Source of the DNA: Isoetes taiwanensis
Lineage: Eukaryota > Streptophyta > Lycopodiopsida > Isoetales > Isoetaceae
Direction: 5' to 3'
Length of the DNA: 64,000 bases
Assembly (NCBI GenBank): GCA_021234155.1
Contig: JAJEKV010000295.1
Coordinates: 62,001 to 126,000 of the forward strand
The notes beneath the pieces are model-generated. The model did not search any database and had not been told where the DNA came from. It was given only the letters and a program-made list of their open reading frames with translations. Position numbers and translations under genes: made by a program. Shown here one piece after another: positions 1 through 64,000 of the stretch. Each line of letters opens with the position of its first letter. Position 1 is the first letter of the stretch.

Positions 1-481
1 TGGTGGTTGCAGTTTGGGTTGGATCCTGTTGCAGGCTTTGTGTGTTGTTAGTGTAAACCTTCATATGTACTCAGCCTTTTATCTGTAAACATTTTGTTAT
101 GGGTCACGTTACTGTGGTTAACATGCTGCCAGCAGCAACATGATCTTGTATGGTCAATGTAATCTTTCTTGTCTGTAATATAACAGTGCGGTTTAGATGG
201 TCTGAAACTGATCTCGTTGTATTTCAGTGGCTATTTTTGTGTATTGGTTGGATAATGCAATGGTTTCAGAAATACTTTTCCAATGGTTGAAATTGTTAAA
301 TATGAAAAAAGAGCAAATAAGGTTGCAGTATTAAGGCTGGTTTAAAACACGATGATGGATTTGAAACAATCAACAGCTCCAAAAACTAAAACTGGTGGAA
401 TCACAATAGGTCCAAGAACTAGTGGTTTAAACGGTTTAAACAGGACGGTGGATCATAAATAATCAATAGGTCCAAGGACTA
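1..481. other. Flank left of the giant MULE; no gene seen
   Basis: AT-rich sequence with no convincing reading frame. A 22-base phrase of the form AATAGGTCCAAGRACTAGTG occurs twice (around 402-425 and 467-490), the second copy abutting the MULE end. It is probably host DNA or an older decayed repeat. Confidence 0.4.
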
Positions 482-490
482 GTGGTAGTG
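482..490. repeat. Left target-site duplication of MULE (candidate)
   Basis: GTGGTAGTG here matches GTGGTGGTG at 22436-22444 in 8 of 9 positions. The sequence is simple (GTG repeats), so chance agreement is possible. Confidence 0.5.
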
Positions 491-1560
491 GGGCTCAGGA
501 TACTTTTACCCTTGATTCGGTGATCCCGGAGATAAATTTACCGGCCTCCGGGATCCCGGGTCTCTCTCGACGGGGTCCGTTCGGGAGACCCCGTTCTGAG
601 GTACGGCAGACGCCACGTTGGCCCAGACCATCCCCGCCGTCCAAACCCCCGTGCAATCGCGGCCGTCCGCGCCTCAGAGATCCCCGCCTCCGGGATCATC
701 CACGCGATCCCCTCCCAGGGATCCCCTGCCGCCGGCCGTAACGGCGGACGATATCCGGCCGAGGTGATCAGGCACCCGGGGGCTGGTTCCCCCTCCTCCG
801 GGATCACCCGCCGTGGTTGATCTTGGCGGGCCGCAATCTGCGAAGTTGATCCCCACCTCAGGGATCCCGGGCACCCGGGCGTGGGATCCCTCCTCCCGGG
901 ATCACCCGGCCATGGCTGATAACGGCGGACCCTATCCGCCAAGGTGATCCCCTCCTCCGGGATCACCCGGCCGTGGCTGATCTTGGCGGGCGCTATCCCC
1001 GAGGTGATCCTCCTCAGGGATCCCCGGGCACCCGGGACGCGGATCCCCTCCCGGGATCCCCGGGCACCCGGACGCGGATCCCTCCTCGGGATCACCCCCA
1101 ATGGGCGATAACGGCAGACGCTATCCAGCCGTGGTGATTCCTTCCTCTGGGATCCCCCCATGGGCGATAACGGGCGGATGCTATCCGCGTGGTGGTGATC
1201 CCTCCTCCGGGATCATTCCCCCTCCCACAGCGATAACGGGCGACGCTACTTGCCGTGGCGATCCCCTCCTCCGGGATCCTCGATATGGTGACGTGGATCC
1301 CGTGACTTGGATCCCCGTGCTCGGGTCGTGGTCAAGCACGGCGCTTATCCGCCGTGGTGATCCCGTCCTCCGGGATCACCCGTCCGGGTGAGTGGATCCC
1401 GTCCTCCGGGATCATCCGTCCGTGGCCGAGGTGGAGAGCGCCGACGTGGATGTCGCCGACGTGGAGGCGGGAGTTATTTTCCGCCGTTAGATGCACTCCG
1501 AGCTGGTTTGCTGTCAGCCATTAGATCCGGTGATTTATACCGTTCTCCGGGATCCCAGAA
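491..1560 (+). repeat. Left terminal inverted repeat of MULE, GGATCC-rich array
   Basis: GC-rich block made of irregular units with half-palindromic cores such as GGGATCACC, GGATCCC and CCTCCGGGATC, interspersed with CGCTATCCGCC. The outer ~250 bp align in reverse complement to 22200-22435. Inner parts also match, for example GATATGGTGACGTGGATCCC near 1283 against its complement near 21730. Long arginine/glycine-rich frames on both strands here are compositional, not genes. Subterminal arrays of this type are expected to be transposase-binding regions; that role is inferred. Confidence 0.8.
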
Positions 1561-1914
1561 GCACCAGCAACTTTAATTTTATAATTAAATTCGGACAGGC
1601 CATTAATGATGTGTACGTGGCCAATCCCCATCCGCCACGTAGGACCTTGGGATACCGGAGGACGGCAGAGCACTCCGTCGATTTCGAAGAGTCCAAGTCT
1701 GGGCGCAGAACTCTCGCGGTGGGCGCTCCCGGATTCCTCTGTGCACAGTGGTTTTTGTCGGGCGACGGCACCATTAGCACTGCGGAAGTCGTTTACCCTC
1801 GTTTACCTCCTGTATTAACGAAGTTACGGAGGTAAAATCGACCCTTTCACTCTGTTTTATCAAGTTTTTTACTATTTCCTACTATTATTTACTAAATCTT
1901 ACTGTGGCTTGCAG
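1561..1914 (+). other. Spacer / possible 5' leader between the repeat array and the protease gene
   Basis: The sequence loses its GGATCC composition at about 1560. It carries weak open frames (1491-1835) with no recognisable motif and ends in a splice-acceptor-like TTGCAG just before the ATG at 1915, suggesting an upstream non-coding or short coding exon joined at that point. Confidence 0.3.
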
Positions 1915-3575
1915 ATGGACGAATCCTTAACCCTGGAAGTCAGCCTCAACACCAGTTTTGGCGAGAATCTTTATCTTGAAGGCGCTGCTTCATATGCATT
2001 CCAGATTCCGGAGATCCTGCGCAGTGAAGCGGAATCGGATGCCGAGGTGGAGTCCCCGAAGCCATCAGGGCAACAAAAATTGGATGAAGGGGAGGAAAAA
2101 TCGGCGGTGGGGAAGAATACAGAGGAGGAGGTGAAAGAACGAGTTTCTGTGGACGCTCAACTGCTGGGCGATTTGAATGAGGAAGGGGGGCCAGTAAAGG
2201 AGGGTCAGGTCATAGACGAGCCTGATTACAGTTACTTGAACGAAGAGGCCCCTGATTACAGTTACGATCAGCTGGCAAAGAGATGGAAGTGCTTAGTTGA
2301 TGACTGCACCAAAAGTTACTCCAGGAAGGTTGAGCTCGAAAATCACAGGTTTCGAGTGCATGCCTTGGTTGATAGGTGGCGGGTTCCTGATGCGCCGAGG
2401 GGAAGGACCCCAAATCGAATTCATTTGCCCAATGCAGAGCCCGCCAAGACGAATGCCAATCAGAAGAAGAGGAGTTATGCAAAAATTTCTGTGGCCAGAA
2501 GCATGGATCCAGACTATAAATATGCCCACAACCTCACCCAAAAATTGCAGAGGGCCAGGAGAAATGCTGGAGTGGTGGCCGATGAGCAAATTGAAATGGG
2601 TCTTCTCGATAGGAGCCAAAGAGAAGCCTTCATTAATTTACAGGTCCAGAGGAAGAAAGCAAGTGAATTGGAAAGCCAACAATTGCAGATCGAGGAGATA
2701 AAGGCACGGATCAGGCAGAGCACCAAAAATTTAATTTCTGATGATGAGCTTTGGCCTCCACTAACCAAAGAGCAGGAGCAAAGCCAATTGGACGCTGATG
2801 ATGTGAGCGAGGAGGTGGCTGCAGCAGCAGGTAAGTATTCGTCCCCTTTGCCTAAAGCTGCCCCTTTGCCTAAACCTGTGTTGCCAAAGCCAGGCCCAAA
2901 AAATTCTCGGAGGCGTCGTGCAGACCCAAAACCCCCAAAACCTCCTCCTAAATCCACTGAATTCATGGCCCCTAACCGGATCCTGCTGGAAACTGAGCTC
3001 GAAGATAATATTCCCAAGCCCAGCAAGATTATGCTGTATCATTTGTGCTCTGTCGATCCACATTTTCTAGATTCTGTTTTGGACTACCAAAGAGGTGTTG
3101 ATGCCGATCGATGGCAGTGCCCCTTCACATTAAATTTCCCTGTGGTGGTTGAGAGCCCCTTCATCAAGGTGGGCAGCAAGTCAGCAAATGTCGAGTTTTA
3201 CATCCAAGAAGCCGAGGCCCTAAAATTTATGACAATCCCTTCTGGCCTCGGGGATCTGGAGAGCGATTGGACTCGGATTGCATTGGTTCTTATCTCCTGT
3301 AAGTTTTTAAGTTCTTAAGTTTCTTCAATTTCAGTTTTTCATTGCACTCAATTGCTCAATTGGTTGTACAGGGTAATTCTGCACTCAATTCCAATCCAGA
3401 AAAGGTGTCATCATGTGTTCTTGCATCCTGCTGCATTCGGGCTGTTCTTGAGTGGACGCAAGGCCGGGTTGGCAGGGGCTTATGAGCAGTTTGCCAAGCT
3501 CATCCCTGACAACCCGTTTGGTAGGGCACGGTGGAAGATCCAGACAACACAATTCTATTATATTCCTGTCAATGC
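1915..3575 (+). pseudogene. Transposon-borne C2H2 zinc finger / Ulp1 (C48) protease gene, 5' part
   Basis: The main exon runs from an ATG at 1915, directly after an acceptor-like TTGCAG, to a donor at 3298/3299. A 73-bp intron ends at 3371, and the next exon runs into copia-1 at 3575. The first ~130 residues are acidic. One C2H2 finger (C-x4-C, then H-x5-H in the segment CLVDDCTKSYSRKVELENH) lies near residues 125-150. A charged helical segment and a Pro/Lys-rich linker (KPGPKNSRRRR) follow. The downstream part, including FGRARWKIQTTQFYYIPVN, leads into the protease fold, whose catalytic residues are encoded beyond the retrotransposon at 9013-9600. MULE-borne Ulp1-like genes are known in plants; an N-terminal C2H2 finger is the notable feature. 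The gene is on the opposite strand to the transposase. Confidence 0.65.
3571..3575. repeat. Copia-1 target-site duplication, left
   Basis: AATGC, identical to 8934-8938 beyond the right LTR. Confidence 0.9.
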
Positions 3576-4142
3576 TGAAAGGTTTCAGCATATAAGTCAG
3601 TCATGCAAATCAGAGAACTCTACCTATGAGAAGCAGTGGCAGTAGGTTATAAGTTGTACATGCATTCATGAGAAGCAGTGGCAGTGAATGTGAGTGAAGA
3701 GCAACAAAATGAAAAAGGGGCGCTGCTTTACTATGAGGTGCGTAGAATTTAATTTTAAAGCGGTTAAAGTCTAACAGCGCCCCATACGTTTCCCGCCATA
3801 TAAAATACGCGTGAAAAGAATACGTATGGAAATCCGGTTAGGTTTCAACAATTCAAAAGCAATGATTGACACCTGTGAGATATTTTTGGAAAGTATATCA
3901 ACACCTGAACCGCCGGATTTTACAGATAGCTCTATATATATACTGCATCGAGGGTGTGTGGGGGGTATATAGAGCAAATGGTATTGCTTATTGTGGGAAT
4001 GATAATGGTGATGTTTGATTAATAAGTATTAAGGGATTAGTGACCATATCTTGGCTCCCTTATTACTTGCTAAGTCAAGTTGTTAATGATATATCTTGCT
4101 AGACATTGAATTAAGAATATATATTTTGCTCAATTTCTATCA
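3576..4142 (+). repeat. Copia-1 left (5') LTR
   Basis: Starts TGAAAGGTTTCAGC and ends TTTCTATCA. A TATATATATA box near 3930-3945 is the likely U3 promoter. The stretch just after it (GCATCGAGGGTGTGTGGGG) differs from the right LTR while the rest is almost identical. Confidence 0.93.
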
Positions 4143-4143
4143 G

Positions 4144-4156
4144 TGGTATCAGAGCC
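4144..4156 (+). other. Copia-1 primer-binding site
   Basis: TGGTATCAGAGCC lies one base after the 5' LTR. It is the standard complement of the initiator-methionine tRNA 3' end used by plant copia elements. Confidence 0.9.
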
Positions 4157-4161
4157 ACAAC

Positions 4162-5220
4162 ATGTCTAGTAGATTTGCAGCAAGCTTATTGAACACAATA
4201 GATGTGTATAAAGGTGGCCCAGGATTCCAGGTTTGGAAGGATGCCATCAAATATGTGTTGGAGGTGGAAGACCTCTGGGATCTGGTAGATCCGAATGGAA
4301 CTGTAAGTGCACAAGGTGAGTCTTGAGCAGTCCGAAGTGCAGTGGGTGCAGAATGGAACAAAACCGATCAGCCTCAAGAAGTCCACAAAGCAACTGATAC
4401 AGCAGGAGGAGTTAGCAGTTCAACTGGTGGGAAGTCTCTACAAGTCAAGGCTAAAGAAGCACAAGGGATCATTTCATGCAAGGTAAGTCCTTCCATTGCC
4501 TTAAGCTTAGATCTCTTGGACCTAGAGACATGTGGAAGTTTTTTGAAACATTTGGAAAAAAACTTCCTCTCGTGATAGATCTTCTTGAAAATGAATTAAG
4601 GGGCTTAAAATTAAGAGAAGATGAAGATGTGGGAGAGTTTTTTAATAAATTTGACAACTTAATAGTTGATCTATATGGTGCTTGGAGTTGTAATATCCCG
4701 ATAGGAGTCAGGTGTTGCAAATATCAAGAGCTATAGGCTTAATAATGAGACATTGGCCTTATTCATAAGGAATTCATGCAAGACTAGGGAAGAAGCTGAA
4801 ACTACCTTAAGAACTGAATGGGAACAGAAGAAAATCTTAAGGCAAAGTCAAAATGAAGATACTCCTGAAGTTTTGTTTGTAAAAAGGAAAGAAAAAATTG
4901 TGTGCTATAACTGTCATGAGTCAGACACTATAAGAACGAATGTCCTAAGCTTAAGAAAGAATTTAATTGTTATACCTGTGGAGGGAGAGGCCACGCTGCT
5001 TCAAAGTGTCCAACACCAAAGGGTTATGGAAAACCTAAAGGAAGAGGAGAATCTAGCAGGGGCAGATCAGGAAGGGGAAGAGGTCGAGGCTATGAGAAAG
5101 CATATGTAACACGAGAAGAGGAGACTGATGCAAAAGGAGTTACTGAGGAGATAGACGAAGATGAGGTAAATGTTGAATTTGCTGTTGTGCATGAAAGCAT
5201 AGGCACTAATAAACTGATCA
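4162..5220 (+). pseudogene. Copia-1 gag (nucleocapsid) region, broken
   Basis: The start MSSRFAASLLNTIDVYKG follows the primer site as in other copia gag proteins. The frame stops at 4326 and resumes in other frames. The nucleocapsid part around 4905-5025 encodes two CCHC knuckles once frame changes are allowed for: CYNCHE at the first, then CYTCGGRGHAASKCP. A Gly/Arg-rich tail follows. Several frameshifts make it non-functional. Confidence 0.75.
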
Positions 5221-6116
5221 CCGATAGTTGATAGTGGAGCTGAAAAGATCAAGAGTCCGATCTCATCGAGCTTTTTGAAGAATATATCAACTTCAAGCTC
5301 CAGGAAAATCCAAGTTGGAAATGGAGCACTTCAAGAAGTAAAAGGAAGGGGCTTGTTGCAGCTAGAAGATCTTGAAGGCAATGTTGTGAACATAGAAGAT
5401 GTTTTGTGTGTACCCGACTATAATCGAAATTTAATCTGGTCGGTCGGCTTTGTGATTTGGGATACAGAATTGTTTTTGAAGGAGACAAATGTAATGTGTT
5501 CTTGAATAATGAATTAAAGTTTTTTGCTAAAAGAGTTGGCAATTTATTTGAGATGGATAATGTTATACATCATAGCATAAATTCGATTCAAGAAGAGAGT
5601 GTAGATCTATGGCACAAAAGATTGGCACACACAAATAATAAAAATCTGAAATGGTTATTAAAGCAAGGCTACATAAATTATCATGACGATGAGGCAAATG
5701 AATTTATTTGTGAAGGATGTGCATTAGGCAAATTAAACAGGTTGCCATTTTCTAAAAGTAAAACAAGAGCTCAGCAAATCCTTGAGTTGGTGCATTCTGA
5801 TCTATGTGGCCCATTAAATGTGCAAAGCAGAACCAACAAAAGATACTTTATAACATTTACAGATGACTATAGCAGAAAATGTAAGACATATTGTTTGACA
5901 AGAAAATCTCAAGCAGTGAGTGCATTCAAACAATATGTAGCTGAGATGGAAAGAGAAACCAATCTCAAACTCAAATGCATTAGGTCTGATAGAGGAGGTG
6001 AATACCTTGCAAAACAATTCAAATAGTTTTGTGTTGTTCATGGAATTAAAAGACAGCTAACCTGCAGATACTCTCCTCAGCAAAATGGGGTCTCAGAAAG
6101 AAAGAACAGGACCATA
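5221..6116 (+). pseudogene. Copia-1 protease and integrase region, broken
   Basis: The aspartic protease motif IVDSGAEK is encoded at about 5224-5248 but is out of frame with the preceding gag end. The pre-integrase domain (LWHKRLAHTNNKNL, then CEGCALGK) and integrase core follow: HSDLCGP and IRSDRGGEY supply the first two acidic residues, and PQQNGVSERKNRT at about 6080 the third. A TAG at 6024-6026 falls where related elements encode Gln (FK-Q-FC), consistent with CAG to TAG decay. Confidence 0.85.
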
Positions 6117-8355
6117 ATGGATGCAGTCAGAGCCATGATAAAAGGAAGTGGCCTGCCAAATAAGCTTTGGGAAGAGGCTTTACAAACTGCTGTGTTAATA
6201 CAAAACATGTTACCTACAGCAAGTTTACAAGAAAACATCCCAGACACTCTATGGAATCCAGATAAAAGAATAAACTATGAAAAGCTAAAGGTTTTTGGCT
6301 GTTTAGTATATGCACATGTTCCTGCCGAATTGAGAAAGAAATTGGACAATAAGGCTGAAGTTGGATTCCTTGTAGGATATGATGAACAATCTAAGGGATA
6401 TAGAATATATGTTCCAGAATCTAAAACTGTTATAATCAGCAGGGATGTCTTATTTAATGAAAACATACTCTACAAAGATAGATACAAAAAGGGAATAAAG
6501 ATTGAGACAACAAAACCAGAGATGCCTATGTTTGAAGTAGATGATGCCGATGATTATGAAGAAGAAAAACAGGATTTGAGCTCAGCACAAATGGACAGTC
6601 CAACAATGCAAACTGAAATGGAAACTCCAGAAGTACAGACTGAAGATCTCGAGTCAATTGGTCATCATATGGAAAAGAAGAAAAGGAAAACTCAGGCAGA
6701 AAAATTAGTAGAGGAAGCCAAGCTAGAGGAAGGAAAATTATATGGCAGGGATGAGTCAGAAAAAAGTAGAAGAAGAGTTACATTTGAACCAGAGCAGATT
6801 ATGGCTATTTTAGAAGATGAAATCATCCCACAAAACTTTGAAGATGTTCTACAAAGTCAGGACAAAGATAAATGGATAGCTGTCTACAAACTCAAATCCT
6901 TCGAAGAAACTAAAACCTATGACCTTGTCAAGGCAGATAGCAAAAAGAATATAATTGGAAGCAAGTGGTTGTACAAAGTAAAAATAAATCCTGATGGCAG
7001 TAAAAAATTTAAAGCAAGGCTGGTTGCTCAAGGTTACACACAGAAAAAGGGAAAGGATTATGATGAAACCTATTCTCCCATAGTTAAGCTTACAAGCATC
7101 AGGGTTTTGTTGGCTATGGCTAATGCATTAAATTTAGAACTGCATCACATGGATGTGAAAACAGCATTCTTAAATGCCACGCTTGAGGAGGAGGCTTATA
7201 TGAAGCAAGCTCCAGGATATACACATGGCAAGGATATGGTCTGGAAACTTAATAGGGCAGTCTATGGACTGAAACAGTCACCAAGAGAATGGTACTTATG
7301 TATAGATGGTTTCTTACAACAACAGGGGTTTGAAAAGTTACAAAATGATGGAAATCTATATAGATTTGAAGAAGATGGAGAATATTGCGTGATAGCCTTA
7401 TATGTGGATGATTGTATTATGATGGCAAGCTCTTTGAAAATCCTCAATAGGTGCAAAAGCATTTTAAAGTCAAGGTTCCAAATGTCAGACCTGGGTGAAC
7501 TGAGGAAGTTTCTTGGAATTGAGGTTATCAGAGATAGAAAGCAGAAATGGATAAAGTTGCATCAAAAAACTCATATAGAAAATATGCTCAAAAGGTTCAA
7601 GCTGGTTGAGGCCAAGCCATCTAAAATTAGGATACAGGTTGACTGATGTTCACAACATCTCAAATGGTGAAGAAAATAAAATGGAAAATGTACCATGTAG
7701 AGCATTGATTAGATGCCTACTCTTTCTAGCAAACAACACACGACCTGACATTGCCTATGCTGTAAACATCTTGAGCAGAAGAAATCATGATGCTACTAAA
7801 GAGCATTGGGAAGCAGCAAAACGAGTTCTCAAATATCTAAAGGGAACACAAACTCATGGTATATGTTTTGATTCAGGAAATCTAACTATGACATGCTTTA
7901 GTGATGCAGATTGGGGAGGAGATCTGCATACTAGGAAATCAACTTCTGGTTATGCTATATATTTAGGAGGAGGTGTAATAACCTGGAGGTGCAAAAAACA
8001 AGCAGCTGTGGCAATGAGTTCAGCTGAAGCAGAATATGCTGCATCTTCATTAGCTGCCAGAGAATTGGTATGGTTAAGAAGATTGTTGGATGAGCTAGGA
8101 TGTGTGCAAAAAGACCCTACAGAGATCTGGACTGACAGTCAGAGTTGTATTGCTATTGTAAAAAATCCAGTATTTCATGATAGAACCAAGCACATTGAAC
8201 TTAGCATGCACTTCATACGAGATTTAGCAGAGAAAAACATTATACAAATGAGATATGTGGGAACAAATGATCAGGTAGCAGATGTGTTCACCAAAGCATT
8301 ATCAGGAATTAAATTTGTAAGATTCAGAAAACAATTGAATGTAGCAGACTTATAA
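6117..8355 (+). pseudogene. Copia-1 reverse transcriptase and RNase H region
   Basis: The frame 6117-7646 carries the end of integrase, then an RT_2-type reverse transcriptase: KARLVAQGYTQKKG, HHMDVKTAFLNATLEE, YGLKQSPREWY and the catalytic YVDD (in CVIALYVDDCIMM) near 7405. A frameshift around 7610-7640 separates it from 7606-8355, which encodes the connection region TRPDIAYAVNILSRR and RNase H with CFSDADWGG, MSSAEAEYAA and WTDSQSCIAI. Apart from the frameshift the domains are well preserved. Confidence 0.88.
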
Positions 8356-8356
8356 G

Positions 8357-8368
8357 CTGAAGGAAGAG
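8357..8368 (+). other. Copia-1 polypurine tract
   Basis: CTGAAGGAAGAG immediately before the 3' LTR is the expected plus-strand primer. Confidence 0.75.
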
Positions 8369-8933
8369 TGAAAGGTTTCAGCATATAAGTCAGTCATGCA
8401 AATCAGAGAACTCTACCTATGAGAAGCAGTGGCAGTAGGTTATAAGTTGTACATGCATTCATGAGAAGCAGTGGCAGTGAATGTGAGTGAAGAGCAACAA
8501 AATGAAAAAGGGGCGCTGCTTTACTATGAGGTGCGTAGAATTTAATTTTAAAGCGGTTAAAGTCTAACAGCGCCCCATACGTTTCCCGCCGTATAAAATA
8601 CGCGTGAAAAGAATACGTATGGAAACCCGGTTAGGTTTCAACAATTCAAAAGCAATGATTGACACCTGTGAGATATTTTTGGAAAGTATATCAACACCTG
8701 AACCGCCGGATTTTACAGATAGCTCTATATATATACAGATCAGGGTGCAGGGCGGGGTATATAGAGCAGCAGCTGTTCAGTTCGTGGGAATGATAATGGT
8801 GATGTTTGATTAATAAGTATTAAGGGATTAGTGACCATATCTTGGCTCCCTTATTACTTGCTAAGTCAAGTTGTTAATGATATATCTTGCTAGACATTGA
8901 ATTAAGAATATATATTTTGCTCAATTTCTATCA
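8369..8933 (+). repeat. Copia-1 right (3') LTR
   Basis: Same termini as the left LTR. After the TATATATATA box it reads CAGATCAGGGTGCAGGGCGG and carries CAGCAGCTGTTCAG, where the left LTR reads differently. Confidence 0.93.
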
Positions 8934-8938
8934 AATGC
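8934..8938. repeat. Copia-1 target-site duplication, right
   Basis: AATGC, identical to 3571-3575. Confidence 0.9.
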
Positions 8939-9915
8939 TGGATAAACTCTGATCACTTGATTATTTAAGTTTTAAATCTATTTTAATTGCCTTTCAAATT
9001 GCTATTTCTTAGTGGCCATTGGAGCCTTTTCATCTTAGTGACTGATGGCCTGGCGTGTGCTCGGCTTGGAAAGCCCTGCCCTTGCATTCTGCACCTTGAT
9101 TCATATGCTCCCTTGCATGCATCTACCCGAGAATTTGTGACACTATAAGTATTCCTCTCTATCTCGAAATATTTAATCTTTTGCATTATGATTGAAGCTA
9201 ATTTCTTATTCATACTTGCAGATTCCTCACAGACGTGTTTAAGAGGTGGAGGCATGAGGAAAGTGCATTGCATAATGCACCCTGCATTCCATTAGAAACT
9301 CCCCAACAGCACAATAATTCGGACTGTGGTGTGTATGTCATAAATTATGTGAAGAAATTTGTTAAAGACATCAGTGGCAAGGAGGATAATGTGAGTCTTT
9401 GAGTTTATGTTTGTTGTTTCTTTTTTTTTTTAGGCAAAATTTCAGTTCATGGCTAAATTCATGTTTTAATGCAGATTCTGATTAACCGTGATTGGTTCAA
9501 AAAAGAAGACATAGATTGCATGAGGTCAGGCTTCAAGATAATGCTCCAGAAACTACACGATTGCTTGGCTGCAGGGAAGTCCACCTTTTACTTACTCCAG
9601 GGTGACAGGGTGATAGCAGGATCCAGACCCGCTTGCTGGTACATGGTCCTTGACATTCTGGTAAAGATCTACAAGTTTGTGAATGTGAATATCTCAAAAA
9701 ACTTTGAATGTGAATATTTTCTTGAATGTGAATATCTGGAACACTTGAATGTAATTCTCTTGAATGTGAATATCTTCATCAAGACTTCAATGTCAAAACT
9801 GGAACAATTGAATGTAATTTTGGCTTTTGGCAATGGCTCAATGCACCAAAGAATAATGCTTCAAAGCTTCCACCATAGTTTCAACATCAAAGTTTATTAT
9901 TGCCACTGTTCCTAG
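8934..9915 (+). pseudogene. Ulp1 (C48) protease gene, 3' part with the catalytic core
   Basis: This continues the gene at 1915 beyond copia-1. Exon 9013-9136 encodes GHWSLFILVTDGLA, with the catalytic His in HW, then CILHLDSYAP with the catalytic Asp. Exon 9222-9390 encodes ETPQQHNNSDCGVYVINYV, with the oxyanion Gln and the nucleophile Cys in DCG. The last exon starts at 9475 with ILINRDWFKKEDID, like the C-terminal helix of Ulp1 proteins; its frame stays open to 9915, although the end is a repetitive tail (TTGAATGTGAATAT-like copies, 9690-9790) and may not be translated. Acceptors (CTTAG, TTGCAG, ATGCAG) and GTGA donors are visible. All four C48 active-site positions survive, so only the copia insertion clearly breaks this gene. 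The exon junction next to the insertion (AATGCTGGATAAAC) lacks a clear GT donor. Confidence 0.7.
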
Positions 9916-10400
9916 ACATATTCCAATGGTTAATAATACATTCATAATTTCAATGGTTAATATATTCATAATTTCAATGGTCGGCCTATGATAACTAATA
10001 TATTAACATGTTGAATGCTGTGATCCTGGAGGGCGGGATCAGCAAGCAGCCGGACGGGGGATCCCGGAGGATGGGATCTATTTTTAAGGGGTGTGTGATC
10101 CCGGAGGACAGGATCACCAAGCAGGCGGACGCGGGATCCCAGAGGAGGGGATCACCAAGTAGGCGGACGCGGGATCCCGGAGGAGGGGATCCCGTTTTCC
10201 TTAGTGTGTGATCCCGGAGGACGGGATCAAATTACAGGCGGACGCGGGATCCCGGAGGAGGGGATCCCGTTTTAATTAATATGTGATCCCAGAGGACGGG
10301 ATCACCTAGCAGGCGGACGCGGGATCTCGGAGGAGGGGGTCCCTGCACGTATTTTTATTACTTTTTGGTACTATGGTCCAAGGCTCAATGGTCTTAACTC
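9890..10400 (+). repeat. Direct repeat unit 1 with GGATCC array
   Basis: An AT-rich lead (TTCCAATGGTTA ... CTAATATATTAACATGTT) is followed at 10018-10345 by repeated GATCCCGGAGGACGGGATCA and GGCGGACGCGGGATCCCGG units, then GCACGTATTTTTATTACTTTTT. The same succession in the same orientation recurs at 11225-11650, so the two copies flank the small gene between them. Confidence 0.7.
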
Positions 10401-10490
10401 GGCTAAACTCAAAACCTTTTATCCCTATGGTCTTACCTTTAGAAATTGAATTCAAGGCTTAACAGATAGTACAACGGTTGGCTCATGAGT

Positions 10491-10500
10491 CTATATATAC
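10491..10500 (+). promoter_or_regulatory. TATA box of the small MULE gene
   Basis: CTATATATAC lies about 105 bp before the ATG at 10602. The leader between them contains two tandem copies of a ~25-bp phrase (TTGAGTTCAGTGGCAGTCTC and TTGAGTTCAGTAGCAGTCTC). Confidence 0.5.
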
Positions 10501-10601
10501 TCTTGCCTTACTTGATCTTGGTAGAAAGTTGAGTTCAGTGGCAGTCTCTCAGTTGAGTTCAGTAGCAGTCTCTCAGTTCAATTGCTTACTGTTCAAGCCA
10601 A

Positions 10602-11183
10602 ATGGTGAGGACCCGACAACAGGTTGCTGAGAGCAGTGCCATCAATGCCCATAGACTTGAGGATATTCTCGTCCACTTGAATGAAATTCAGGAGGATGTG
10701 GGCCTAGAGCTCGCCCAACCTGACGGCATCAAAACGTTCAGAAGTAAGCTTCATATTCATGTTCTACTTTCATATTAATCTTTTCATGATCCCCTCATGC
10801 TTCATGCAGAGACCGTGGAGAATGGGGAATTCAGGGAGACCCCTAGGCCTCTTGACTATGCTCCCGGTAGTAGGCCAACCCATAGGGCATTGCTTTGGGA
10901 ATTGAAGAAGTGTATTATCCAGGGCAAGGCTTTGAAGCGTTTGCTAGCTACGGACGTTGTCTAGGAAGGCAACACCCTAAAAGCCTGCTTCGAGGAAATG
11001 TATGCTGCACGGAGGCTGCGAAAGAAGGATCTGATCAGGGATGTCCTAGAGGGGTCTGAGCCAACCCTATGCGATATCTTCGATCACATGATGTGGAGAC
11101 TACCCTGCGGTGTGCCAGATGTAACTGAGGAGGACGTCCGGGCAGAAGCCATGGCAACAGTGTAGGAGGTAGATTCAGAGTGA
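10602..11183 (+). pseudogene. Small unknown gene carried by the MULE
   Basis: Start MVRTRQQVAESSAINAHRL at 10602, TATA box upstream. Exon 1 ends at 10743 (donor GTAAGC), an intron of about 66 bp follows, and exon 2 begins at 10810 after ATGCAG. The reading phase is kept across the junction (K-T-V-E-N-G). Exon 2 encodes RPLDYAPGSRPTHRALLWEL and RLRKKDLIRDVLEGSEPTL and ends at TGA 11181-11183, giving about 170 residues. Two in-frame TAG codons (10962-10964 and 11163-11165) stand where CAG would read through. The product is charged and mostly helical, with no membrane segment. I do not recognise the family. The clean splice phase and leader argue that it was a real gene, and its position between two direct repeats suggests it came in, or was copied, as a cassette. 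Confidence 0.5.
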
Positions 11184-11219
11184 TTCCGAATTGGAATGTC
11201 AGTTTTAAGCCATTGTATT

Positions 11220-11650
11220 AAGTTTAATGTTTCAAAGCTTATTAAAAGTAATACTTCAATGTTTCGACTATTCCAAGACATATTTCAATGGTTATTCCAA
11301 GACATATGTCAATGGTTAAGGGATATGATAAATAATATATTAACATATTCAATCCTGTGATCCCGGAGGATGGGATCACCAGGCAGGCGGACGCGGGATC
11401 CCGGAGGAGGGGATCCTGTTATAACAAGTGTGTGATCCCGGAGGAGGGGATCCCGTTATAACCAGTATGTGATCCCGGAGGACGGGATCATCACGCAGGC
11501 GGATGCGGGATCCCGGAGAACGGGATCACCAGGCTGGCGCACGCGGGATCCCGGAGGAGGGGATCACATTACAGGCGGACGCGGGATCCCGGAGGAGGGG
11601 ATCCCACGCACGCTTTTTTTATTAGTTTTTTATCCTATGGTCTAAACTCT
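11220..11650 (+). repeat. Direct repeat unit 2 with GGATCC array
   Basis: Second copy of the unit at 9890-10400: TTCCAAGACATATTTCAATGG, ATATATTAACATATTCAATCC, then the GATCCCGGAGGA array at 11355-11605 and GCACGCTTTTTTTATTAG. Same orientation as copy 1. Confidence 0.7.
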
Positions 11651-11829
11651 AAACATTAAACATTTAACTCAAGGTTCTAAATTATCCTAACATTTAACTC
11701 CTAACAATAAACATTGATAACATTGACAATATTTATAAGTACATAGGTGAATATTGATTTATTTATACCTATTGTTTACAAAACTCTAAACTTGACCTGA
11801 ACAATTAACAAGACAATGAAGCTCATGAG

Positions 11830-14794
11830 GTGTCAATGAGCATTAAACAACAACAAACTCACGATGCCATTCTCACAACAGGCCCTCCATCTCAACTTGC
11901 TTCCAACTCTTCTTGGTTTCCTTGTCTTCCCTCTTCCCAATTTCTATTAGAGGCTTCAGCCTTACCAAACTATTACCACATTCCTCTTCCCTTTGCATTA
12001 GTGGGGATACATGTTATGGTTACGTTAGAGCACTGTGTGGCCAACATCATCCATTCTTTCAAGCGGCGTGTCGAGTTGTCTCATGAGTGAATCGGTTGCA
12101 ATTAGCATGCACTGGATCTTTTTCTCTGCTTGACATCACTCTAGCAATGACTTCTTGTAAAGATCTCCTTGTCTTATCGGGTTAATCCTTGCCTCCTTTT
12201 GAGAGGGAGACTTCGTCCAAGCTTACAATCTCAACCACATCTTAGGTATGTGGTTTCCTCCCATGAGGGGCCCCATGATCCTCACATGGCCTCAAGTAGT
12301 CCATGCCTCCACAAATTGACCCATATTGAGATCCAAGCACCGTAAAAGATCTTGATCCCCTGTAGTTGCCCAACATTTGCATGACCTTAACTTGGTGCTT
12401 ACATAAGTTTCCCTTGGCTCCCGAGGGGGGCGATCCAAAGCATGCCCAGTTCTTGTGCCCCGTTCACAAAGTATGGTCCTTGCCCTAGAGTGCGTTCACT
12501 TTGCACTACGCCTCACCTTCTTCAAAGTTAGTGAATGTGACTGTTCATCAGCAATCTTCCTTGCACCCAATATTGGCACCTTTGTATTATCTCTTCACGG
12601 GAGGTGTTCACCACAAACCCCGCTTCCTTCATGGACCTAGATGACGGAGAATTATATTCTTGCAAAATCAAAATAGGCTACAAATGATGATTAGAAGTTA
12701 TACGATGTATGCCATATGTGTCTCCCGTTGTTGGTTAGAATGTAGAGGAGCCGGTCAATCCTCCGTCCCTGGAGTGCTCGTTTTGAAATGCCAGGCCTTT
12801 TCAAGGCACAATGCCATGCCTCTATGGCTGCATTAGTCTCTTGGTTGGAGTGAGGGTACATCCTTGTAGCCAATACCCATTGGCAAATGTTTTTGGTCCA
12901 CTCCTTACTCATGTAAGCCGCCAACTTGGGGTGCGAGGATACTTCCTCAATAAGTCCTCCAATTTCCTAGTTGCCTCCCTCCTTCACGCCTCCTATACTC
13001 TTTCACCGTACACATTGTCCCCTAGAGGACCTTACGTCTCCTGTACATAATGTAACCAAGTTCCTTGAACAGATCATTACGTGCCACCTTGTTCTTGATG
13101 TTCTTACGCAACCACTTGATCCAAGCCCTCCTCCGTGCCATATGCAAATTTGCACGGGCACACTAGGAAAAACCTATGAAATTAAACAATGTTAGTACAG
13201 TTATGATTTGCTTCCAAGGATTAGAGTTTGACAAGTTACTTTTTTCACGGCCTTTATCTCATGGGCATCATCTGTAATGATGCAAGAAGTTGCCAATCAG
13301 GATCATCTCGGCATAAGGACTCCTTTAGTGCTTGCATCCACTTTGTTATAGCTCCACTCTTTTGAGAATTGGTAATAACGTAAGCCAATGGTAAACCATT
13401 GGAATACTCATCAAAGGCGAGAAGTGTGAAAAGATAGAACCTGCATTAAACCATACACAATAATCAAATCAACACACAATAAAAGTTGAGGAAGAACCGC
13501 ACCTCTTGTCGTTTGTTTTGAATGTAGAGTCCATGCAAATGGCTTTGTTCTTGCCAAATTTCAACATGGACCCCCTTTGGATTGGAGTCATAACTCCTAA
13601 TTGAAACAAGTCTCCTTGCTCATACATGAACACAGAATCTTGATGTTGTTGAACCCACATGTCAATGCTAGTGGGAAGATCTTCATGTAGCTTCTATGCG
13701 TTACGAACAACTCCCTTTTCAATATTGTACACGTCCCGAATTTTCAACACATCATCCCTACACATGCTTTCCTGTCCATTCACTTCAAGTCTCAACCTCC
13801 ACCTCTCTTCATGCATGTTCATGACACTACGTGGCGTGTGCCATTGGACAAGCTTCTGTCTTACCCATTCCCTCAATTCTTGTGAGATCCAGGGTCCTAG
13901 CTTGAACCTAACTCCAGAGGATGGGTCAACAAACCTACCATGGTAGGGCAAACCTTGGATATTCTTGTGATCAAACCCATAATAAGTGATATATGTGAAA
14001 ATTCTGGAAGGAAATAGAGTTGCCTGATTGTGAAATGGCACTGGCAGCCCCTACGTATGCCCTCTCCCCTCTCAACCCTTTTCCTACGTGTGCCCGGTGG
14101 ACGTGGTCTTTCCTCAACCACATGAGTGTTTGCTGTCTTGTCCTGAGGTCCATATGAACACCAATATCTGTATTGTGCATTACAAGTTAGTTTTGATCTA
14201 CTAGGTATAATCTTAATGACAAGCACCTCAAATGACTTAAAAAAGCAAGAATTATAATCAAACACATAACTGAGCAAACACATAATCTTGGACTCATGAT
14301 TTAAAACAAAAACACATGTATCAAACCAATACCTCTTCAACGTCATATAGGAATCCTTGTAGGGTCTTTTTAACACTCTCTCAGGCACTGAACTTCTTAG
14401 ATAGAAATTGGCAGGTGCTTCACAATTCCTCTGCTCCCCAAGAACGAAATCTTGAACCCGGTCTGTATGGATGTAGCAAGTCCAAACAAGCATCTGGCCA
14501 CCCCCTTGAATATCAGGTACAAAATGCTCTTCAGGATACCAATGTAAGTTGCCATGATCAAACAGGCCATTTGGAGGTGTTTCGGGCTGTATCTCAGCCC
14601 TAAGCTGGAAATAAAAACAAACACAAAATGACAACGCTTGTTTTCGGGCTGTATCTCAGCCCTAAGCTGGAAATAAAAACATTAAACACAAAATGAGAAC
14701 GCTTGTTTAAAGCCCTTGAACTTACCTCTTCTCTCTTCTCCTCTAACTCGTCCATAGCTGCCGCAGCCACAGCCGCATTGGGCTCCTCCTCCAT
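11830..14794 (-). pseudogene. MULE transposase (with WRKY/GCM1-like zinc-binding region), broken
   Basis: Exon 1 is 14794-14726 (MEEEPNAAVAAAAMDELEEK). Exon 2, 14604-14333, starts LRAEIQPETPPNG. Exon 3 starts at 14167 in phase with YWCSYGPQDK and continues RGCQCHFTI then YYGFDHKNIQGLPYHG, a Cys/His pattern like WRKY/GCM1 fingers of MULE proteins. The catalytic part follows: ICMDSTFKTN (first Asp, ~13525), FYLFTLLAFDEYSNGLPLAYVI (~13400-13440), SCIITDDAHEIKAVKK (second Asp, ~13280), ICIWHARRAWIKWL (~13150) and TNAAIEAWHCALKR (third acidic residue, ~12830). It is broken by a frameshift near 14000, TAG at 13694-13696, a frameshift near 13290 and TAG at 13022-13024. Sequence from 12620 down to 11830 still looks coding in short frames but shows no clear SWIM finger. 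It is transcribed opposite to the protease gene. Confidence 0.75.
14575..14695. repeat. Tandem duplication across a transposase splice acceptor
   Basis: About 60 bp beginning TTCGGGCTGTATCTCAGCCC is present twice in tandem (from about 14580 and about 14643). It doubles the intron-1 acceptor and the first codons of exon 2 of the transposase gene. Confidence 0.75.
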
Positions 14795-14989
14795 GCCTCG
14801 CTACTTCGACATCAACACGCAACAGGGATGAACCACACTCAGATAGTGATCCCGGAGGGTGGTCTCAAAACGTCCACGTGTTTTCATTGTATTGGTTTGT
14901 CCGTGCATGGGCTGGCAAAATTCAAACTTCGACCACCTGATTAGTCCACGCCGCTATCTCCACCGTCCAAACATTCTCATATTCTGGCT

Positions 14990-15480
14990 GAAGAATTCAA
15001 ACAACACTCAACAAGTTAAATTAATAAACTTGTTAATATATTCAAGCAAGCAATAGACAAGATAAATTACAAGTTATCTTCGAACCATTGCATTTGCATC
15101 CTCATCATACAAATAAGATATGAAATTGATTTGCAACACTTCGACAGCCCAAGCCCGGATCATATCATGTCCTTCGGCTACTGCTGTATTCCCCCTTCAC
15201 AATGATAATCCAATGCAATTCTTCTTTTTCTGTTTATAACCTTCAGTCCGGCCGCTATGCCGGACCGAACGAGCAGCTTGCTATCACATTTCTTAATTCG
15301 GAACTTTGAATCATATTTCCCCCTTTAGGATATGCAAGGTGTCGTTCTTATAATGACCTGCTATGTATATTCAATGGTTTATTAACCATTGCCGTATTTG
15401 CAAATCCCAATCGTGCTTCAAGTGCTTCAAGTGCTTCAAGCACTACCTAAGTGCAATTACAGCATGACATATATTCAACA
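14990..15480 (-). repeat. Copia-2 3' LTR
   Basis: On the plus strand it runs from TGAAGAATTCAAAC to CATATATTCAACA and contains the triplet repeat GTGCTTCAAGTGCTTCAAG. It is nearly identical to 20973-21462, with several differences in the central GC-rich part. Confidence 0.88.
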
Positions 15481-15493
15481 TTCCCCCTTCATG
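15481..15493 (-). other. Copia-2 polypurine tract
   Basis: The minus strand reads CATGAAGGGGGAA directly before the 3' LTR start TGTTGAAT. Confidence 0.65.
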
Positions 15494-15529
15494 TTGTAAT
15501 CCACACATTTAATCATGCACTTCAACTCG

Positions 15530-16666
15530 TAAATCTTGTCCTTTGCAAAGGTTTTGTGAGCAAGTCTGCTAGCTGCTTGGCTATGTTAACATATACCAAC
15601 TTTACTATATCCTTTGCAACTATTTCCCTGATAAAATGAAGTTCAAGTTCTATGTGTTTAGATCTTTCATGAAAGACAGGATCTTTCGTCATTGCAATGC
15701 GGCTTTGTTGTCACAAGACAATTCGGTGGCCTTGTTTTGATAGAAACCAAGTTCTATTAGCGACCTTCTTTCCCATATTACTTCTTTGGTAGCTAATACG
15801 GTGAGGCATATTCAGCCTCAAAGACTTGACATGGCTGTAGCATTTTGCTTTTTACATTTTCAACTAACAGGAGCTCCTCCTAAGAATGTTAAATATCCTG
15901 AAGTGGATTTCCTTGTATCTAGATCTCCTCCCCAATCAACGTCACAATAAGCATGCAATTGTAAGTTTTCTGTATCATAGCTAACTCCATGATTCATTGT
16001 ACCTTTTAAGTATCAAAGACACGTTTAGTTTGCCATCCAATGCTCCTTTCCTAGGTCATTGTTGTATCTGCTCAGCATATTCACCACATAATCAATGTCT
16101 GGCCTAGTACAATTGGCAACATAGGACAAACAACCAATCAATGACATATAAGGTACATTACACATTTCCTCTGGATTCTCAGATCCGTCTTTGGACACAT
16201 TTTTGTTGAGAGCTTGCGACACGGAACTATTGGAGTAGTCTTTGATATTACATTCAGTCATTTTGAACTTTTTAAGCATTCCCTCAATCTGTCCTCTTTG
16301 AGTCAATGTCAGGATTTTGTTCTCCCTATTTCTATGAACTTCTATGCCCAAAAATTTCTTCAACTCACCAAGATCTGACATTTTAAATTTGCTTTTCAGA
16401 ATGTTCTTGCAATGTTCCAAAATATCAATGCCATTAGCTACCATTATATTGTCATCTACATAGAGAGCTATTATGCACCACTCAGCTCCTCTATGAAATT
16501 TGTAAACATTTCCATCATTTTGCAATTTTCCAAAGCCCTGCTCTCTAAGAAAAACATCTATACACCTGTACCATTCCCTTGGGGATTGTTTAAGGCCATA
16601 AACTGCCTTTTTTAATTTCCATACTTTTCCATTTTCTTTTTCAAAACCTGGAGGTATTTTCATATA
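15530..16666 (-). pseudogene. Copia-2 reverse transcriptase C-terminal part and RNase H
   Basis: 16663-16025 encodes MKIPPGFEKENGKVWKLKK, YGLKQSPREWY and the catalytic YVDD (IALYVDDNIMVANG) near 16455. The connection segment TRPDIDYVVNMLSRYNN follows. RNase H continues in broken frames: EAEYA-like near 15820, KTKDPVFHERSKHIELELHF-like near 15670 and ADLLTKPLQRTRF near 15560. The domain order is complete but the frame is not. Confidence 0.8.
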
Positions 16667-17825
16667 CCCCTTTGGTTTGGGTGCATATTCACACAGGGGG
16701 GTGACGTAGGGCAGCGAGAGCCCTCATAATTGTATTTTGCACGTACGAAATCAACACCATATAGTATTCCGCTTGAAATCTTATAGTATTTTGCGAATCT
16801 TGTTACACAGTATAGCAAATTTTGTACTTGCATACCCCACAAATGAGAAACTTTACGTACGGTGTAGATTAAGGAATAAGGGGTGAATATGCCTATCCAA
16901 CAGCTCTCGTTGCCCGAAGTCACCCCCCGTGTGAATATACACCCAAACCAAAGGGGGTTTAAGGGGGATTTTAATTTAAATGTGTTGGACACAATGATTG
17001 TGTTAATTAATGTCAATGGTAGTTATGTGTTGGTTGTTAATGTCAATGGTTGTTATGTGTTGGTTGTTATGTGTTGGGGGATTTAATTTTTATATGTTGG
17101 ATGTTAATGGTTTGTGTTGCTCCTATCCAGGCTCAGACTCATAGGGGAAGTAGACTGACGACTGGGTCTCAACATAGAGCAGACCGAGATATAACAATGG
17201 CGGGGCTTGCTATAGACAATGGCTGTGACGCTCCCTGAATATATACGGCGCTCCGAACGTATACATACAGGGACTTCCCCCTCCCATGGCAATCAGCTCA
17301 CCATGAGCAGGGCCCTCCGTCTAACTCAGACCATCCGTAGAAAGATGCCCGGGTGAAGGACACGGAGGTGTCATTCGGCCCGCGCATTCAATGGGACTCC
17401 TAAGTCGCGGAAGCGTGAATACATGTTAGCACACAGCATAAATCATACATAAATAACCACCACGAAGGGCGCATATAGTGCAGTTTCCCCGCTGGCAACA
17501 CATTTCTTATCATAACTTTTGATCCAGAACTCTGTTTGAGATGATTTTTATTGCGTTAGAAAGCTCTCTCTGAGATCTTTTTGATAGTGTATAATATAGA
17601 TATGTTTGGTTAAGTTATCTATGCTAAAACAACAATTTTTCGGCCGGGTTTGGTAGGCTTTCACATCCTACCAGTTGATTAATACAGGATTGGGCTATTG
17701 GATATTGTTTTATGGCTCATTCCGAAGCTTGCAAAAAATTACCATGCATTCCTCTCTCTCCCTCTTCTCCCTCCTCTCTCTTCTCTCTCCTCTCTCTCTC
17801 CTCTCCCTTCTCCCCCTTTCTTCTT
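16667..17825. mobile_element. Repeat insertion inside the copia-2 reverse transcriptase
   Basis: About 1.16 kb separates LEEE (17826) from YMKIPPGF (16666), adjacent residues in copia RT. It holds one truncated foldback unit (16667-17110: left arm mostly missing, right arm intact), a unit at 17460-17750 matching 52530-53005 (CATAACTTTTGATCCAGA, TTTTTCGGCCGGGTTTGG), and a 75-bp CT tract (17750-17825) at the join. No target duplication or clear termini are visible. The shared order with 51.6-53.0 kb shows it is a mobile or duplicated composite. Confidence 0.65.
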
Positions 17826-18799
17826 CTAAGTCTGCATTCAAGAAAGCAGTAGTTACATCCATATGATGTACTTCCAAGTCTGCTGCATTTGCAATTGACA
17901 GTAGCATTCTTATGCTATTCATTTTTACCAGAGGAGAAAAAGTTTCTTCATAATCTTGTCCATACCTCTGGGTAAATCCCTGAGCAACCAGCCTTGCTTT
18001 GAATTTTGGTGTTACTCCATCTGCTTGAGTCTTTATCTTGTACAACCATTTGTTACCAACAATATTCTTGTCACTAGGAGTATCTACAACCTCATAAGTG
18101 TTTGTTCTCTCAAATGATTGCATTTCTTCTGCATGGCCTTGACCCGGTTTTGCAATCATGTGAGGTTACTGACTTCATCATAACGCGTTTTAGGTACAGC
18201 TACATCCAAATGCATTAGAATTTTCAACGAGTCCAAGAATCTCACCTTCTTTTTCTTTCAATCTTACGCTCCTACGAGGCATCACGTCCAAGTAGATCAT
18301 GTTGTGTAGCGGCTTCCCCTTAAGCATTTACGCTACGTCCTCCTTTTCTTTTTAACAACATTATTTTGTACCTCATCTTGTTGATCTTTGAACTGCTTTG
18401 CGCGCACATTGTCATCGGCAATAACATTATGGTCGGTTGACAATTGTTCATCTTCCTCATCCCAGTCAACTGTAGTTGTTGGCTCAGCCTTTTCTTCTGG
18501 AATATTTGGTACTTCCTCAATCCTGTGGTTATCTGTTTGACCTTGATTGTTGATCCCCGGTAATACCTTGTAGTATTGTTCTTCATCAAATACAACATCC
18601 CTGCTAATTAGAATTTTCCTTTTGCTTGGATCATAAACCCCTGTGTGCCTTCGATTCTTGGTCATATCCAACCGGTATGTAATATAAGCTTTGTCATCAA
18701 GCTTCTTCCTCAACTCATCTGGCACATGAACAAATGCCAGACATCCATAGGCCTTAAGCCTTTCATAGTCTGGTGTTTTGTTAGCCCATAATGTAATTG
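17826..18799 (-). pseudogene. Copia-2 reverse transcriptase, N-terminal part
   Basis: Includes LKAYGCLAFVHVPDELRKKL from the integrase tail, then NKWLYKIKTQADGVTPKF, KARLVAQGFTQRYGQDYEET and HHMDVTTAFLNADLEE. The frame ends abruptly at 17826, where a foreign pyrimidine-rich block begins. It resumes at 16666. Confidence 0.82.
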
Positions 18800-19429
18800 G
18801 AATTTCTCCTTTGATGCTTAAGGATGGTAACTGGTTTTGCACATGCACTGCTTTGCCTTAATGACTTCTTCCCAAAGGAAATTTGGCAAACCAGAGTATT
18901 TTAGCATACTCCTTACGGCATTGAGAATGGTTCTATTCTTCCTTTCAGCAATCCCATTTTGCTGAGGCGAGAACCTGCATGTCAGTTGCCTCTTAATGCC
19001 ATGTATATTGCAATATTGCTTGAATTCATTAGACATGAACTCTCCTCCCTATATCGACCTTAAGCATTTGATTTTCCTTTCCTGTTTCAACTTGCACCTC
19101 ATTTGCAAATTTTTAAATGCTTCCAATGCTAGGTCTTTTTTGTGCTCAAGCGATAAACTCGGTCATTCGACTATAGTCATCAATAAAGGTCATAAAATAC
19201 CTTTTTCCAAAAATGCTAGTAACATTTAAAGGCCCACACAAATCTGTGTGTATCAGGTCCAGCTTATTCCTTGCCCTTTTTTCTGATTTCTTAAAGGGAA
19301 GTCTACTATGCTTGCCTAAAATGCAGCCCACACATTTAAGCTTCTCATTATCATCAGTTGTGCCCTTGATCAGCCCTTTCTTGATCATAAGTTTTGTGAG
19401 TTTTAGAGTTTACATGACACATTCTCTCA
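18800..19429 (-). pseudogene. Copia-2 integrase region, broken
   Basis: Contains CVGCILGKHSRLPF, HTDLCGPLNV (first Asp) and the third-acid segment SPQQNGIAERKNRT at about 18950. Frame changes near 19140 and 18830 break it. The segment that should hold the second catalytic Asp (near 19070) is damaged. Confidence 0.8.
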
Positions 19430-20939
19430 TGCTATGTTTTTGTACTTGCACATGTTACAAGGTTAACACTTGGAACATAATGATTTAAGTTTAAACCAAA
19501 TAAATTGCCAATTCTTTTGCCAAGAAACTTGAGTTTATTGTTGAGAAACACTTTACATTCCAATCTCTCAAAGAGAACTTTATACCCAAGATCAACTAAC
19601 TGGCAAACTGAAATCAGATTTCTAACTAAACCTGGAACACAAAGCACATTTTCTAACTTGACAGCCTTCCCTTCAAGATCATACAGTTCAAGCATTCCTG
19701 TATCTTTGATTTCTTGCAAATCACCATTTCCTAGTTGCACATGTCCACTTTTTACTTTCTTGCAATCTTTAAGCAACTTTGCGGATGATGTTACTGTCCT
19801 CTCAGCTCCTGAATCTACAATTATCATATTGTGATCATTCTCATGCATTAAATGACATAATTTAGCATAACTAACCTCATCATCTTCATTTTGCTCGTCC
19901 TCCTCACTTCGAGTCTCATGTGTTAAATTTAATCTTTGGATTATCTTTAGAACTTCCCTTTCCTTTTTGTACAAATGTCCTTTGCCTCGCCTCTAGTTTT
20001 GCCTTTAGCATTACGCCCCTTTTTTTTGGGGACGGTGGAAGCAAAGTGGCCTTTACCATCACAATTGTAACATATAACTTCCTTTCCTGTTTTTGGACAA
20101 TCAGCCCTTAAATGACCATATGCATTGCAATTATAACAAGGTCCAACTTTGTCCCTGCCAGCCTTGCCAAAACCCCTCTTTTCCTTATGTTTACGCATAA
20201 AGCACTTACGCAGCCTTTGTTCGTCTTCATCTTGGCCAAAGCGCCTCTGTTTCAAATTCGGGTTCATTATCATTTGTATTGCATGATCTTTGGTTCTTGC
20301 AATATTCCTTAGAAGAGTAGCCAAGTAAGCATTGTGAGAAACAGATACGGAAATAGCCAAAGAATTGATATTGCTCATTTAATATAACACCGCACCTTCT
20401 AGGTGCGCTACAATGGAATCAAAATTTTCACAAAATTCAGGTTATATTATCTTTCTCATGTAGCTTTAGTTTCCTCAATCTGCTTCTCTAAAACATCAAT
20501 GCGGGATGATGTTTTAACTTCATAATTTGTGACCATGTAGATCCACATTTCACTAGGGCTTAGCCCTCTAAGCTTGAGCTTAATAGCTGTTCCAACCTTA
20601 CAGCAAATGATAGCTTGAGCCTCTTTAATCTTAATTACCTCATTAGTTGACACACTTGAGGTGGTTTGTTGGACCTGCACTTTTCTGCGGCAGACTATAC
20701 TAGCTTCACCACTTCCACCACCGTGGAATCACGTGCTTGAGCTTGAACGGCTCCCCTAGTTGACCCCCGCACCAAAGCATTAGCACTAGATCTCCTGCTT
20801 GCTTTAGGATCAACTAAATACCACGGGTTTTCAAACTCCGTGGACTTCACGGATACTTTGTTTCGGACTTGGAAACCACTTTCCCCTTGAACACCTCAAT
20901 GGCATTGAGCAGATTTGCTCCAAATCTGCTAGACATGAT
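19430..20939 (-). pseudogene. Copia-2 gag and protease region, broken
   Basis: Begins MSSRFGANLLNAIEVFKG at about 20939, homologous to copia-1 gag, but is frameshifted within 100 bp. A later segment encodes two CCHC knuckles, CYNCNAYGHLRADCP and CYNCDGKGHFASTVP (final Cys changed to Val) at about 20045-20165. The aspartic protease motif MIIVDSGAERTVTSS is at about 19790-19835, followed by LENVLCVPGLVRNLISV. Confidence 0.82.
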
Positions 20940-20959
20940 GAATTTTTATAGGATCTGTA

Positions 20960-20971
20960 GCTCTGATACCA
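20960..20971 (-). other. Copia-2 primer-binding site
   Basis: The reverse complement reads TGGTATCAGAGC, the Met-tRNA complement, just inside the 5' LTR. Confidence 0.85.
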
Positions 20972-20972
20972 A

Positions 20973-21462
20973 TGAAGAATTCAAACAACACTCAACAAGT
21001 TAAATTAATAAACTTGTTAATATATTCAAGCAAGCAATAGACAAGATAAATTACAAGTTATCTTCGAACCATTGCATTTGCATCCTCATCATACAAATAA
21101 GATATGAAATTGATTTGCAACACCCGACAAAGCCAAGTGGGATCATATCATGTCCTCAGGCCTCTGGCTGTATTCCCCTTCACAATGATAATCCAATGCA
21201 ATTCTTCTTTTTTTTTTATAACCTTCGGTCCGGCGCTATCTTGGGACCGAACAACGAATTTTGCTATCACATTTCTTAATTCGGAACTTTGAATCATATT
21301 TCCCCCTTTAGGATATGCAAGGTGTCGTTCTTATAATGACCTGCTATGTATATTCAATGGTTTATTAACCATTGCCGTATTTGCAAATCCCAATCGTGCT
21401 TCAAGTGCTTCAAGTGCTTCAAGCACTACCTAAGTGCAATTACAACATGACATATATTCAAC
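20973..21462 (-). repeat. Copia-2 5' LTR
   Basis: Partner of 14990-15480, ending CATATATTCAAC directly against MULE sequence GGCCTCCGGAATCAC. Confidence 0.88.
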
Positions 21463-22435
21463 GGCCTCCGGAATCACAGGGGCAAATGACGATGGGGATC
21501 CCGGAGGAGGGGATCACGTAGGCGGATAGCGTCCGCCGTTATCAGCCTGGGGGTGATCCCGGAGGAGGGGATCACATAGGCGGATAGCGTCCGCCGTTAT
21601 CAGCCAGGGGGGTGATCCCGGAGGAGGGGATCCGGGGTCCGGTGCCGGGATCCCGGAGGCCGGGATCACCACTACGGATAGCGTGAACAAACGATCCGCG
21701 GCCCCGAGCCACGGGATCCAAGTCACGGGATCCACGTCACCATATCGGGGATCCCGGAGGAGGGGATCACCACGGCGGATAGCGCCCCGCCGCTATAAGG
21801 GGATCCGGGAGGTGGGATCCCACCTCGGGGAGCATCTGCCGTTATCACCTATTGGGGTGCATCCGAGGAGGAGGATCGCGTCCAGGGTGGGGATGATCCC
21901 GAGGAGGAGGATCACCTCGGCGGGCGCGGCCGGGGATCCCTCCCACGGGTGGGAGGGGATCACCTGGCGGATAGCGCCCGCCGTTATCGGGCCCAGCACG
22001 GTGATCCCGGAGGAGGGATCCAAGGCCCCGGTGCCCGGGATCCCGGGAGGTGGGGGATCAACTTCGGCCGGATTAAGGCCCGTAGATTATCACAGCCGCC
22101 GGTGATCCCGGAGGAGGGGATCCGCGTCCGGGGTGCCGGGGATCCCGGAGGAGGGGATCACCTCGGCGGATATCGTCTGCCGTTAACTGCCAGCAACCGT
22201 GGGGATCCCGGAGGAGGGGATCGCGTGGATGATCCCGAGGCGGGGATCTCTGAGGCGCGGACAGCCGCGATTGCACGGGGGTTTGGACGACGGGGATGGT
22301 CTGGGCCGACGTGGCGTCTGCCGTACCTCAGAACGGGGTCTCCCGAACGGACCCCGTCGAGAGAGACCCGGGATCCCGAAGGCCGGTAAATTTATCTCCA
22401 GGATCACCGAATCAAGGGTAAAAGTATCGTGAGCC
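21463..22435 (-). repeat. Right terminal inverted repeat of MULE, GGATCC-rich array
   Basis: Repeats of GGATCCCGGAGGAGGGGATC with GGCGGATAGCGYCCGCCGTTATC spacers, in reverse complement to 491-1560. The outermost 230 bp are the best-matching part. Confidence 0.8.
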
Positions 22436-22444
22436 GTGGTGGTG
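22436..22444. repeat. Right target-site duplication of MULE (candidate)
   Basis: GTGGTGGTG immediately after the right terminus GAGCC, partner of 482-490 with one mismatch. Confidence 0.5.
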
Positions 22445-22782
22445 GTCACTATGCTTGCTTTATCCATAGCCATGCATACTCGCTTGCACTATATCGTACT
22501 ATACTTTATACCTTCCCTAACTTTTGTGCTTTATAATTAAGCGTAATGAATGTTCAGGAATCTGAACTGTAATGGAGAAGTAAAAATGGTAAAAAAACAC
22601 GTAGCATCTTCTAAAAACACTTAGCATCTTCCAAATATAGCAAATTAATTCTTTCGTATAGCATCTTCCAGCTACACAATCAAGCAATCATTTTATTCAC
22701 AATATATCCGTAAGAATTCTTGTCTACTATGTACAGATTTCCTAACTCAAAGCGGATCATCCCAAAGTTTGGAGGAAGATCA
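22445..22782. other. Interval between MULE and alternative oxidase gene
   Basis: AT-rich, with no reading frame. It includes the likely AOX 3' untranslated region, and a short phrase AGCATCTTC occurs several times at 22603-22668. Confidence 0.4.
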
Positions 22783-24402
22783 TCAGTGGTAGCCTAAGGG
22801 AGCAGGAGCTTCCTTGAGTTGCCTTCCATGGCAGTGAACGTCCTGCACAATAAACATCATCCAATTGAGTATAAAAATCATTTAAATATTGCAAAGTAAA
22901 ACAAAAGTACAGAAGTTCTTGACTCCAATTTCATCTAAAAACTTCTAAAAGTTCTTGCCTGGGATTCTCACATTCCTAAAATTCTAAGCAGCCTATCAAT
23001 TTCCAATTTCAGCACGTGAATGTGGAGTTCAGATTCCAAATCTAAATCTTTAGCAAATTATAAACTGATACTACCCTAAGATTGTGCAAGGTAAATCAAT
23101 TCCAGAATTAATACAAAAACAGCTTTCATGGCTTACCGAGGCAAAATGGTTCACATCACGATGGTGGGCTTCATCAGCTCGAACAACCATAACTACATCC
23201 CGAAGGGTAGCATCTGCTGGCAACCTCCAATAATCAATGGCTATGGCGGGAGCAGGAACATTAGGAATGCTACCATTGTCAATCTGCTTCAAATACTGGG
23301 TATATGAATAAATTGCCTCTTCTTCCAGGTACCCAACAACACGGTGTGCAAGGCGAGGAGACAGCAAATATAAAAGGAAATATGCATTGAAGAATACTCC
23401 CTGCACTGTAAATACCAAAGCCCTCTCATACCATTTTGGCTGGGCTACTTCCATGAATGTCATAAGATGCATCCTCTCATTTTCTGCTTCTTCCAATAGT
23501 GCTTTTATCCATCCACCTGAATGCTCAAATTTTCTTAGAGATTTGCAGTGCAAAAGCATCCCCCCAACCATCCCTGGCACCGCTGCAACTGTTTCTAACA
23601 TCATTGCTCGGCACCCATATCGTTTCTGCAACATTTGTTCAGATCTTAGAAGTTTCAAATTAATTCTTCCTATAACCAATTGCGAAAACCATCCTATGTA
23701 TTTAAAATCAGTACCATCTGCATTATTTATGAGTACAATGATCCTGATTAATTGTTGTATTCTATATCTAATAAGCCGAACATACCCGGAAGAAGATGTC
23801 TGTTGGAATTCTCATAGCTTTCACACCGTAATAAGCAAGCTTATCTCCTAATGAGAGAGGTACTTTATGCCTCTCAAGATCGATGCTGATATCTGCAGTG
23901 TATGTATCAGATGGCTGCAAAAAGGAAAAAAAAGGATTAAAAATATTTCAAGATCCCCGAAACAAAAACAGGAATTAGAGCTCAGGAATCATGTCGAAGC
24001 AAGAAATTTCTTGCATACTTTGAAGCAATTCCAAGGCCAAGGGCTGCCATCTGGGCGCAAAGGCTTCTGAGAAGAAATCCCCCAATATTTGGCCACTTCT
24101 AAGGCCTTATCTTGACGCAAAGATTCCGACGGATTGGCAACGGGAGCGGAATTATCTGATTTTGCAGCTTCAGAATTTGGCAGATCGGCAGCAATCGTGC
24201 TTCGCATCCTCAGAAAAAACGGATAACCTAAAGATTGATAACTGAATTTTGGAGCGTGGCCATACGAATAAAGATTTCGAGCGGCAAAATCTGAGCCCTG
24301 GGCCACGGAAAAGGATCGGGAAAACAGGAGGGTTCCTGGCGGATTGAATGTCCTGACGCCGATGTGCAGGCAAGGCAAAAGCTTAGATCGAGCTCCAGAC
24401 AT
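22783..24402 (-). CDS. Alternative oxidase, mitochondrial (intact, four exons)
   Basis: Exons: 24402-24019, 23914-23786, 23625-23137 and 22842-22783. Each junction is GT/AG, with phase kept, giving 353 residues. Exon sizes 129, 489 and 57+stop match the conserved plant AOX structure. The protein oxidises ubiquinol and reduces oxygen to water on the matrix side of the inner mitochondrial membrane, without pumping protons. The N-terminus ([19 protein letters not shown]) is basic and suits a mitochondrial target peptide. Di-iron ligands are visible: LETVAAVPG (Glu), [10 protein letters not shown] (Glu, His), [12 protein letters not shown] (Glu) and [12 protein letters not shown] (Glu, His). PWPWNCF holds the Cys usually called CysII. 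The C-terminus APLGYH is typical. I chose the ATG at 24402 because it heads the leader; an in-frame upstream extension exists. It is the only clearly intact host gene here. The MULE lies 347 bp past its stop. Confidence 0.93.
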
Positions 24403-24589
24403 GGCTATGGTGATCGCCGGACTTAATGTGGAAAAGCGGAATGGAATTGGCAAGGCATACAAGGAAAGGCTAAAAAGGAAGGGTTTCTTGGGCAGCAAGA
24501 AAAGTGCTGTGTAATGTGAAGCTTCTTTAGGCTAATAGGACGAGGTGGTATATTCTAAAAGGTAAGGAAAGACTGCGCGCCCCCTTATA

Positions 24590-24960
24590 TTGTTTTATGC
24601 ATGCCGGCGCTAGTTAACATGGAGGCATGGTTGACATGTCTCCATGTTAACTCCCATGAAGCCGGTCGCTGGCTCGAATACCGTCGCCGATGCCAAAAGG
24701 GTGCCCCGGGTCCCCATACCCATTCCACAACATGGCAACTGGGGAGCTCATTCCGTCTCCGGAATGGAAAACGGCGCTCCAATTCCGCTCAGCAGGTCAT
24801 GAACAGGTAATCAGCCGCTAAATCCTTTCTCCCCAGTTGCCATGTTGTGGGGGGATGAAGCTGGGTCGCTGATTCCAGGACCTTCTCCCGGCTCCCGCCG
24901 GTCACAGGACCCCTGGAATCAGCTTCCCAACTTCCACCCCCCCATACATAACGCCAAGGT
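24590..24960. repeat. Cluster of inverted repeats upstream of AOX
   Basis: Three hairpin-like pairs are seen. GTTAACATGGAGG near 24614 pairs with its inverse near 24640. CCACAACATGGCAACTGGGG near 24727 pairs perfectly with CCCCAGTTGCCATGTTGTGG near 24831. GATTCCAGG near 24870 pairs with CCTGGAATC near 24912. No coding potential. It could be a decayed foldback element about 200-550 bp upstream of the AOX start codon. Confidence 0.55.
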
Positions 24961-25690
24961 AAGTGCGTCTGCATTCTAGCACAATCAATCGGAGATCATT
25001 CTTATCCAGAATGGTAAATCGCCCCCCAAAAACCGCTAGAATAAGGTAATCTTACCTTGACGTAGTGCAACAAGGAAGGAGTCATGCATTCTTGTGATAT
25101 GTAGAATCCAATCGCACCTTAACGTCGCTCCCAGATTCCACAGGTCATGTGGCTAGCAAAAATACCCTCCCCCTTCCTGTTCCACATCATGTCATGAAAA
25201 TTGCTAGGAATTCTTGCATGTCATATAGCCATTCTAGCCCCTTCTCGATCTACTTGATAGTAGGCTGCTTCTCCTCATGAATAAGATACGTCTGTGGCCT
25301 CTGTGGCCTTGGTTCAGGAAATTTCCAACACTCTTGTAACCCATCGGAACGATTCCAAAATTAGTTGTACAATTAGCAAGAAAACGTTTTCTTGCTAAGA
25401 ATAACATGTTTTCTTGGCCTATTGGTCTTGATGGGGGAGAGGAAGGGGAAACTATGCCACTTGTCACATTTTGTGACATGCATTTTTCTTAGAATTGTCA
25501 ATGCATCCTCAAGGTCCATGTGCCATGATGCATTAGAGTTGTCAACACATTATGAATGCCCATGTCACACGTAAACTTACATATAGCTTTTTTATTGAAG
25601 GATGTATAGTATCTTATCTTAACATATATAAACATTAAGGGCACGATTCCTTTGGCATATTCTAAGGTGATGCTTGCCTCTAAAGAGGCC
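24961..25690. other. No gene seen
   Basis: Mixed-composition sequence with no recognisable frame or repeat beyond short A/T runs. Confidence 0.4.
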
Positions 25691-26056
25691 ACGTTTTTCC
25701 GGAAGGAAAAAATAGGGATAGAAAAAAAAAGGCCAAAATAGTAGTGAAAGTCGAAAATGTTAGGACGTGTCGGAAGCCAGAGAAAATGGAACTGAAAGGA
25801 AAAAATCGCGCGGATTTGATCTGGACGGAACAGTGTGGACTGGATTTGATTGCTGTGCAGCTGGACGGCGATGGTTTGCAGATGAAGAGGTGTCGTCTTT
25901 GTGTTTTTTTGTTCCAGTTGTGTTATATTGTATTATAGATAAGATTCTAGCAGGGCAGATCTGCTGCCAGATTGCCACAGTCTCTGGACGAATTGCGGTT
26001 GGACAGAGATATCCGGTGGATAGTTCTACGTGTAAATGGTTTTTTGGCTTTCTGTA

Positions 26057-26067
26057 GGTATAAATAG
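26057..26067 (+). promoter_or_regulatory. Possible TATA box upstream of the beta-galactosidase remnant
   Basis: GTATAAATAGG followed about 30 bp later by TTCAGTTCATTCACC, a plausible transcription start. The galactosidase catalytic half is missing downstream, so this may be an unrelated promoter or a retrotransposon LTR fragment. Confidence 0.3.
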
Positions 26068-26334
26068 GCTTAGATTGCCCAAATTTTTTCAGTTCATTCA
26101 CCGTGAGATAATTCATACACAGCGCTGGTTGATATAAGGTATGTCGCCTGTAAATTCCCTTGCTTTTCTTTGATTCTGTGTAATTGTTTTAATACTCAAG
26201 ACAAGATAGAAGCCACGATGCCAAGCTTCAATATAGCTACTGAGAAAATCCCCGACAACAGTCTTGAACATTGATTTACTAAAACATTGTTGCTAGGAGT
26301 CTTGATAATTTTAGAATATAAATTGCAGGTTAAT

Positions 26335-28215
26335 CAGCAAACCACAATAATGGCTGTGGAACTTCATAGTGTGCTTTCTTCACAAAGACAACGCAGTTTC
26401 AACAGTGAAATAGTGTCAGGATTGGACTGGGAGGCACTTGATAGAGAGGGAATTTTATAAGAGCATCGGGACTTATTGAGCACTTAAAAGCCACTAAAGA
26501 TACCACCGATTACCTGTGGTACATTACTAGGTTTGTGAAGCGTTCCTTTTTGAGATGATAGTTTCACTACTGTAGTTTTGCTAATAAACGTTCTGGGTAA
26601 CAGTGTGCAGGTTTCTGAAGCATCATGTGCTCTGCTCACAGTTGAAAGCATGAGGGATGTGCTTTATATATATGTCAAACGGGATACTTGCAGGTAATGA
26701 TTATTCACAGTTTATGAAATTCATTTTCCATTAACTGACTTTTAATTTTTCTTTATCTGTAGGAAGTGCAAATGCAATCTCTTCCAGTACTATGTATACC
26801 CAAGTTAACCAACCTATCAAGCTAAATGCTGGGACAAACACGTTAGCATTATTATGCACAACAGTTGGTCTTCAGGTAAGAAACTTTTTGAAGGAGAAAT
26901 AGCATAGTTGACAATTTCTTTTCGGGGCCAAATTTTCTTACAAATCCTTTGTTAGTTGCAACTAGAGGGAACGTAATTTCTAAGCTAGGTATGTTGGACA
27001 TAAACCTCTGATGCACTCAAATCCGTATTTGGCATCTAGTCTGCAATACCACTCTAGCCTGTTCCTAAGTCCTTTCTGAGAAACCTGTACCTTGGAACTG
27101 ATCCTCATCTAAGAGGATCCCATATGGAGATGATCACGTATTGTAGAGGTTCTTGTGTCGGAGGTTTTTGTGTCAGTGCTTATCTTATTTATACTTGAAA
27201 CTGATCAATTAATGGGAATTTGGCAAAGAATTATGGGAAAGGGTTTGAGACATGGAGTGCTTGATTCAACGGGTCTGTATTTTTTAGAGGAATTCTATCT
27301 AGAGATATGAACTTGACCTCGCGAGAATGGACACACCAGGTATCTTCCTGCTCTGCAGCATGTACTTTACATAATAAATAACACTATGCTTCTATACTAC
27401 TTCAATATTTGTGAGCTAATGGGTAGGTTCGTATGCTTTGATGCATAATGAAGGATCTGCCAGCATGTCATGGAAGCTTTTATCTATTTCCAGGAACCAA
27501 TCTCTAGTTTGGTATAAGGTATGGTATTCTTTTTTCAATGCTTGGTACACAGCATATTGTTTTTGAAATATGCTGGTTGATAATCTGTTATCTCTGTTTG
27601 CAGGCTAGGTTTGATGCTCCTCCTGGTTCAGATCCAGTTTCAATAGACCTAGGTAGCATGCGAAAAGGTCAGGCTTGGGTTATGGACATAGTATAGGACG
27701 CTTCTGGCCATCAATATTGTCTCCACAAACAGGGTGCCAATCATGTGATTATTGTGGGACTTATAATTTGTCAAAATGCTGAACCGGCTGCGGGCAACCT
27801 TCTCAGCAATTGTGAGCAAACACTTCCGTAGCTAAATATGATGCTAATTTAGAATGTCAAAACCTGTTAATTATGTATAGGTTTACGAAGGATTGGTCAG
27901 TCATTTTTCCTGAATAGATTTCACAGACCAGACTTTTCTCTGTTTTAGTTATGGGCTAAGTAGCTTTAGGGAGGTCATTTTTGTTTGGTACAGTAACACT
28001 GCAAGTAGACTGGGCATTTCAGATACTTTAACATATAGGACTATAGTATTCCGCTATGTAGTTACTCTGCCATGTAAGATTACTCATGAATTTCGCATGT
28101 TATAGGTATCATGTTCCACGAGCTTGGCTCAAAGACACTGGAAACCTTGTGGTATTGCTCGAGGAAGTTGGTGGTGATCCTTCTGGAATATCAATAGGAA
28201 CATGCCCACTAAATC
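26335..28215 (+). pseudogene. Beta-galactosidase (GH35) pseudogene, 3' half
   Basis: Exon-sized blocks with introns between them match the part of plant GH35 proteins after the catalytic barrel. They are: LKATKDTTDYLWYIT near 26480; TVESMRD-like near 26640; TQVNQPIKLNAGTNTLALL at 26800-26870; NYG-FETWSA with SREWTHQ at 27225-27340; LHNEGSASMSWKLLS-like at 27430-27520; ARFDAPPGSDPVSIDLGSM at 27604-27660 followed by GQAWV and a CG-C-TGCGQPS-like segment; and [20 protein letters not shown] at 28107-28170. Frameshifts and stops (for example near 26455, 27270 and 27690) kill it. The catalytic N-terminal domain is absent. Introns are retained, so this is a DNA-level duplicate or relic, not a processed copy. 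Confidence 0.8.
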
Positions 28216-28790
28216 CCAGTTTCAGTCATGTATCAAACAGTTATCGCAACCTTATCTCATGCATTTCCACCTGTACATGCTTCCTTTTGATTTGTGCTTT
28301 TCTGCATGTACATTGAAGGACTTTATTTTCCAAAAAAAGGTTGTCATTGAAATTAAGATATTAATCAGTAATATACACTTGCATCAAATTAAACCACATA
28401 CTAGTTATGGTCATAAGGTGGAAATACACTCCGTCCAGCCCTAACCCTAAACCAATAATCTCGGCCTTGACTCTTAACTTGGGCTGTCAGATCTGGATGG
28501 GCGATTTCAACAGTTCGAATAGCACTTTGACACACACCAGATATGGGATATATTAACTATATATAACTTTTTTATAAATTATCAGCCAAAATTTTGTCGG
28601 GTAGAATTCGGGCGTTATCCCGAAGGGGCAGGTGATTCTGCTGGAAATCGTTTCAATCTTGCAAATCGGCGCGCTCAGTTCATCTGAGGCGATTTGTTGG
28701 TGGCATCCCCGATTTAAGGGGTGCTCACCTATTTAGTGGTCTAGTGCCACTAAATTTGTGACATTTTTTACTATATAGCAGGCCCAGATG
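28216..28790. other. No gene seen
   Basis: AT-rich. A short segment at 28600-28690 reads like part of a reading frame (RYPEGAGDSAGNRFNLANRR) that I cannot place. Confidence 0.35.
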
Positions 28791-28810
28791 CAAGATTTGA
28801 TTGATGAGCA

Positions 28811-28918
28811 TATGAATAGGGCTAAACATTTAATTGAAAGAGTATCTAAGTCAGATATGGCCAATGGAGCGGCTAAACATTCAATTGAAAGAGTATCTAA
28901 GTCAGATATGGCCAATGG
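28811..28918 (+). repeat. Tandem duplication, two ~51-bp copies
   Basis: GGCTAAACATTTAATTGAAA... and GGCTAAACATTCAATTGAAA..., each ending GATATGGCCAATGGAG. A related phrase, GGCCAATGGG, recurs at 29029 and GCCAATGGGG at 29103. Confidence 0.8.
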
Positions 28919-29227
28919 AGTGGGCCAAGGAGAAGAGATCCACACTAGATGGCTAATGGGGTGGGACATATATGTGGTTTAAGATAAGAGAGGAGAAAAA
29001 CTGAATTAAAATATACATATTTGAAAAATGGCCAATGGGTGGTGGCTCGTATATGGTTCAAAAATAAATGTTAGGGTGCTAAAAATATAAGCTTGAAAAA
29101 TAGCCAATGGGGCTGACCCCATGTGGTGTTGGGGGATAACTCTGACAAGCATAGTCAAAAAGTCACCTATTGTAGGGCATGAGCACTATTTAATCGGGGC
29201 TTCGCTCCACTTTCCCAAGAATCTGCC

Positions 29228-29735
29228 ATGGCCGGCCAGCGCCAAGCTCGTAGCCTGTTTCATAGTCGCATTTTGCATATTTATCCTACCCGTCTTGGCT
29301 CAGCTTCAATATGATTACTATGCAAAATCTTGCCCTTCTTTGGAGAAAATTGTTCGGGATGAATCTTACCAGTTTTGGAACTTCCTTATGTTCCATCTTA
29401 AAACATAACAAAAAAAAGAGAAGGCAATTCCCACAAGGGAACAAAATGCATAAGCTTTTTCATCTTATAGCCTAAAAATGTGACGGTTCTATCCTTTTGC
29501 GAGGCGCGGGCTTAGAATTGGATTCTGCAAGAAATATTGGCTTAAGAAACCTAACGTGGTTTGATGTGCGAAAGGAAAAGGTAGAGGCTGCATGCCCTGG
29601 TGTGGTGTCATGTGCAGATCTGGTGGTTCTGACAGACATCCAAGATGTTGACACGTGTCCCCTTGAAGGGTTGGAAAAAACCTGGCTCGGATGGTCCCAT
29701 GATTCGCTGTGCAAACAGCACCCAAAATAAACACC
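29228..29735 (+). pseudogene. Class III peroxidase pseudogene
   Basis: A hydrophobic signal-peptide-like segment (KLVACFIVAFCIFILPVLAQ) leads into LQYDYYAKSCPSLEKIVRDE, the typical N-terminus of secreted plant peroxidases (29250-29365). The frame then breaks. At 29500-29640 it resumes with LELDSARNIGLRNLTWFDV and EKVEAACPGVVSCADLVVL, the central conserved region, and decays. The distal-His block (RLHFHDCF in the family) and the whole proximal half are missing, so the product cannot be functional. Confidence 0.8.
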
Positions 29736-31040
29736 ATTGAATATAAATATTTGTGGTAGCTGCGCTATTGTTTTGTAGATTATTGAGGGCCCTTCTTTTT
29801 TTAGCCTTTTTATTATTTTCATATGGTCCAAATTCATCCATGGGTGTTTTATAAAAATGACTAAAACCCAAATGTAAGTACACCAAGACTTCAAAATGCG
29901 TCTAAAATACATAGCTACTTCTTGATGTTAGTCAGTTGGCCAGTATGCTCGGGTAAATGTTTAGCTATACCGAGTTGATGCCGAAGAAAAAGGCCTTAAA
30001 GTTGTGTTCATGTTGATAGCAATAATACGGCATTTATATGAAATAAGGCCTTTGTTGCCCTTTATTATGTTATCGACATATCGTAGCAAGCAAACAATAG
30101 AGGAAGAATCTCTAGCTTGCAATTTCTTATGCACCTTTAGTTCCCGTCTCTGTTATCTGAAGTTTCCTTCACTACCACTTCTTTTGTGTGCCATCTTGCA
30201 GTATATAAGACCAAAAATGAAACATTTTTCAAACTACATATTCTCTGCACATCCATTAAAGGTGCATCTTCATTATATAGAGATCAATGTTCCTTAATTT
30301 CGGCATAATGCAATTATCTTTTGTGTGCAGAGATGGCACAGATGAAAGAAGACTACGTCATTTATGGATGGTGGATGAGCACCTTTGGTAACTCACCAGC
30401 CTTCGTGTCGAAAGATGCTATATTGGAGATCCCATCTTCAGTTATAGATCATGTTAAATGTGATGTTTAATGTATTGTAAACCCGTAAACCTTCGATAAC
30501 AAAAAGTAATGATCGACGATGTTAAAGTAATAGATTAAACTAAATAAATATTGTACTGTATAATTTCTAAATAAAGGTGAGAACTGCATGAGTTTTGAAC
30601 GAAAGAAATGTTCGCGTTCTTATAATAATTTGTATGTTAATCCTATTATCATATTTCGTAGTATGTTAATCCATGGTAGTGGGTTATAGCACCTATTTAT
30701 CATATGGGCGCAAAACAGATGGCAATTGTGAAGATTCGACTCCTGCATGTTCTTTCGCATCCTAAGAATGTCCAGAATTGAGAACTATTCGACTTCGCAC
30801 AAAACGTTTTTTTGCAGCAAGTTGGAGGAGAGAAATGTTCGCGGCGGCCGTAAGGCCGCCGCGATAAATTTCTTGTACATATAATGATTGCCATTGCTGG
30901 TTCCTAGAATATACAGCTTCAGTTGTCACAGTTGAATGTCCCCACTTCTTTCTTGAATAGAATTTCGATGACCTTGTTGTTTAGTATTTCTACAACCCAA
31001 ATGTAAATGGAACACATTCATTGACTACCTGTTTCATCCT
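29736..31040. other. No gene seen
   Basis: AT-rich with scattered stops on both strands; no recognised motif. The one feature is the palindrome at 30840-30863. Confidence 0.4.
30840..30863. repeat. Perfect GC-rich hairpin
   Basis: CGCGGCGGCC, loop GTAA, GGCCGCCGCG: a 10-bp perfect stem in an AT-rich neighbourhood. The flanks AGAAATG.. and ..AATTTCT extend the symmetry imperfectly. Confidence 0.7.
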
Positions 31041-31044
31041 TTAC

Positions 31045-31230
31045 CACAACTCACTTTCAAAATATCCATCACACAAGGTGCATGACATGGTGCTCGAAGG
31101 GCTTAAAAAGGTGCCCCCACAGAACCAGCCACAACTCACTTTCAAAATATCCATCACATTTGCAATGTGATAAAGATCACCAAGGTGCATGTCATGGTCC
31201 TCGGAGGGCTTAAAAAGGTGTCCCACATAA
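31045..31230. repeat. Tandem duplication of about 90-110 bp
   Basis: CCACAACTCACTTTCAAAAT followed by CACCAAGGTGCATG..-type sequence and GGGCTTAAAAAGGTG occurs twice (from 31045 and 31129), the second copy with a ~25-bp extra segment. Confidence 0.7.
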
Positions 31231-31806
31231 CCAAACAATTATTTACTGTCATTATGAGACGAGGAAGCAAACAATATTTCTACCAACAACAATCTAAAAT
31301 AATCCTAACATATAAACAATATATGACAACGTCAAATTGAGTGCACTAAGTACATTGAGTTCCTTTTGGAATAATTGATAGTTCACTTATGGTCAAGATA
31401 GTTTTATCCCAGATTTGTAAGGGAGGGTGCCCAGTACCAGAACAGGGGCCCTAACATGGCGCACCTTTATGGCACACTTTAACGGCCAAGATCTTCCCAT
31501 TTGAACTTTCTTTCCTTCCTTCCTTTTGGACTTTTGATTTGGATGGCCAGGATCTTCCGGTTCTACTATTTTCATATATAATAAAAAATCTTTTTTCAGG
31601 GGAGGCACGAACCAACATCTTTGTAAAAAGCTCAGTCAAACCTTTAATTTGACTATTCATATGTCTCATTCTGAGCTTGTTAGGACAAAAAACGAATGTC
31701 AGGATACCTAACTGTGCCATGTTGGGCAAAAAAGGGGGTCACTTTAGGGCCTCATAACTTTTGCTACAGGGCACCGGAGTGGGAGATTTTAGGGTCACTA
31801 GAAAGA

Positions 31807-31827
31807 GGGTAGAAGCATGAAAGGGTG
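31807..31827 (+). repeat. Left terminal inverted repeat of the candidate transposon
   Basis: 21 bp beginning GGGTAGAAGC and ending GAAAGGGTG, identical to the complement of 41176-41196. Beyond it the two ends diverge. Confidence 0.65.
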
Positions 31828-31989
31828 ATTGAATTTTTTTGTATATTGATGTAAAAATTTGAACTGGGTTAAAGTGTTTGTAATGTACATTTTGAATTTT
31901 ACATGGAGTTGCCTATCATTAATAAAGGCGGTTGACGTACAATATTCTCCATAATTATACCAAATCCTCCCGAAATCTTGTACTAGCTT

Positions 31990-32035
31990 CTCTATCAATA
32001 AAATCTAAATATCTTGAAAAAAAAAAAAAAAAAAA
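31990..32035 (+). other. AATAAA signal followed by a poly(A) run
   Basis: CAATAAAATCTAAATATCTTG is followed by about 21 adenines (32016-32036), the layout of a polyadenylated transcript 3' end copied into DNA. It lies just inside the candidate transposon, so a retro-inserted fragment may sit there. Confidence 0.5.
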
Positions 32036-32259
32036 ACTTTGGCGCACATTTTGAACTTTACTCAATCGATCAAACATGGCTCCGGATTCTACCCTCAACG
32101 AAAACTTGGCCCGAATCGATTATAGCTGCTCTTAAATCGAATGCATTTCAAGAAACAAATGTATCTTGAACAAATTGAAATCCCTTTCCTTCAAGCAAGA
32201 TAATACAAATCCCTTCAAGCAAAGAGTACAAATCGGTTAATAATCGATTTCTTGTGCGG

Positions 32260-35247
32260 GGATGTTGTATCCCTTTCTCGAGAATGGATCGATGTCTTAA
32301 AGCACCGGTTGAAGAAGAAACTATGGAAGAAGGATTGGACTCTCATGCAAGCACTTCCGAGGTCAAGATCGGGTTGATTTCAATCCTCCCGTTGATGAAG
32401 TTTTAGAAAAGCAATCGTTACAAGCGGTGCAAAGAAAATCGAAACAGAGGGTTTGTAGGGGTGGATACGTGACAAAGCCAATTAGAAGAAAGGTGAATGC
32501 TTCGTCAAATCTCATAATGAATGAGGTATCTAATTTGACTCCAAAACAAAGAAAGTATATTTGCAAGAAGATTATTGGGACAAAAGATTGCAATTCCTAT
32601 TTGAGCCGGTCATTGGAAGGCCTCAAGAGGCTATCGTGGAAAACAGATCCGGTAAAGAATTTAAAGGATGGCCTCCAAGACATCAAAATGCAAATAGCAA
32701 TGACGGACTTTTCGCAAAGCATTACGTACTATCTATGGTGGTTGGAGAGGAAGGAGAATTACGAAGACTTCACTAGCGACTAAAATTGCTGAAAATACAT
32801 TCTAGAAATATGAAACTAGCAATGAGAGAGAAGGAAAAGAATGTCACTAGGTGGAACAAATGGTGGGCATTAGCGGTCGAAATCCAAGAACAAATACGAT
32901 AGATCAGGCTATGAAGGATATGGTTGCTCAGTTTTGGTTAGATAACTCAAAGGTTTCACCAAAAATTAGAGATGTCATGAAGAAGAGGACACAACCAATT
33001 CAATATATTGACATTACACAGGTACGACTGTAATTTAGCTGTAATTGCATCTTGTTTTTCAGAATAAAGAATGTAAAGTTTGTAGATTTCTTTACTTTTT
33101 GGCAGAATAAAGATGTCTTTTATTTTGTAACACTGATGTAAAGTTTGTAACAGATTTCTTTACTTTTTGAATGTAATGTAGATGCAGTCTGCCCTAGTTG
33201 TTCTACATGGAAATGTCAAATTATTTCATGGCAACACGTACATGTATATTTGTTTACATGTATGTTCTGGATGTATATTTGTTTACATGTATATTCTGGA
33301 TGTATATTTGTTTACATGTATATTCTGGATGTATTGTAGATGTAGGCAGTAACTAAGAAGAAATTAGTGTGGAGATGTATTGTTTGTCAAAAAATTATGT
33401 GACTTCATAGTAAATGAAATAAAATTCATGTCAGAATGTACATGTATGTGTGGGAGTTTAGGGTCTTGAATATGTAAAAGATTTGTATGTAATGTAATGT
33501 AATGAGGTGACTATATTTATTTCTTTGTAATTTTACAGTGAATTATTCAATTTTGTGGATCAATTATCCGAGGTTCTGGATTGGGCTTAGGCAATTTGAA
33601 TACTTAAAACCTTCTTGCATTAGAAAGCTAAAGGAAAGAAACACATGTTGTTGCGTGAAACATGAGCAATCGATCTGTACAAGCAGTGCATTTAATTTGA
33701 TGAGGTCAAGACTCCATGAAAATTGTTCGTGCAATTGTGGTGTGTGCGATCCGAAGCTCATCTTTGGAATATGTCAAGCGAAGGACAAGACATTTGATAA
33801 TGTTAGCACATTTTGGAGGGCTATGGTATGTGACAGAGCAAAGAAAGCAACGAGTGGCATAAGCTACAATGTATCAAATCGATTGTGGAAATTGTGGGAA
33901 ACAATTAATTGAGTTGTGTCCAAGAGAATACAAGGAGCGATTGATCAAACGCTTGATTGGCAAGTCTATGGTTACGTTAATGAGCCCTCAAGAAAGGAAC
34001 TTCACGAAGACTAAAGCTAATTGACAAGAAAGGCAGCTCCAAGAATATGTTGGATAACATGTTTGATCATATGTCGAAGTTTGTATATCATAACTTTGTG
34101 GCACATTGCAGGAGCAAACAATTCAAGGAATCCATGAAGAGTCTTCATTGATGATACCAGATTATCGGTTGTTGATTTCGGAGAATTATACTTTGAAGCC
34201 ATTCAACGAGATTCAAGCACAACATTGGTACAATGAACAAATCAGCATATTGGTCCACATCACGATGTTCAAGGTATTGGGGTAAAATGAGGAAATGTGT
34301 GCACTTCTTTATTTCGGATGACAAAACACATGATACTCACTTTGTACAAAAAGCATTCAAGATGCACCTCAATTGGCTGAAAGAAAATGGTGTTGGTCAT
34401 ATGAAATACCACTTAGTTTGGTCCGATCGGTGTGCAGCCCAATTCAAGTCGAGAAGAGCTTTCTATCATGTAACTAGGTATCATCAAGAGCATAAGATCG
34501 AATGCAATGGAATTTCTTTGGCTCGGGACATGAGAAGGGCACACATGACGGAGAAGGAGCCATAGCCAAACTATGGCTCGAGGCGTAACAAAGAAAAAAA
34601 GGATGGGAAAGTGATAAAAATGCGTAAACCGCATGTGAGGTTCTTGAAGAGAAAGTTTCGATGTGGAAAGGGTATTTTGGAAGGTGTCCGACATTGACTG
34701 TTCCCAAAGATTTGATGTGCTCCCGGTGAAAGGGGTGCAATCTCTTCATTGCGTTATCATCCATAGATCCAAATGATCCAACAAAGTTAATGTGTAGATC
34801 TCTTTCATGTTTTTGTAAGGCATGCATCAATTTTGATTGGCCACGCTTGTGAGAATGCTGATCATTGTGGCGGTGGGAGTTGAGAAAACTAGAGCCTACA
34901 AACGGGGACAATGTTGAAGAAGATGGGTACGAAGGCAGAGGACTTGTGGGCAAATGACGTGGACAATGTGGATGAGACAGTGCAGGTTGGAGATTATTTT
35001 GCATCATTCACATCCCCAGACAATTATGAAAGGGTCCCTTATTATCTCATCCAGTGCCCTCGAAGAAGACACCAAGGATGACTATGGAAATGAATTTTAT
35101 TGTGGTAATGAAGTTATAGCTGGTAACTACTTTGAATTGATTCCTGGTTGCCATCAAAAGTACAGGCTTATTCAAGGAAAGAAAGTTCTTGTCCATCCCG
35201 AAAGTCGATGGTGGGGTGAGATTTCCATTGGAGCCAGTCAAACATAA
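32260..35247 (+). pseudogene. Putative transposase-like gene with Cys-rich block and SDxCxxQFKS motif, broken
   Basis: Fragments in order: an N-terminal helical, basic part (PKQRKYICKKIIGTKDCNSY, 32540-32780, and PKIRDVMKKRTQPIQYIDIT near 32960); a cysteine-rich block (33640-33760: CCCVKHEQS then ENCSCNCGVC); FWRAMVCDRAKKA; a DF..ENYTLKPFNEIQAQHW segment (34165-34230); LVWSDRCAAQFKSRRAF (34415-34465); after a frameshift near 34505, WNFFGSGHEKGTHDGEGA; and a C-terminal part with VGDYFASFTSPDNYERVPYY (34980-35050) and QKYRLIQGKKVLVHPES. I recall uncharacterised proteins in plants and animals with the same DF.xNY / SDGCxxQFK / HGKGxxDGxGA order. The spaced acidic residues suggest an RNase-H-like DDE enzyme. 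That function is inference. Many stops and frameshifts make this copy inactive. Confidence 0.55.
33222..33337 (+). repeat. Tandem repeat, about 29-bp unit, three copies
   Basis: GTATATTTGTTTACATGTAT followed by TTCTGGAT repeats with minor changes. It lies in an apparent intron of the transposase-like gene. Confidence 0.75.
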
Positions 35248-35249
35248 GA

Positions 35250-36000
35250 TTAAAGGTACATCTTATGCATATGAACTGACTAACTATTGGCATGAAATGT
35301 TGCTGGGAAATTTGCCAGAGATTGTAGAATCTCTGTAATACGTTAACCTGTTGTTGAAGTAACTTTTCTATGCACTAAGGCATGGACTTGCAAACTGAAT
35401 GTAATCAGAATGTGAACCAGATTAAAACACAAACATTAATATAATGTTTATATACTTCCAAGACTGTTATACTTAGTGTAAGTTCAATTGGTTTCCCTGT
35501 TCGGCATTGATCTCCTCAAGAAGCAATAGTCCTTGTGACTCCATTTTTTGTAAAGCTTTTTCATTAATGAGAACTCCTCTTCTCTACAAATTGTTGTGAC
35601 TATTTTTTTTGCTTTAACTGTTCTCTCGAAGTTTCCTTTGTTCTTTTAGTTAAGCGAACTATTTCTATCCTTTTACGTATAGATATAAGAAACATGTTTG
35701 GTACTTAGTTTGCAACTCAAGTTTTTGGTGCAACTCAAGTTAATGGAGTTTTGTCATTAATTATAAAATGCAAAGTACAATTCTTGAAATAGTATACCAA
35801 AACAAACATTAAAGCCAACAAGGAATTTCAAGTTGCAGAATTTATGATCTGCACACTAACAAAATATGGTAACCAGCAGCCAATAGGAAAATATGTTCAG
35901 AGTATTTTTCTTTAAATGCATCTTGAAGCATCTGAAGCATCGCCAAAAGTTTACGGATGTTGGTCCGTAAAACCTCTTGAACAATACCATATGCATGAAA
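35250..36000. other. Spacer between the two convergent genes; no gene seen
   Basis: AT-rich with no motif recognised. Confidence 0.4.
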
Positions 36001-36019
36001 TGAACACTAAACTGTTAGG

Positions 36020-36560
36020 GTGTGTATACCTCACCAAACCATGCACCATACCATGCCCCACACTATCATATTCACCAGAACGAGCACATCCCACCACACA
36101 CCACACCATTCACCACACACCACACCACACACCACACCATTCACCACACACCATACACCATAGACTATACACCAACTATCATATTCACCGTAGCCAGCAC
36201 ATCCCACCACACACCACACCACTCACCCCACCACTCTCCCCCCACCACACACCACACCATTCACCACACACCATACACCATAGTCCATACACCAACTATC
36301 ATATTGTTCGCGTAAGCAGGCACATCCACCACACACCACACCATTCACCACATACCCCACCACACACTCCACCACACACCACACCATTCACCACACACCA
36401 TACACCATAGACCATACACCAACTATCATATTCACGAAGCGGATGTGGTGTGTGGTGAATGGTGTGGTGGTGTGTGGGGTGGTGGTGGGGGTGGTGGTGG
36501 TGGTGTGTGTAGTGGTGTGTGGTGGTATGATGTGGTGTGGTGGAGTGTGGTGGGGTGTGG
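36020..36560. repeat. CA-rich minisatellite that flips to GT-rich (inverted satellite)
   Basis: From 36040 to 36430 the plus strand is nearly free of G and consists of CACCACACACCACACCATT-like units in higher-order repeats of 100-130 bp that include CACCATACACCATAG and CCAACTATCATATTC. At about 36440 the strand bias flips and GTGGTGTGTGGTGAATGGTG-like sequence runs to 36560. The two parts are mutually complementary and could fold into a long hairpin. Open frames here are His/Thr or Val/Gly repeats and are not genes. Confidence 0.85.
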
Positions 36561-37849
36561 TAGTGTGGTATTGAAATAATCAAAACAATCAAGTAATGTT
36601 GTAACAGTCGAAACAATCAAGTAACTGTTTTGATTGACCAAAAAGGGTACAAGGGTTCTTTAAATCAGAAATCTTTTTTCTTCAAAAAAAAAAAAAAAAC
36701 TTACATAGTCATAAAGTATACTATGTGTAGTATACTATTCAAGCATAGTGTCATTTACACATTCCTTATGATAGGAAATGTGAACACAAATGTGAACAAA
36801 AGATATATATAAGCTGTTACATAGTTCATCTTGCAAAATCGGATACTCATGATCATTTGGAAATCGAGGATGGCTGGCGACACGTTCTTTTCGGATTGGC
36901 ATCACAATGCATGACCAAAGCATCTATTAGAAATTGTAAATGGATTGTATGTATTCATGAGAGAACCATTTAGATGTAATCGTGACATCCATAAATAAGG
37001 TTAGAAATATTTAAAGGAACATGAGATGCGGTACATACAAGGGAAGGCATACAACTTACTTCCATATCTCTACCGGAGACAAGAGCTTCAACATATTTGT
37101 GCATAAATCCCATCACATACAACCCACATGATGTTAAATCGGACTCTTTGTGGCACCTCTACTTGCTGAATCCGATTAACATTATTTCTCTTCATGAAAT
37201 CGACGCCTCTAGATACTTGACCGATCGATGTGGTTAACATTTTTGTGTGTGCAAACCTATATATCACTAAATTTAGCGGACCAATTAGCGAAGAAAAGCA
37301 AAGCAACAACTTAAAGTATTACATACCCTTTGATTGCTTTCTCGTTCGTCGCATAACCTGTAAGAGGATTCAAGACGTGAATTCCTGGTGCAGGTAGGAT
37401 CTTGGAATCAGATGGTGCGAGCGTAAAAACAGCCAGCACAAAATGGTCATTCTCAAGGATAGGTGCAAGGATATGATGGCATTTAGCTACCACAATCCCC
37501 TTCATCCCTGATTTCACTATTTCAATGACATTCAGTGATCCTTCAGCTGATTCACCCTTTCTTTTGCTGCTGGTAGCTTCTCTAAACCTTATATAGTTGT
37601 AAGCAGGATAAAAAAAGATTTTGCTCTTCCACTCGAAAGGCAATGTCTCATACAAGCACCTGGATTAGATTAAGATTAACATTACAGACAAGGAATAGCA
37701 ACAAATACAAATTTCGGTTACAACCAGGTTATTACCTGCCATAAAGATCCACTAAGCGGCTACTCATTTTAGAGTTAGTTGCACATAAAATTGCTATGTC
37801 AGATGCAACCACTTTCATTTCAGCCGGCGGACAGTTCTTGAATGGCGTG

Positions 37850-37878
37850 AATGGCGTGAATGGCGCGAATTCCATAAG
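37850..37878. repeat. Three tandem 10-bp units in the protease gene
   Basis: GGCGTGAATGGCGTGAATGG then GCGCGAATTC; read on the minus strand this gives FAPFTPFTPFKN, a short repeat within the protein. Confidence 0.7.
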
Positions 37879-37914
37879 TTTATCCTTGTCATCATTTCTG
37901 TTGTCAGATCCAAG

Positions 37915-38175
37915 ATGTTAGTGTCATATTAACAATTGATCCATGACAATAAAGCATAAATTGATACCTTCCAATCTACGTTTCCGATGGTTTAGACGCA
38001 AAACGAGTAGAATATAATAAGCTATGAAGCATAAGTAAGTCAATGTTAGTGTCATATTAACAATTGATCCATGACAATAAAGCATAAATTGATACCTTCC
38101 AATCTGTTTCCAATTGGTTTAGACACGCAAAACGAGTAAAATATAATAAGCTACTTGAAGTATAAGTAAGTCAAT
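37915..38175. repeat. Tandem duplication, two ~130-bp copies
   Basis: GTTAGTGTCATATTAACAAT starts both copies (about 37918 and 38046). Each ends with AAGTAAGTCAATGT. It lies in an intron of the minus-strand protease gene. Confidence 0.85.
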
Positions 38176-39739
38176 GTAAGCTAGCAATTACCGTTTTGCT
38201 TGTGGATGTCCCCGCTTCACGGTTTGCACTCTCTTTTTCCAATTTGTTTTGGCATCGGCTTTGACCATAAATTTAGTCGTTGCCTTGGCTGCAATCTCCA
38301 AGGCTTCTTCAACATCATCTAGCTCCTTTGAATCGTCGCAAGTCTCGAAGACAAGAAAGTGCTTCATTCTAATGTTTTGAAAGCAAGACAAAAAAGAAAC
38401 ACGTACCGCCAAAGAACAAGCCTTTTCCTCAACTTGAAAAGCAAGCAGCCTTCGTGGATTTGTTTTCAATGTCGTCACCAAACATCTTTGATAATTTTAT
38501 CGTAAACACGTCAGCGTAAGTTTCAAAATACAAAAAAAAAAAAATTAGAAACCCCGAAAAGGAGAGAATTATTACGGGCTTTCACTAGTTGCTCAATAAT
38601 AGCGACTCCGGCTTCAACGGTGGGATCTCTTTTTGGAAAACAACCTCTGTTTGCAAAATATTGAACATTAGTGAACTCTAACTACAACAGATGCAATCTT
38701 AATGTAATCGGAATGTCATCACCCTACCTTCCACATACCCCTCTGTCTCCAAATCCTTGACCGATTGCTTATGAGTTGTTGCAATTCTCAAAGGTGATGT
38801 AGATGTGGATGGACTTCCAACATTGATAGCGTAAGCATCTTTTGTGTGCGAGGTTCAAGAATTGGGATGTCGAGAATGGTAAATGCAACCCCATCTCAAT
38901 AACATTCTTCTTTTCACCTACAACATGAAATTTTGCTATATTGAACTTAAGCATAGTGCACGAAACATGAATTGTTTAGTTTACCTGCAGTTTTACTTCT
39001 TCCTTTCTTGATACTACCCATATGCGCATTGACACAATTGGGTGTCAATAAGAAATGTAAACACTTGATTCGAATCAAGGGAAGATGTAGAGTAGATAGA
39101 AGCAAAATCAAGAAAAACAATCGGATGCAAATCAAAAGCAGAACAAATGTTAATTACATGCAAGTAGGTTTTTACTATGGGCAAACTTTCTGGCGATAAT
39201 GTAACGACAAAATAGAAGTACATTAGTGTACATAGCTATCACAATGTAAAAAGGAAAACCAAATACTAAATTCAAATGTATTTGAACAAAATATTTTATC
39301 AATACACCCTATCAAATACATCATTCAAACATTGAATGTAAAGGAAAGTCAAATACCAAATTCATATGCATTTTCTGATCACATGTAAATGCAAAGTGCA
39401 AATATCAATGCAATACACCCTATTAATACACCCTGTAAAGGAATTTTAAAAAGCACTTCATGGCACATGTAAATGTAAAGTATGTGAAGCAAATACATTT
39501 CCTCTTTACAAGTAAAAGACAAAACCACGCCAAATCAAATGTTAATCTGAGTTATGTACATGATGGAAACTAACTACATCTAAGTACACTCAAACTAATT
39601 ATGTAATCAAAATAGAAATAGATGTACCTTGAAGGGATTCCTAAAAAGCGATTAGTTGTCGAGGTCCTTGGACCATGAACAATCATGTACACATGTATTC
39701 GTTGTTGAAACCCCGAATATAAGACAAAATAGACAATAT

Positions 39740-40380
39740 GTATGACCACAAAGTGGAGATATTACCATGGTCGAGTCAAGGCAATCATTGCATTTGCTGC
39801 AAGTATTGCTTATATGTGAGAATGAAGCGCCCCGTCTTCTTTGCGAGTATGGGAGCGGGGCTGCAGGCCTATCGGGTCCGACCTTTCCAAATGCTTAGTC
39901 ATCTCCTTTATTCTATTCTCACGGTTGGAATTAACTTCCAAATCCTTGCTGATTTTTTTCAATGGCGACTTCTAATTCTTGCAAATCAGCCTTTAAACAA
40001 TCAATGGGAATCATTAGAGCATCTAAGTCGACAATATAACTTGATTTCTCCTCCTCTAAATGGGATGCCAAAGCCATTTGCACATCAGGTTGGCTTCCGC
40101 TTGCTTTTTAAACCTGCCATAATCTTTGAAGCGCCTCACATATTTTTGCATCTTTACTCGCTGACAAGTCTTGTCAAGAAGCTCTTATCACTCTCATGCT
40201 TCAAGCAGTTCAATTTCCATTGTTTTCCTTTTCTCTTTTAAAGTCGTATTTCATCAAGCATGGAGGAGAATCTAATGCTCTTGTTTCCCTCCACCTTTTC
40301 ATCATTTCCAACTGCTGCCCCAATTCTACGAGGCATATATTTAATAGCTTTAACATTGGAAGACTTTCTTGTAGCTAATT
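39740..40380 (-). pseudogene. Coiled-coil-like remnant, possible 5' part of the minus-strand gene
   Basis: On the minus strand, short frames read VATRKSSNVKAIKYMPRRIG and KSIRFSSMLDEI, then charged helical sequence with IEKNQQGFGS-like and RENRIKEMTKHLERS segments. The frame changes repeatedly and I recognise no family. It may be upstream exons of the C48 gene at 37-39 kb or a separate relic inside the same transposon. Confidence 0.3.
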
Positions 40381-40904
40381 ACACAGGTGATTCTTTTTGA
40401 GAGCCTTTTGAATGAAGACTTGCACTTGCTTTCACCTCATCCCAATCAATGCGTACTCCTTTGTAATGAAGTGCATATGCTCGGGCAAAATACAATGGAA
40501 TGTGATGATTTGCAATGTCCCTCCTACAAAAACGTGCTCATACGAGAAAAAAAATCGCCATCCAACCGGGCATAAATCACGCACTCTTGATAACCCCTAA
40601 CGGCGGGGGCTTGAACCCCAAACATCACGCACTATTTGCACTAGCCACGGGAAACATGCTATCAAAATTGTTGCTCCTAAGTCTGCCTGATGCTTACCTT
40701 GTCAAACTCGAGGTGACAATACCTCCCGATCTGAAGAAGACCCACTCTTGAGTTTTTGAACCTTGATTCTAGTGGGAGACCTTGGCATGGGCTTCTGAGG
40801 GTTTGTTGCGAGGAGATTTCCTTGGAGATGTCTTTGTTCCAAGTCTGTTTGGTCATGATCTCTTCCCCCGGTGCTTCAGCTCTCACGAAAATGCAAGCTT
40901 TTGG

Positions 40905-41045
40905 CTATGGAGGTCCCGATCTTGGCTATGGATGGATGTCAAGCTTTGGCTATGGAGGGTTGAATATGGATGTCAAGCTTTCGGCTATGGAGGTTCGAAT
41001 ATGGATGTCAAGCTTTTCGGCTATGGAGGTTCGAGCGGGAGGAAG
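40905..41045 (+). repeat. Subterminal tandem repeat, about 33-bp unit, five copies
   Basis: TTTGGCTATGGAGGTTCGAA with ATATGGATGTCAAGC between copies. Read through, it would encode FGYGG motifs. It ends about 130 bp inside the right end of the candidate transposon. Confidence 0.75.
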
Positions 41046-41175
41046 GTTGAGCAGCAGAGGAGGAGAGTTCAAAATTATTTGCCCTATTAATGATTCATTC
41101 CAAGAATAATAATTTTTGGGGGGGATTTCCTTACATTTTGAATTTGTAAATGTAAAATACGGGCATGTTTTTGCC

Positions 41176-41196
41176 CACCCTTTCATGCTTCTACCC
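41176..41196 (-). repeat. Right terminal inverted repeat of the candidate transposon
   Basis: CACCCTTTC...GCTTCTACCC, exact inverse of 31807-31827, followed by AAGA. Confidence 0.65.
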
Positions 41197-41283
41197 AAGA
41201 GCAACTCCGGAGATTGAATCAGCCATTTGTCCTCATCTGAGCGGCAGAAGGCTTTCATTGGACCATTTTACTCTTAAGTGTCC

Positions 41284-41285
<2 letters not shown>

Positions 41286-41321
<36 letters not shown>
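41286..41321 (+). other. Long poly(A) run
   Basis: About 36 consecutive adenines following AAGTGTCCC. It may be the tail of a retro-inserted transcript or a slipped homopolymer. No AATAAA is seen close upstream. Confidence 0.5.
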
Positions 41322-41323
<2 letters not shown>

Positions 41324-42055
41324 CCCAGAGGGAAAAAAAATCGTTTCGAGATCCCTTGCATGTCCCTTACGATGTTCGTTCTCGGGCATCCCTTTATGTC
41401 GTGCCTAGCTTGTGCCAGGTGGCACAGTAAATTTTCGTCGTACGTGCGTGGTTCATTGCAACCGCAATTAATATACTTCACTCTAGATTACTCGACGCAA
41501 TACGCAAAGGAATGTTGGGTCGCGTTCTGCTCCTGTATCCAATCCCCTTGTGACATGTGGCAGATATTCTAACCCAGGAATTACACTAAACTTTATTTTT
41601 AACTAGAAGTTATTGTTTTCTTTTTAGAACTTTATCCTGAAAGTATACTAAAGGTAAAAGAATGGGCTAGTAAAAGTTATGAGAATGAAGAGTAAAATTT
41701 GCAGAATGACACAGTAAAAACAGTAGAAAGGTTAGTAAAAATTCTAGAATGAATAGTAAAATCAGTTCAAAATATCACTTCAAGATTTGCCATTCATTGA
41801 AAAAGTTCTCAACTCGGTTACATTGAAAAAGTAAAAACATGGAAAGTCGTGTAAGAGGCCTTTGCTCTCCTGATAATAGCTCCGAATGCAGCCTACAACA
41901 AGTAGCAAATAGTTAGTATATTAAAATAAAAGACTAAACTAAATCTGTACTTGCGTTTCAATAGCCACTAAGCTTGCAAACTTGAAGCATAAACTGCTCC
42001 AACATTCGAGCAAACTCCATCAAATCCAATTCCTCAATTCTTTTCTCAATTAACA
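41322..42055. other. No gene seen
   Basis: A/T-rich with repeated GTAAAA phrases at 41640-41790 and no convincing frame. Confidence 0.4.
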
Positions 42056-42059
42056 ATCC

Positions 42060-42725
42060 TTACTTCACTCTCCAGTGATCAAATCTGGATCGAGCCCATT
42101 CTATCTTATCTATCTTTGTGCCAACAGAATTAACTTCCCTCACTAACTCATCATCAAGCTCTAGGAAAGGCACTTCTTTTCCAGATCCATTACCACTAAC
42201 ATTTTCAGAAACAACACTAGAAACAGGTTCTTTGTTAGACTCAGTTCCAAAAAACCCTGACATCTTTTCAACATCACATAAGTACTCGTCAATCTCGGCA
42301 TCCCCAAACTCTTTCAGAAGCTCTGTCTCAAAATCAACCTCACATTCTGTATCCAAGATAACACAATTATCTGCACCTCCAATCTCTTGAATGATGTTCA
42401 AGATAAAGCATCTATCTCAGCCATAGTAGAGTAAGAAACCACAAAACAAAACAAGTACAGACACTAAATAGCAGAAGTCAAAAACCTGAAAAAGACAGGT
42501 AAACAAGTTAGATGTGCAAGATTTTGTAAAAACAGACATAAATGGACGATTTAATTTACTTGATTCTAAAATATAGAACAAATCTGCCTTTAGAAGTTCA
42601 GAAACCAAGGTAGAACCCTCAAAAAACACAAGAATATAGCTTAATATTCAGAAAACCCTAACAGAACCTAAAGCAACTCCCATACCTTCTGCATGTTACT
42701 CCCAGACGCATTATCCGCCATTATC
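42060..42725 (-). CDS. Hypothetical acidic protein, possibly two exons
   Basis: A 113-residue frame (42401-42060) encodes an acidic, Ser-rich sequence, with segments ELLKEFGDAEIDEYL, VVSENVSGNGSG and IEWARSRFDHW. About 300 bp upstream, MADNASGSNMQK (42721-42686) is followed by a donor-like GTATGG and could be a first exon, but I see no certain acceptor. I do not recognise the family. The high Glu/Asp content and lack of internal stops are the only support. Confidence 0.3.
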
Positions 42726-43260
42726 TAACAAATCAACGTAAGAATTAGATAATACTAAGAACAGGCGCTGCCGTAAAGAACACTGAGAATCAAGGCGCCG
42801 CTACCACAAATGAAGACGTTGCTCCAAAACTTCACAAAATGAGGAAAAACTAAGGCGTTGCAAGGAAAAACGAAGGCGCTGCAAGGAAAAGGCCTTCCTG
42901 AATGGCATGCAGCAACATGCAGAGCTTAAAAGCTCAAGAAACATGCGAGCGCCGCAGCGATCGACATAGCCGGAAGCAAAAAAGAAAGGAAGGAAAAAAT
43001 GATTATGCGGGCCTTCATAAAACTTTTTGGCTGATGTGGCGGACGAATGTCGGCTGACATAGCAGAACGCGGCCAACATCCCTGCCCCTTTCTGGCTTTC
43101 TCTCTCTAGGGTTTACAATCTCTCTCTAGCCCCAAAAACCCCAAACGCCCAAAAGGTGCTCTGCCTGCCTTTCTGAGTCCCCAAATTGGATTCTAAGCAT
43201 CTTCTAGGCAGCCAGAGACCCGTCCAACCTTGGACCCTTTAACGTTGCCTTGTTCTCAGC

Positions 43261-44329
43261 ATGGCCCGCAAGATCAAACGTATGGCCCGGGAGACCCGTA
43301 AGGAGAAGAATTTCATTCGGCTGCCTGAGCTAGTCCCGTCCCGGCCCTATGACCCCACGATTGCGCCCTACCTTCGGACATCCCCATCATTTGTGCCCCA
43401 GCGCCCTCTTCTGGCACCACCAGTCCTCGATGCCTCTTTAGCTGCGACTTTGGACATCCTTGATGCTCAGCTCCAGTGCTTGCCTCCGGGGGTACTTGAT
43501 GGGATCCATGCGGTCCGTGCCACTGCCGCTCTCACCGAGGCGTCGCCCGATTGCCAGCTGGCGGCTGGGTCCGATTACTAGAATTCTTTGCTACGATGCG
43601 TGGGGCCACGGCCCGGCCCGGTTCCGGTGGTGGGTCACCAACAGCGGCTGGAGGGCCCTCCCCATGCGCGCGAAGTGGTTGCGCCTATGACCGCTGACAC
43701 AGTCTCCATGTCTGCACAGCCTCCTCCAGAGGATTTGCCGCCCCCTATCCAGGCTGCGGCCGAGGTCCCGCTCCCCGATGCTGGTACGGCCCCAGCTCAC
43801 TCACCGGCCCTTTCTCTGCGCATTGTGGGCCTTGCGGAGGCGGGTGATTTGACCCCCACGAGGAAGCAGCGGCCTCTTTTTGCTCGGAGATGCACATCCA
43901 TGCCGGCGGCATCCTTTTCGATCTACGGTGGGGGGGACGCCCGTCCGCCCCGCCATCTCTTGGTTTGCTTTCAAAATGCTCTTTCCAGGCTGCACGTCTT
44001 GCGACATGGCAATCATTTGAAGGGACCACCTTCGATCTGAGGAAGATTTGACTCGGTGCGGCTCTGCGACGGAAAGAGGAATTGTCGTCGGGTCCGCGGA
44101 GGAGGCCCGCCTGCAGCAGAAATGGGCAGTGTACAGAGGCGGTCGAGCTATCATTAGGGATCAATGGCCAACTGATCCTTGGGCATGGGTTTTGAGTGAT
44201 AACGGGGCTTTGTCCCCATGTTTTGTTGTAACGGGGCTTTGTCCCCATGTTTTGATCGGTTTTTTGCTTGGGCTTCGGCCCACGGTTCTGTCGGGGCTTC
44301 CGCCCCCTTTGTTTGTTCTGGTCCCATAG
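43261..44329 (+). pseudogene. Unassigned GC-rich coding remnant
   Basis: Three consecutive plus-strand frames, 43261-43581, 43588-44040 and 44048-44329, follow each other with only 6-7 bases between them. This is what one long frame broken by two small indels would give. The first begins MARKIKRMARETRKEKNFIR, very basic; the second is Pro/Ala-rich; the third contains GGRAIIRDQWPTDPWAWVLS. GC content is much higher than in the neighbours. It could be the ORF1 of a non-LTR retrotransposon, but no RNA-binding or zinc motif is visible, so I leave the function open. Confidence 0.35.
44206..44256 (+). repeat. Tandem 26-bp duplication
   Basis: AACGGGGCTTTGTCCCCATG followed by TTTTG occurs twice in succession (about 44201 and 44230). 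Confidence 0.8.
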
Positions 44330-46830
44330 CCCGATTGGGCTCCGTGGATGTTAAAAGTCTCTTCCTTCCTAATTTCCTTCCTTCCTTTACGTTAGGGCAA
44401 AGCCTGCTTACACGACTTTTCGTCTTGTCAAGTGGGCCTCCGCACTGACGCGTGTTGGCCCACTTTCCAACACGGAAAGTCTTATAAGCAGGCTTTCCCT
44501 TATCCAAAAGCTCGCAATCTCAAAACAGACTTTTTTGGTCACAGGATGCCTCATTTGGGGTGATCAAATTTGATAGACCACGACGTCTTCCCCGACGCAA
44601 AGATCCAATGGTGTATCCATAGATATGGGATCCCACTCTTGGATCCCATGATGTATTTGGCACGTATCAGGTGTGGTATTAATCTCCATCGTCGTAAACA
44701 GCAATTTATCTTAGTCGTCCCTTCAAGTACCACGACGCTTTGGGATATCTGACGTGATTCGAAGGTCCGCGATTCCGCATCAATATTAGCAATTAAAATG
44801 CGTATGATCTCGGAGTACATAGTCCTCGGTGTTATCCCCAGCTCAGAGACCTTTGTGCGATCGCCACTACTGAGATCGCTAGAAGTGGCGATTCCAGATG
44901 TTGGCATCCAGCATAAATCCATCCATCCGGATCCCGCAAAATGCGCTCCCTGAAATTGGTTTACCGCAAAATGTAATCAGTGTGTTCAGCCAGGCGCGTC
45001 GCGATTCTAGAAGACAAGAGCACATTTTGGGAGATTCTAACAGGGGGTGTCGGAGAGGGTGCAGAGAGGATCCCGGTAGTTGGAAACATCCGAGGCATTT
45101 GATTTAAACCTTTTAACCTTTTTAGAAACCAGCAATTTGCTTGTCCCCCAAAATCTTAGAATCGTGGTATCCTAGTTGCACTACTGAGATTTTGGTGGAC
45201 AGATAACAAGTATGAAAGCATTCCGGATCCAAGTACGTTCAATTGTCCTTTCAGATGGCAACATCCATTTGATATGAGCACCGCGGATTCCCTTCCATCG
45301 TGGTCGGAGGTAGAACCCCATGGAACGGCTTATCTCAATTGGCAAATCTTAGGCGTTTGAGTGCTTCCCATGAACAAGAGCTTCCGTTCTAGATTGGACG
45401 ATGCTACCTCCGACCTCTGTCACTCTCCTCTCTATGCATGTTGTTCATCAAGGATGATTGTAGGAATAGAGTTCGAGGTGTAAAAGGAACATGTATGGGA
45501 TGGGTCACACGTCTCCAATGTCTATGCAATTGTTTAATTTGAACGAAAAAAAAGGAACCCTGAAATTACAGGGCCAAACAGCAGGTTTTTTCACGAAGAA
45601 AAACACAGTCGATTCAAGTCCCCTGCCTCCGTCGGCCCCTGCCGTCTCCCTCTAACCGGCGCCACCAATATTCCCGTCGGATAAATGCCGGAAAAGCAAG
45701 AAAAAGACAAAATTTCAGGTTCCTTTTTTTTCGTCGGTAAATTTCGGCGAGCTCGCGAGTGGACTCTGCCATGTCACCTCGAAATTTCGGGCGAAATTTC
45801 GAGCTCGCCGAAATTACACCTTCCAAAAATACATGTCTACTCCTGGAATTGTAGCTCGGCGCAAGCATTTGCATTGAAGAGCCTGTAGACAGAATTTTTG
45901 GTCGCAACAAAGTTTTACGGACTGCCGAGGAGGATTCAATTCCAAGCCATTAATGATTCAAAATCTTAAATTTCCTTTATCTTCCTTGTCCCTCTTATAT
46001 AATTTGGATAGGATAGATTGGTTTGCTTGATACCTTATTTATATAGCGACACGTCAGTGCATGGCGTGCGGTATAGTTTTATTGAAATTTTTTCGGCATC
46101 TGGCATGAAAACATTTTCCTTGGTTTGAAGCGAAGCTATCGGATGGATGTCATCTACAAATCGAGGTAAAAAGTTATAAAAATGGTAAAACACACATATT
46201 ATCATGGCATAAAACAAGAGAGAGTACCAGAAGGGTACTAAAAAATGAAAACCCATCTGAGAGAAAGAAACCATGGGGAAAATATATGGAGTGGTGGCAA
46301 CCATAATGTTGCAAGGGAAAGAACCTGGAAGAAAACCATAGACGGAAAAATACCTATGGTGTAAAGAACGTGGCAAAATCAAGGCTCCAAATATAAAGGG
46401 TCAAGTCATGGAGACAAAGGAGACGAGTCAAAGGGCCAAAAGAAGGGAATTACGGGGAAAGATTAATCATGTAAAATATGGGAAGTATTGCAAGCAGAAG
46501 CATGGAAATACAAGGAAAAGGCAAAACATTGGAAGAAAAGGAATTGAAGTTTCAAGCAAAAGATATAAAATGGTTGAGGAAAACCATTGAAAAAAGAAAA
46601 ATATTTGTAACACAAAGGAAAGATTGTTGGATTGTTAGATGACGAAAAAATCTTGGACGAAGCTTTTTCCAAAGGGAAACACAGAACAAAACGGTCGCGA
46701 CCCGAAGCATGCCGATTTAGGCAAAAAGATGAAAGGGGAAGATGCCTAAAAGATTGGAGGCAAAAATTATTCAAAACAAGAGCTTGGCGGCAGCAAATTC
46801 GTGGGTCTTCAAGGCCCATATATAGAGTTT
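44330..46830. other. Long interval without a recognisable gene
   Basis: Short frames only. An inverted repeat lies at 45736-45814 (AAATTTCGGCGAGCTCG against CGAGCTCGCCGAAATT), with GAAATTTCGGGCGAAATTTC inside it. Purine-rich sequence covers 46260-46780. Confidence 0.4.
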
Positions 46831-46834
46831 GAAA

Positions 46835-46975
46835 TGTGGTATTTCTGGCTTTTTTTGTGGTATTTTCGGCCACCCGATATCATCCAATTGGTATTTCTGG
46901 CCAAAAAAGTGGTGTTTTTGGCCAAAAATATGGTATTTCTGGCCAAAAAGTGGTATTTTTGGCGAAAAACCTGCG
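46835..46975 (+). repeat. Tandem repeat of a ~20-bp GGTATTTCTGGCCAAAAA unit
   Basis: Five to six imperfect copies of TGGTATTTCTGGCCAAAAA with variable A-run length. The different frames through it give repeating FLAKNMV or WYFWPK peptides, which are not genes. Confidence 0.8.
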
Positions 46976-47818
46976 CGACGGGCCGAAATCTTTGGTCGGA
47001 TCCTTCTTGCAGCTTTCTGAATGTCTTGAAATGCTTCAAAAGCCCTTCCAATTGCTTTGTCTTCCTCATTAACACTAGTTTGATGAAGAGAGGAAGCGAT
47101 TTAAGCTCAGATAAGGCCGGATCGAGCAAAAAATGACCCAAAACAGTTGGTTATGGGTTTGAAACTGCGAAGTGCGTAGTGGCTGATAACGGCGGCCGGA
47201 AACACCACAAAAAAAGTCCTAAAATACCACATCCCGGCGGTCCGTCTTCAAGATTTTCTGGCCGGATTCGTGCTTGAATCGGCTCAAAAACCACGAGTAT
47301 TGACCGTCTTGGGATTGACACAAATCTTTTAATGACTTGTTGGCTACCTATTTAACTAAAAAACTGTATAGGCACAGCAGGGTTGGATTGTAGAATGATC
47401 TGGCATGTTACCAGGCCGATTTACTGGTCTAGAGGGCGATTGGGTCGAATTGAAGACAAAATCATAAGCATGCCAAATTTCTTGGTTGCAATTGTTTCTG
47501 TACATCCGAAGTTTGAGGATTGGGCCTTAAAAAATGAAGTATTTGCGCCATTTGATCTTCAAGGGAACCCCAATTCGACAGGCTGGGTCTTTCCCATATC
47601 AAAAGCCTTGAAGAGAAGAAATAGAAGAACCTGAACAACAATTCCATGATTTAGGGATACCAAGTTCGAGTAAATAAATTGGTCTTTATAAGATTTTAAG
47701 AACCTTACCTACCTTGGTTCCTTGGTTGCATCGCGATGGGCAAATCACTCAAGCTGCCTTTGGAGAAGAAACCTGAAGAGTAGATGTGCCAAAGATGATG
47801 AGGTGTCATATGTGATGC

Positions 47819-48300
47819 CAAGTGCTGGATACTTTCTCCTTGGCCTCGGGCATTCTTCTGAATTGGGGTAAATGCTCCGCATTATGGGCTCAGCGGACTC
47901 CGCCTCCCCTTTGTTTGGCTCTATTCCCTTGGAAGGTGCTTCCAGGTAATGTGTGTACTAAGCTGTTGGGTATTCCCTTTGGAGGGGATGTTTCCATGGG
48001 GAGGGTGTGGGATGAGATTTCAGGGGGGTTGCGAAACACCTCAATTGGTGGAAGGGTAGCGAGTTGTCCATGGCGAGGTAGGATCACTATTGCCAAGTCG
48101 GTTTGTAGCACTCATGTGTATCAAACATCTGCGATGTTAGCTCCTGAGGGTAAGATCACGGGCTTTGGATAAGATTGTTCGAAATTTTGTGTGGGGCGGG
48201 GATGATGAAGGGGCGGTTGTTATAGTGGCTTGGTAGAAGTGTCTCCGCCCCCGGGAGGATGGGGGCTTGGCCATTCTGGATTTGGTATTTGCATAGTAAG
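47819..48300 (+). pseudogene. LINE (L1-type) reverse transcriptase C-terminal remnant
   Basis: The reading DTFSLASGILLNWGKCSALW then KLLGIPFGG, GGRVASCPWRGRITIAKSV and VYQTSAMLAP matches the palm-end and thumb region of plant L1 ORF2 (FxxASGLxxNxxKS, YLGIPxG, LSxAGRxxLxKxVL). After frame changes it continues LDKIVRNFVWGGDDEGAVV and then DGGLAILDL. The endonuclease and the catalytic RT centre (YADD in the family) are absent, so only the 3' end of an element remains. GC-rich sequence with broken frames extends to about 49440 and may be its continuation. Confidence 0.7.
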
Positions 48301-49440
48301 GTGTTGGTCTCAAGTTTGTTTGGAGCACTCACGGAGGATGGAGCATCTTCTCACAGTGCGGTCTTTGTTGTTGCGATCTCTTAGCCATTGTGTGGCATTT
48401 GGGAAGCCGATGCATTGCATGTGGAGTTGCCCAGGCGCTGCTTTGTATGGTCTTGGCCTTTCCCACATGCCTTCCCTTTTCTCACAGGGGTGTTGCGGGC
48501 TTGGGCTCATAATGCGTGTGCTCTTCGGCTAGATTATGCCTCGGTTTATCACCACTCTTCTCCTTTCTTGTGGGTTCCTCTACCCTGTGCACTTGCCCTT
48601 GGTCGCCATGTGCATGCTCGGGCCGTGAGCCCGTTGGAGGCGAGGCTCTTTGTGCTCACCTTGGAGGATTGGTATTGGGGTGGTCGGCTAGCCCGTGAGA
48701 GTTCTTCGAGCTTCGCTTTCGCTGAGGCGCGGTAGGGCTATCGGGAACAAGTGGCGGGGGAGTATCAGCTACACATACCTATAGTCCCTCGGGATGATGT
48801 GGTGGTGCGGGTTTGGAAGGTTCATCCGGTTGTGTCTTCTTGTTTTGTGCGGTCTTGTTCTGCGGGTGTGGCTATTCATCACACTCTGCCCCCTTCAAGC
48901 AAGTGGTCTCTGCGACTTCGAGGTTCTCGATGGCTTCGGTTTGGATGTGGACATGGAGCTCACTTCCCCTCAAAGGTTAGGGTATTACGTGGCGGTGGTG
49001 CACTTATTTGTATCGGTGAATGCCCTTGTTAGTCGGTTTAGGCGGGTGTGAGCCTTCTCGCCCTTGTTGTGGCCTTCATCATTGAGGCGTGGAGCATTAT
49101 GCGGTTTTATGCCCTCACTTGCGGTGCCTTGGGATTGGGTCGGGGCTCTGTTTCAGGTGAGATTGACTAGCCGCCAGTGATTCTTGCTTCATGTGTATCT
49201 GGTGCTTGGCCGCTCTTGCGGCGACAAAGCCTGCATCCGCAAGGGCGTGCTGGCAGTTGTTGGTGTGGCTGATTTAGAAGCGGCGGAGGTTGTGGATCTT
49301 TCGGGGATTCATTGACTTGCGGACCTCTCGATTCCTCGACTTAGGTACAAGCTATTTCAAAGCTTTCTGGTGTTCCCGGGATTAGTAGAGCGGAAGTTTG
49401 CCATTTGGCGGGACTTCTTGGGTGTTGTAGACGGTACAAA
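48301..49440 (+). other. GC-rich tail after the LINE remnant
   Basis: Many overlapping plus-strand frames and elevated GC, but no motif I can name. It is likely the 3' part of the LINE or a second unrecognised coding relic. Confidence 0.3.
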
Positions 49441-49477
49441 TTATCACTTCCATTATGTTGTGACATAACCAACCACA

Positions 49478-49797
49478 TCATTGTGGCATGCCTCCCATAA
49501 AAGTTCTTGGATTAGGACAATCTCCACTGAACTGCGCCTGTGAAAATCAAAACCAGGGTGCTACAAAGAAAAAAGTGTGCTTAGACAAACTTATATTAAA
49601 GGATAATTGTAGAAAACAAACTTGATATTCAAGTGAATGTGAACCCCCTCTTGAAAACGTTCAAGCATTAATCTACGTTGCTCTTGATCTGCTGAGTAAG
49701 GATCCAACCCACCACGACCAACAATAACTGATTTCCAAGATTGACCCTTTGCACATTTTTGCAATGTAATGTACATCACACTGTCCTCTACATGCAT
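49478..49797 (-). pseudogene. NudC-like (CS-domain) protein pseudogene, 3' end
   Basis: The exon 49797 to about 49640 encodes EDSVMYITLQKCAKGQSWKS and LDPYSADQEQRRLMLERFQE, the end of the CS domain and linker of plant NudC-domain/HSP20-like co-chaperones. After an intron, 49560-49478 encodes HPGFDF and, after a one-base frameshift, QAQFSGDCPNPRTFMGGMPQ with a stop, the family's typical C-terminus. The intron is retained, so this is a DNA-level relic. The N-terminal CS-domain exons are missing. Confidence 0.8.
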
Positions 49798-49799
49798 TC

Positions 49800-50486
49800 A
49801 AAATATAAACTTCTGTGAAAAAATAAGCATGCAAGTTAGATCCAATTCCTTATATGCTTTGCAAATGAAAAACTCTTAAGTTAAACCGCTATCTGTGGAA
49901 ATGGTAAGCTCAATACTCCATTTCTACTGATTGAAGATCGCAAGTAAATAATTGGAGAATCTGCTACCTATTGAGCATATGCTTTGCCATTTAGAATACT
50001 AAATTTTAAAGAAAGACAATTAAGTCCTGTGTAAGAAAAACGGCTCAGAGAATTCAGGCCCATGTGCACTAGGATGTATAACAACAGTTTTCTAAATTCA
50101 ACTAATGCGAAGCATTTATAATGGTTAAGAATTATGCTTTTGTAAGGACATGAGAGATATGCTCATTATAAAATGAATAGATGGTACTGGAAACAAAAGT
50201 TTCATAGCGTGAGAGTCAAAAGTTCCCAAATTTCACTATTTCTGGGATTCATAATAGCTGCAGTAGCTTTGCTCTCATCCATTAGTTTTGCTACATCTAG
50301 ACAAAAAGCCATCTCAGAGGATTGCCAAGATGCCTTCCATCCAATATATGTGCAATCCAAGTTAACTATAAGATTGTATGTAGCTTCATTATGGAAATCT
50401 GAAAGTAGATTTTCTAATTTGAACTAGAGTGGGCTGAGATGATTGTTCATAGTTTAAGCATCCTATGCCAAATTCTGTTGCTAGAT
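49800..50486. other. No supported gene
   Basis: One 84-residue frame (50173-50427) has a hydrophobic stretch (ISLFLGFIIAAVALLSSISF) but no relative I recognise; I do not call it a gene. Confidence 0.3.
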
Positions 50487-50640
50487 TTGCCAATATGTAG
50501 CATAATAACAGGGGGTTACTTTTAGATTTTTATACGCTTTTTCATATGGTTTTTCTATGATTTCGTTGTTGTATTCGTTGAGGTGTACTAAATAGTATTT
50601 CTAGAGTGCACCCTTTATGGGCCGTTGGTTTTCGTTGGTT
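50487..50640 (+). repeat. Copy 1 of an interspersed repeat
   Basis: CAATATGTAGCATAATAACA with GGGGGTT... and later TCTAGAGTGCACCCTTTATG matches 52206-52345 in the same orientation. The first 35 bases recur again at 51370. Confidence 0.75.
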
Positions 50641-50696
50641 GGAAAAATCCGAGGGTTGTTGTCTTTCTCTGCATGTGTTTGTGCATGAACACTATG

Positions 50697-50852
50697 CAAG
50701 TGTGTGCATGTGCATGTGCACATGCATGTGCATGTGTGTGCATGTGCACATGCATGTGCATGTGTGTGCATGTGCATGTGTGTGCATGTGCATGTTCATA
50801 TGCATGTGCAAGTGCAAGTGCATGTGCATGTGTGCATGTGTGCATGTGTACT
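50697..50852 (+). repeat. TGTGCA/CATGTG microsatellite
   Basis: About 150 bp of nearly perfect alternating purine-pyrimidine GTGCATGTGCATGTG sequence. The Cys/Met/His-rich frames on all six readings are artefacts. Confidence 0.9.
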
Positions 50853-51369
50853 TGCCCTCTTGGATTCTTATTGCCGGAGTGGATTTTACTACCACGAGAT
50901 GGATTTTTGCTCACACTTACAAAGGTATTTGTTTTTAATGTTTCTTGAGTTAGCATAATGTTTTTTTACAAGGTATTGGTTTCCCGATTCTACAATGTAG
51001 TCTTTTGCAAAACCCCCTTTTGTTTCCTTCCTATGATTTGCTGCAGATTCAAGTTTAGGCCCTCTGTTTGCTTTCAACTCTTGGATATTTCTGGCTTCCG
51101 GATTGTTCATAGCAAGCCGGACCTTTAGCTTCAATCAAAACGGATTCTTATGCACACAACATGCGGATTATTCCGCCCTTTTCCATGTCACGCAGATCAG
51201 TCAAACGGTGGCCACGAGAATACATTTATATTGTAGGTTTGGAACTTTAATCGAACAAGTAAGGTGAATCATGCATTACCTTTAAGCTAGAGATGGAGCA
51301 TCCAAAATCATATGGATTGATAAACAATGGTGTCATTGTGAAAGAGAAATAGTTGTAGCGGAAGTAACA

Positions 51370-51590
51370 ATATGTAGCATAATAACAAGAGGGTTTTCTT
51401 TGTGTTGTAAACTTTATGACTTTGGGAATAATGGGATCAATCTGCTCTATCTTTATGGTAACTTTTACTTATGTTCTATTTGTTTTATTGTGATCAAATT
51501 CAAAGCTTCTGGTGATGAAAGCCTCAAATGAATTCTAGTTTTTTTCTCGGGTTTGAATTCTAAAATTTTTTGTCACCTGCGGTTGGGGGC
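51370..51590 (+). repeat. Outer-arm repeat, copy A (unpaired)
   Basis: AACTTTATGACTTTGGGAAT to AATTCTAAAATTTTTTG matches 53165-53335 in the same orientation and 53930-54085 inverted. No second arm follows foldback copy A. Confidence 0.75.
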
Positions 51591-51617
51591 GTCCCTAAGG
51601 CCCGAAAATTTTTTTTT

Positions 51618-52204
51618 GCAACACAAACCATTAACATCAACATATAAAAATTAAATCCCCAACACATAACAACCATTGACATTAACAACCAACACATAAC
51701 TACCATTGACATTAATTAACATAACCATTGGGTCCAACACATTTAAATTAAAATACCCCTTAAACCCCCTTTGGTTTAGGTGCATATTCACCGGGGTGAC
51801 GAGGGGCAGCGAGAGCCCTCATAATTGTATTTTGCACGCATTTAAATCAACACCATATAGTATTCGCTTTTGAAATCTTATAGTATTTTGCGAATCTTAT
51901 TATACAAGATAGCAAATTTTGTACTTGCATACCCCACAAACGAGGAACTTTACGTGCACGGTATAGATTAAGGAATAAGGGGTGAATATGCCTATCCAAA
52001 CGGCTCTCGTTGCCGAGTCACCCCCCGTGTGAATATGCACCCAAACCAAAGGGGGTTTAAGGGGGATTTTAATTTAAATGTGTTGGACCCAATGGTTATG
52101 TTAATTAATGTCAATGGTAGTTATGTGTTGGTTGTTAATGTCAATGGTTGTTATGTGTTGGGGGATTTAATTTTTATATGTTGGATGTTAATGGTTTGTG
52201 TTGC
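51618..52204. repeat. Foldback element copy A, 587 bp
   Basis: The left half reads GCAACACAAACCATTAACAT, TTAAATCCCCAACACATAAC, CCCCCTTTGGTTTAGGTGCA. The right half is its inverse, ending TTGGATGTTAATGGTTTGTG then TTGC. Arms are about 190 bp each around a unique core (GAGAGCCCTCATAATTGTAT, GTACTTGCATACCCCACAAA). No coding potential. It resembles a long foldback MITE. Confidence 0.8.
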
Positions 52205-52205
52205 C

Positions 52206-52345
52206 AATATGTAGCATAATAACAGGGGGTTTTCTTTGTGTTTTTGTACGCTTTTCACTAAGGTTTTCCTATGATTTCGTGATGTATTCAAATGGATGTA
52301 CTAATGCGTACATCTAGAGTGCACCATTTACGAGCCATTGATTTT
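52206..52345 (+). repeat. Copy 2 of the interspersed repeat at 50487
   Basis: CAATATGTAGCATAATAACA through TCTAGAGTGCACCATTTACG. It is directly adjacent to foldback copy A. Confidence 0.75.
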
Positions 52346-52369
52346 TTAGCCTTTTTTTTTTCCAATGGT

Positions 52370-52475
52370 CAACAATCAATGGCTCACAACAAAAGCCATT
52401 TTTTTGTGCGTGTGGTGCATAATGGTCAACAACCAATGGCTCACAACAAAAGCCCTCTTTTTGTGTGTGTGGTGC
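52370..52475 (+). repeat. Short tandem repeat, two ~58-bp units
   Basis: GGTCAACAATCAATGGCTCA and GGTCAACAACCAATGGCTCA, each continuing CAACAAAAGCC and GTGTGGTGCATAATGG. Confidence 0.75.
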
Positions 52476-52484
52476 ATAATGGGC

Positions 52485-52960
52485 ACATGAAGGGCTTGAA
52501 GGGCGCATGAAGGGCTTGAAGTCGCATGTAGTGCAGTTTCCCCGCCGGCAACACATTTCTTATCATAACTTTTGATCCAGAGCTCTGTTTCAGATGATTT
52601 TTATTGCGTTGGAAAGCTCTCTCCGAGATCTTTTTGATAGTGTATGATATGGATATGTTTGGTCAAGTTATCTATGCTAAAACAGCAATTTTTCGGCCGG
52701 GTTGGGCACATGAAGGGCTTGAAGGGCGCATATAGTGCGATTTCCCAAGAAACAACACATTTCAGTATCATAACTTTTGATCCAGAGCTCTGTTTTAGAT
52801 GAGTTTTATTGCTTTGGAAAGCTCTCTCCGAGATCTTTTTGATAGTGTATGATGTGGATATGTTTGGTTAAGTTATCTATGCTAAAACATCAAATTTTCG
52901 GCCGGGTTTGGTAGGCTTTCACATCCTACCGGTGATTAATCTGAGATTGCGCTATTGGAT
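52485..52960 (+). repeat. Two tandem ~215-bp units
   Basis: Each starts GGGCACATGAAGGGCTTGAA and contains CATAACTTTTGATCCAGAGC, GGAAAGCTCTCTCCGAGATC and TTTTCGGCCGGG. A third copy is at 17460-17650 within copia-2. The phrase resembles non-coding parts of retrotransposon transcripts, but I cannot assign it. Confidence 0.75.
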
Positions 52961-53108
52961 ATTGTTTTATGGCTCATTCGAATGAAGCTTGCAAAAATTA
53001 CTATGCATTTTTTAGATTTTGAGGCAGTTATTAAGCAAATTCCAAGGCTTCTAGATCCTTGTACTAACAAAAGCGTAAACGTTCCCACTTTGGTTTCTCA
53101 CCACAAGA

Positions 53109-54139
53109 ATCCATGGAGGCCAAAAGGAACTTTGTTAAATTCAGGTTGAAAAATGTTTGTGTATGGGTGTTGCAAACTTTATGACTTCGGAATAATGGGA
53201 TTAATCACATTTCTATCTTTATGGTAAGTTTTACTTATGTTCTATTTGTTTTATTGTGATGAAATTCAAAAGCTCTGGGTGATGAAAGCCTCAAATGAAT
53301 TCTAGTTTTTCGGTTTGAATTCTAAAATTTTTATCAATTAACATCAACCATTAAATCCCCAACACATAACAACCAACACATAACAACCATTGACATTAAC
53401 AACCAACACATAACTACCATTGACATTAATTAACACAACCATTGGGTCCAACACATTTAAATTAAAATCCCCTCAAACCCCCTTTGGTTTGGGTGCATAT
53501 TCACACGGGGGTGGCGTGGGGCGTGAGAGCCCTCATAATTGTATTTTGCACGCATCTGAAATCAACATCATATAGTATTTCGCTTGAAATCTTATAGTAT
53601 TTTGCGAATCTTGTTATACAGTATAGCAAATATTGTACTTGCATACCCCACAAACGAGGAACTTTACGTACGGTGTAGATTAAGGAATAAGGGGTGAATA
53701 TGCCTATCCAAGCGACTCTCGTTGCGAGTCACCCCCGTGTGAATATGCACCCAAACCAAAGGGGGTTTGAGGGGGATTTTAATTTAAATGTGTTGGACCC
53801 AATGGTTGTGTTAATTAATGTCAATGGTAGTTATGTGTTGGTTGTTAATGTCAATGGTTGTTATGTGTTGGTTGTTATGTGTTGGGGGATTTAATGGTTG
53901 GATGTTAATTGGATAAAAATTTTAGAATTCAAACCAGAAAAAAAACTAGAATTCATTTGAGGCTTTCATCACCTGTAGCTTTTGAATTTCATCACAATAA
54001 AACAAATAGAACATAAGTAAAACTTACCATAAAGATAGAGCAGATTAATCCCATTATTCTGAAAGTCATAAAGTTTGCAACACCCATACACAAACATTTT
54101 TCAACTGGAATTTAACAGCAGCCTTTGGCCTCCATGGAT
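53109..54139. repeat. Foldback element copy B with outer arms: 1.03-kb palindrome
   Basis: The left arm starts ATCCATGGAGGCC and runs through the outer-arm repeat (53165-53335) and the foldback unit. The right arm is its inverse and ends GGCCTCCATGGAT. Arms are about 450-500 bp each with few mismatches, around a core near 53560-53700. It is the most complete member of the family: copy A lacks the right outer arm and the copy at 16.7 kb lacks most of the left arm. Confidence 0.8.
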
Positions 54140-54745
54140 GGTTGGTTGTTATATAACTGATATAGACAATGGCTTTGTAGCTTATTTAAAGAATATACTG
54201 TCAATTGAACCCAAATGGCCATCTCGTCCTGGTTGAGGTTTTAAATATTAATCTAAAATCTCAGCTGAAGTTATGGGTCAGAAGGTGAAAATAATGAGCT
54301 CATGCATCTTGCAATGATTAAGTTACTCTCATTCAGCTAAGGATAGTTTTGGGAAATGTCGAGAAAATATAGGGGCAAAGCCAACCAAATATTGAAATAC
54401 TCACTTGCTCATAATATACAATGCTGAATAACTTACCAATGGTCCAGAAAGATCCATCAAGCTTCACTGGTTCAGATAAATCATGCTGCCCAGCAACCAT
54501 AAAACAAAATAAGAAAGAGAATAATGGCAAGAAACAATCATAGATAGCACATAAATATAGAATTGACCTCATATCATTCATGATATTAAAAATAAAGTGC
54601 AAAATAAATAGACTCCATCTTTATCCTAGGCATGCCCAAGCGGGTTAACAGACTCTGAACATAATCTAAATCATCTCTATGAGATCAAACTGACGTAATG
54701 CTTGTAGCATGTGTGCAGCTAACAACCACATAAAGGAGTAGATTG
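54140..54745. other. No gene seen
   Basis: AT-rich, only short unsupported frames. Confidence 0.4.
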
Positions 54746-54750
54746 CATTT

Positions 54751-55370
54751 TTGGATATGAAACTTGGAAATGTAAAGGTAGAATTTGAAGCAAAAAGAAA
54801 GAAGCTGCAGATGCAAACAAAACTTGTTGAAAGGTTAGGCATCGGAGCTGGAGATAGTGTGGAGCTCAAGCTTTCATATAATGAAGTGGATGCAAAAGTA
54901 GAAATAAAAATTAGACAGTTAAATGGAGAACCTACATATAGATGAGTTTGGATTGGGTTACATGATAAACACAAACACAAGAAGCTCAGTTACCAATCAT
55001 GAAAAAATCAAAGAACTCGAATGTGAAGTGACGATGAAGGGAAAACTCTACTGCAAAGAAAAGAGCATGAATGAGCAAGTAACCTGCAGGAAAAATAGGA
55101 TGGAATCTTTTCTTCATGCGATACAAGGGGGGGGAAAGCACGCTGGTCATACCACAACCATCAATTCCTAATGAGAATTTTACAGCGATAAAGGTTGAGG
55201 TCGTAGTTTGTGGATTTTGTGGATTTTGCTATAAAGGCCTCCATTATGCTATTGTAATCTCTCCATATATGCATTCCTATCATTTGGCATGCGCAATCTA
55301 TACCTTCAAAGTTTCAGAATTTGTTGTCTTTGTACTCAAGAGGTCAGCATAACTTGGCTTCAAAGTATCG
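54751..55370 (+). pseudogene. Unidentified coding remnant with a Cys/His-rich end
   Basis: 54751-54945 encodes a charged helical segment (KVEFEAKRKKLQMQTKLVER). A shifted frame continues IKELECEVTMKGKLYCKEKS. A further frame near 55200-55290 gives VCGFCGFCYKGLHYAIVISP then HSYHLACA, a Cys-x2-Cys / His-x2-His-x3-Cys pattern like a RING- or PHD-type finger. The frames are broken and I cannot name the family. Confidence 0.3.
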
Positions 55371-55519
55371 GAATCACAACTCATGATGGAGGTATGTCTC
55401 TAGAATTTTCTTATGTTATTTGTAAGTCCCTAATCTATTGGCAAATGCATGAAGGCTTACTTTTGTCCTTAAAGCATGACTTGACTGGATAATTTTAGTA
55501 TTGTATAGAATTTTAAAGT

Positions 55520-55800
55520 AGGAAAAACTACCAAAATGCCCCTATGAGTTTATGTAATTACCAAAATGCCCTTATGAGTTTCAAAATTACCAAAATGCTC
55601 TTGACTCAAATAAATGTACAAATAAATTATCAATTTGCCCCTACACACCAAACTTAATTACCAAAATACCCCTACACATCAAACTTATATACTAAAATGC
55701 CATTATATACTAATTCTGATCAATCTACACCGAATTTAATTATCAAAATACCTTATACATCAAACTTATTTACCAAAATACCCCTATACAATCTTGTTGT
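55520..55800 (+). repeat. Degenerate tandem array of ATTACCAAAATGCCCCTA-like units
   Basis: About eight copies, 25-35 bp apart, of TTACCAAAATGCCCCTATG and variants (TACCAAAATACCCCTACAC). Confidence 0.8.
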
Positions 55801-55889
55801 GACACTTACAAGGAGCCAGTGTTTCCAGTGTTTTCTTGAGGCATCCTGTACATAATCTATTAAAGCCTTTAGGACCTCGTTCAGTCATT

Positions 55890-56180
55890 ATGGTGATCCG
55901 AGAACCAGTTGGAGGGTCGTGCCTTCGCTATCCTGGCCTACGGCGGGGGTTAGACCCCTCAGTCCGTAGCATATCCCGGTCTCCTCTTTGACTACAAATA
56001 GCACACTTATATGCATATAAATTTGTAACCGTTCACGTTGGCTGCTATTCCATGGTTGACACCTTCTGTTGTTCTCGTATTTATTTCGAGTTTATAGTGG
56101 TCCAGATTACTAGTTGGTGGGTCCAGCCCTCGCTATCCTGGTGTACGGCGAAGGCTAGGCCTCTGTGTCCCGTAACTTAT
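55890..56180 (+). repeat. Direct duplication, about 75 bp, two copies
   Basis: GTGATCCGAGAACCAGTTGG (55896) and GGTCCAGATTACTAGTTGGT (56100) begin related blocks, each with TCGCTATCCTGG, TACGGCG and GGCTAGRCC-like parts. Confidence 0.6.
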
Positions 56181-56944
56181 TCCGTCCACGTTTTACTCTT
56201 ATAAATCTGCCTTGCCTTTTCAGCCCCAGTCTCTGCTATATTCCGTGTTTTGTCGCTTACGTGTCCTTCATTTTTGTCCCGTCTGTTCATTACCTGGCCT
56301 GTACTCATCCTTTCCCATCTTGTTCTGTCGACCTAGGTTATTCTTGTATTCGCCATCTTCATAGTATAATCTCCCACCATGTTGTCCATGCTTGTTTTGA
56401 TGATTTCGGCCCGTGGTCGATTTTTGTAGTTTGTCGATGTGGGTTTAGCCTGCTGTCTCTTGCCGCACGTCCCTTCATTGTTATTCTAAATGCGAACTTT
56501 ATCTGCTTAACTATCCTTCCTATATTTCTTCCCGCAGATACACTACTTGTGTTCTCTAATCGTCCAAGATTTCCACTACTCGTTTAATCTAGATAGTTCC
56601 TGCTCGGATTTAATACTATTATACTACCATCTATACCTTGCGACCATGTTTCTTGCCTTTTTAATCAGGAAATCAAGTAACAAAAGTCTTTTTATAATTC
56701 CATTTCAGTAATCAAAAGTCCTCCATTAAAAGTTATATTAAACTTTACATGGTCAGATAAGATTCATTTGTGTCCTTCTTCCAAATTAGATGCACTGCCT
56801 TGATCATACAGCTAACAATCTTGGATTATAAAAACATACTAGAAATGGAGCCCAGCGTTGCTGGACATAGCTAGGAACTGTAAATGATACATTCTGGAGT
56901 AAATTGTTAAATTAATTTACGTCTTAAAATCACACAAATAAGAG
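56181..56944. other. No supported gene
   Basis: A 140-residue frame (56165-56587) is Phe/Cys/Pro-rich, without motifs. The rest is AT-rich. Confidence 0.3.
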
Positions 56945-57655
56945 GATTTGGCCACATTTTCACTTTTCTTTCCTTATTTCTTTTTCCGTTTTCTTTTCCA
57001 TGCTTTTATATTTTATTTTCTTATTTTCGCCTTTTCCACCATTTACCTTTGTATTTTTTCCACTATTCTATTTCTACCATCTTCCTTTTCCCTTTTTTAT
57101 TTTCCCCTTCAATGTTTTTATTTTTCTAATTTCACATTCTCTTGTTTTCCTCTCACACCATTTCTCCTCCACTTTTTCCTTTTTTTCTTCCTTTCTTATC
57201 CCCTACTTTTTCCAGTTTCTCGTTCTTTTTGTTCCTCTCCCCTCCCATTCCTATTTTACCCTTATTTTTCTCTCATTTCCTTTATTGTCCTCCCCGTTTC
57301 CCTTCCTCTTTTCCTTTTATACTTTTTTTCCCTTTTCCTTTTCTTCCCTCCCTTCTCTTCCCCTTCCCTTCGTTTTGCTTCCCTTTTGCTTTCCCTTTCC
57401 CTTTTCCGTTTCATTTTCCGATGGCCCTTTTCCCCTTCCCCTCTCCTTTCCCAGCCCTTTCTCTCTTCCACTTTTTCCCTTCCATTTCCCCCTCTTTCTC
57501 TCTTTTCCTTTTCCTTTTTCTTTTTCGTTTCTCTTTCCTTTTTCCCATATCCCTTTTCCCCACCTTTATTTCTTCTCCCCTTTTCCAGTGCCCTTTTTTC
57601 CCTTTCCTTTATTTTTGTGCATTTTTTCCTTCCCTTTTCCCTCCTTTTTGGGTTG
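56945..57655. repeat. Polypyrimidine tract of about 710 bp
   Basis: The plus strand is almost entirely C and T (TTTTCCCTTTCC-type), with very few purines. Three overlapping long frames (251, 220 and 197 residues) are Phe/Pro/Ser/Leu-only and are produced by the composition. Confidence 0.9.
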
Positions 57656-58000
57656 CCCCTAGGGGCGCAAACCCTCGTTTTATGGGGTTGTGGCATATCC
57701 TGAGTATATGCTGGAATATACTCAGAATATATTAATGACTGCTAAAAACCGATTATAGGTTGTAAACTGGCGGTAGCTTTTGTTGCTAAACAACCACTCA
57801 CGAAACCGGCTAACCGAAGGGGCTCCTTTCCTCATCTTCTTGCTTGTAGTGCAAGAAAATCCTCGTGGTTGATCCTTATATTTGCCTTTGGTTGCTTGGT
57901 AGGGACCGCCCGGACCATTGTGAACCTGATCGTTTCCTTGAGGAGGGATTTAAGAGATTTGATGATTTCTTTGCGTTTTCCATTCTTTGTATCTGCATTT
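57656..58000. other. No gene seen
   Basis: Mixed sequence between the pyrimidine tract and the PPR remnant. Confidence 0.35.
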
Positions 58001-58004
58001 GGTT

Positions 58005-58575
58005 GCTCAGCATAATGTTATATCTTGGACCACCATGATTGCAGGGTTTATTCAAGCTGGGGACATAGACGTTTCCTTCAATCTTTTTGAGCAAATGCAA
58101 AGACATGGCATACGTCCAGATAAAGTTATGCAAACATCCGGATAAAGTTACATGTATTCAAATGCTTAGTGCATTCTGTAGCATAGCATTTCTGGGGTAT
58201 GGAAGACGGATTCATTAAGGGATGCTCGATATGAGATGGGTATTTCCCTTGGAAATGCACTGGTGGATATGTATTCCAATTGTAAGTCAATAGAGGATGC
58301 ACGTCATGTTTTTGACGGGATGCTTGCCTATGATGTGGTTTCTTGGAACTCCATGATGCCAGGTTATGTGCAACATGGACAAGGCAATGATGCTCTGGTA
58401 TCGTTTGATAAGATGCAGAAGGGTGCTTGGGACTTCATAGATGCAATGCCTTTGCAGCCTAATGCTGCTTTGTGGATGGCTTTTCTTGCCATCTGCAAAA
58501 AATATAGCAATATTGAGCTTGCTCAATATATTGCAGAATGCACTTTCAGTTTGAAGTTGGGGATTTGGTAAGTGG
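58005..58575 (+). pseudogene. Pentatricopeptide repeat (PLS-type) protein pseudogene
   Basis: QHNVISWTTMIAGFIQAGDI and LFEQMQRHGIRPDK give one repeat. After broken sequence, GNALVDMYSNCKSIEDARHV then DVVSWNSMMPGYVQHGQGND gives the next two. The sequence then jumps from FDKMQKG straight to DFIDAMPLQPNAALWMAFLA and NIELAQYIAE, which resembles the E motif after the last repeat, so an internal deletion has removed several repeats. Such proteins bind organellar RNA. The consensus fits fern and gymnosperm PLS-type PPRs. The C-terminus is not complete. Confidence 0.8.
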
Positions 58576-58805
58576 TGCACTGATGCAACTGTGCTTTACT
58601 TAGTCATCCAGATAAACTTCAAAACCTCCCCCCCAGCAATGGATGTACAGATAAAGTGTATAGAAACTCAAAATCCAAGAGCAGAAAGAGAGAAGCAAAG
58701 AAAACTGGAACATTAGTTTACTGGTTAAGGAGATATTGATCATTTGGATCGATTAGATGAACTCATTGGAACATCGATCTATTGACCAAGAAGATACTTA
58801 TCCAT

Positions 58806-60084
58806 TTGAATAATTTATTGACGTACCCTAACAAACAAACTGTGGGCTTGTTTACTCATGTCGTCTTTGAAGTGCATTATAATGAAGATCGTGTAATAGA
58901 GGTCATTTGGCATATATATCCTGAACAACATGTATGGCATACAGATCCTGAACAACATGTAGACATTACGGATGATGAGTCTGTGGTGGTGGACTTCACT
59001 TATTCTGTAAAATGGCTGAAAACAACTATCTCATTTGAACGGCGCATGGAAAAGTATCAGAAATACTCTTTCCTTCCGCAGCATTTGGAGATCCATTGGT
59101 TTTCAATCGTAAACTCATGTGTTACGATCTTGTCGCCTCTGTGGTTTTTGGCTAAATCCTTAGCGTGTCTTGAAAAATGACTTTATTAACTAAGTCCCTT
59201 TTATGTTTTTTTTTATTCTCATAATATGATGCTTTTAGTCTTTGCATATATAAGGGAGACAATATATTGGCTGAAAGTTACTAAGTTGGCTGCTTTTATC
59301 ATTTCAGGTACACCAAAGAGGAGGAAGAGGATCCTGAGGAAACAGGTTGGAAATGTATACATGGAGATGTATTCCGATTCCCACCTCATCCAAATTGGAT
59401 GTAATTGAGAATTTTTCATCATGTTTTCAAGTCTTCGGGTCGTCTAAGCTTGATGATGTGCGATATATTTGCTGCAGTTATTGGAAGTGGGACACAACTT
59501 CTTGTTCTTGTCCTATGCATCTTTGGCCTTTATTTGGTGGCGTATTTTATCCATATATTGAGGTGCATTGAATACAAAGATATCTTGTCATATATTCACT
59601 TCACCTGGCATATCGGGATATGTTTACGCTTTCGTGTTTATAGGCGGATGGGTGGCAAGAACCGGGTAAATCCTTTATCATATTATGGTTCTTGTTTTCA
59701 TAATCCTCATGATAGTTACCGCCTTCATCACCATTGCACTCACTTATTTTCAATTGGCATTTGAAGATCATGCCCGGTGGTGGTGGTTAGTATTTTTATA
59801 CTCTCTCTACATCTTTTTATTAGGAGCATTTGAGAAATTTAATTTGCCATTTTACTCGCAGGTCTCGTACTTTGTGGTGGTTCAACCCGGCTTATTTATT
59901 TATGGCTATTGTTTCTATTATTATCATGCCGATCTGATATGACGGGTTTGATGCGGGACATCATTCTTCTTTGGTTACATGGACCGTGGTCCGTTATGGA
60001 TTTTTCTTGATGCTTGGAGGTTAGATATAGAGCATCATCCTTGTTATTTGTCCACCACATTTACAGGGCAATCAAATGCGAGTA
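58806..60084 (+). pseudogene. TM9SF (endomembrane protein 70) pseudogene, C-terminal half
   Basis: VDFTYSVKWLKTTISFERRM and KYSFLPQHLEIHWFSIVNSC are the lumenal end and first membrane helix of TM9 proteins. RVLKND follows at 59163, then an intron, then YTKEEEEDPEETGWK-type sequence from 59308, GDVFRFP and AVIGSGTQLLVLVLCIFGLY. Later pieces are TAFITIALTYFQLAFEDHAR and GLFIYGYCFYYYHADL; HIYRAIKCE followed by a stop ends the gene at 60084. A 27-bp tandem duplication (CCTGAACAACATGTA twice, 58918-58965) and several frameshifts disable it. Introns are kept. TM9 proteins act in Golgi/endosomal membrane trafficking. Confidence 0.82.
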
Positions 60085-63000
60085 GTTGCCAATGTTACAA
60101 AGCAAATATTAAACGCATGGCAAATATTAATGCTAGCTAGTCACATGTATACAGAGGGTCTTTATTTTCCTAGGAGAGCATGTGGGCTATCATTGTACCA
60201 CATGCGCGGCGTCACTTTCAATTTGTTGCCCATTATTGTCCTTGTCATCGAACACGGTTGATGGGCTGAGAGATCAAAATGAAGGGCTTACGTTCTAAAA
60301 GCATGGTTGAGGGGCTGCATATGCACGACATATGGGCAAAATTGCACGGAAGGCAAAAATTGACTAAACATTATCCAAGACAAAAGTTGATTAAACATTA
60401 TCCACAAAGCATTATTCTTTCTTATATATTGCTTTTTGCGAATTTGTAGAAGAGAAAGGCCATTTCTAGCCTGTCAAGGCGACAAAAATTGATTAAACAT
60501 TATCCACTCATAGGACAAAATTGAGTGACATGCTATTGATTATTCATATATTGTCTATGGCCAATCTGCAAAGAATGGTGTCGTTTACATTTTGGTTACC
60601 TTTTCCGCGTGGTTCTTGGTTGTTATCTTCTTCTTTGCTCCATGTTTGTTCAATCGATGTGGATTGAGGGGCAAAAGATTGTGGATGATTGGGATGATTG
60701 GAATAAATGGATAATTAAGGCATAGGAAGTTTTACCATCAAAGAGTTGAAAATCTTTGGTGGAAAGAAGAGGAAGAGTATATGAATCATGCTAGCCTTCG
60801 GGGCAAGTTTATGGAGATAATACTAAAATAGTTTCATGGACTCACTATTTGCACTTTGCAAACCACTGGAAGCATGAAATTTGTTTGGTTTGTTTGTTTA
60901 GTCCTATGCTAAGGACTAAACATTTGCAAACTAACTTTCCAACTTAGCAAGCATTGCATATATTTTAATATCCAGAAAGGCACTGCGACTGCAACCCCTA
61001 GTAGCGCCACTAGAGGGTTTCTTTAAAAAAAAACCCTAAGCCAATGCGATTTACCTCATAACGCATAGCTAGTAGAAAAACAAAGGAGGCTAAATTTTGA
61101 ATTTCCATATTGTTTATGAAGTTAGAACTATGGATGACCATCAAAACACCTCTTGCCAAATGGATCTTCCTATGGTGGTTCGTCATGTGTTTAAATCATG
61201 CGTTTAAATCGATCAACGCTCATGCTTGACATCCAAAAAACATATTGATATGATATGTATAATACTGCTGATTTTGCAGAAGGAGAGCCCTTTCATCTTG
61301 TATGTCTGAGCTTGCTTCTTCACGCCCGGTCAACATAGGTTTTTCTATAGGTCTAACCTTCACCTTCCGCTTATTCTTTTTATCGCCTCCACCTTCCGCT
61401 TATTCTTTTTATCCCGCATTCTAGTTGGCTCAACTTCAACGCTTCCCTTCCCCTATACATTACCTTTTCCCCTATACATTTACATTACTTTTTCCCCTAT
61501 ACATTTTCCTAACGTGCAAGCCAAGGCTCCAAATTGGGGGGCTCCAGATTGGGGGGATTGGGGGGTTTAATCTGGAGGCCTGGTGCAAGTTACATAGCTA
61601 AGAAATCCCCTATACTAAAAATGTGTAAGTAATTACATAGCCATAGTTACATAGCTAAGACATCCCTTATACATTTTCATAATGTGTAAGTAGTTACATA
61701 GCTATACGTTCTCAAATTTGCATGTTTTCAATGAGCATAATGAGTTTACTTATTGGCGAATAAAGGTTTGGAGAACCCCTTTGCATATCTTTGTAATTTT
61801 TAATGCCTTGTATGTTTATTTGAAATGGATAACGGGAATATATAACTGGATTGATTAATGGTTGAAGGTTCAATGAACTATAGTTTGGGTGCTTTTAAAA
61901 CCGCTAATTCTTTACCGACATGGTTGGAGTGGCAGCAACACTGGGTCATGCTCAGAGAAATCTTCTCCAATAAAGCCCACAAAATCAAGCACTGGGATCC
62001 GGAATGGGGCCAAAACTTTGTTGGACCAAATGTATAAACTGCAAAGCTCTGCAAATGCAATTTATCCTTCAAAGGGCTGATTGATATTTGCAGAGAACAA
62101 CATTTCCGATTGCAGTTCATATAAACTGAGAGCCAATGATATTAAGCTTCACACCTGCACAAACAGAATACGATTGTGTATTTGTAAACTCTCAATTCAA
62201 GTTGAAAAAGTAGAGCAATCTGTAACCTCTCTCTATTTGGCTGACAGTCCGAAAAACCTCAACTACAACCGAAACCATCAATTTAGTTAAGAAAACATTA
62301 ATCCCTCCTTGTTTTCAAAAGCGAAGCGTCTTTTTACCTCGCAAGCTACAACTTGATTTCGACTGTCCAATCTACAGATTGATTTCGATTGTACAAACTA
62401 CAGCTTGATTTTGTCTTTGGGTTTTTAGACAAAGATCTTTCACTTCCACCGCCATAAGGGCAGCTCCAATTTACCCTAGAATTCCACCGCCATAAGCACT
62501 GTTACAATTTTTTGGATATCAATAATCGAGATACTTCATCAATACCGAATCCTTTACTGCAAACCAAGGTATTTGGAATCTTCAAGTGCCGCTCTTAGGA
62601 AACCTAGAGCAATCCGTTCGACCTCACAATATCTTCCTTTTATTTTTATAACAGTTAGGGCACGACCCTTTTAGGGTCTCGACTCAGCCAACAGCCCAGA
62701 TTAGGCTTCCAATCTTTGATTCCTGGCTTGATTGGGGCCTCAAACATGCAAATCGGCCCTTTGGGTCTGATTTCCGACACCCTAATACTAATTTCGAGCG
62801 AATTTGGTGCAGATTTGGCTTGGGTTGATGCAGATTCCCAGCTCTGATTATGGCGGCTATGGCCTTCCGGGTTTATCTGGCTCTATTTCCCTCAATTCGG
62901 CCCTCCTGAACCATTTCGGCCAATTTCCAGGCCAGTCCGACCTGTTTCAGGTCACTTCCATTGCTACCAGCTTTGCTTCATGCCACAGCCTCCAAGCTTG

Positions 63001-64000
63001 CCAAAATCTCCCTTTTTTTCTTATGAAATCTCGACCAACCTTTATATTGTTTTATCCTGCAACTGCCTGTGATGGCGTCTGACTTCCTCTTTATCTCGCT
63101 GCTGCAGCCATCTGCTGATAGGAGGCGCTCCATATCTGGCTATAGCCTCCGCATGCAAATAGCATGCTAAACCTAATCCGACTCCGGCAGCTGTGGTGTA
63201 AACTACAGGCCCTACTTCCGGCGCATCCCTCGTTCCTCCTGACGCATCCGGTAAACTAAGGATAGACCTCGGCTTTGTGTCTACCTACGATCAGTCCTCC
63301 CCTTTTTATATCAATAAAAAGATCAATCCGGAAGTCTCTGGACACTGATCCGGAGGTTTGAGAGGCAACGAGACATGTGATAGCAGCTTCTAGAAAGACC
63401 TGTAATGTTTTAAGAATTTTTCCTGATTACACGTGCCGGCTCTTGACATGCCGAATTTTCTCACACTTACACGTGTCCAATTCTAAACAAATGATTAAAA
63501 AAATACTTAAATAGGTTTAAGCTGGTCCCTTACCCTCCATATTACAATTATATATTAGAGATATATATATTGCTTTTTGCAAATTTGTATAAGAGAAAGG
63601 ACCTGTGGGCAAATTTTTAGCCGCGAAAGGTGGCTGACATGCGGAGTGTTGAGACTGCCTTGATCGCCCAGAGATTTGCCCACGGGGCCTTTGCCCTAAT
63701 GGAAGAAACAATTTGGCCATTCCAGCTGTGCCACGTGGCTTGCTGCCACCAGAATACAGGTAGAGAAAACAGAAAGAGGCGTAAAAACAACGGGAATGAC
63801 AGGCTTTCAAAAATAGAAGAGGTGATACGTGTCGTGTTTTGATTGCACAAGACGACTGGATTAGGCCCAGCCGTTTTCTTCTTTCTTGCATTGAAAAGCC
63901 AACTTCTACGACTTTTTGCCTGTTGGTTGCATTTTGTTCTGTTGTGGGCACTATCTTTTGCCAGTTCAACTTTATGAGTTTGTGAACTGACAAGAGAGGG
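60085..64000. other. Terminal intergenic stretch, repeats only
   Basis: No supported gene. Repeats: GATTAAACATTATCCA-like phrases (60359-60512); CCTTCCGCTTATTCTTTTTA twice (61361-61407); CCCCTATACATT phrases (61450-61680); and a phrase TATTGCTTTTTGCGAATTTG with AGAGAAAGG at 60426 recurring at 63568. A 92-residue frame at 62804 has no motif. Confidence 0.45.

What the first reader, a model, noticed from the sequence alone, without database searches (positions are those of the whole stretch)
31807..41196. A candidate undescribed DNA transposon: 21-bp perfect TIR, 4-bp AAGA duplication, SDxCxxQFK-type gene plus a Ulp1 protease
Exact inverted 21-mers 9.35 kb apart, each bordered outside by AAGA, enclose two convergent gene relics. 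One has the order Cys-rich block, DF..ENY..EIQ..HW, WSDRCAAQFKS, FFGSGHEKGTHDGEGA, which I recall only from uncharacterised eukaryotic proteins. The spaced acidic residues look like an RNase-H-fold DDE site. No superfamily I know (hAT, MULE, CACTA, PIF, piggyBac, Tc1, Kolobok and others) combines this TIR, a 4-bp duplication and this protein.
Basis: partly seen in the sequence, partly recalled or inferred. Interest (0 to 1): 0.9.

Follow-up and report, generated by a model that had tools for sequence, protein, structure and literature searches.

The report
Sola-like DNA transposon in quillwort genome
This is one copy of a many-copy "jumping gene" family in what is very probably a quillwort (a spore-bearing lycophyte plant); it inserts with a 4-letter target duplication and carries an integrase-like enzyme plus a second gene for a RING/Ulp1-like protein.

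Summary
The 21-bp inverted repeats are exact, both bordered by AAGA. The assembly matches Isoetes taiwanensis in size and, nearly, in contig number. It holds 560 exact copies of the 21-mer (control 0). Of 29 TIR pairs examined, 24 have an exact 4-bp duplication; mismatched flanks give 2 of 380. Seven fetched empty sites each hold one copy of the tetranucleotide.

The left gene belongs to a family of at least 148 proteins (moss, liverworts, unnamed metagenome sources) in which no Pfam transposase domain was found. AlphaFold gives a confident RNase H fold with three almost invariant Asp at canonical catalytic places. The right gene is RING-like plus Ulp1-like, both below Pfam cut-offs.

The superfamily features given in a review fit; the AWWT target of one Sola2 group does not. 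No Sola protein was available, so membership is untested by sequence: Sola about 0.55, a separate lineage about 0.35.

"Relic" is uncertain: copies differ by many 1-2-nt indels in a Nanopore-based assembly. Excision was not examined.

The parts
31803..31806 (.). left target-site duplication AAGA
   Evidence: 4-bp duplications in 24 of 29 TIR pairs
31807..31827 (+). left 21-bp terminal inverted repeat
   Evidence: 560 exact genome copies, control 0
32313..33021 (+). transposase 5' exon (frame broken here); 32872-33012 matches the N-terminal segment of moss P0028 and of P0066, P0101, P0115
   Evidence: open frames of 266 and 251 aa over this exon in copies L007 and L009
33022..33538 (+). likely GT-AG intron
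   Evidence: inferred from the break in homology and the GT/AG letters
33539..35338 (+). transposase main exon: Cys-rich N part, RNase-H catalytic core, CxCx2Cx7C knuckle, C-terminal part; frame broken in this copy
   Evidence: profile A2 positions 11-630 of 639, collinear over 33565-35311 in changing frames; 64 of 64 relatives hit
34174..34176 (+). codon of first putative catalytic Asp (DFxENY motif)
   Evidence: column D212, Asp in 63 of 64
34425..34427 (+). codon of second putative catalytic Asp (SDxCAAQFK motif)
   Evidence: column D303, 63 of 63
34547..34549 (+). codon of third putative catalytic Asp (HxKGTHDGxGA motif)
   Evidence: column D345, 62 of 62
36035..36560 (.). CACCA-rich satellite-like repeats inside the element
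36970..37770 (-). Ulp1-like (Peptidase_C48) domain over several open frames, His in NDHFVLAVF and Cys in LTSCGLYVM
   Evidence: (E 0.00048, 20.5 bits against a cut-off of 20.7); found in 12 of 20 fetched copies
39679..39801 (-). RING-like zinc finger; that it belongs to the same gene as the Ulp1 domain is inferred
   Evidence: zf-RING_UBOX E 0.0031, 17.9 bits against a cut-off of 25.2; in 6 of 20 fetched copies
40379..40904 (-). 5' exons of the second gene (inferred from open frames)
   Evidence: similar frame in 3 of 20 copies, L003, L009, L020
41176..41196 (-). right 21-bp terminal inverted repeat
41197..41200 (.). right target-site duplication AAGA

Best explanation
A copy of a fairly young, high-copy DNA transposon family in an assembly that is very probably Isoetes taiwanensis, most likely belonging to or closest to the Sola superfamily. 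Inferred mechanism: the transposase recognises the 21-bp ends through its N-terminal and Cys-rich parts and pairs the two ends; its RNase-H core (D-D-D, two metal ions) cuts and joins the 3' ends to target DNA with a 4-nt stagger, and gap filling makes the 4-bp duplication. The second gene, RING-like plus Ulp1-like, is an accessory: probably a SUMO/ubiquitin-directed protein that counters host control or modifies the transposase. Shown here: TIRs, 4-bp duplications, paralogous empty sites, copy number, near-invariance of the triad, and the second gene's domains in several copies. Predicted: the fold. Inferred: DNA binding by the N part, metal chemistry, excision (cut-and-paste rather than copy-in), the accessory's role, and that RING and Ulp1 form one protein. 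Sola membership is inferred, about 0.55; the confidence below is for the transposon and its integration mechanism.
Against: No Sola transposase could be compared. Foldseek gave no PDB match at E <= 0.001; its first row was NurA (E 0.0067), IstA second (E 0.12), with low TM-scores. None of the 24 duplications fits the AWWT target reported for dictyostelid Sola2. 4 of 20 and 1 of 9 pairs lack the 4-bp duplication. Neither of the two longest transposase frames printed holds all three Asp motifs: L012's lacks the third, L001's the first. Pfam scores for Ulp1 and RING are below the curated cut-offs, and a protein search with the Ulp1 part found nothing. The empty sites are paralogous repeats, not alleles. 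Excision was not examined.
Confidence: 0.85

Rival explanations
1. It is a lineage distinct from Sola: an undescribed superfamily of DDD transposons in lycophytes, bryophytes and unnamed eukaryotes, with large multi-gene elements.
For: No Pfam transposase domain matched any of 64 members: 23 families at E up to 1, the commonest being DUF6597 in 4 members (best E 0.00024); single weak matches include MURB-like MuDR (E 0.13) and CxC7 (E 0.11). No PDB sequence match. Ends GGG..CCC, no fixed target, RING/Ulp1 second gene.
Against: The Sola features given in a plant review fit where testable. Absence from Pfam says little, as I know of no Pfam model for Sola (recalled).
Confidence: 0.35
2. It belongs to another known superfamily (Ginger, Kolobok, piggyBac, MULE, hAT, Tc1/mariner, CACTA, PIF, KDZ).
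For: RNase-H fold; nearest solved folds in the listing are integrases and Mos1. Ginger1 also makes 4-bp duplications and may carry Ulp1.
Against: Duplications are 4 bp and 0 of 24 are TTAA; not TA, not 7-12 bp. The TGTNR ends of Ginger are absent. D2-D3 spacing of 42 leaves little room for an insertion domain (inference). [quoted passage not shown] CACTA and PIF were not tested beyond duplication length (their 3-bp length is recalled).
Confidence: 0.08
3. The RING/Ulp1 gene is a captured host fragment riding in some copies, without a role in transposition.
For: It lies on the opposite strand in several open frames; weak domain scores. Longer copies carry two more small open frames.
Against: Ulp1 part found in 12 of 20 fetched copies although the stretches end at 10 kb; RING in 6 of 20. 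Ulp1 domains recur in other transposons (Ginger1, Mutator).
Confidence: 0.25
4. Chance inverted repeat around two host gene relics.
For: None found beyond the window copy seen alone.
Against: 560 TIR copies against 0 control, 24 of 29 duplications, empty sites.
Confidence: 0.005

Closest known systems
Sola superfamily (Sola1/2/3)
   Same: DDD transposase (here predicted), 4-bp duplications, TIR within 11-1124 bp, size range 2-9 kb with some over 15 kb, known in a moss (PMC10741241 passages)
   Different: Protein relation untested; target not AWWT as in dictyostelid Sola2 (PMC3627910 passages); a RING or Ulp1 gene is not mentioned for Sola in the passages read
Ginger1
   Same: 4-bp duplication; Ulp1 domain in several families (PMC2836005 passages)
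   Different: Ginger1 targets CCGG/CCGT, ends TGTNR, has a Gypsy-like integrase with Ulp1 fused at its C-terminus; here no fixed target, GGG ends, Ulp1-like domain in a separate opposite gene
Mutator-like elements with Ulp1 (plants)
   Same: Plant DNA transposons of which some carry a Ulp1 domain
   Different: 7-12-bp duplications and relatively long TIRs
Retroviral integrases and Mos1/mariner transposase (fold)
   Same: RNase-H core and order of catalytic places in the predicted model
   Different: 7-16% sequence identity in the aligned part of the 50 rows listed; other N- and C-terminal parts

Membership tests
DNA transposon with TIRs and a DD(D/E) transposase | Terminal inverted repeats in many copies | tested here: met
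   560 exact TIRs, control 0
DNA transposon with TIRs and a DD(D/E) transposase | Fixed-length target duplication and empty sites | tested here: met
   24 of 29 with 4 bp; 7 of 7 fetched empty sites, paralogous
DNA transposon with TIRs and a DD(D/E) transposase | RNase-H-fold core with acidic triad | tested here: met
   Predicted, not measured:
DNA transposon with TIRs and a DD(D/E) transposase | Excision of the donor copy | not tested
   No footprint search was made
Sola | 4-bp target duplication | tested here: met
   feature from PMC10741241
Sola | DDD transposase | tested here: met
   three almost invariant Asp at canonical RNase-H places; prediction only
Sola | TIR 11-1124 bp, element 2-9 kb, some over 15 kb | tested here: met
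   21 bp; 8418-11796 bp in 9 complete copies
Sola | Transposase homologous to Sola1, Sola2 or Sola3 | not testable with these tools
   No Sola sequence at hand; founding paper not held
Sola2 (as in dictyostelids) | AT-rich AWWT duplications | tested here: not met
   0 of 24 duplications fit AWWT (list); feature from PMC3627910
Ginger | 5'-TGTNR ends and Gypsy-like integrase | tested here: not met
   ends GGGTAG; no integrase model among the Pfam matches of 64 members; features
Kolobok / piggyBac | TTAA target duplication | tested here: not met
   0 of 24 are TTAA (list); feature from PMC9587614
hAT, P, MuDR, Kolobok, Dada group | C/DxxH between second D and last acid | tested here: not met
   absent in P0001 residues 303-345, one protein read by eye; feature
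Mutator (MULE) | 7-12-bp duplication | tested here: not met
   4 bp; feature
Tc1/mariner | TA duplication | tested here: not met
   4 bp, no fixed sequence; feature
KDZ | Pfam KDZ transposase domain | tested here: inconclusive
   No KDZ transposase among the Pfam matches of 64 members; one weak CxC7 match in 1 member at E 0.11
Ulp1 / Peptidase_C48 | Profile score and catalytic His/Cys | tested here: inconclusive
   20.5 bits against a cut-off of 20.7; His and Cys places read by eye; the Asp place reads as Asn (motif recalled)
RING finger | Profile score and C3HC4 spacing | tested here: inconclusive
   17.9 bits against 25.2, 17.4 for the L007 copy; last Cys pair spaced x3 instead of x2 (spacing rule recalled)

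The most novel reading that the evidence does not exclude
The family founds a separate superfamily of eukaryotic DDD transposons, present in lycophytes, mosses, liverworts and unidentified protists or algae. Its large multi-gene elements (up to 11.8 kb in complete copies) encode, besides the transposase, a RING-Ulp1 protein that may act as a SUMO-targeted ubiquitin ligase and deSUMOylase in one, against host silencing.
Probability: 0.33. Interest if true: 0.8.

Novelty: new variant of a known kind. Interest (0 to 1): 0.62.

Why it matters
It links a protein family in which no Pfam transposase domain was found to an element with known ends, target duplication and empty sites, so such proteins in other genomes can be tested as transposon-derived and their elements delimited. 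It adds a high-copy DNA transposon family to a lycophyte: about 280 elements, judged by halving 560 TIR ends, roughly 0.2% of the assembly at about 11 kb each (my estimate). The paired RING/Ulp1-like gene is a testable case of a transposon handling host SUMO or ubiquitin control.

Tried and rejected
Tried without result: relatives in viral contigs and genome contigs (none confirmed); PDB by sequence for transposase and Ulp1 (27: none; 52: two at E 0.47 and 1.3); Rfam and tRNA scans of the window (6, 7: none); protein search with the Ulp1 part (54: none at E <= 10 among 373 candidates); Foldseek PDB and BFVD (70, 72: none at E <= 0.001). Literature: all ten searches used. I saw the listings (titles, starts of abstracts) and passages of PMC3627910, PMC10741241, PMC2836005, PMC7466625, PMC8566536, PMC10541799 and PMC9587614; no title or abstract start listed names this combination, and (motif strings) found 0 papers. 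Only CC0, CC BY and CC BY-SA papers are held, so this absence is narrow. Families missing from the fold listing (for example hAT, MULE) are not excluded by it.

Rejected: chance inverted repeat; Kolobok, piggyBac, Tc1/mariner, MULE and Ginger by duplication or ends. Two small open frames in longer copies were seen but not explained; Pfam gave nothing above cut-off. Not done: excision footprints; right ends of 12 of the 18 fetched copies whose right end lay beyond the 10-kb stretch; search of the genome with a relative's protein (126, 129, 133, 134, 136 did not complete); TIR count with mismatches (135 not answered). A second structure job was not used.
Full report
Observation. The two 21-mers are exact inverted copies 9,348 bp apart and complementarity fades after them. 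Both are bordered by AAGA. With up to three mismatches, the window holds one further place, on the - strand at 9108-9128, with three. Most of the 60 longest exact inverted pairs listed lie in palindromic or tandem repeats.

Host. The genome search placed the window in an assembly of 1,658,258,908 bases in 1,110 contigs. The Isoetes taiwanensis assembly is 1658.30 Mb in 204 scaffolds plus 909 unplaced contigs, 1,113 together (PMC8566536, passages). I take the window to be from this quillwort; this rests on size and contig number only.

It moves as a unit. The exact TIR occurs 277 times on + and 283 on -, with none for the reversed control (the first 100 places were listed). Of these 100, 28 neighbouring pairs lie within 35 kb; 24 face inward, and 18 of the 24 are 8.9-13.4 kb long. 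The shortest is 8,869 bp, so none is of MITE size. The left 200 bp and right 200 bp gave 440 and 443 first-look candidates, 40 scored each; the left ones are 100% identical over the 200 bases, the full-length right ones 93-100%. I fetched 20 of the 40 left-end hits as 10-kb stretches; two held their right end, and I fetched right ends for six of the other 18. With the window this gives 9 complete copies of 8,418-11,796 bp. Of these, 8 have an exact 4-bp duplication; L003 shares only 3 bp. I then fetched the flanks of 20 of the 24 inward pairs (the window's is one of the four left out): 16 of 20 have the 4-bp duplication, against 2 of 380 wrongly paired flanks. Over the 24 duplications there is no fixed sequence.

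Empty sites. Joining flanks with one tetranucleotide (three bases for L003) for the 9 complete copies and searching the genome gave junction-spanning matches for 7 of 9 (counted; 40 of 2,363 candidates scored; none for the window and L003). Seven fetched examples hold one copy of the tetranucleotide with no gap at the junction itself; ungapped identities were 150 of 158 to 159 of 160, and two have a gap nearby. The window's own site, searched alone, has 32 of 40 listed matches reaching at least 40 bases past the junction on both sides, best 89% (45 candidates, 40 scored). These were not fetched; several are 4-6 bases longer than the query, so small gaps exist whose place I did not examine. All these are paralogous repeats without the element, not alleles.

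The left gene. A read-through of the + strand frames found 4 proteins (best E 1.4e-69). I aligned 64 of the 121 proteins then at hand, mainly the longer ones (A2). All 64 match the element by tblastn and none matches elsewhere in the window. The profile runs collinearly from position 11 to 630 of 639 over 33565-35311, in changing frames, and an upstream exon at 32872-33012 matches the N-terminal part of four relatives. Other copies keep longer open frames: 394 aa in L012 (profile 79-473) and 368 aa in L001 (profile 4-352). Neither holds all three Asp motifs: the L012 frame lacks the third, the L001 frame the first.

The right gene. Frames on the - strand give a Ulp1-like domain (Peptidase_C48, E 0.00048, 20.5 bits against a cut-off of 20.7) and a RING-like finger (zf-RING_UBOX, E 0.0031, 17.9 bits against 25.2). 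The Ulp1 part was found in 12 of 20 fetched copies and the RING in 6 of 20; most stretches end before the right end of the element. That RING and Ulp1 belong to one gene is inferred. In the 12 longer copies compared, about 1.3-2.6 kb more lies between the two genes, with small open frames on both strands in many of them.

Decay or sequencing error. Over 190 pairs of copies the median substitution identity of the left half is 96.5%. Six pairs looked at in detail differ by 2.5-3.3% substitutions but 45-61 gaps per 3.8 kb, most of 1-2 nt (53 of 56 in L008/L009). Among 11 sequences compared pairwise, 151 of 713 distinct single-base indel contexts lie in a CHG triplet against 7.5% of bases, and 352 lie in homopolymer runs (binomial p 6.6e-31, contexts not independent). 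The assembly is based on Nanopore long reads with Illumina. Errors at methylated CHG sites and homopolymers may therefore explain part of the broken frames; this is an inference, and methylation was not seen. Two LTR pairs of the window show only 1-nt gaps, 4 of 4 and 9 of 9. Against the L012 frame, third codon positions differ most in 16 of 16 copies compared (162:171:301), and 36% of differences are synonymous against 24% expected (four of 20 sequences were dropped for short or no alignment, and all comparisons share one reference).

Classification. A plant review gives for Sola: DDD transposase, 4-bp duplications, 2-9 kb with some over 15 kb, TIRs of 11-1124 bp, presence in Physcomitrella, not common in flowering plants (PMC10741241, passages). 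Each of these that can be tested fits. Sola2 of dictyostelids has AWWT duplications (PMC3627910, passages), which 0 of 24 here fit. The founding paper is not held. From memory, not from any call, animal proteins with similar DFSENY / SDG..Q[FY]K / HGKG..DG motifs are common and unannotated; I could not confirm whether they are filed as Sola. Kolobok, piggyBac, Tc1/mariner, MULE and Ginger are excluded by duplication or ends. Ulp1 domains in other transposons are known (Ginger1, Mutator; PMC2836005, passages), so the accessory is not new in kind; no title or abstract start listed names its pairing with this transposase.

Verdict. A genuine, high-copy DNA transposon family with a predicted DDD transposase of a protein family without a Pfam transposase match, and a RING/Ulp1-like companion. 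Most likely Sola or its sister; a separate superfamily is not excluded.

Noticed in passing
window 3576-8933: Ty1/copia LTR element with LTRs of about 568 bp, 96.7% identical, and pol frames on the + strand.
   Followed up: no
window 14989-21462: Second copia-like element, - strand, LTRs 94.3% identical.
   Followed up: no
window 23071-24531, - strand: Open frames that look like two exons of a plant alternative oxidase gene (identity recalled, no database call).
   Followed up: no
window 490-1430, 9947-11645, 21494-22435: GC-rich tandem repeats built on GATCCC-type units, in both orientations.
   Followed up: no
window 51402-52207 and 53109-54139: Large imperfect palindromes (arms about 93% alike), with a related copy at 16667-17120; fold-back elements perhaps.
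   Followed up: no
window 9108-9128, - strand: TIR-like 21-mer with three mismatches, possibly the end of a related family; no partner within three mismatches in the window.
   Followed up: partly
L001-L020, element part near window 35485-35523: Longer copies carry 1.3-2.6 kb absent here, with a + strand frame of about 100 aa (MAKFKTT...) and a - strand frame of about 130 aa in several of them.
   Followed up: partly
L001-L020 pairwise: Excess of 1-2-nt indels, enriched in CHG triplets, about half of the single-base ones in homopolymer runs: perhaps Nanopore errors in methylated repeats of this assembly.
   Followed up: partly
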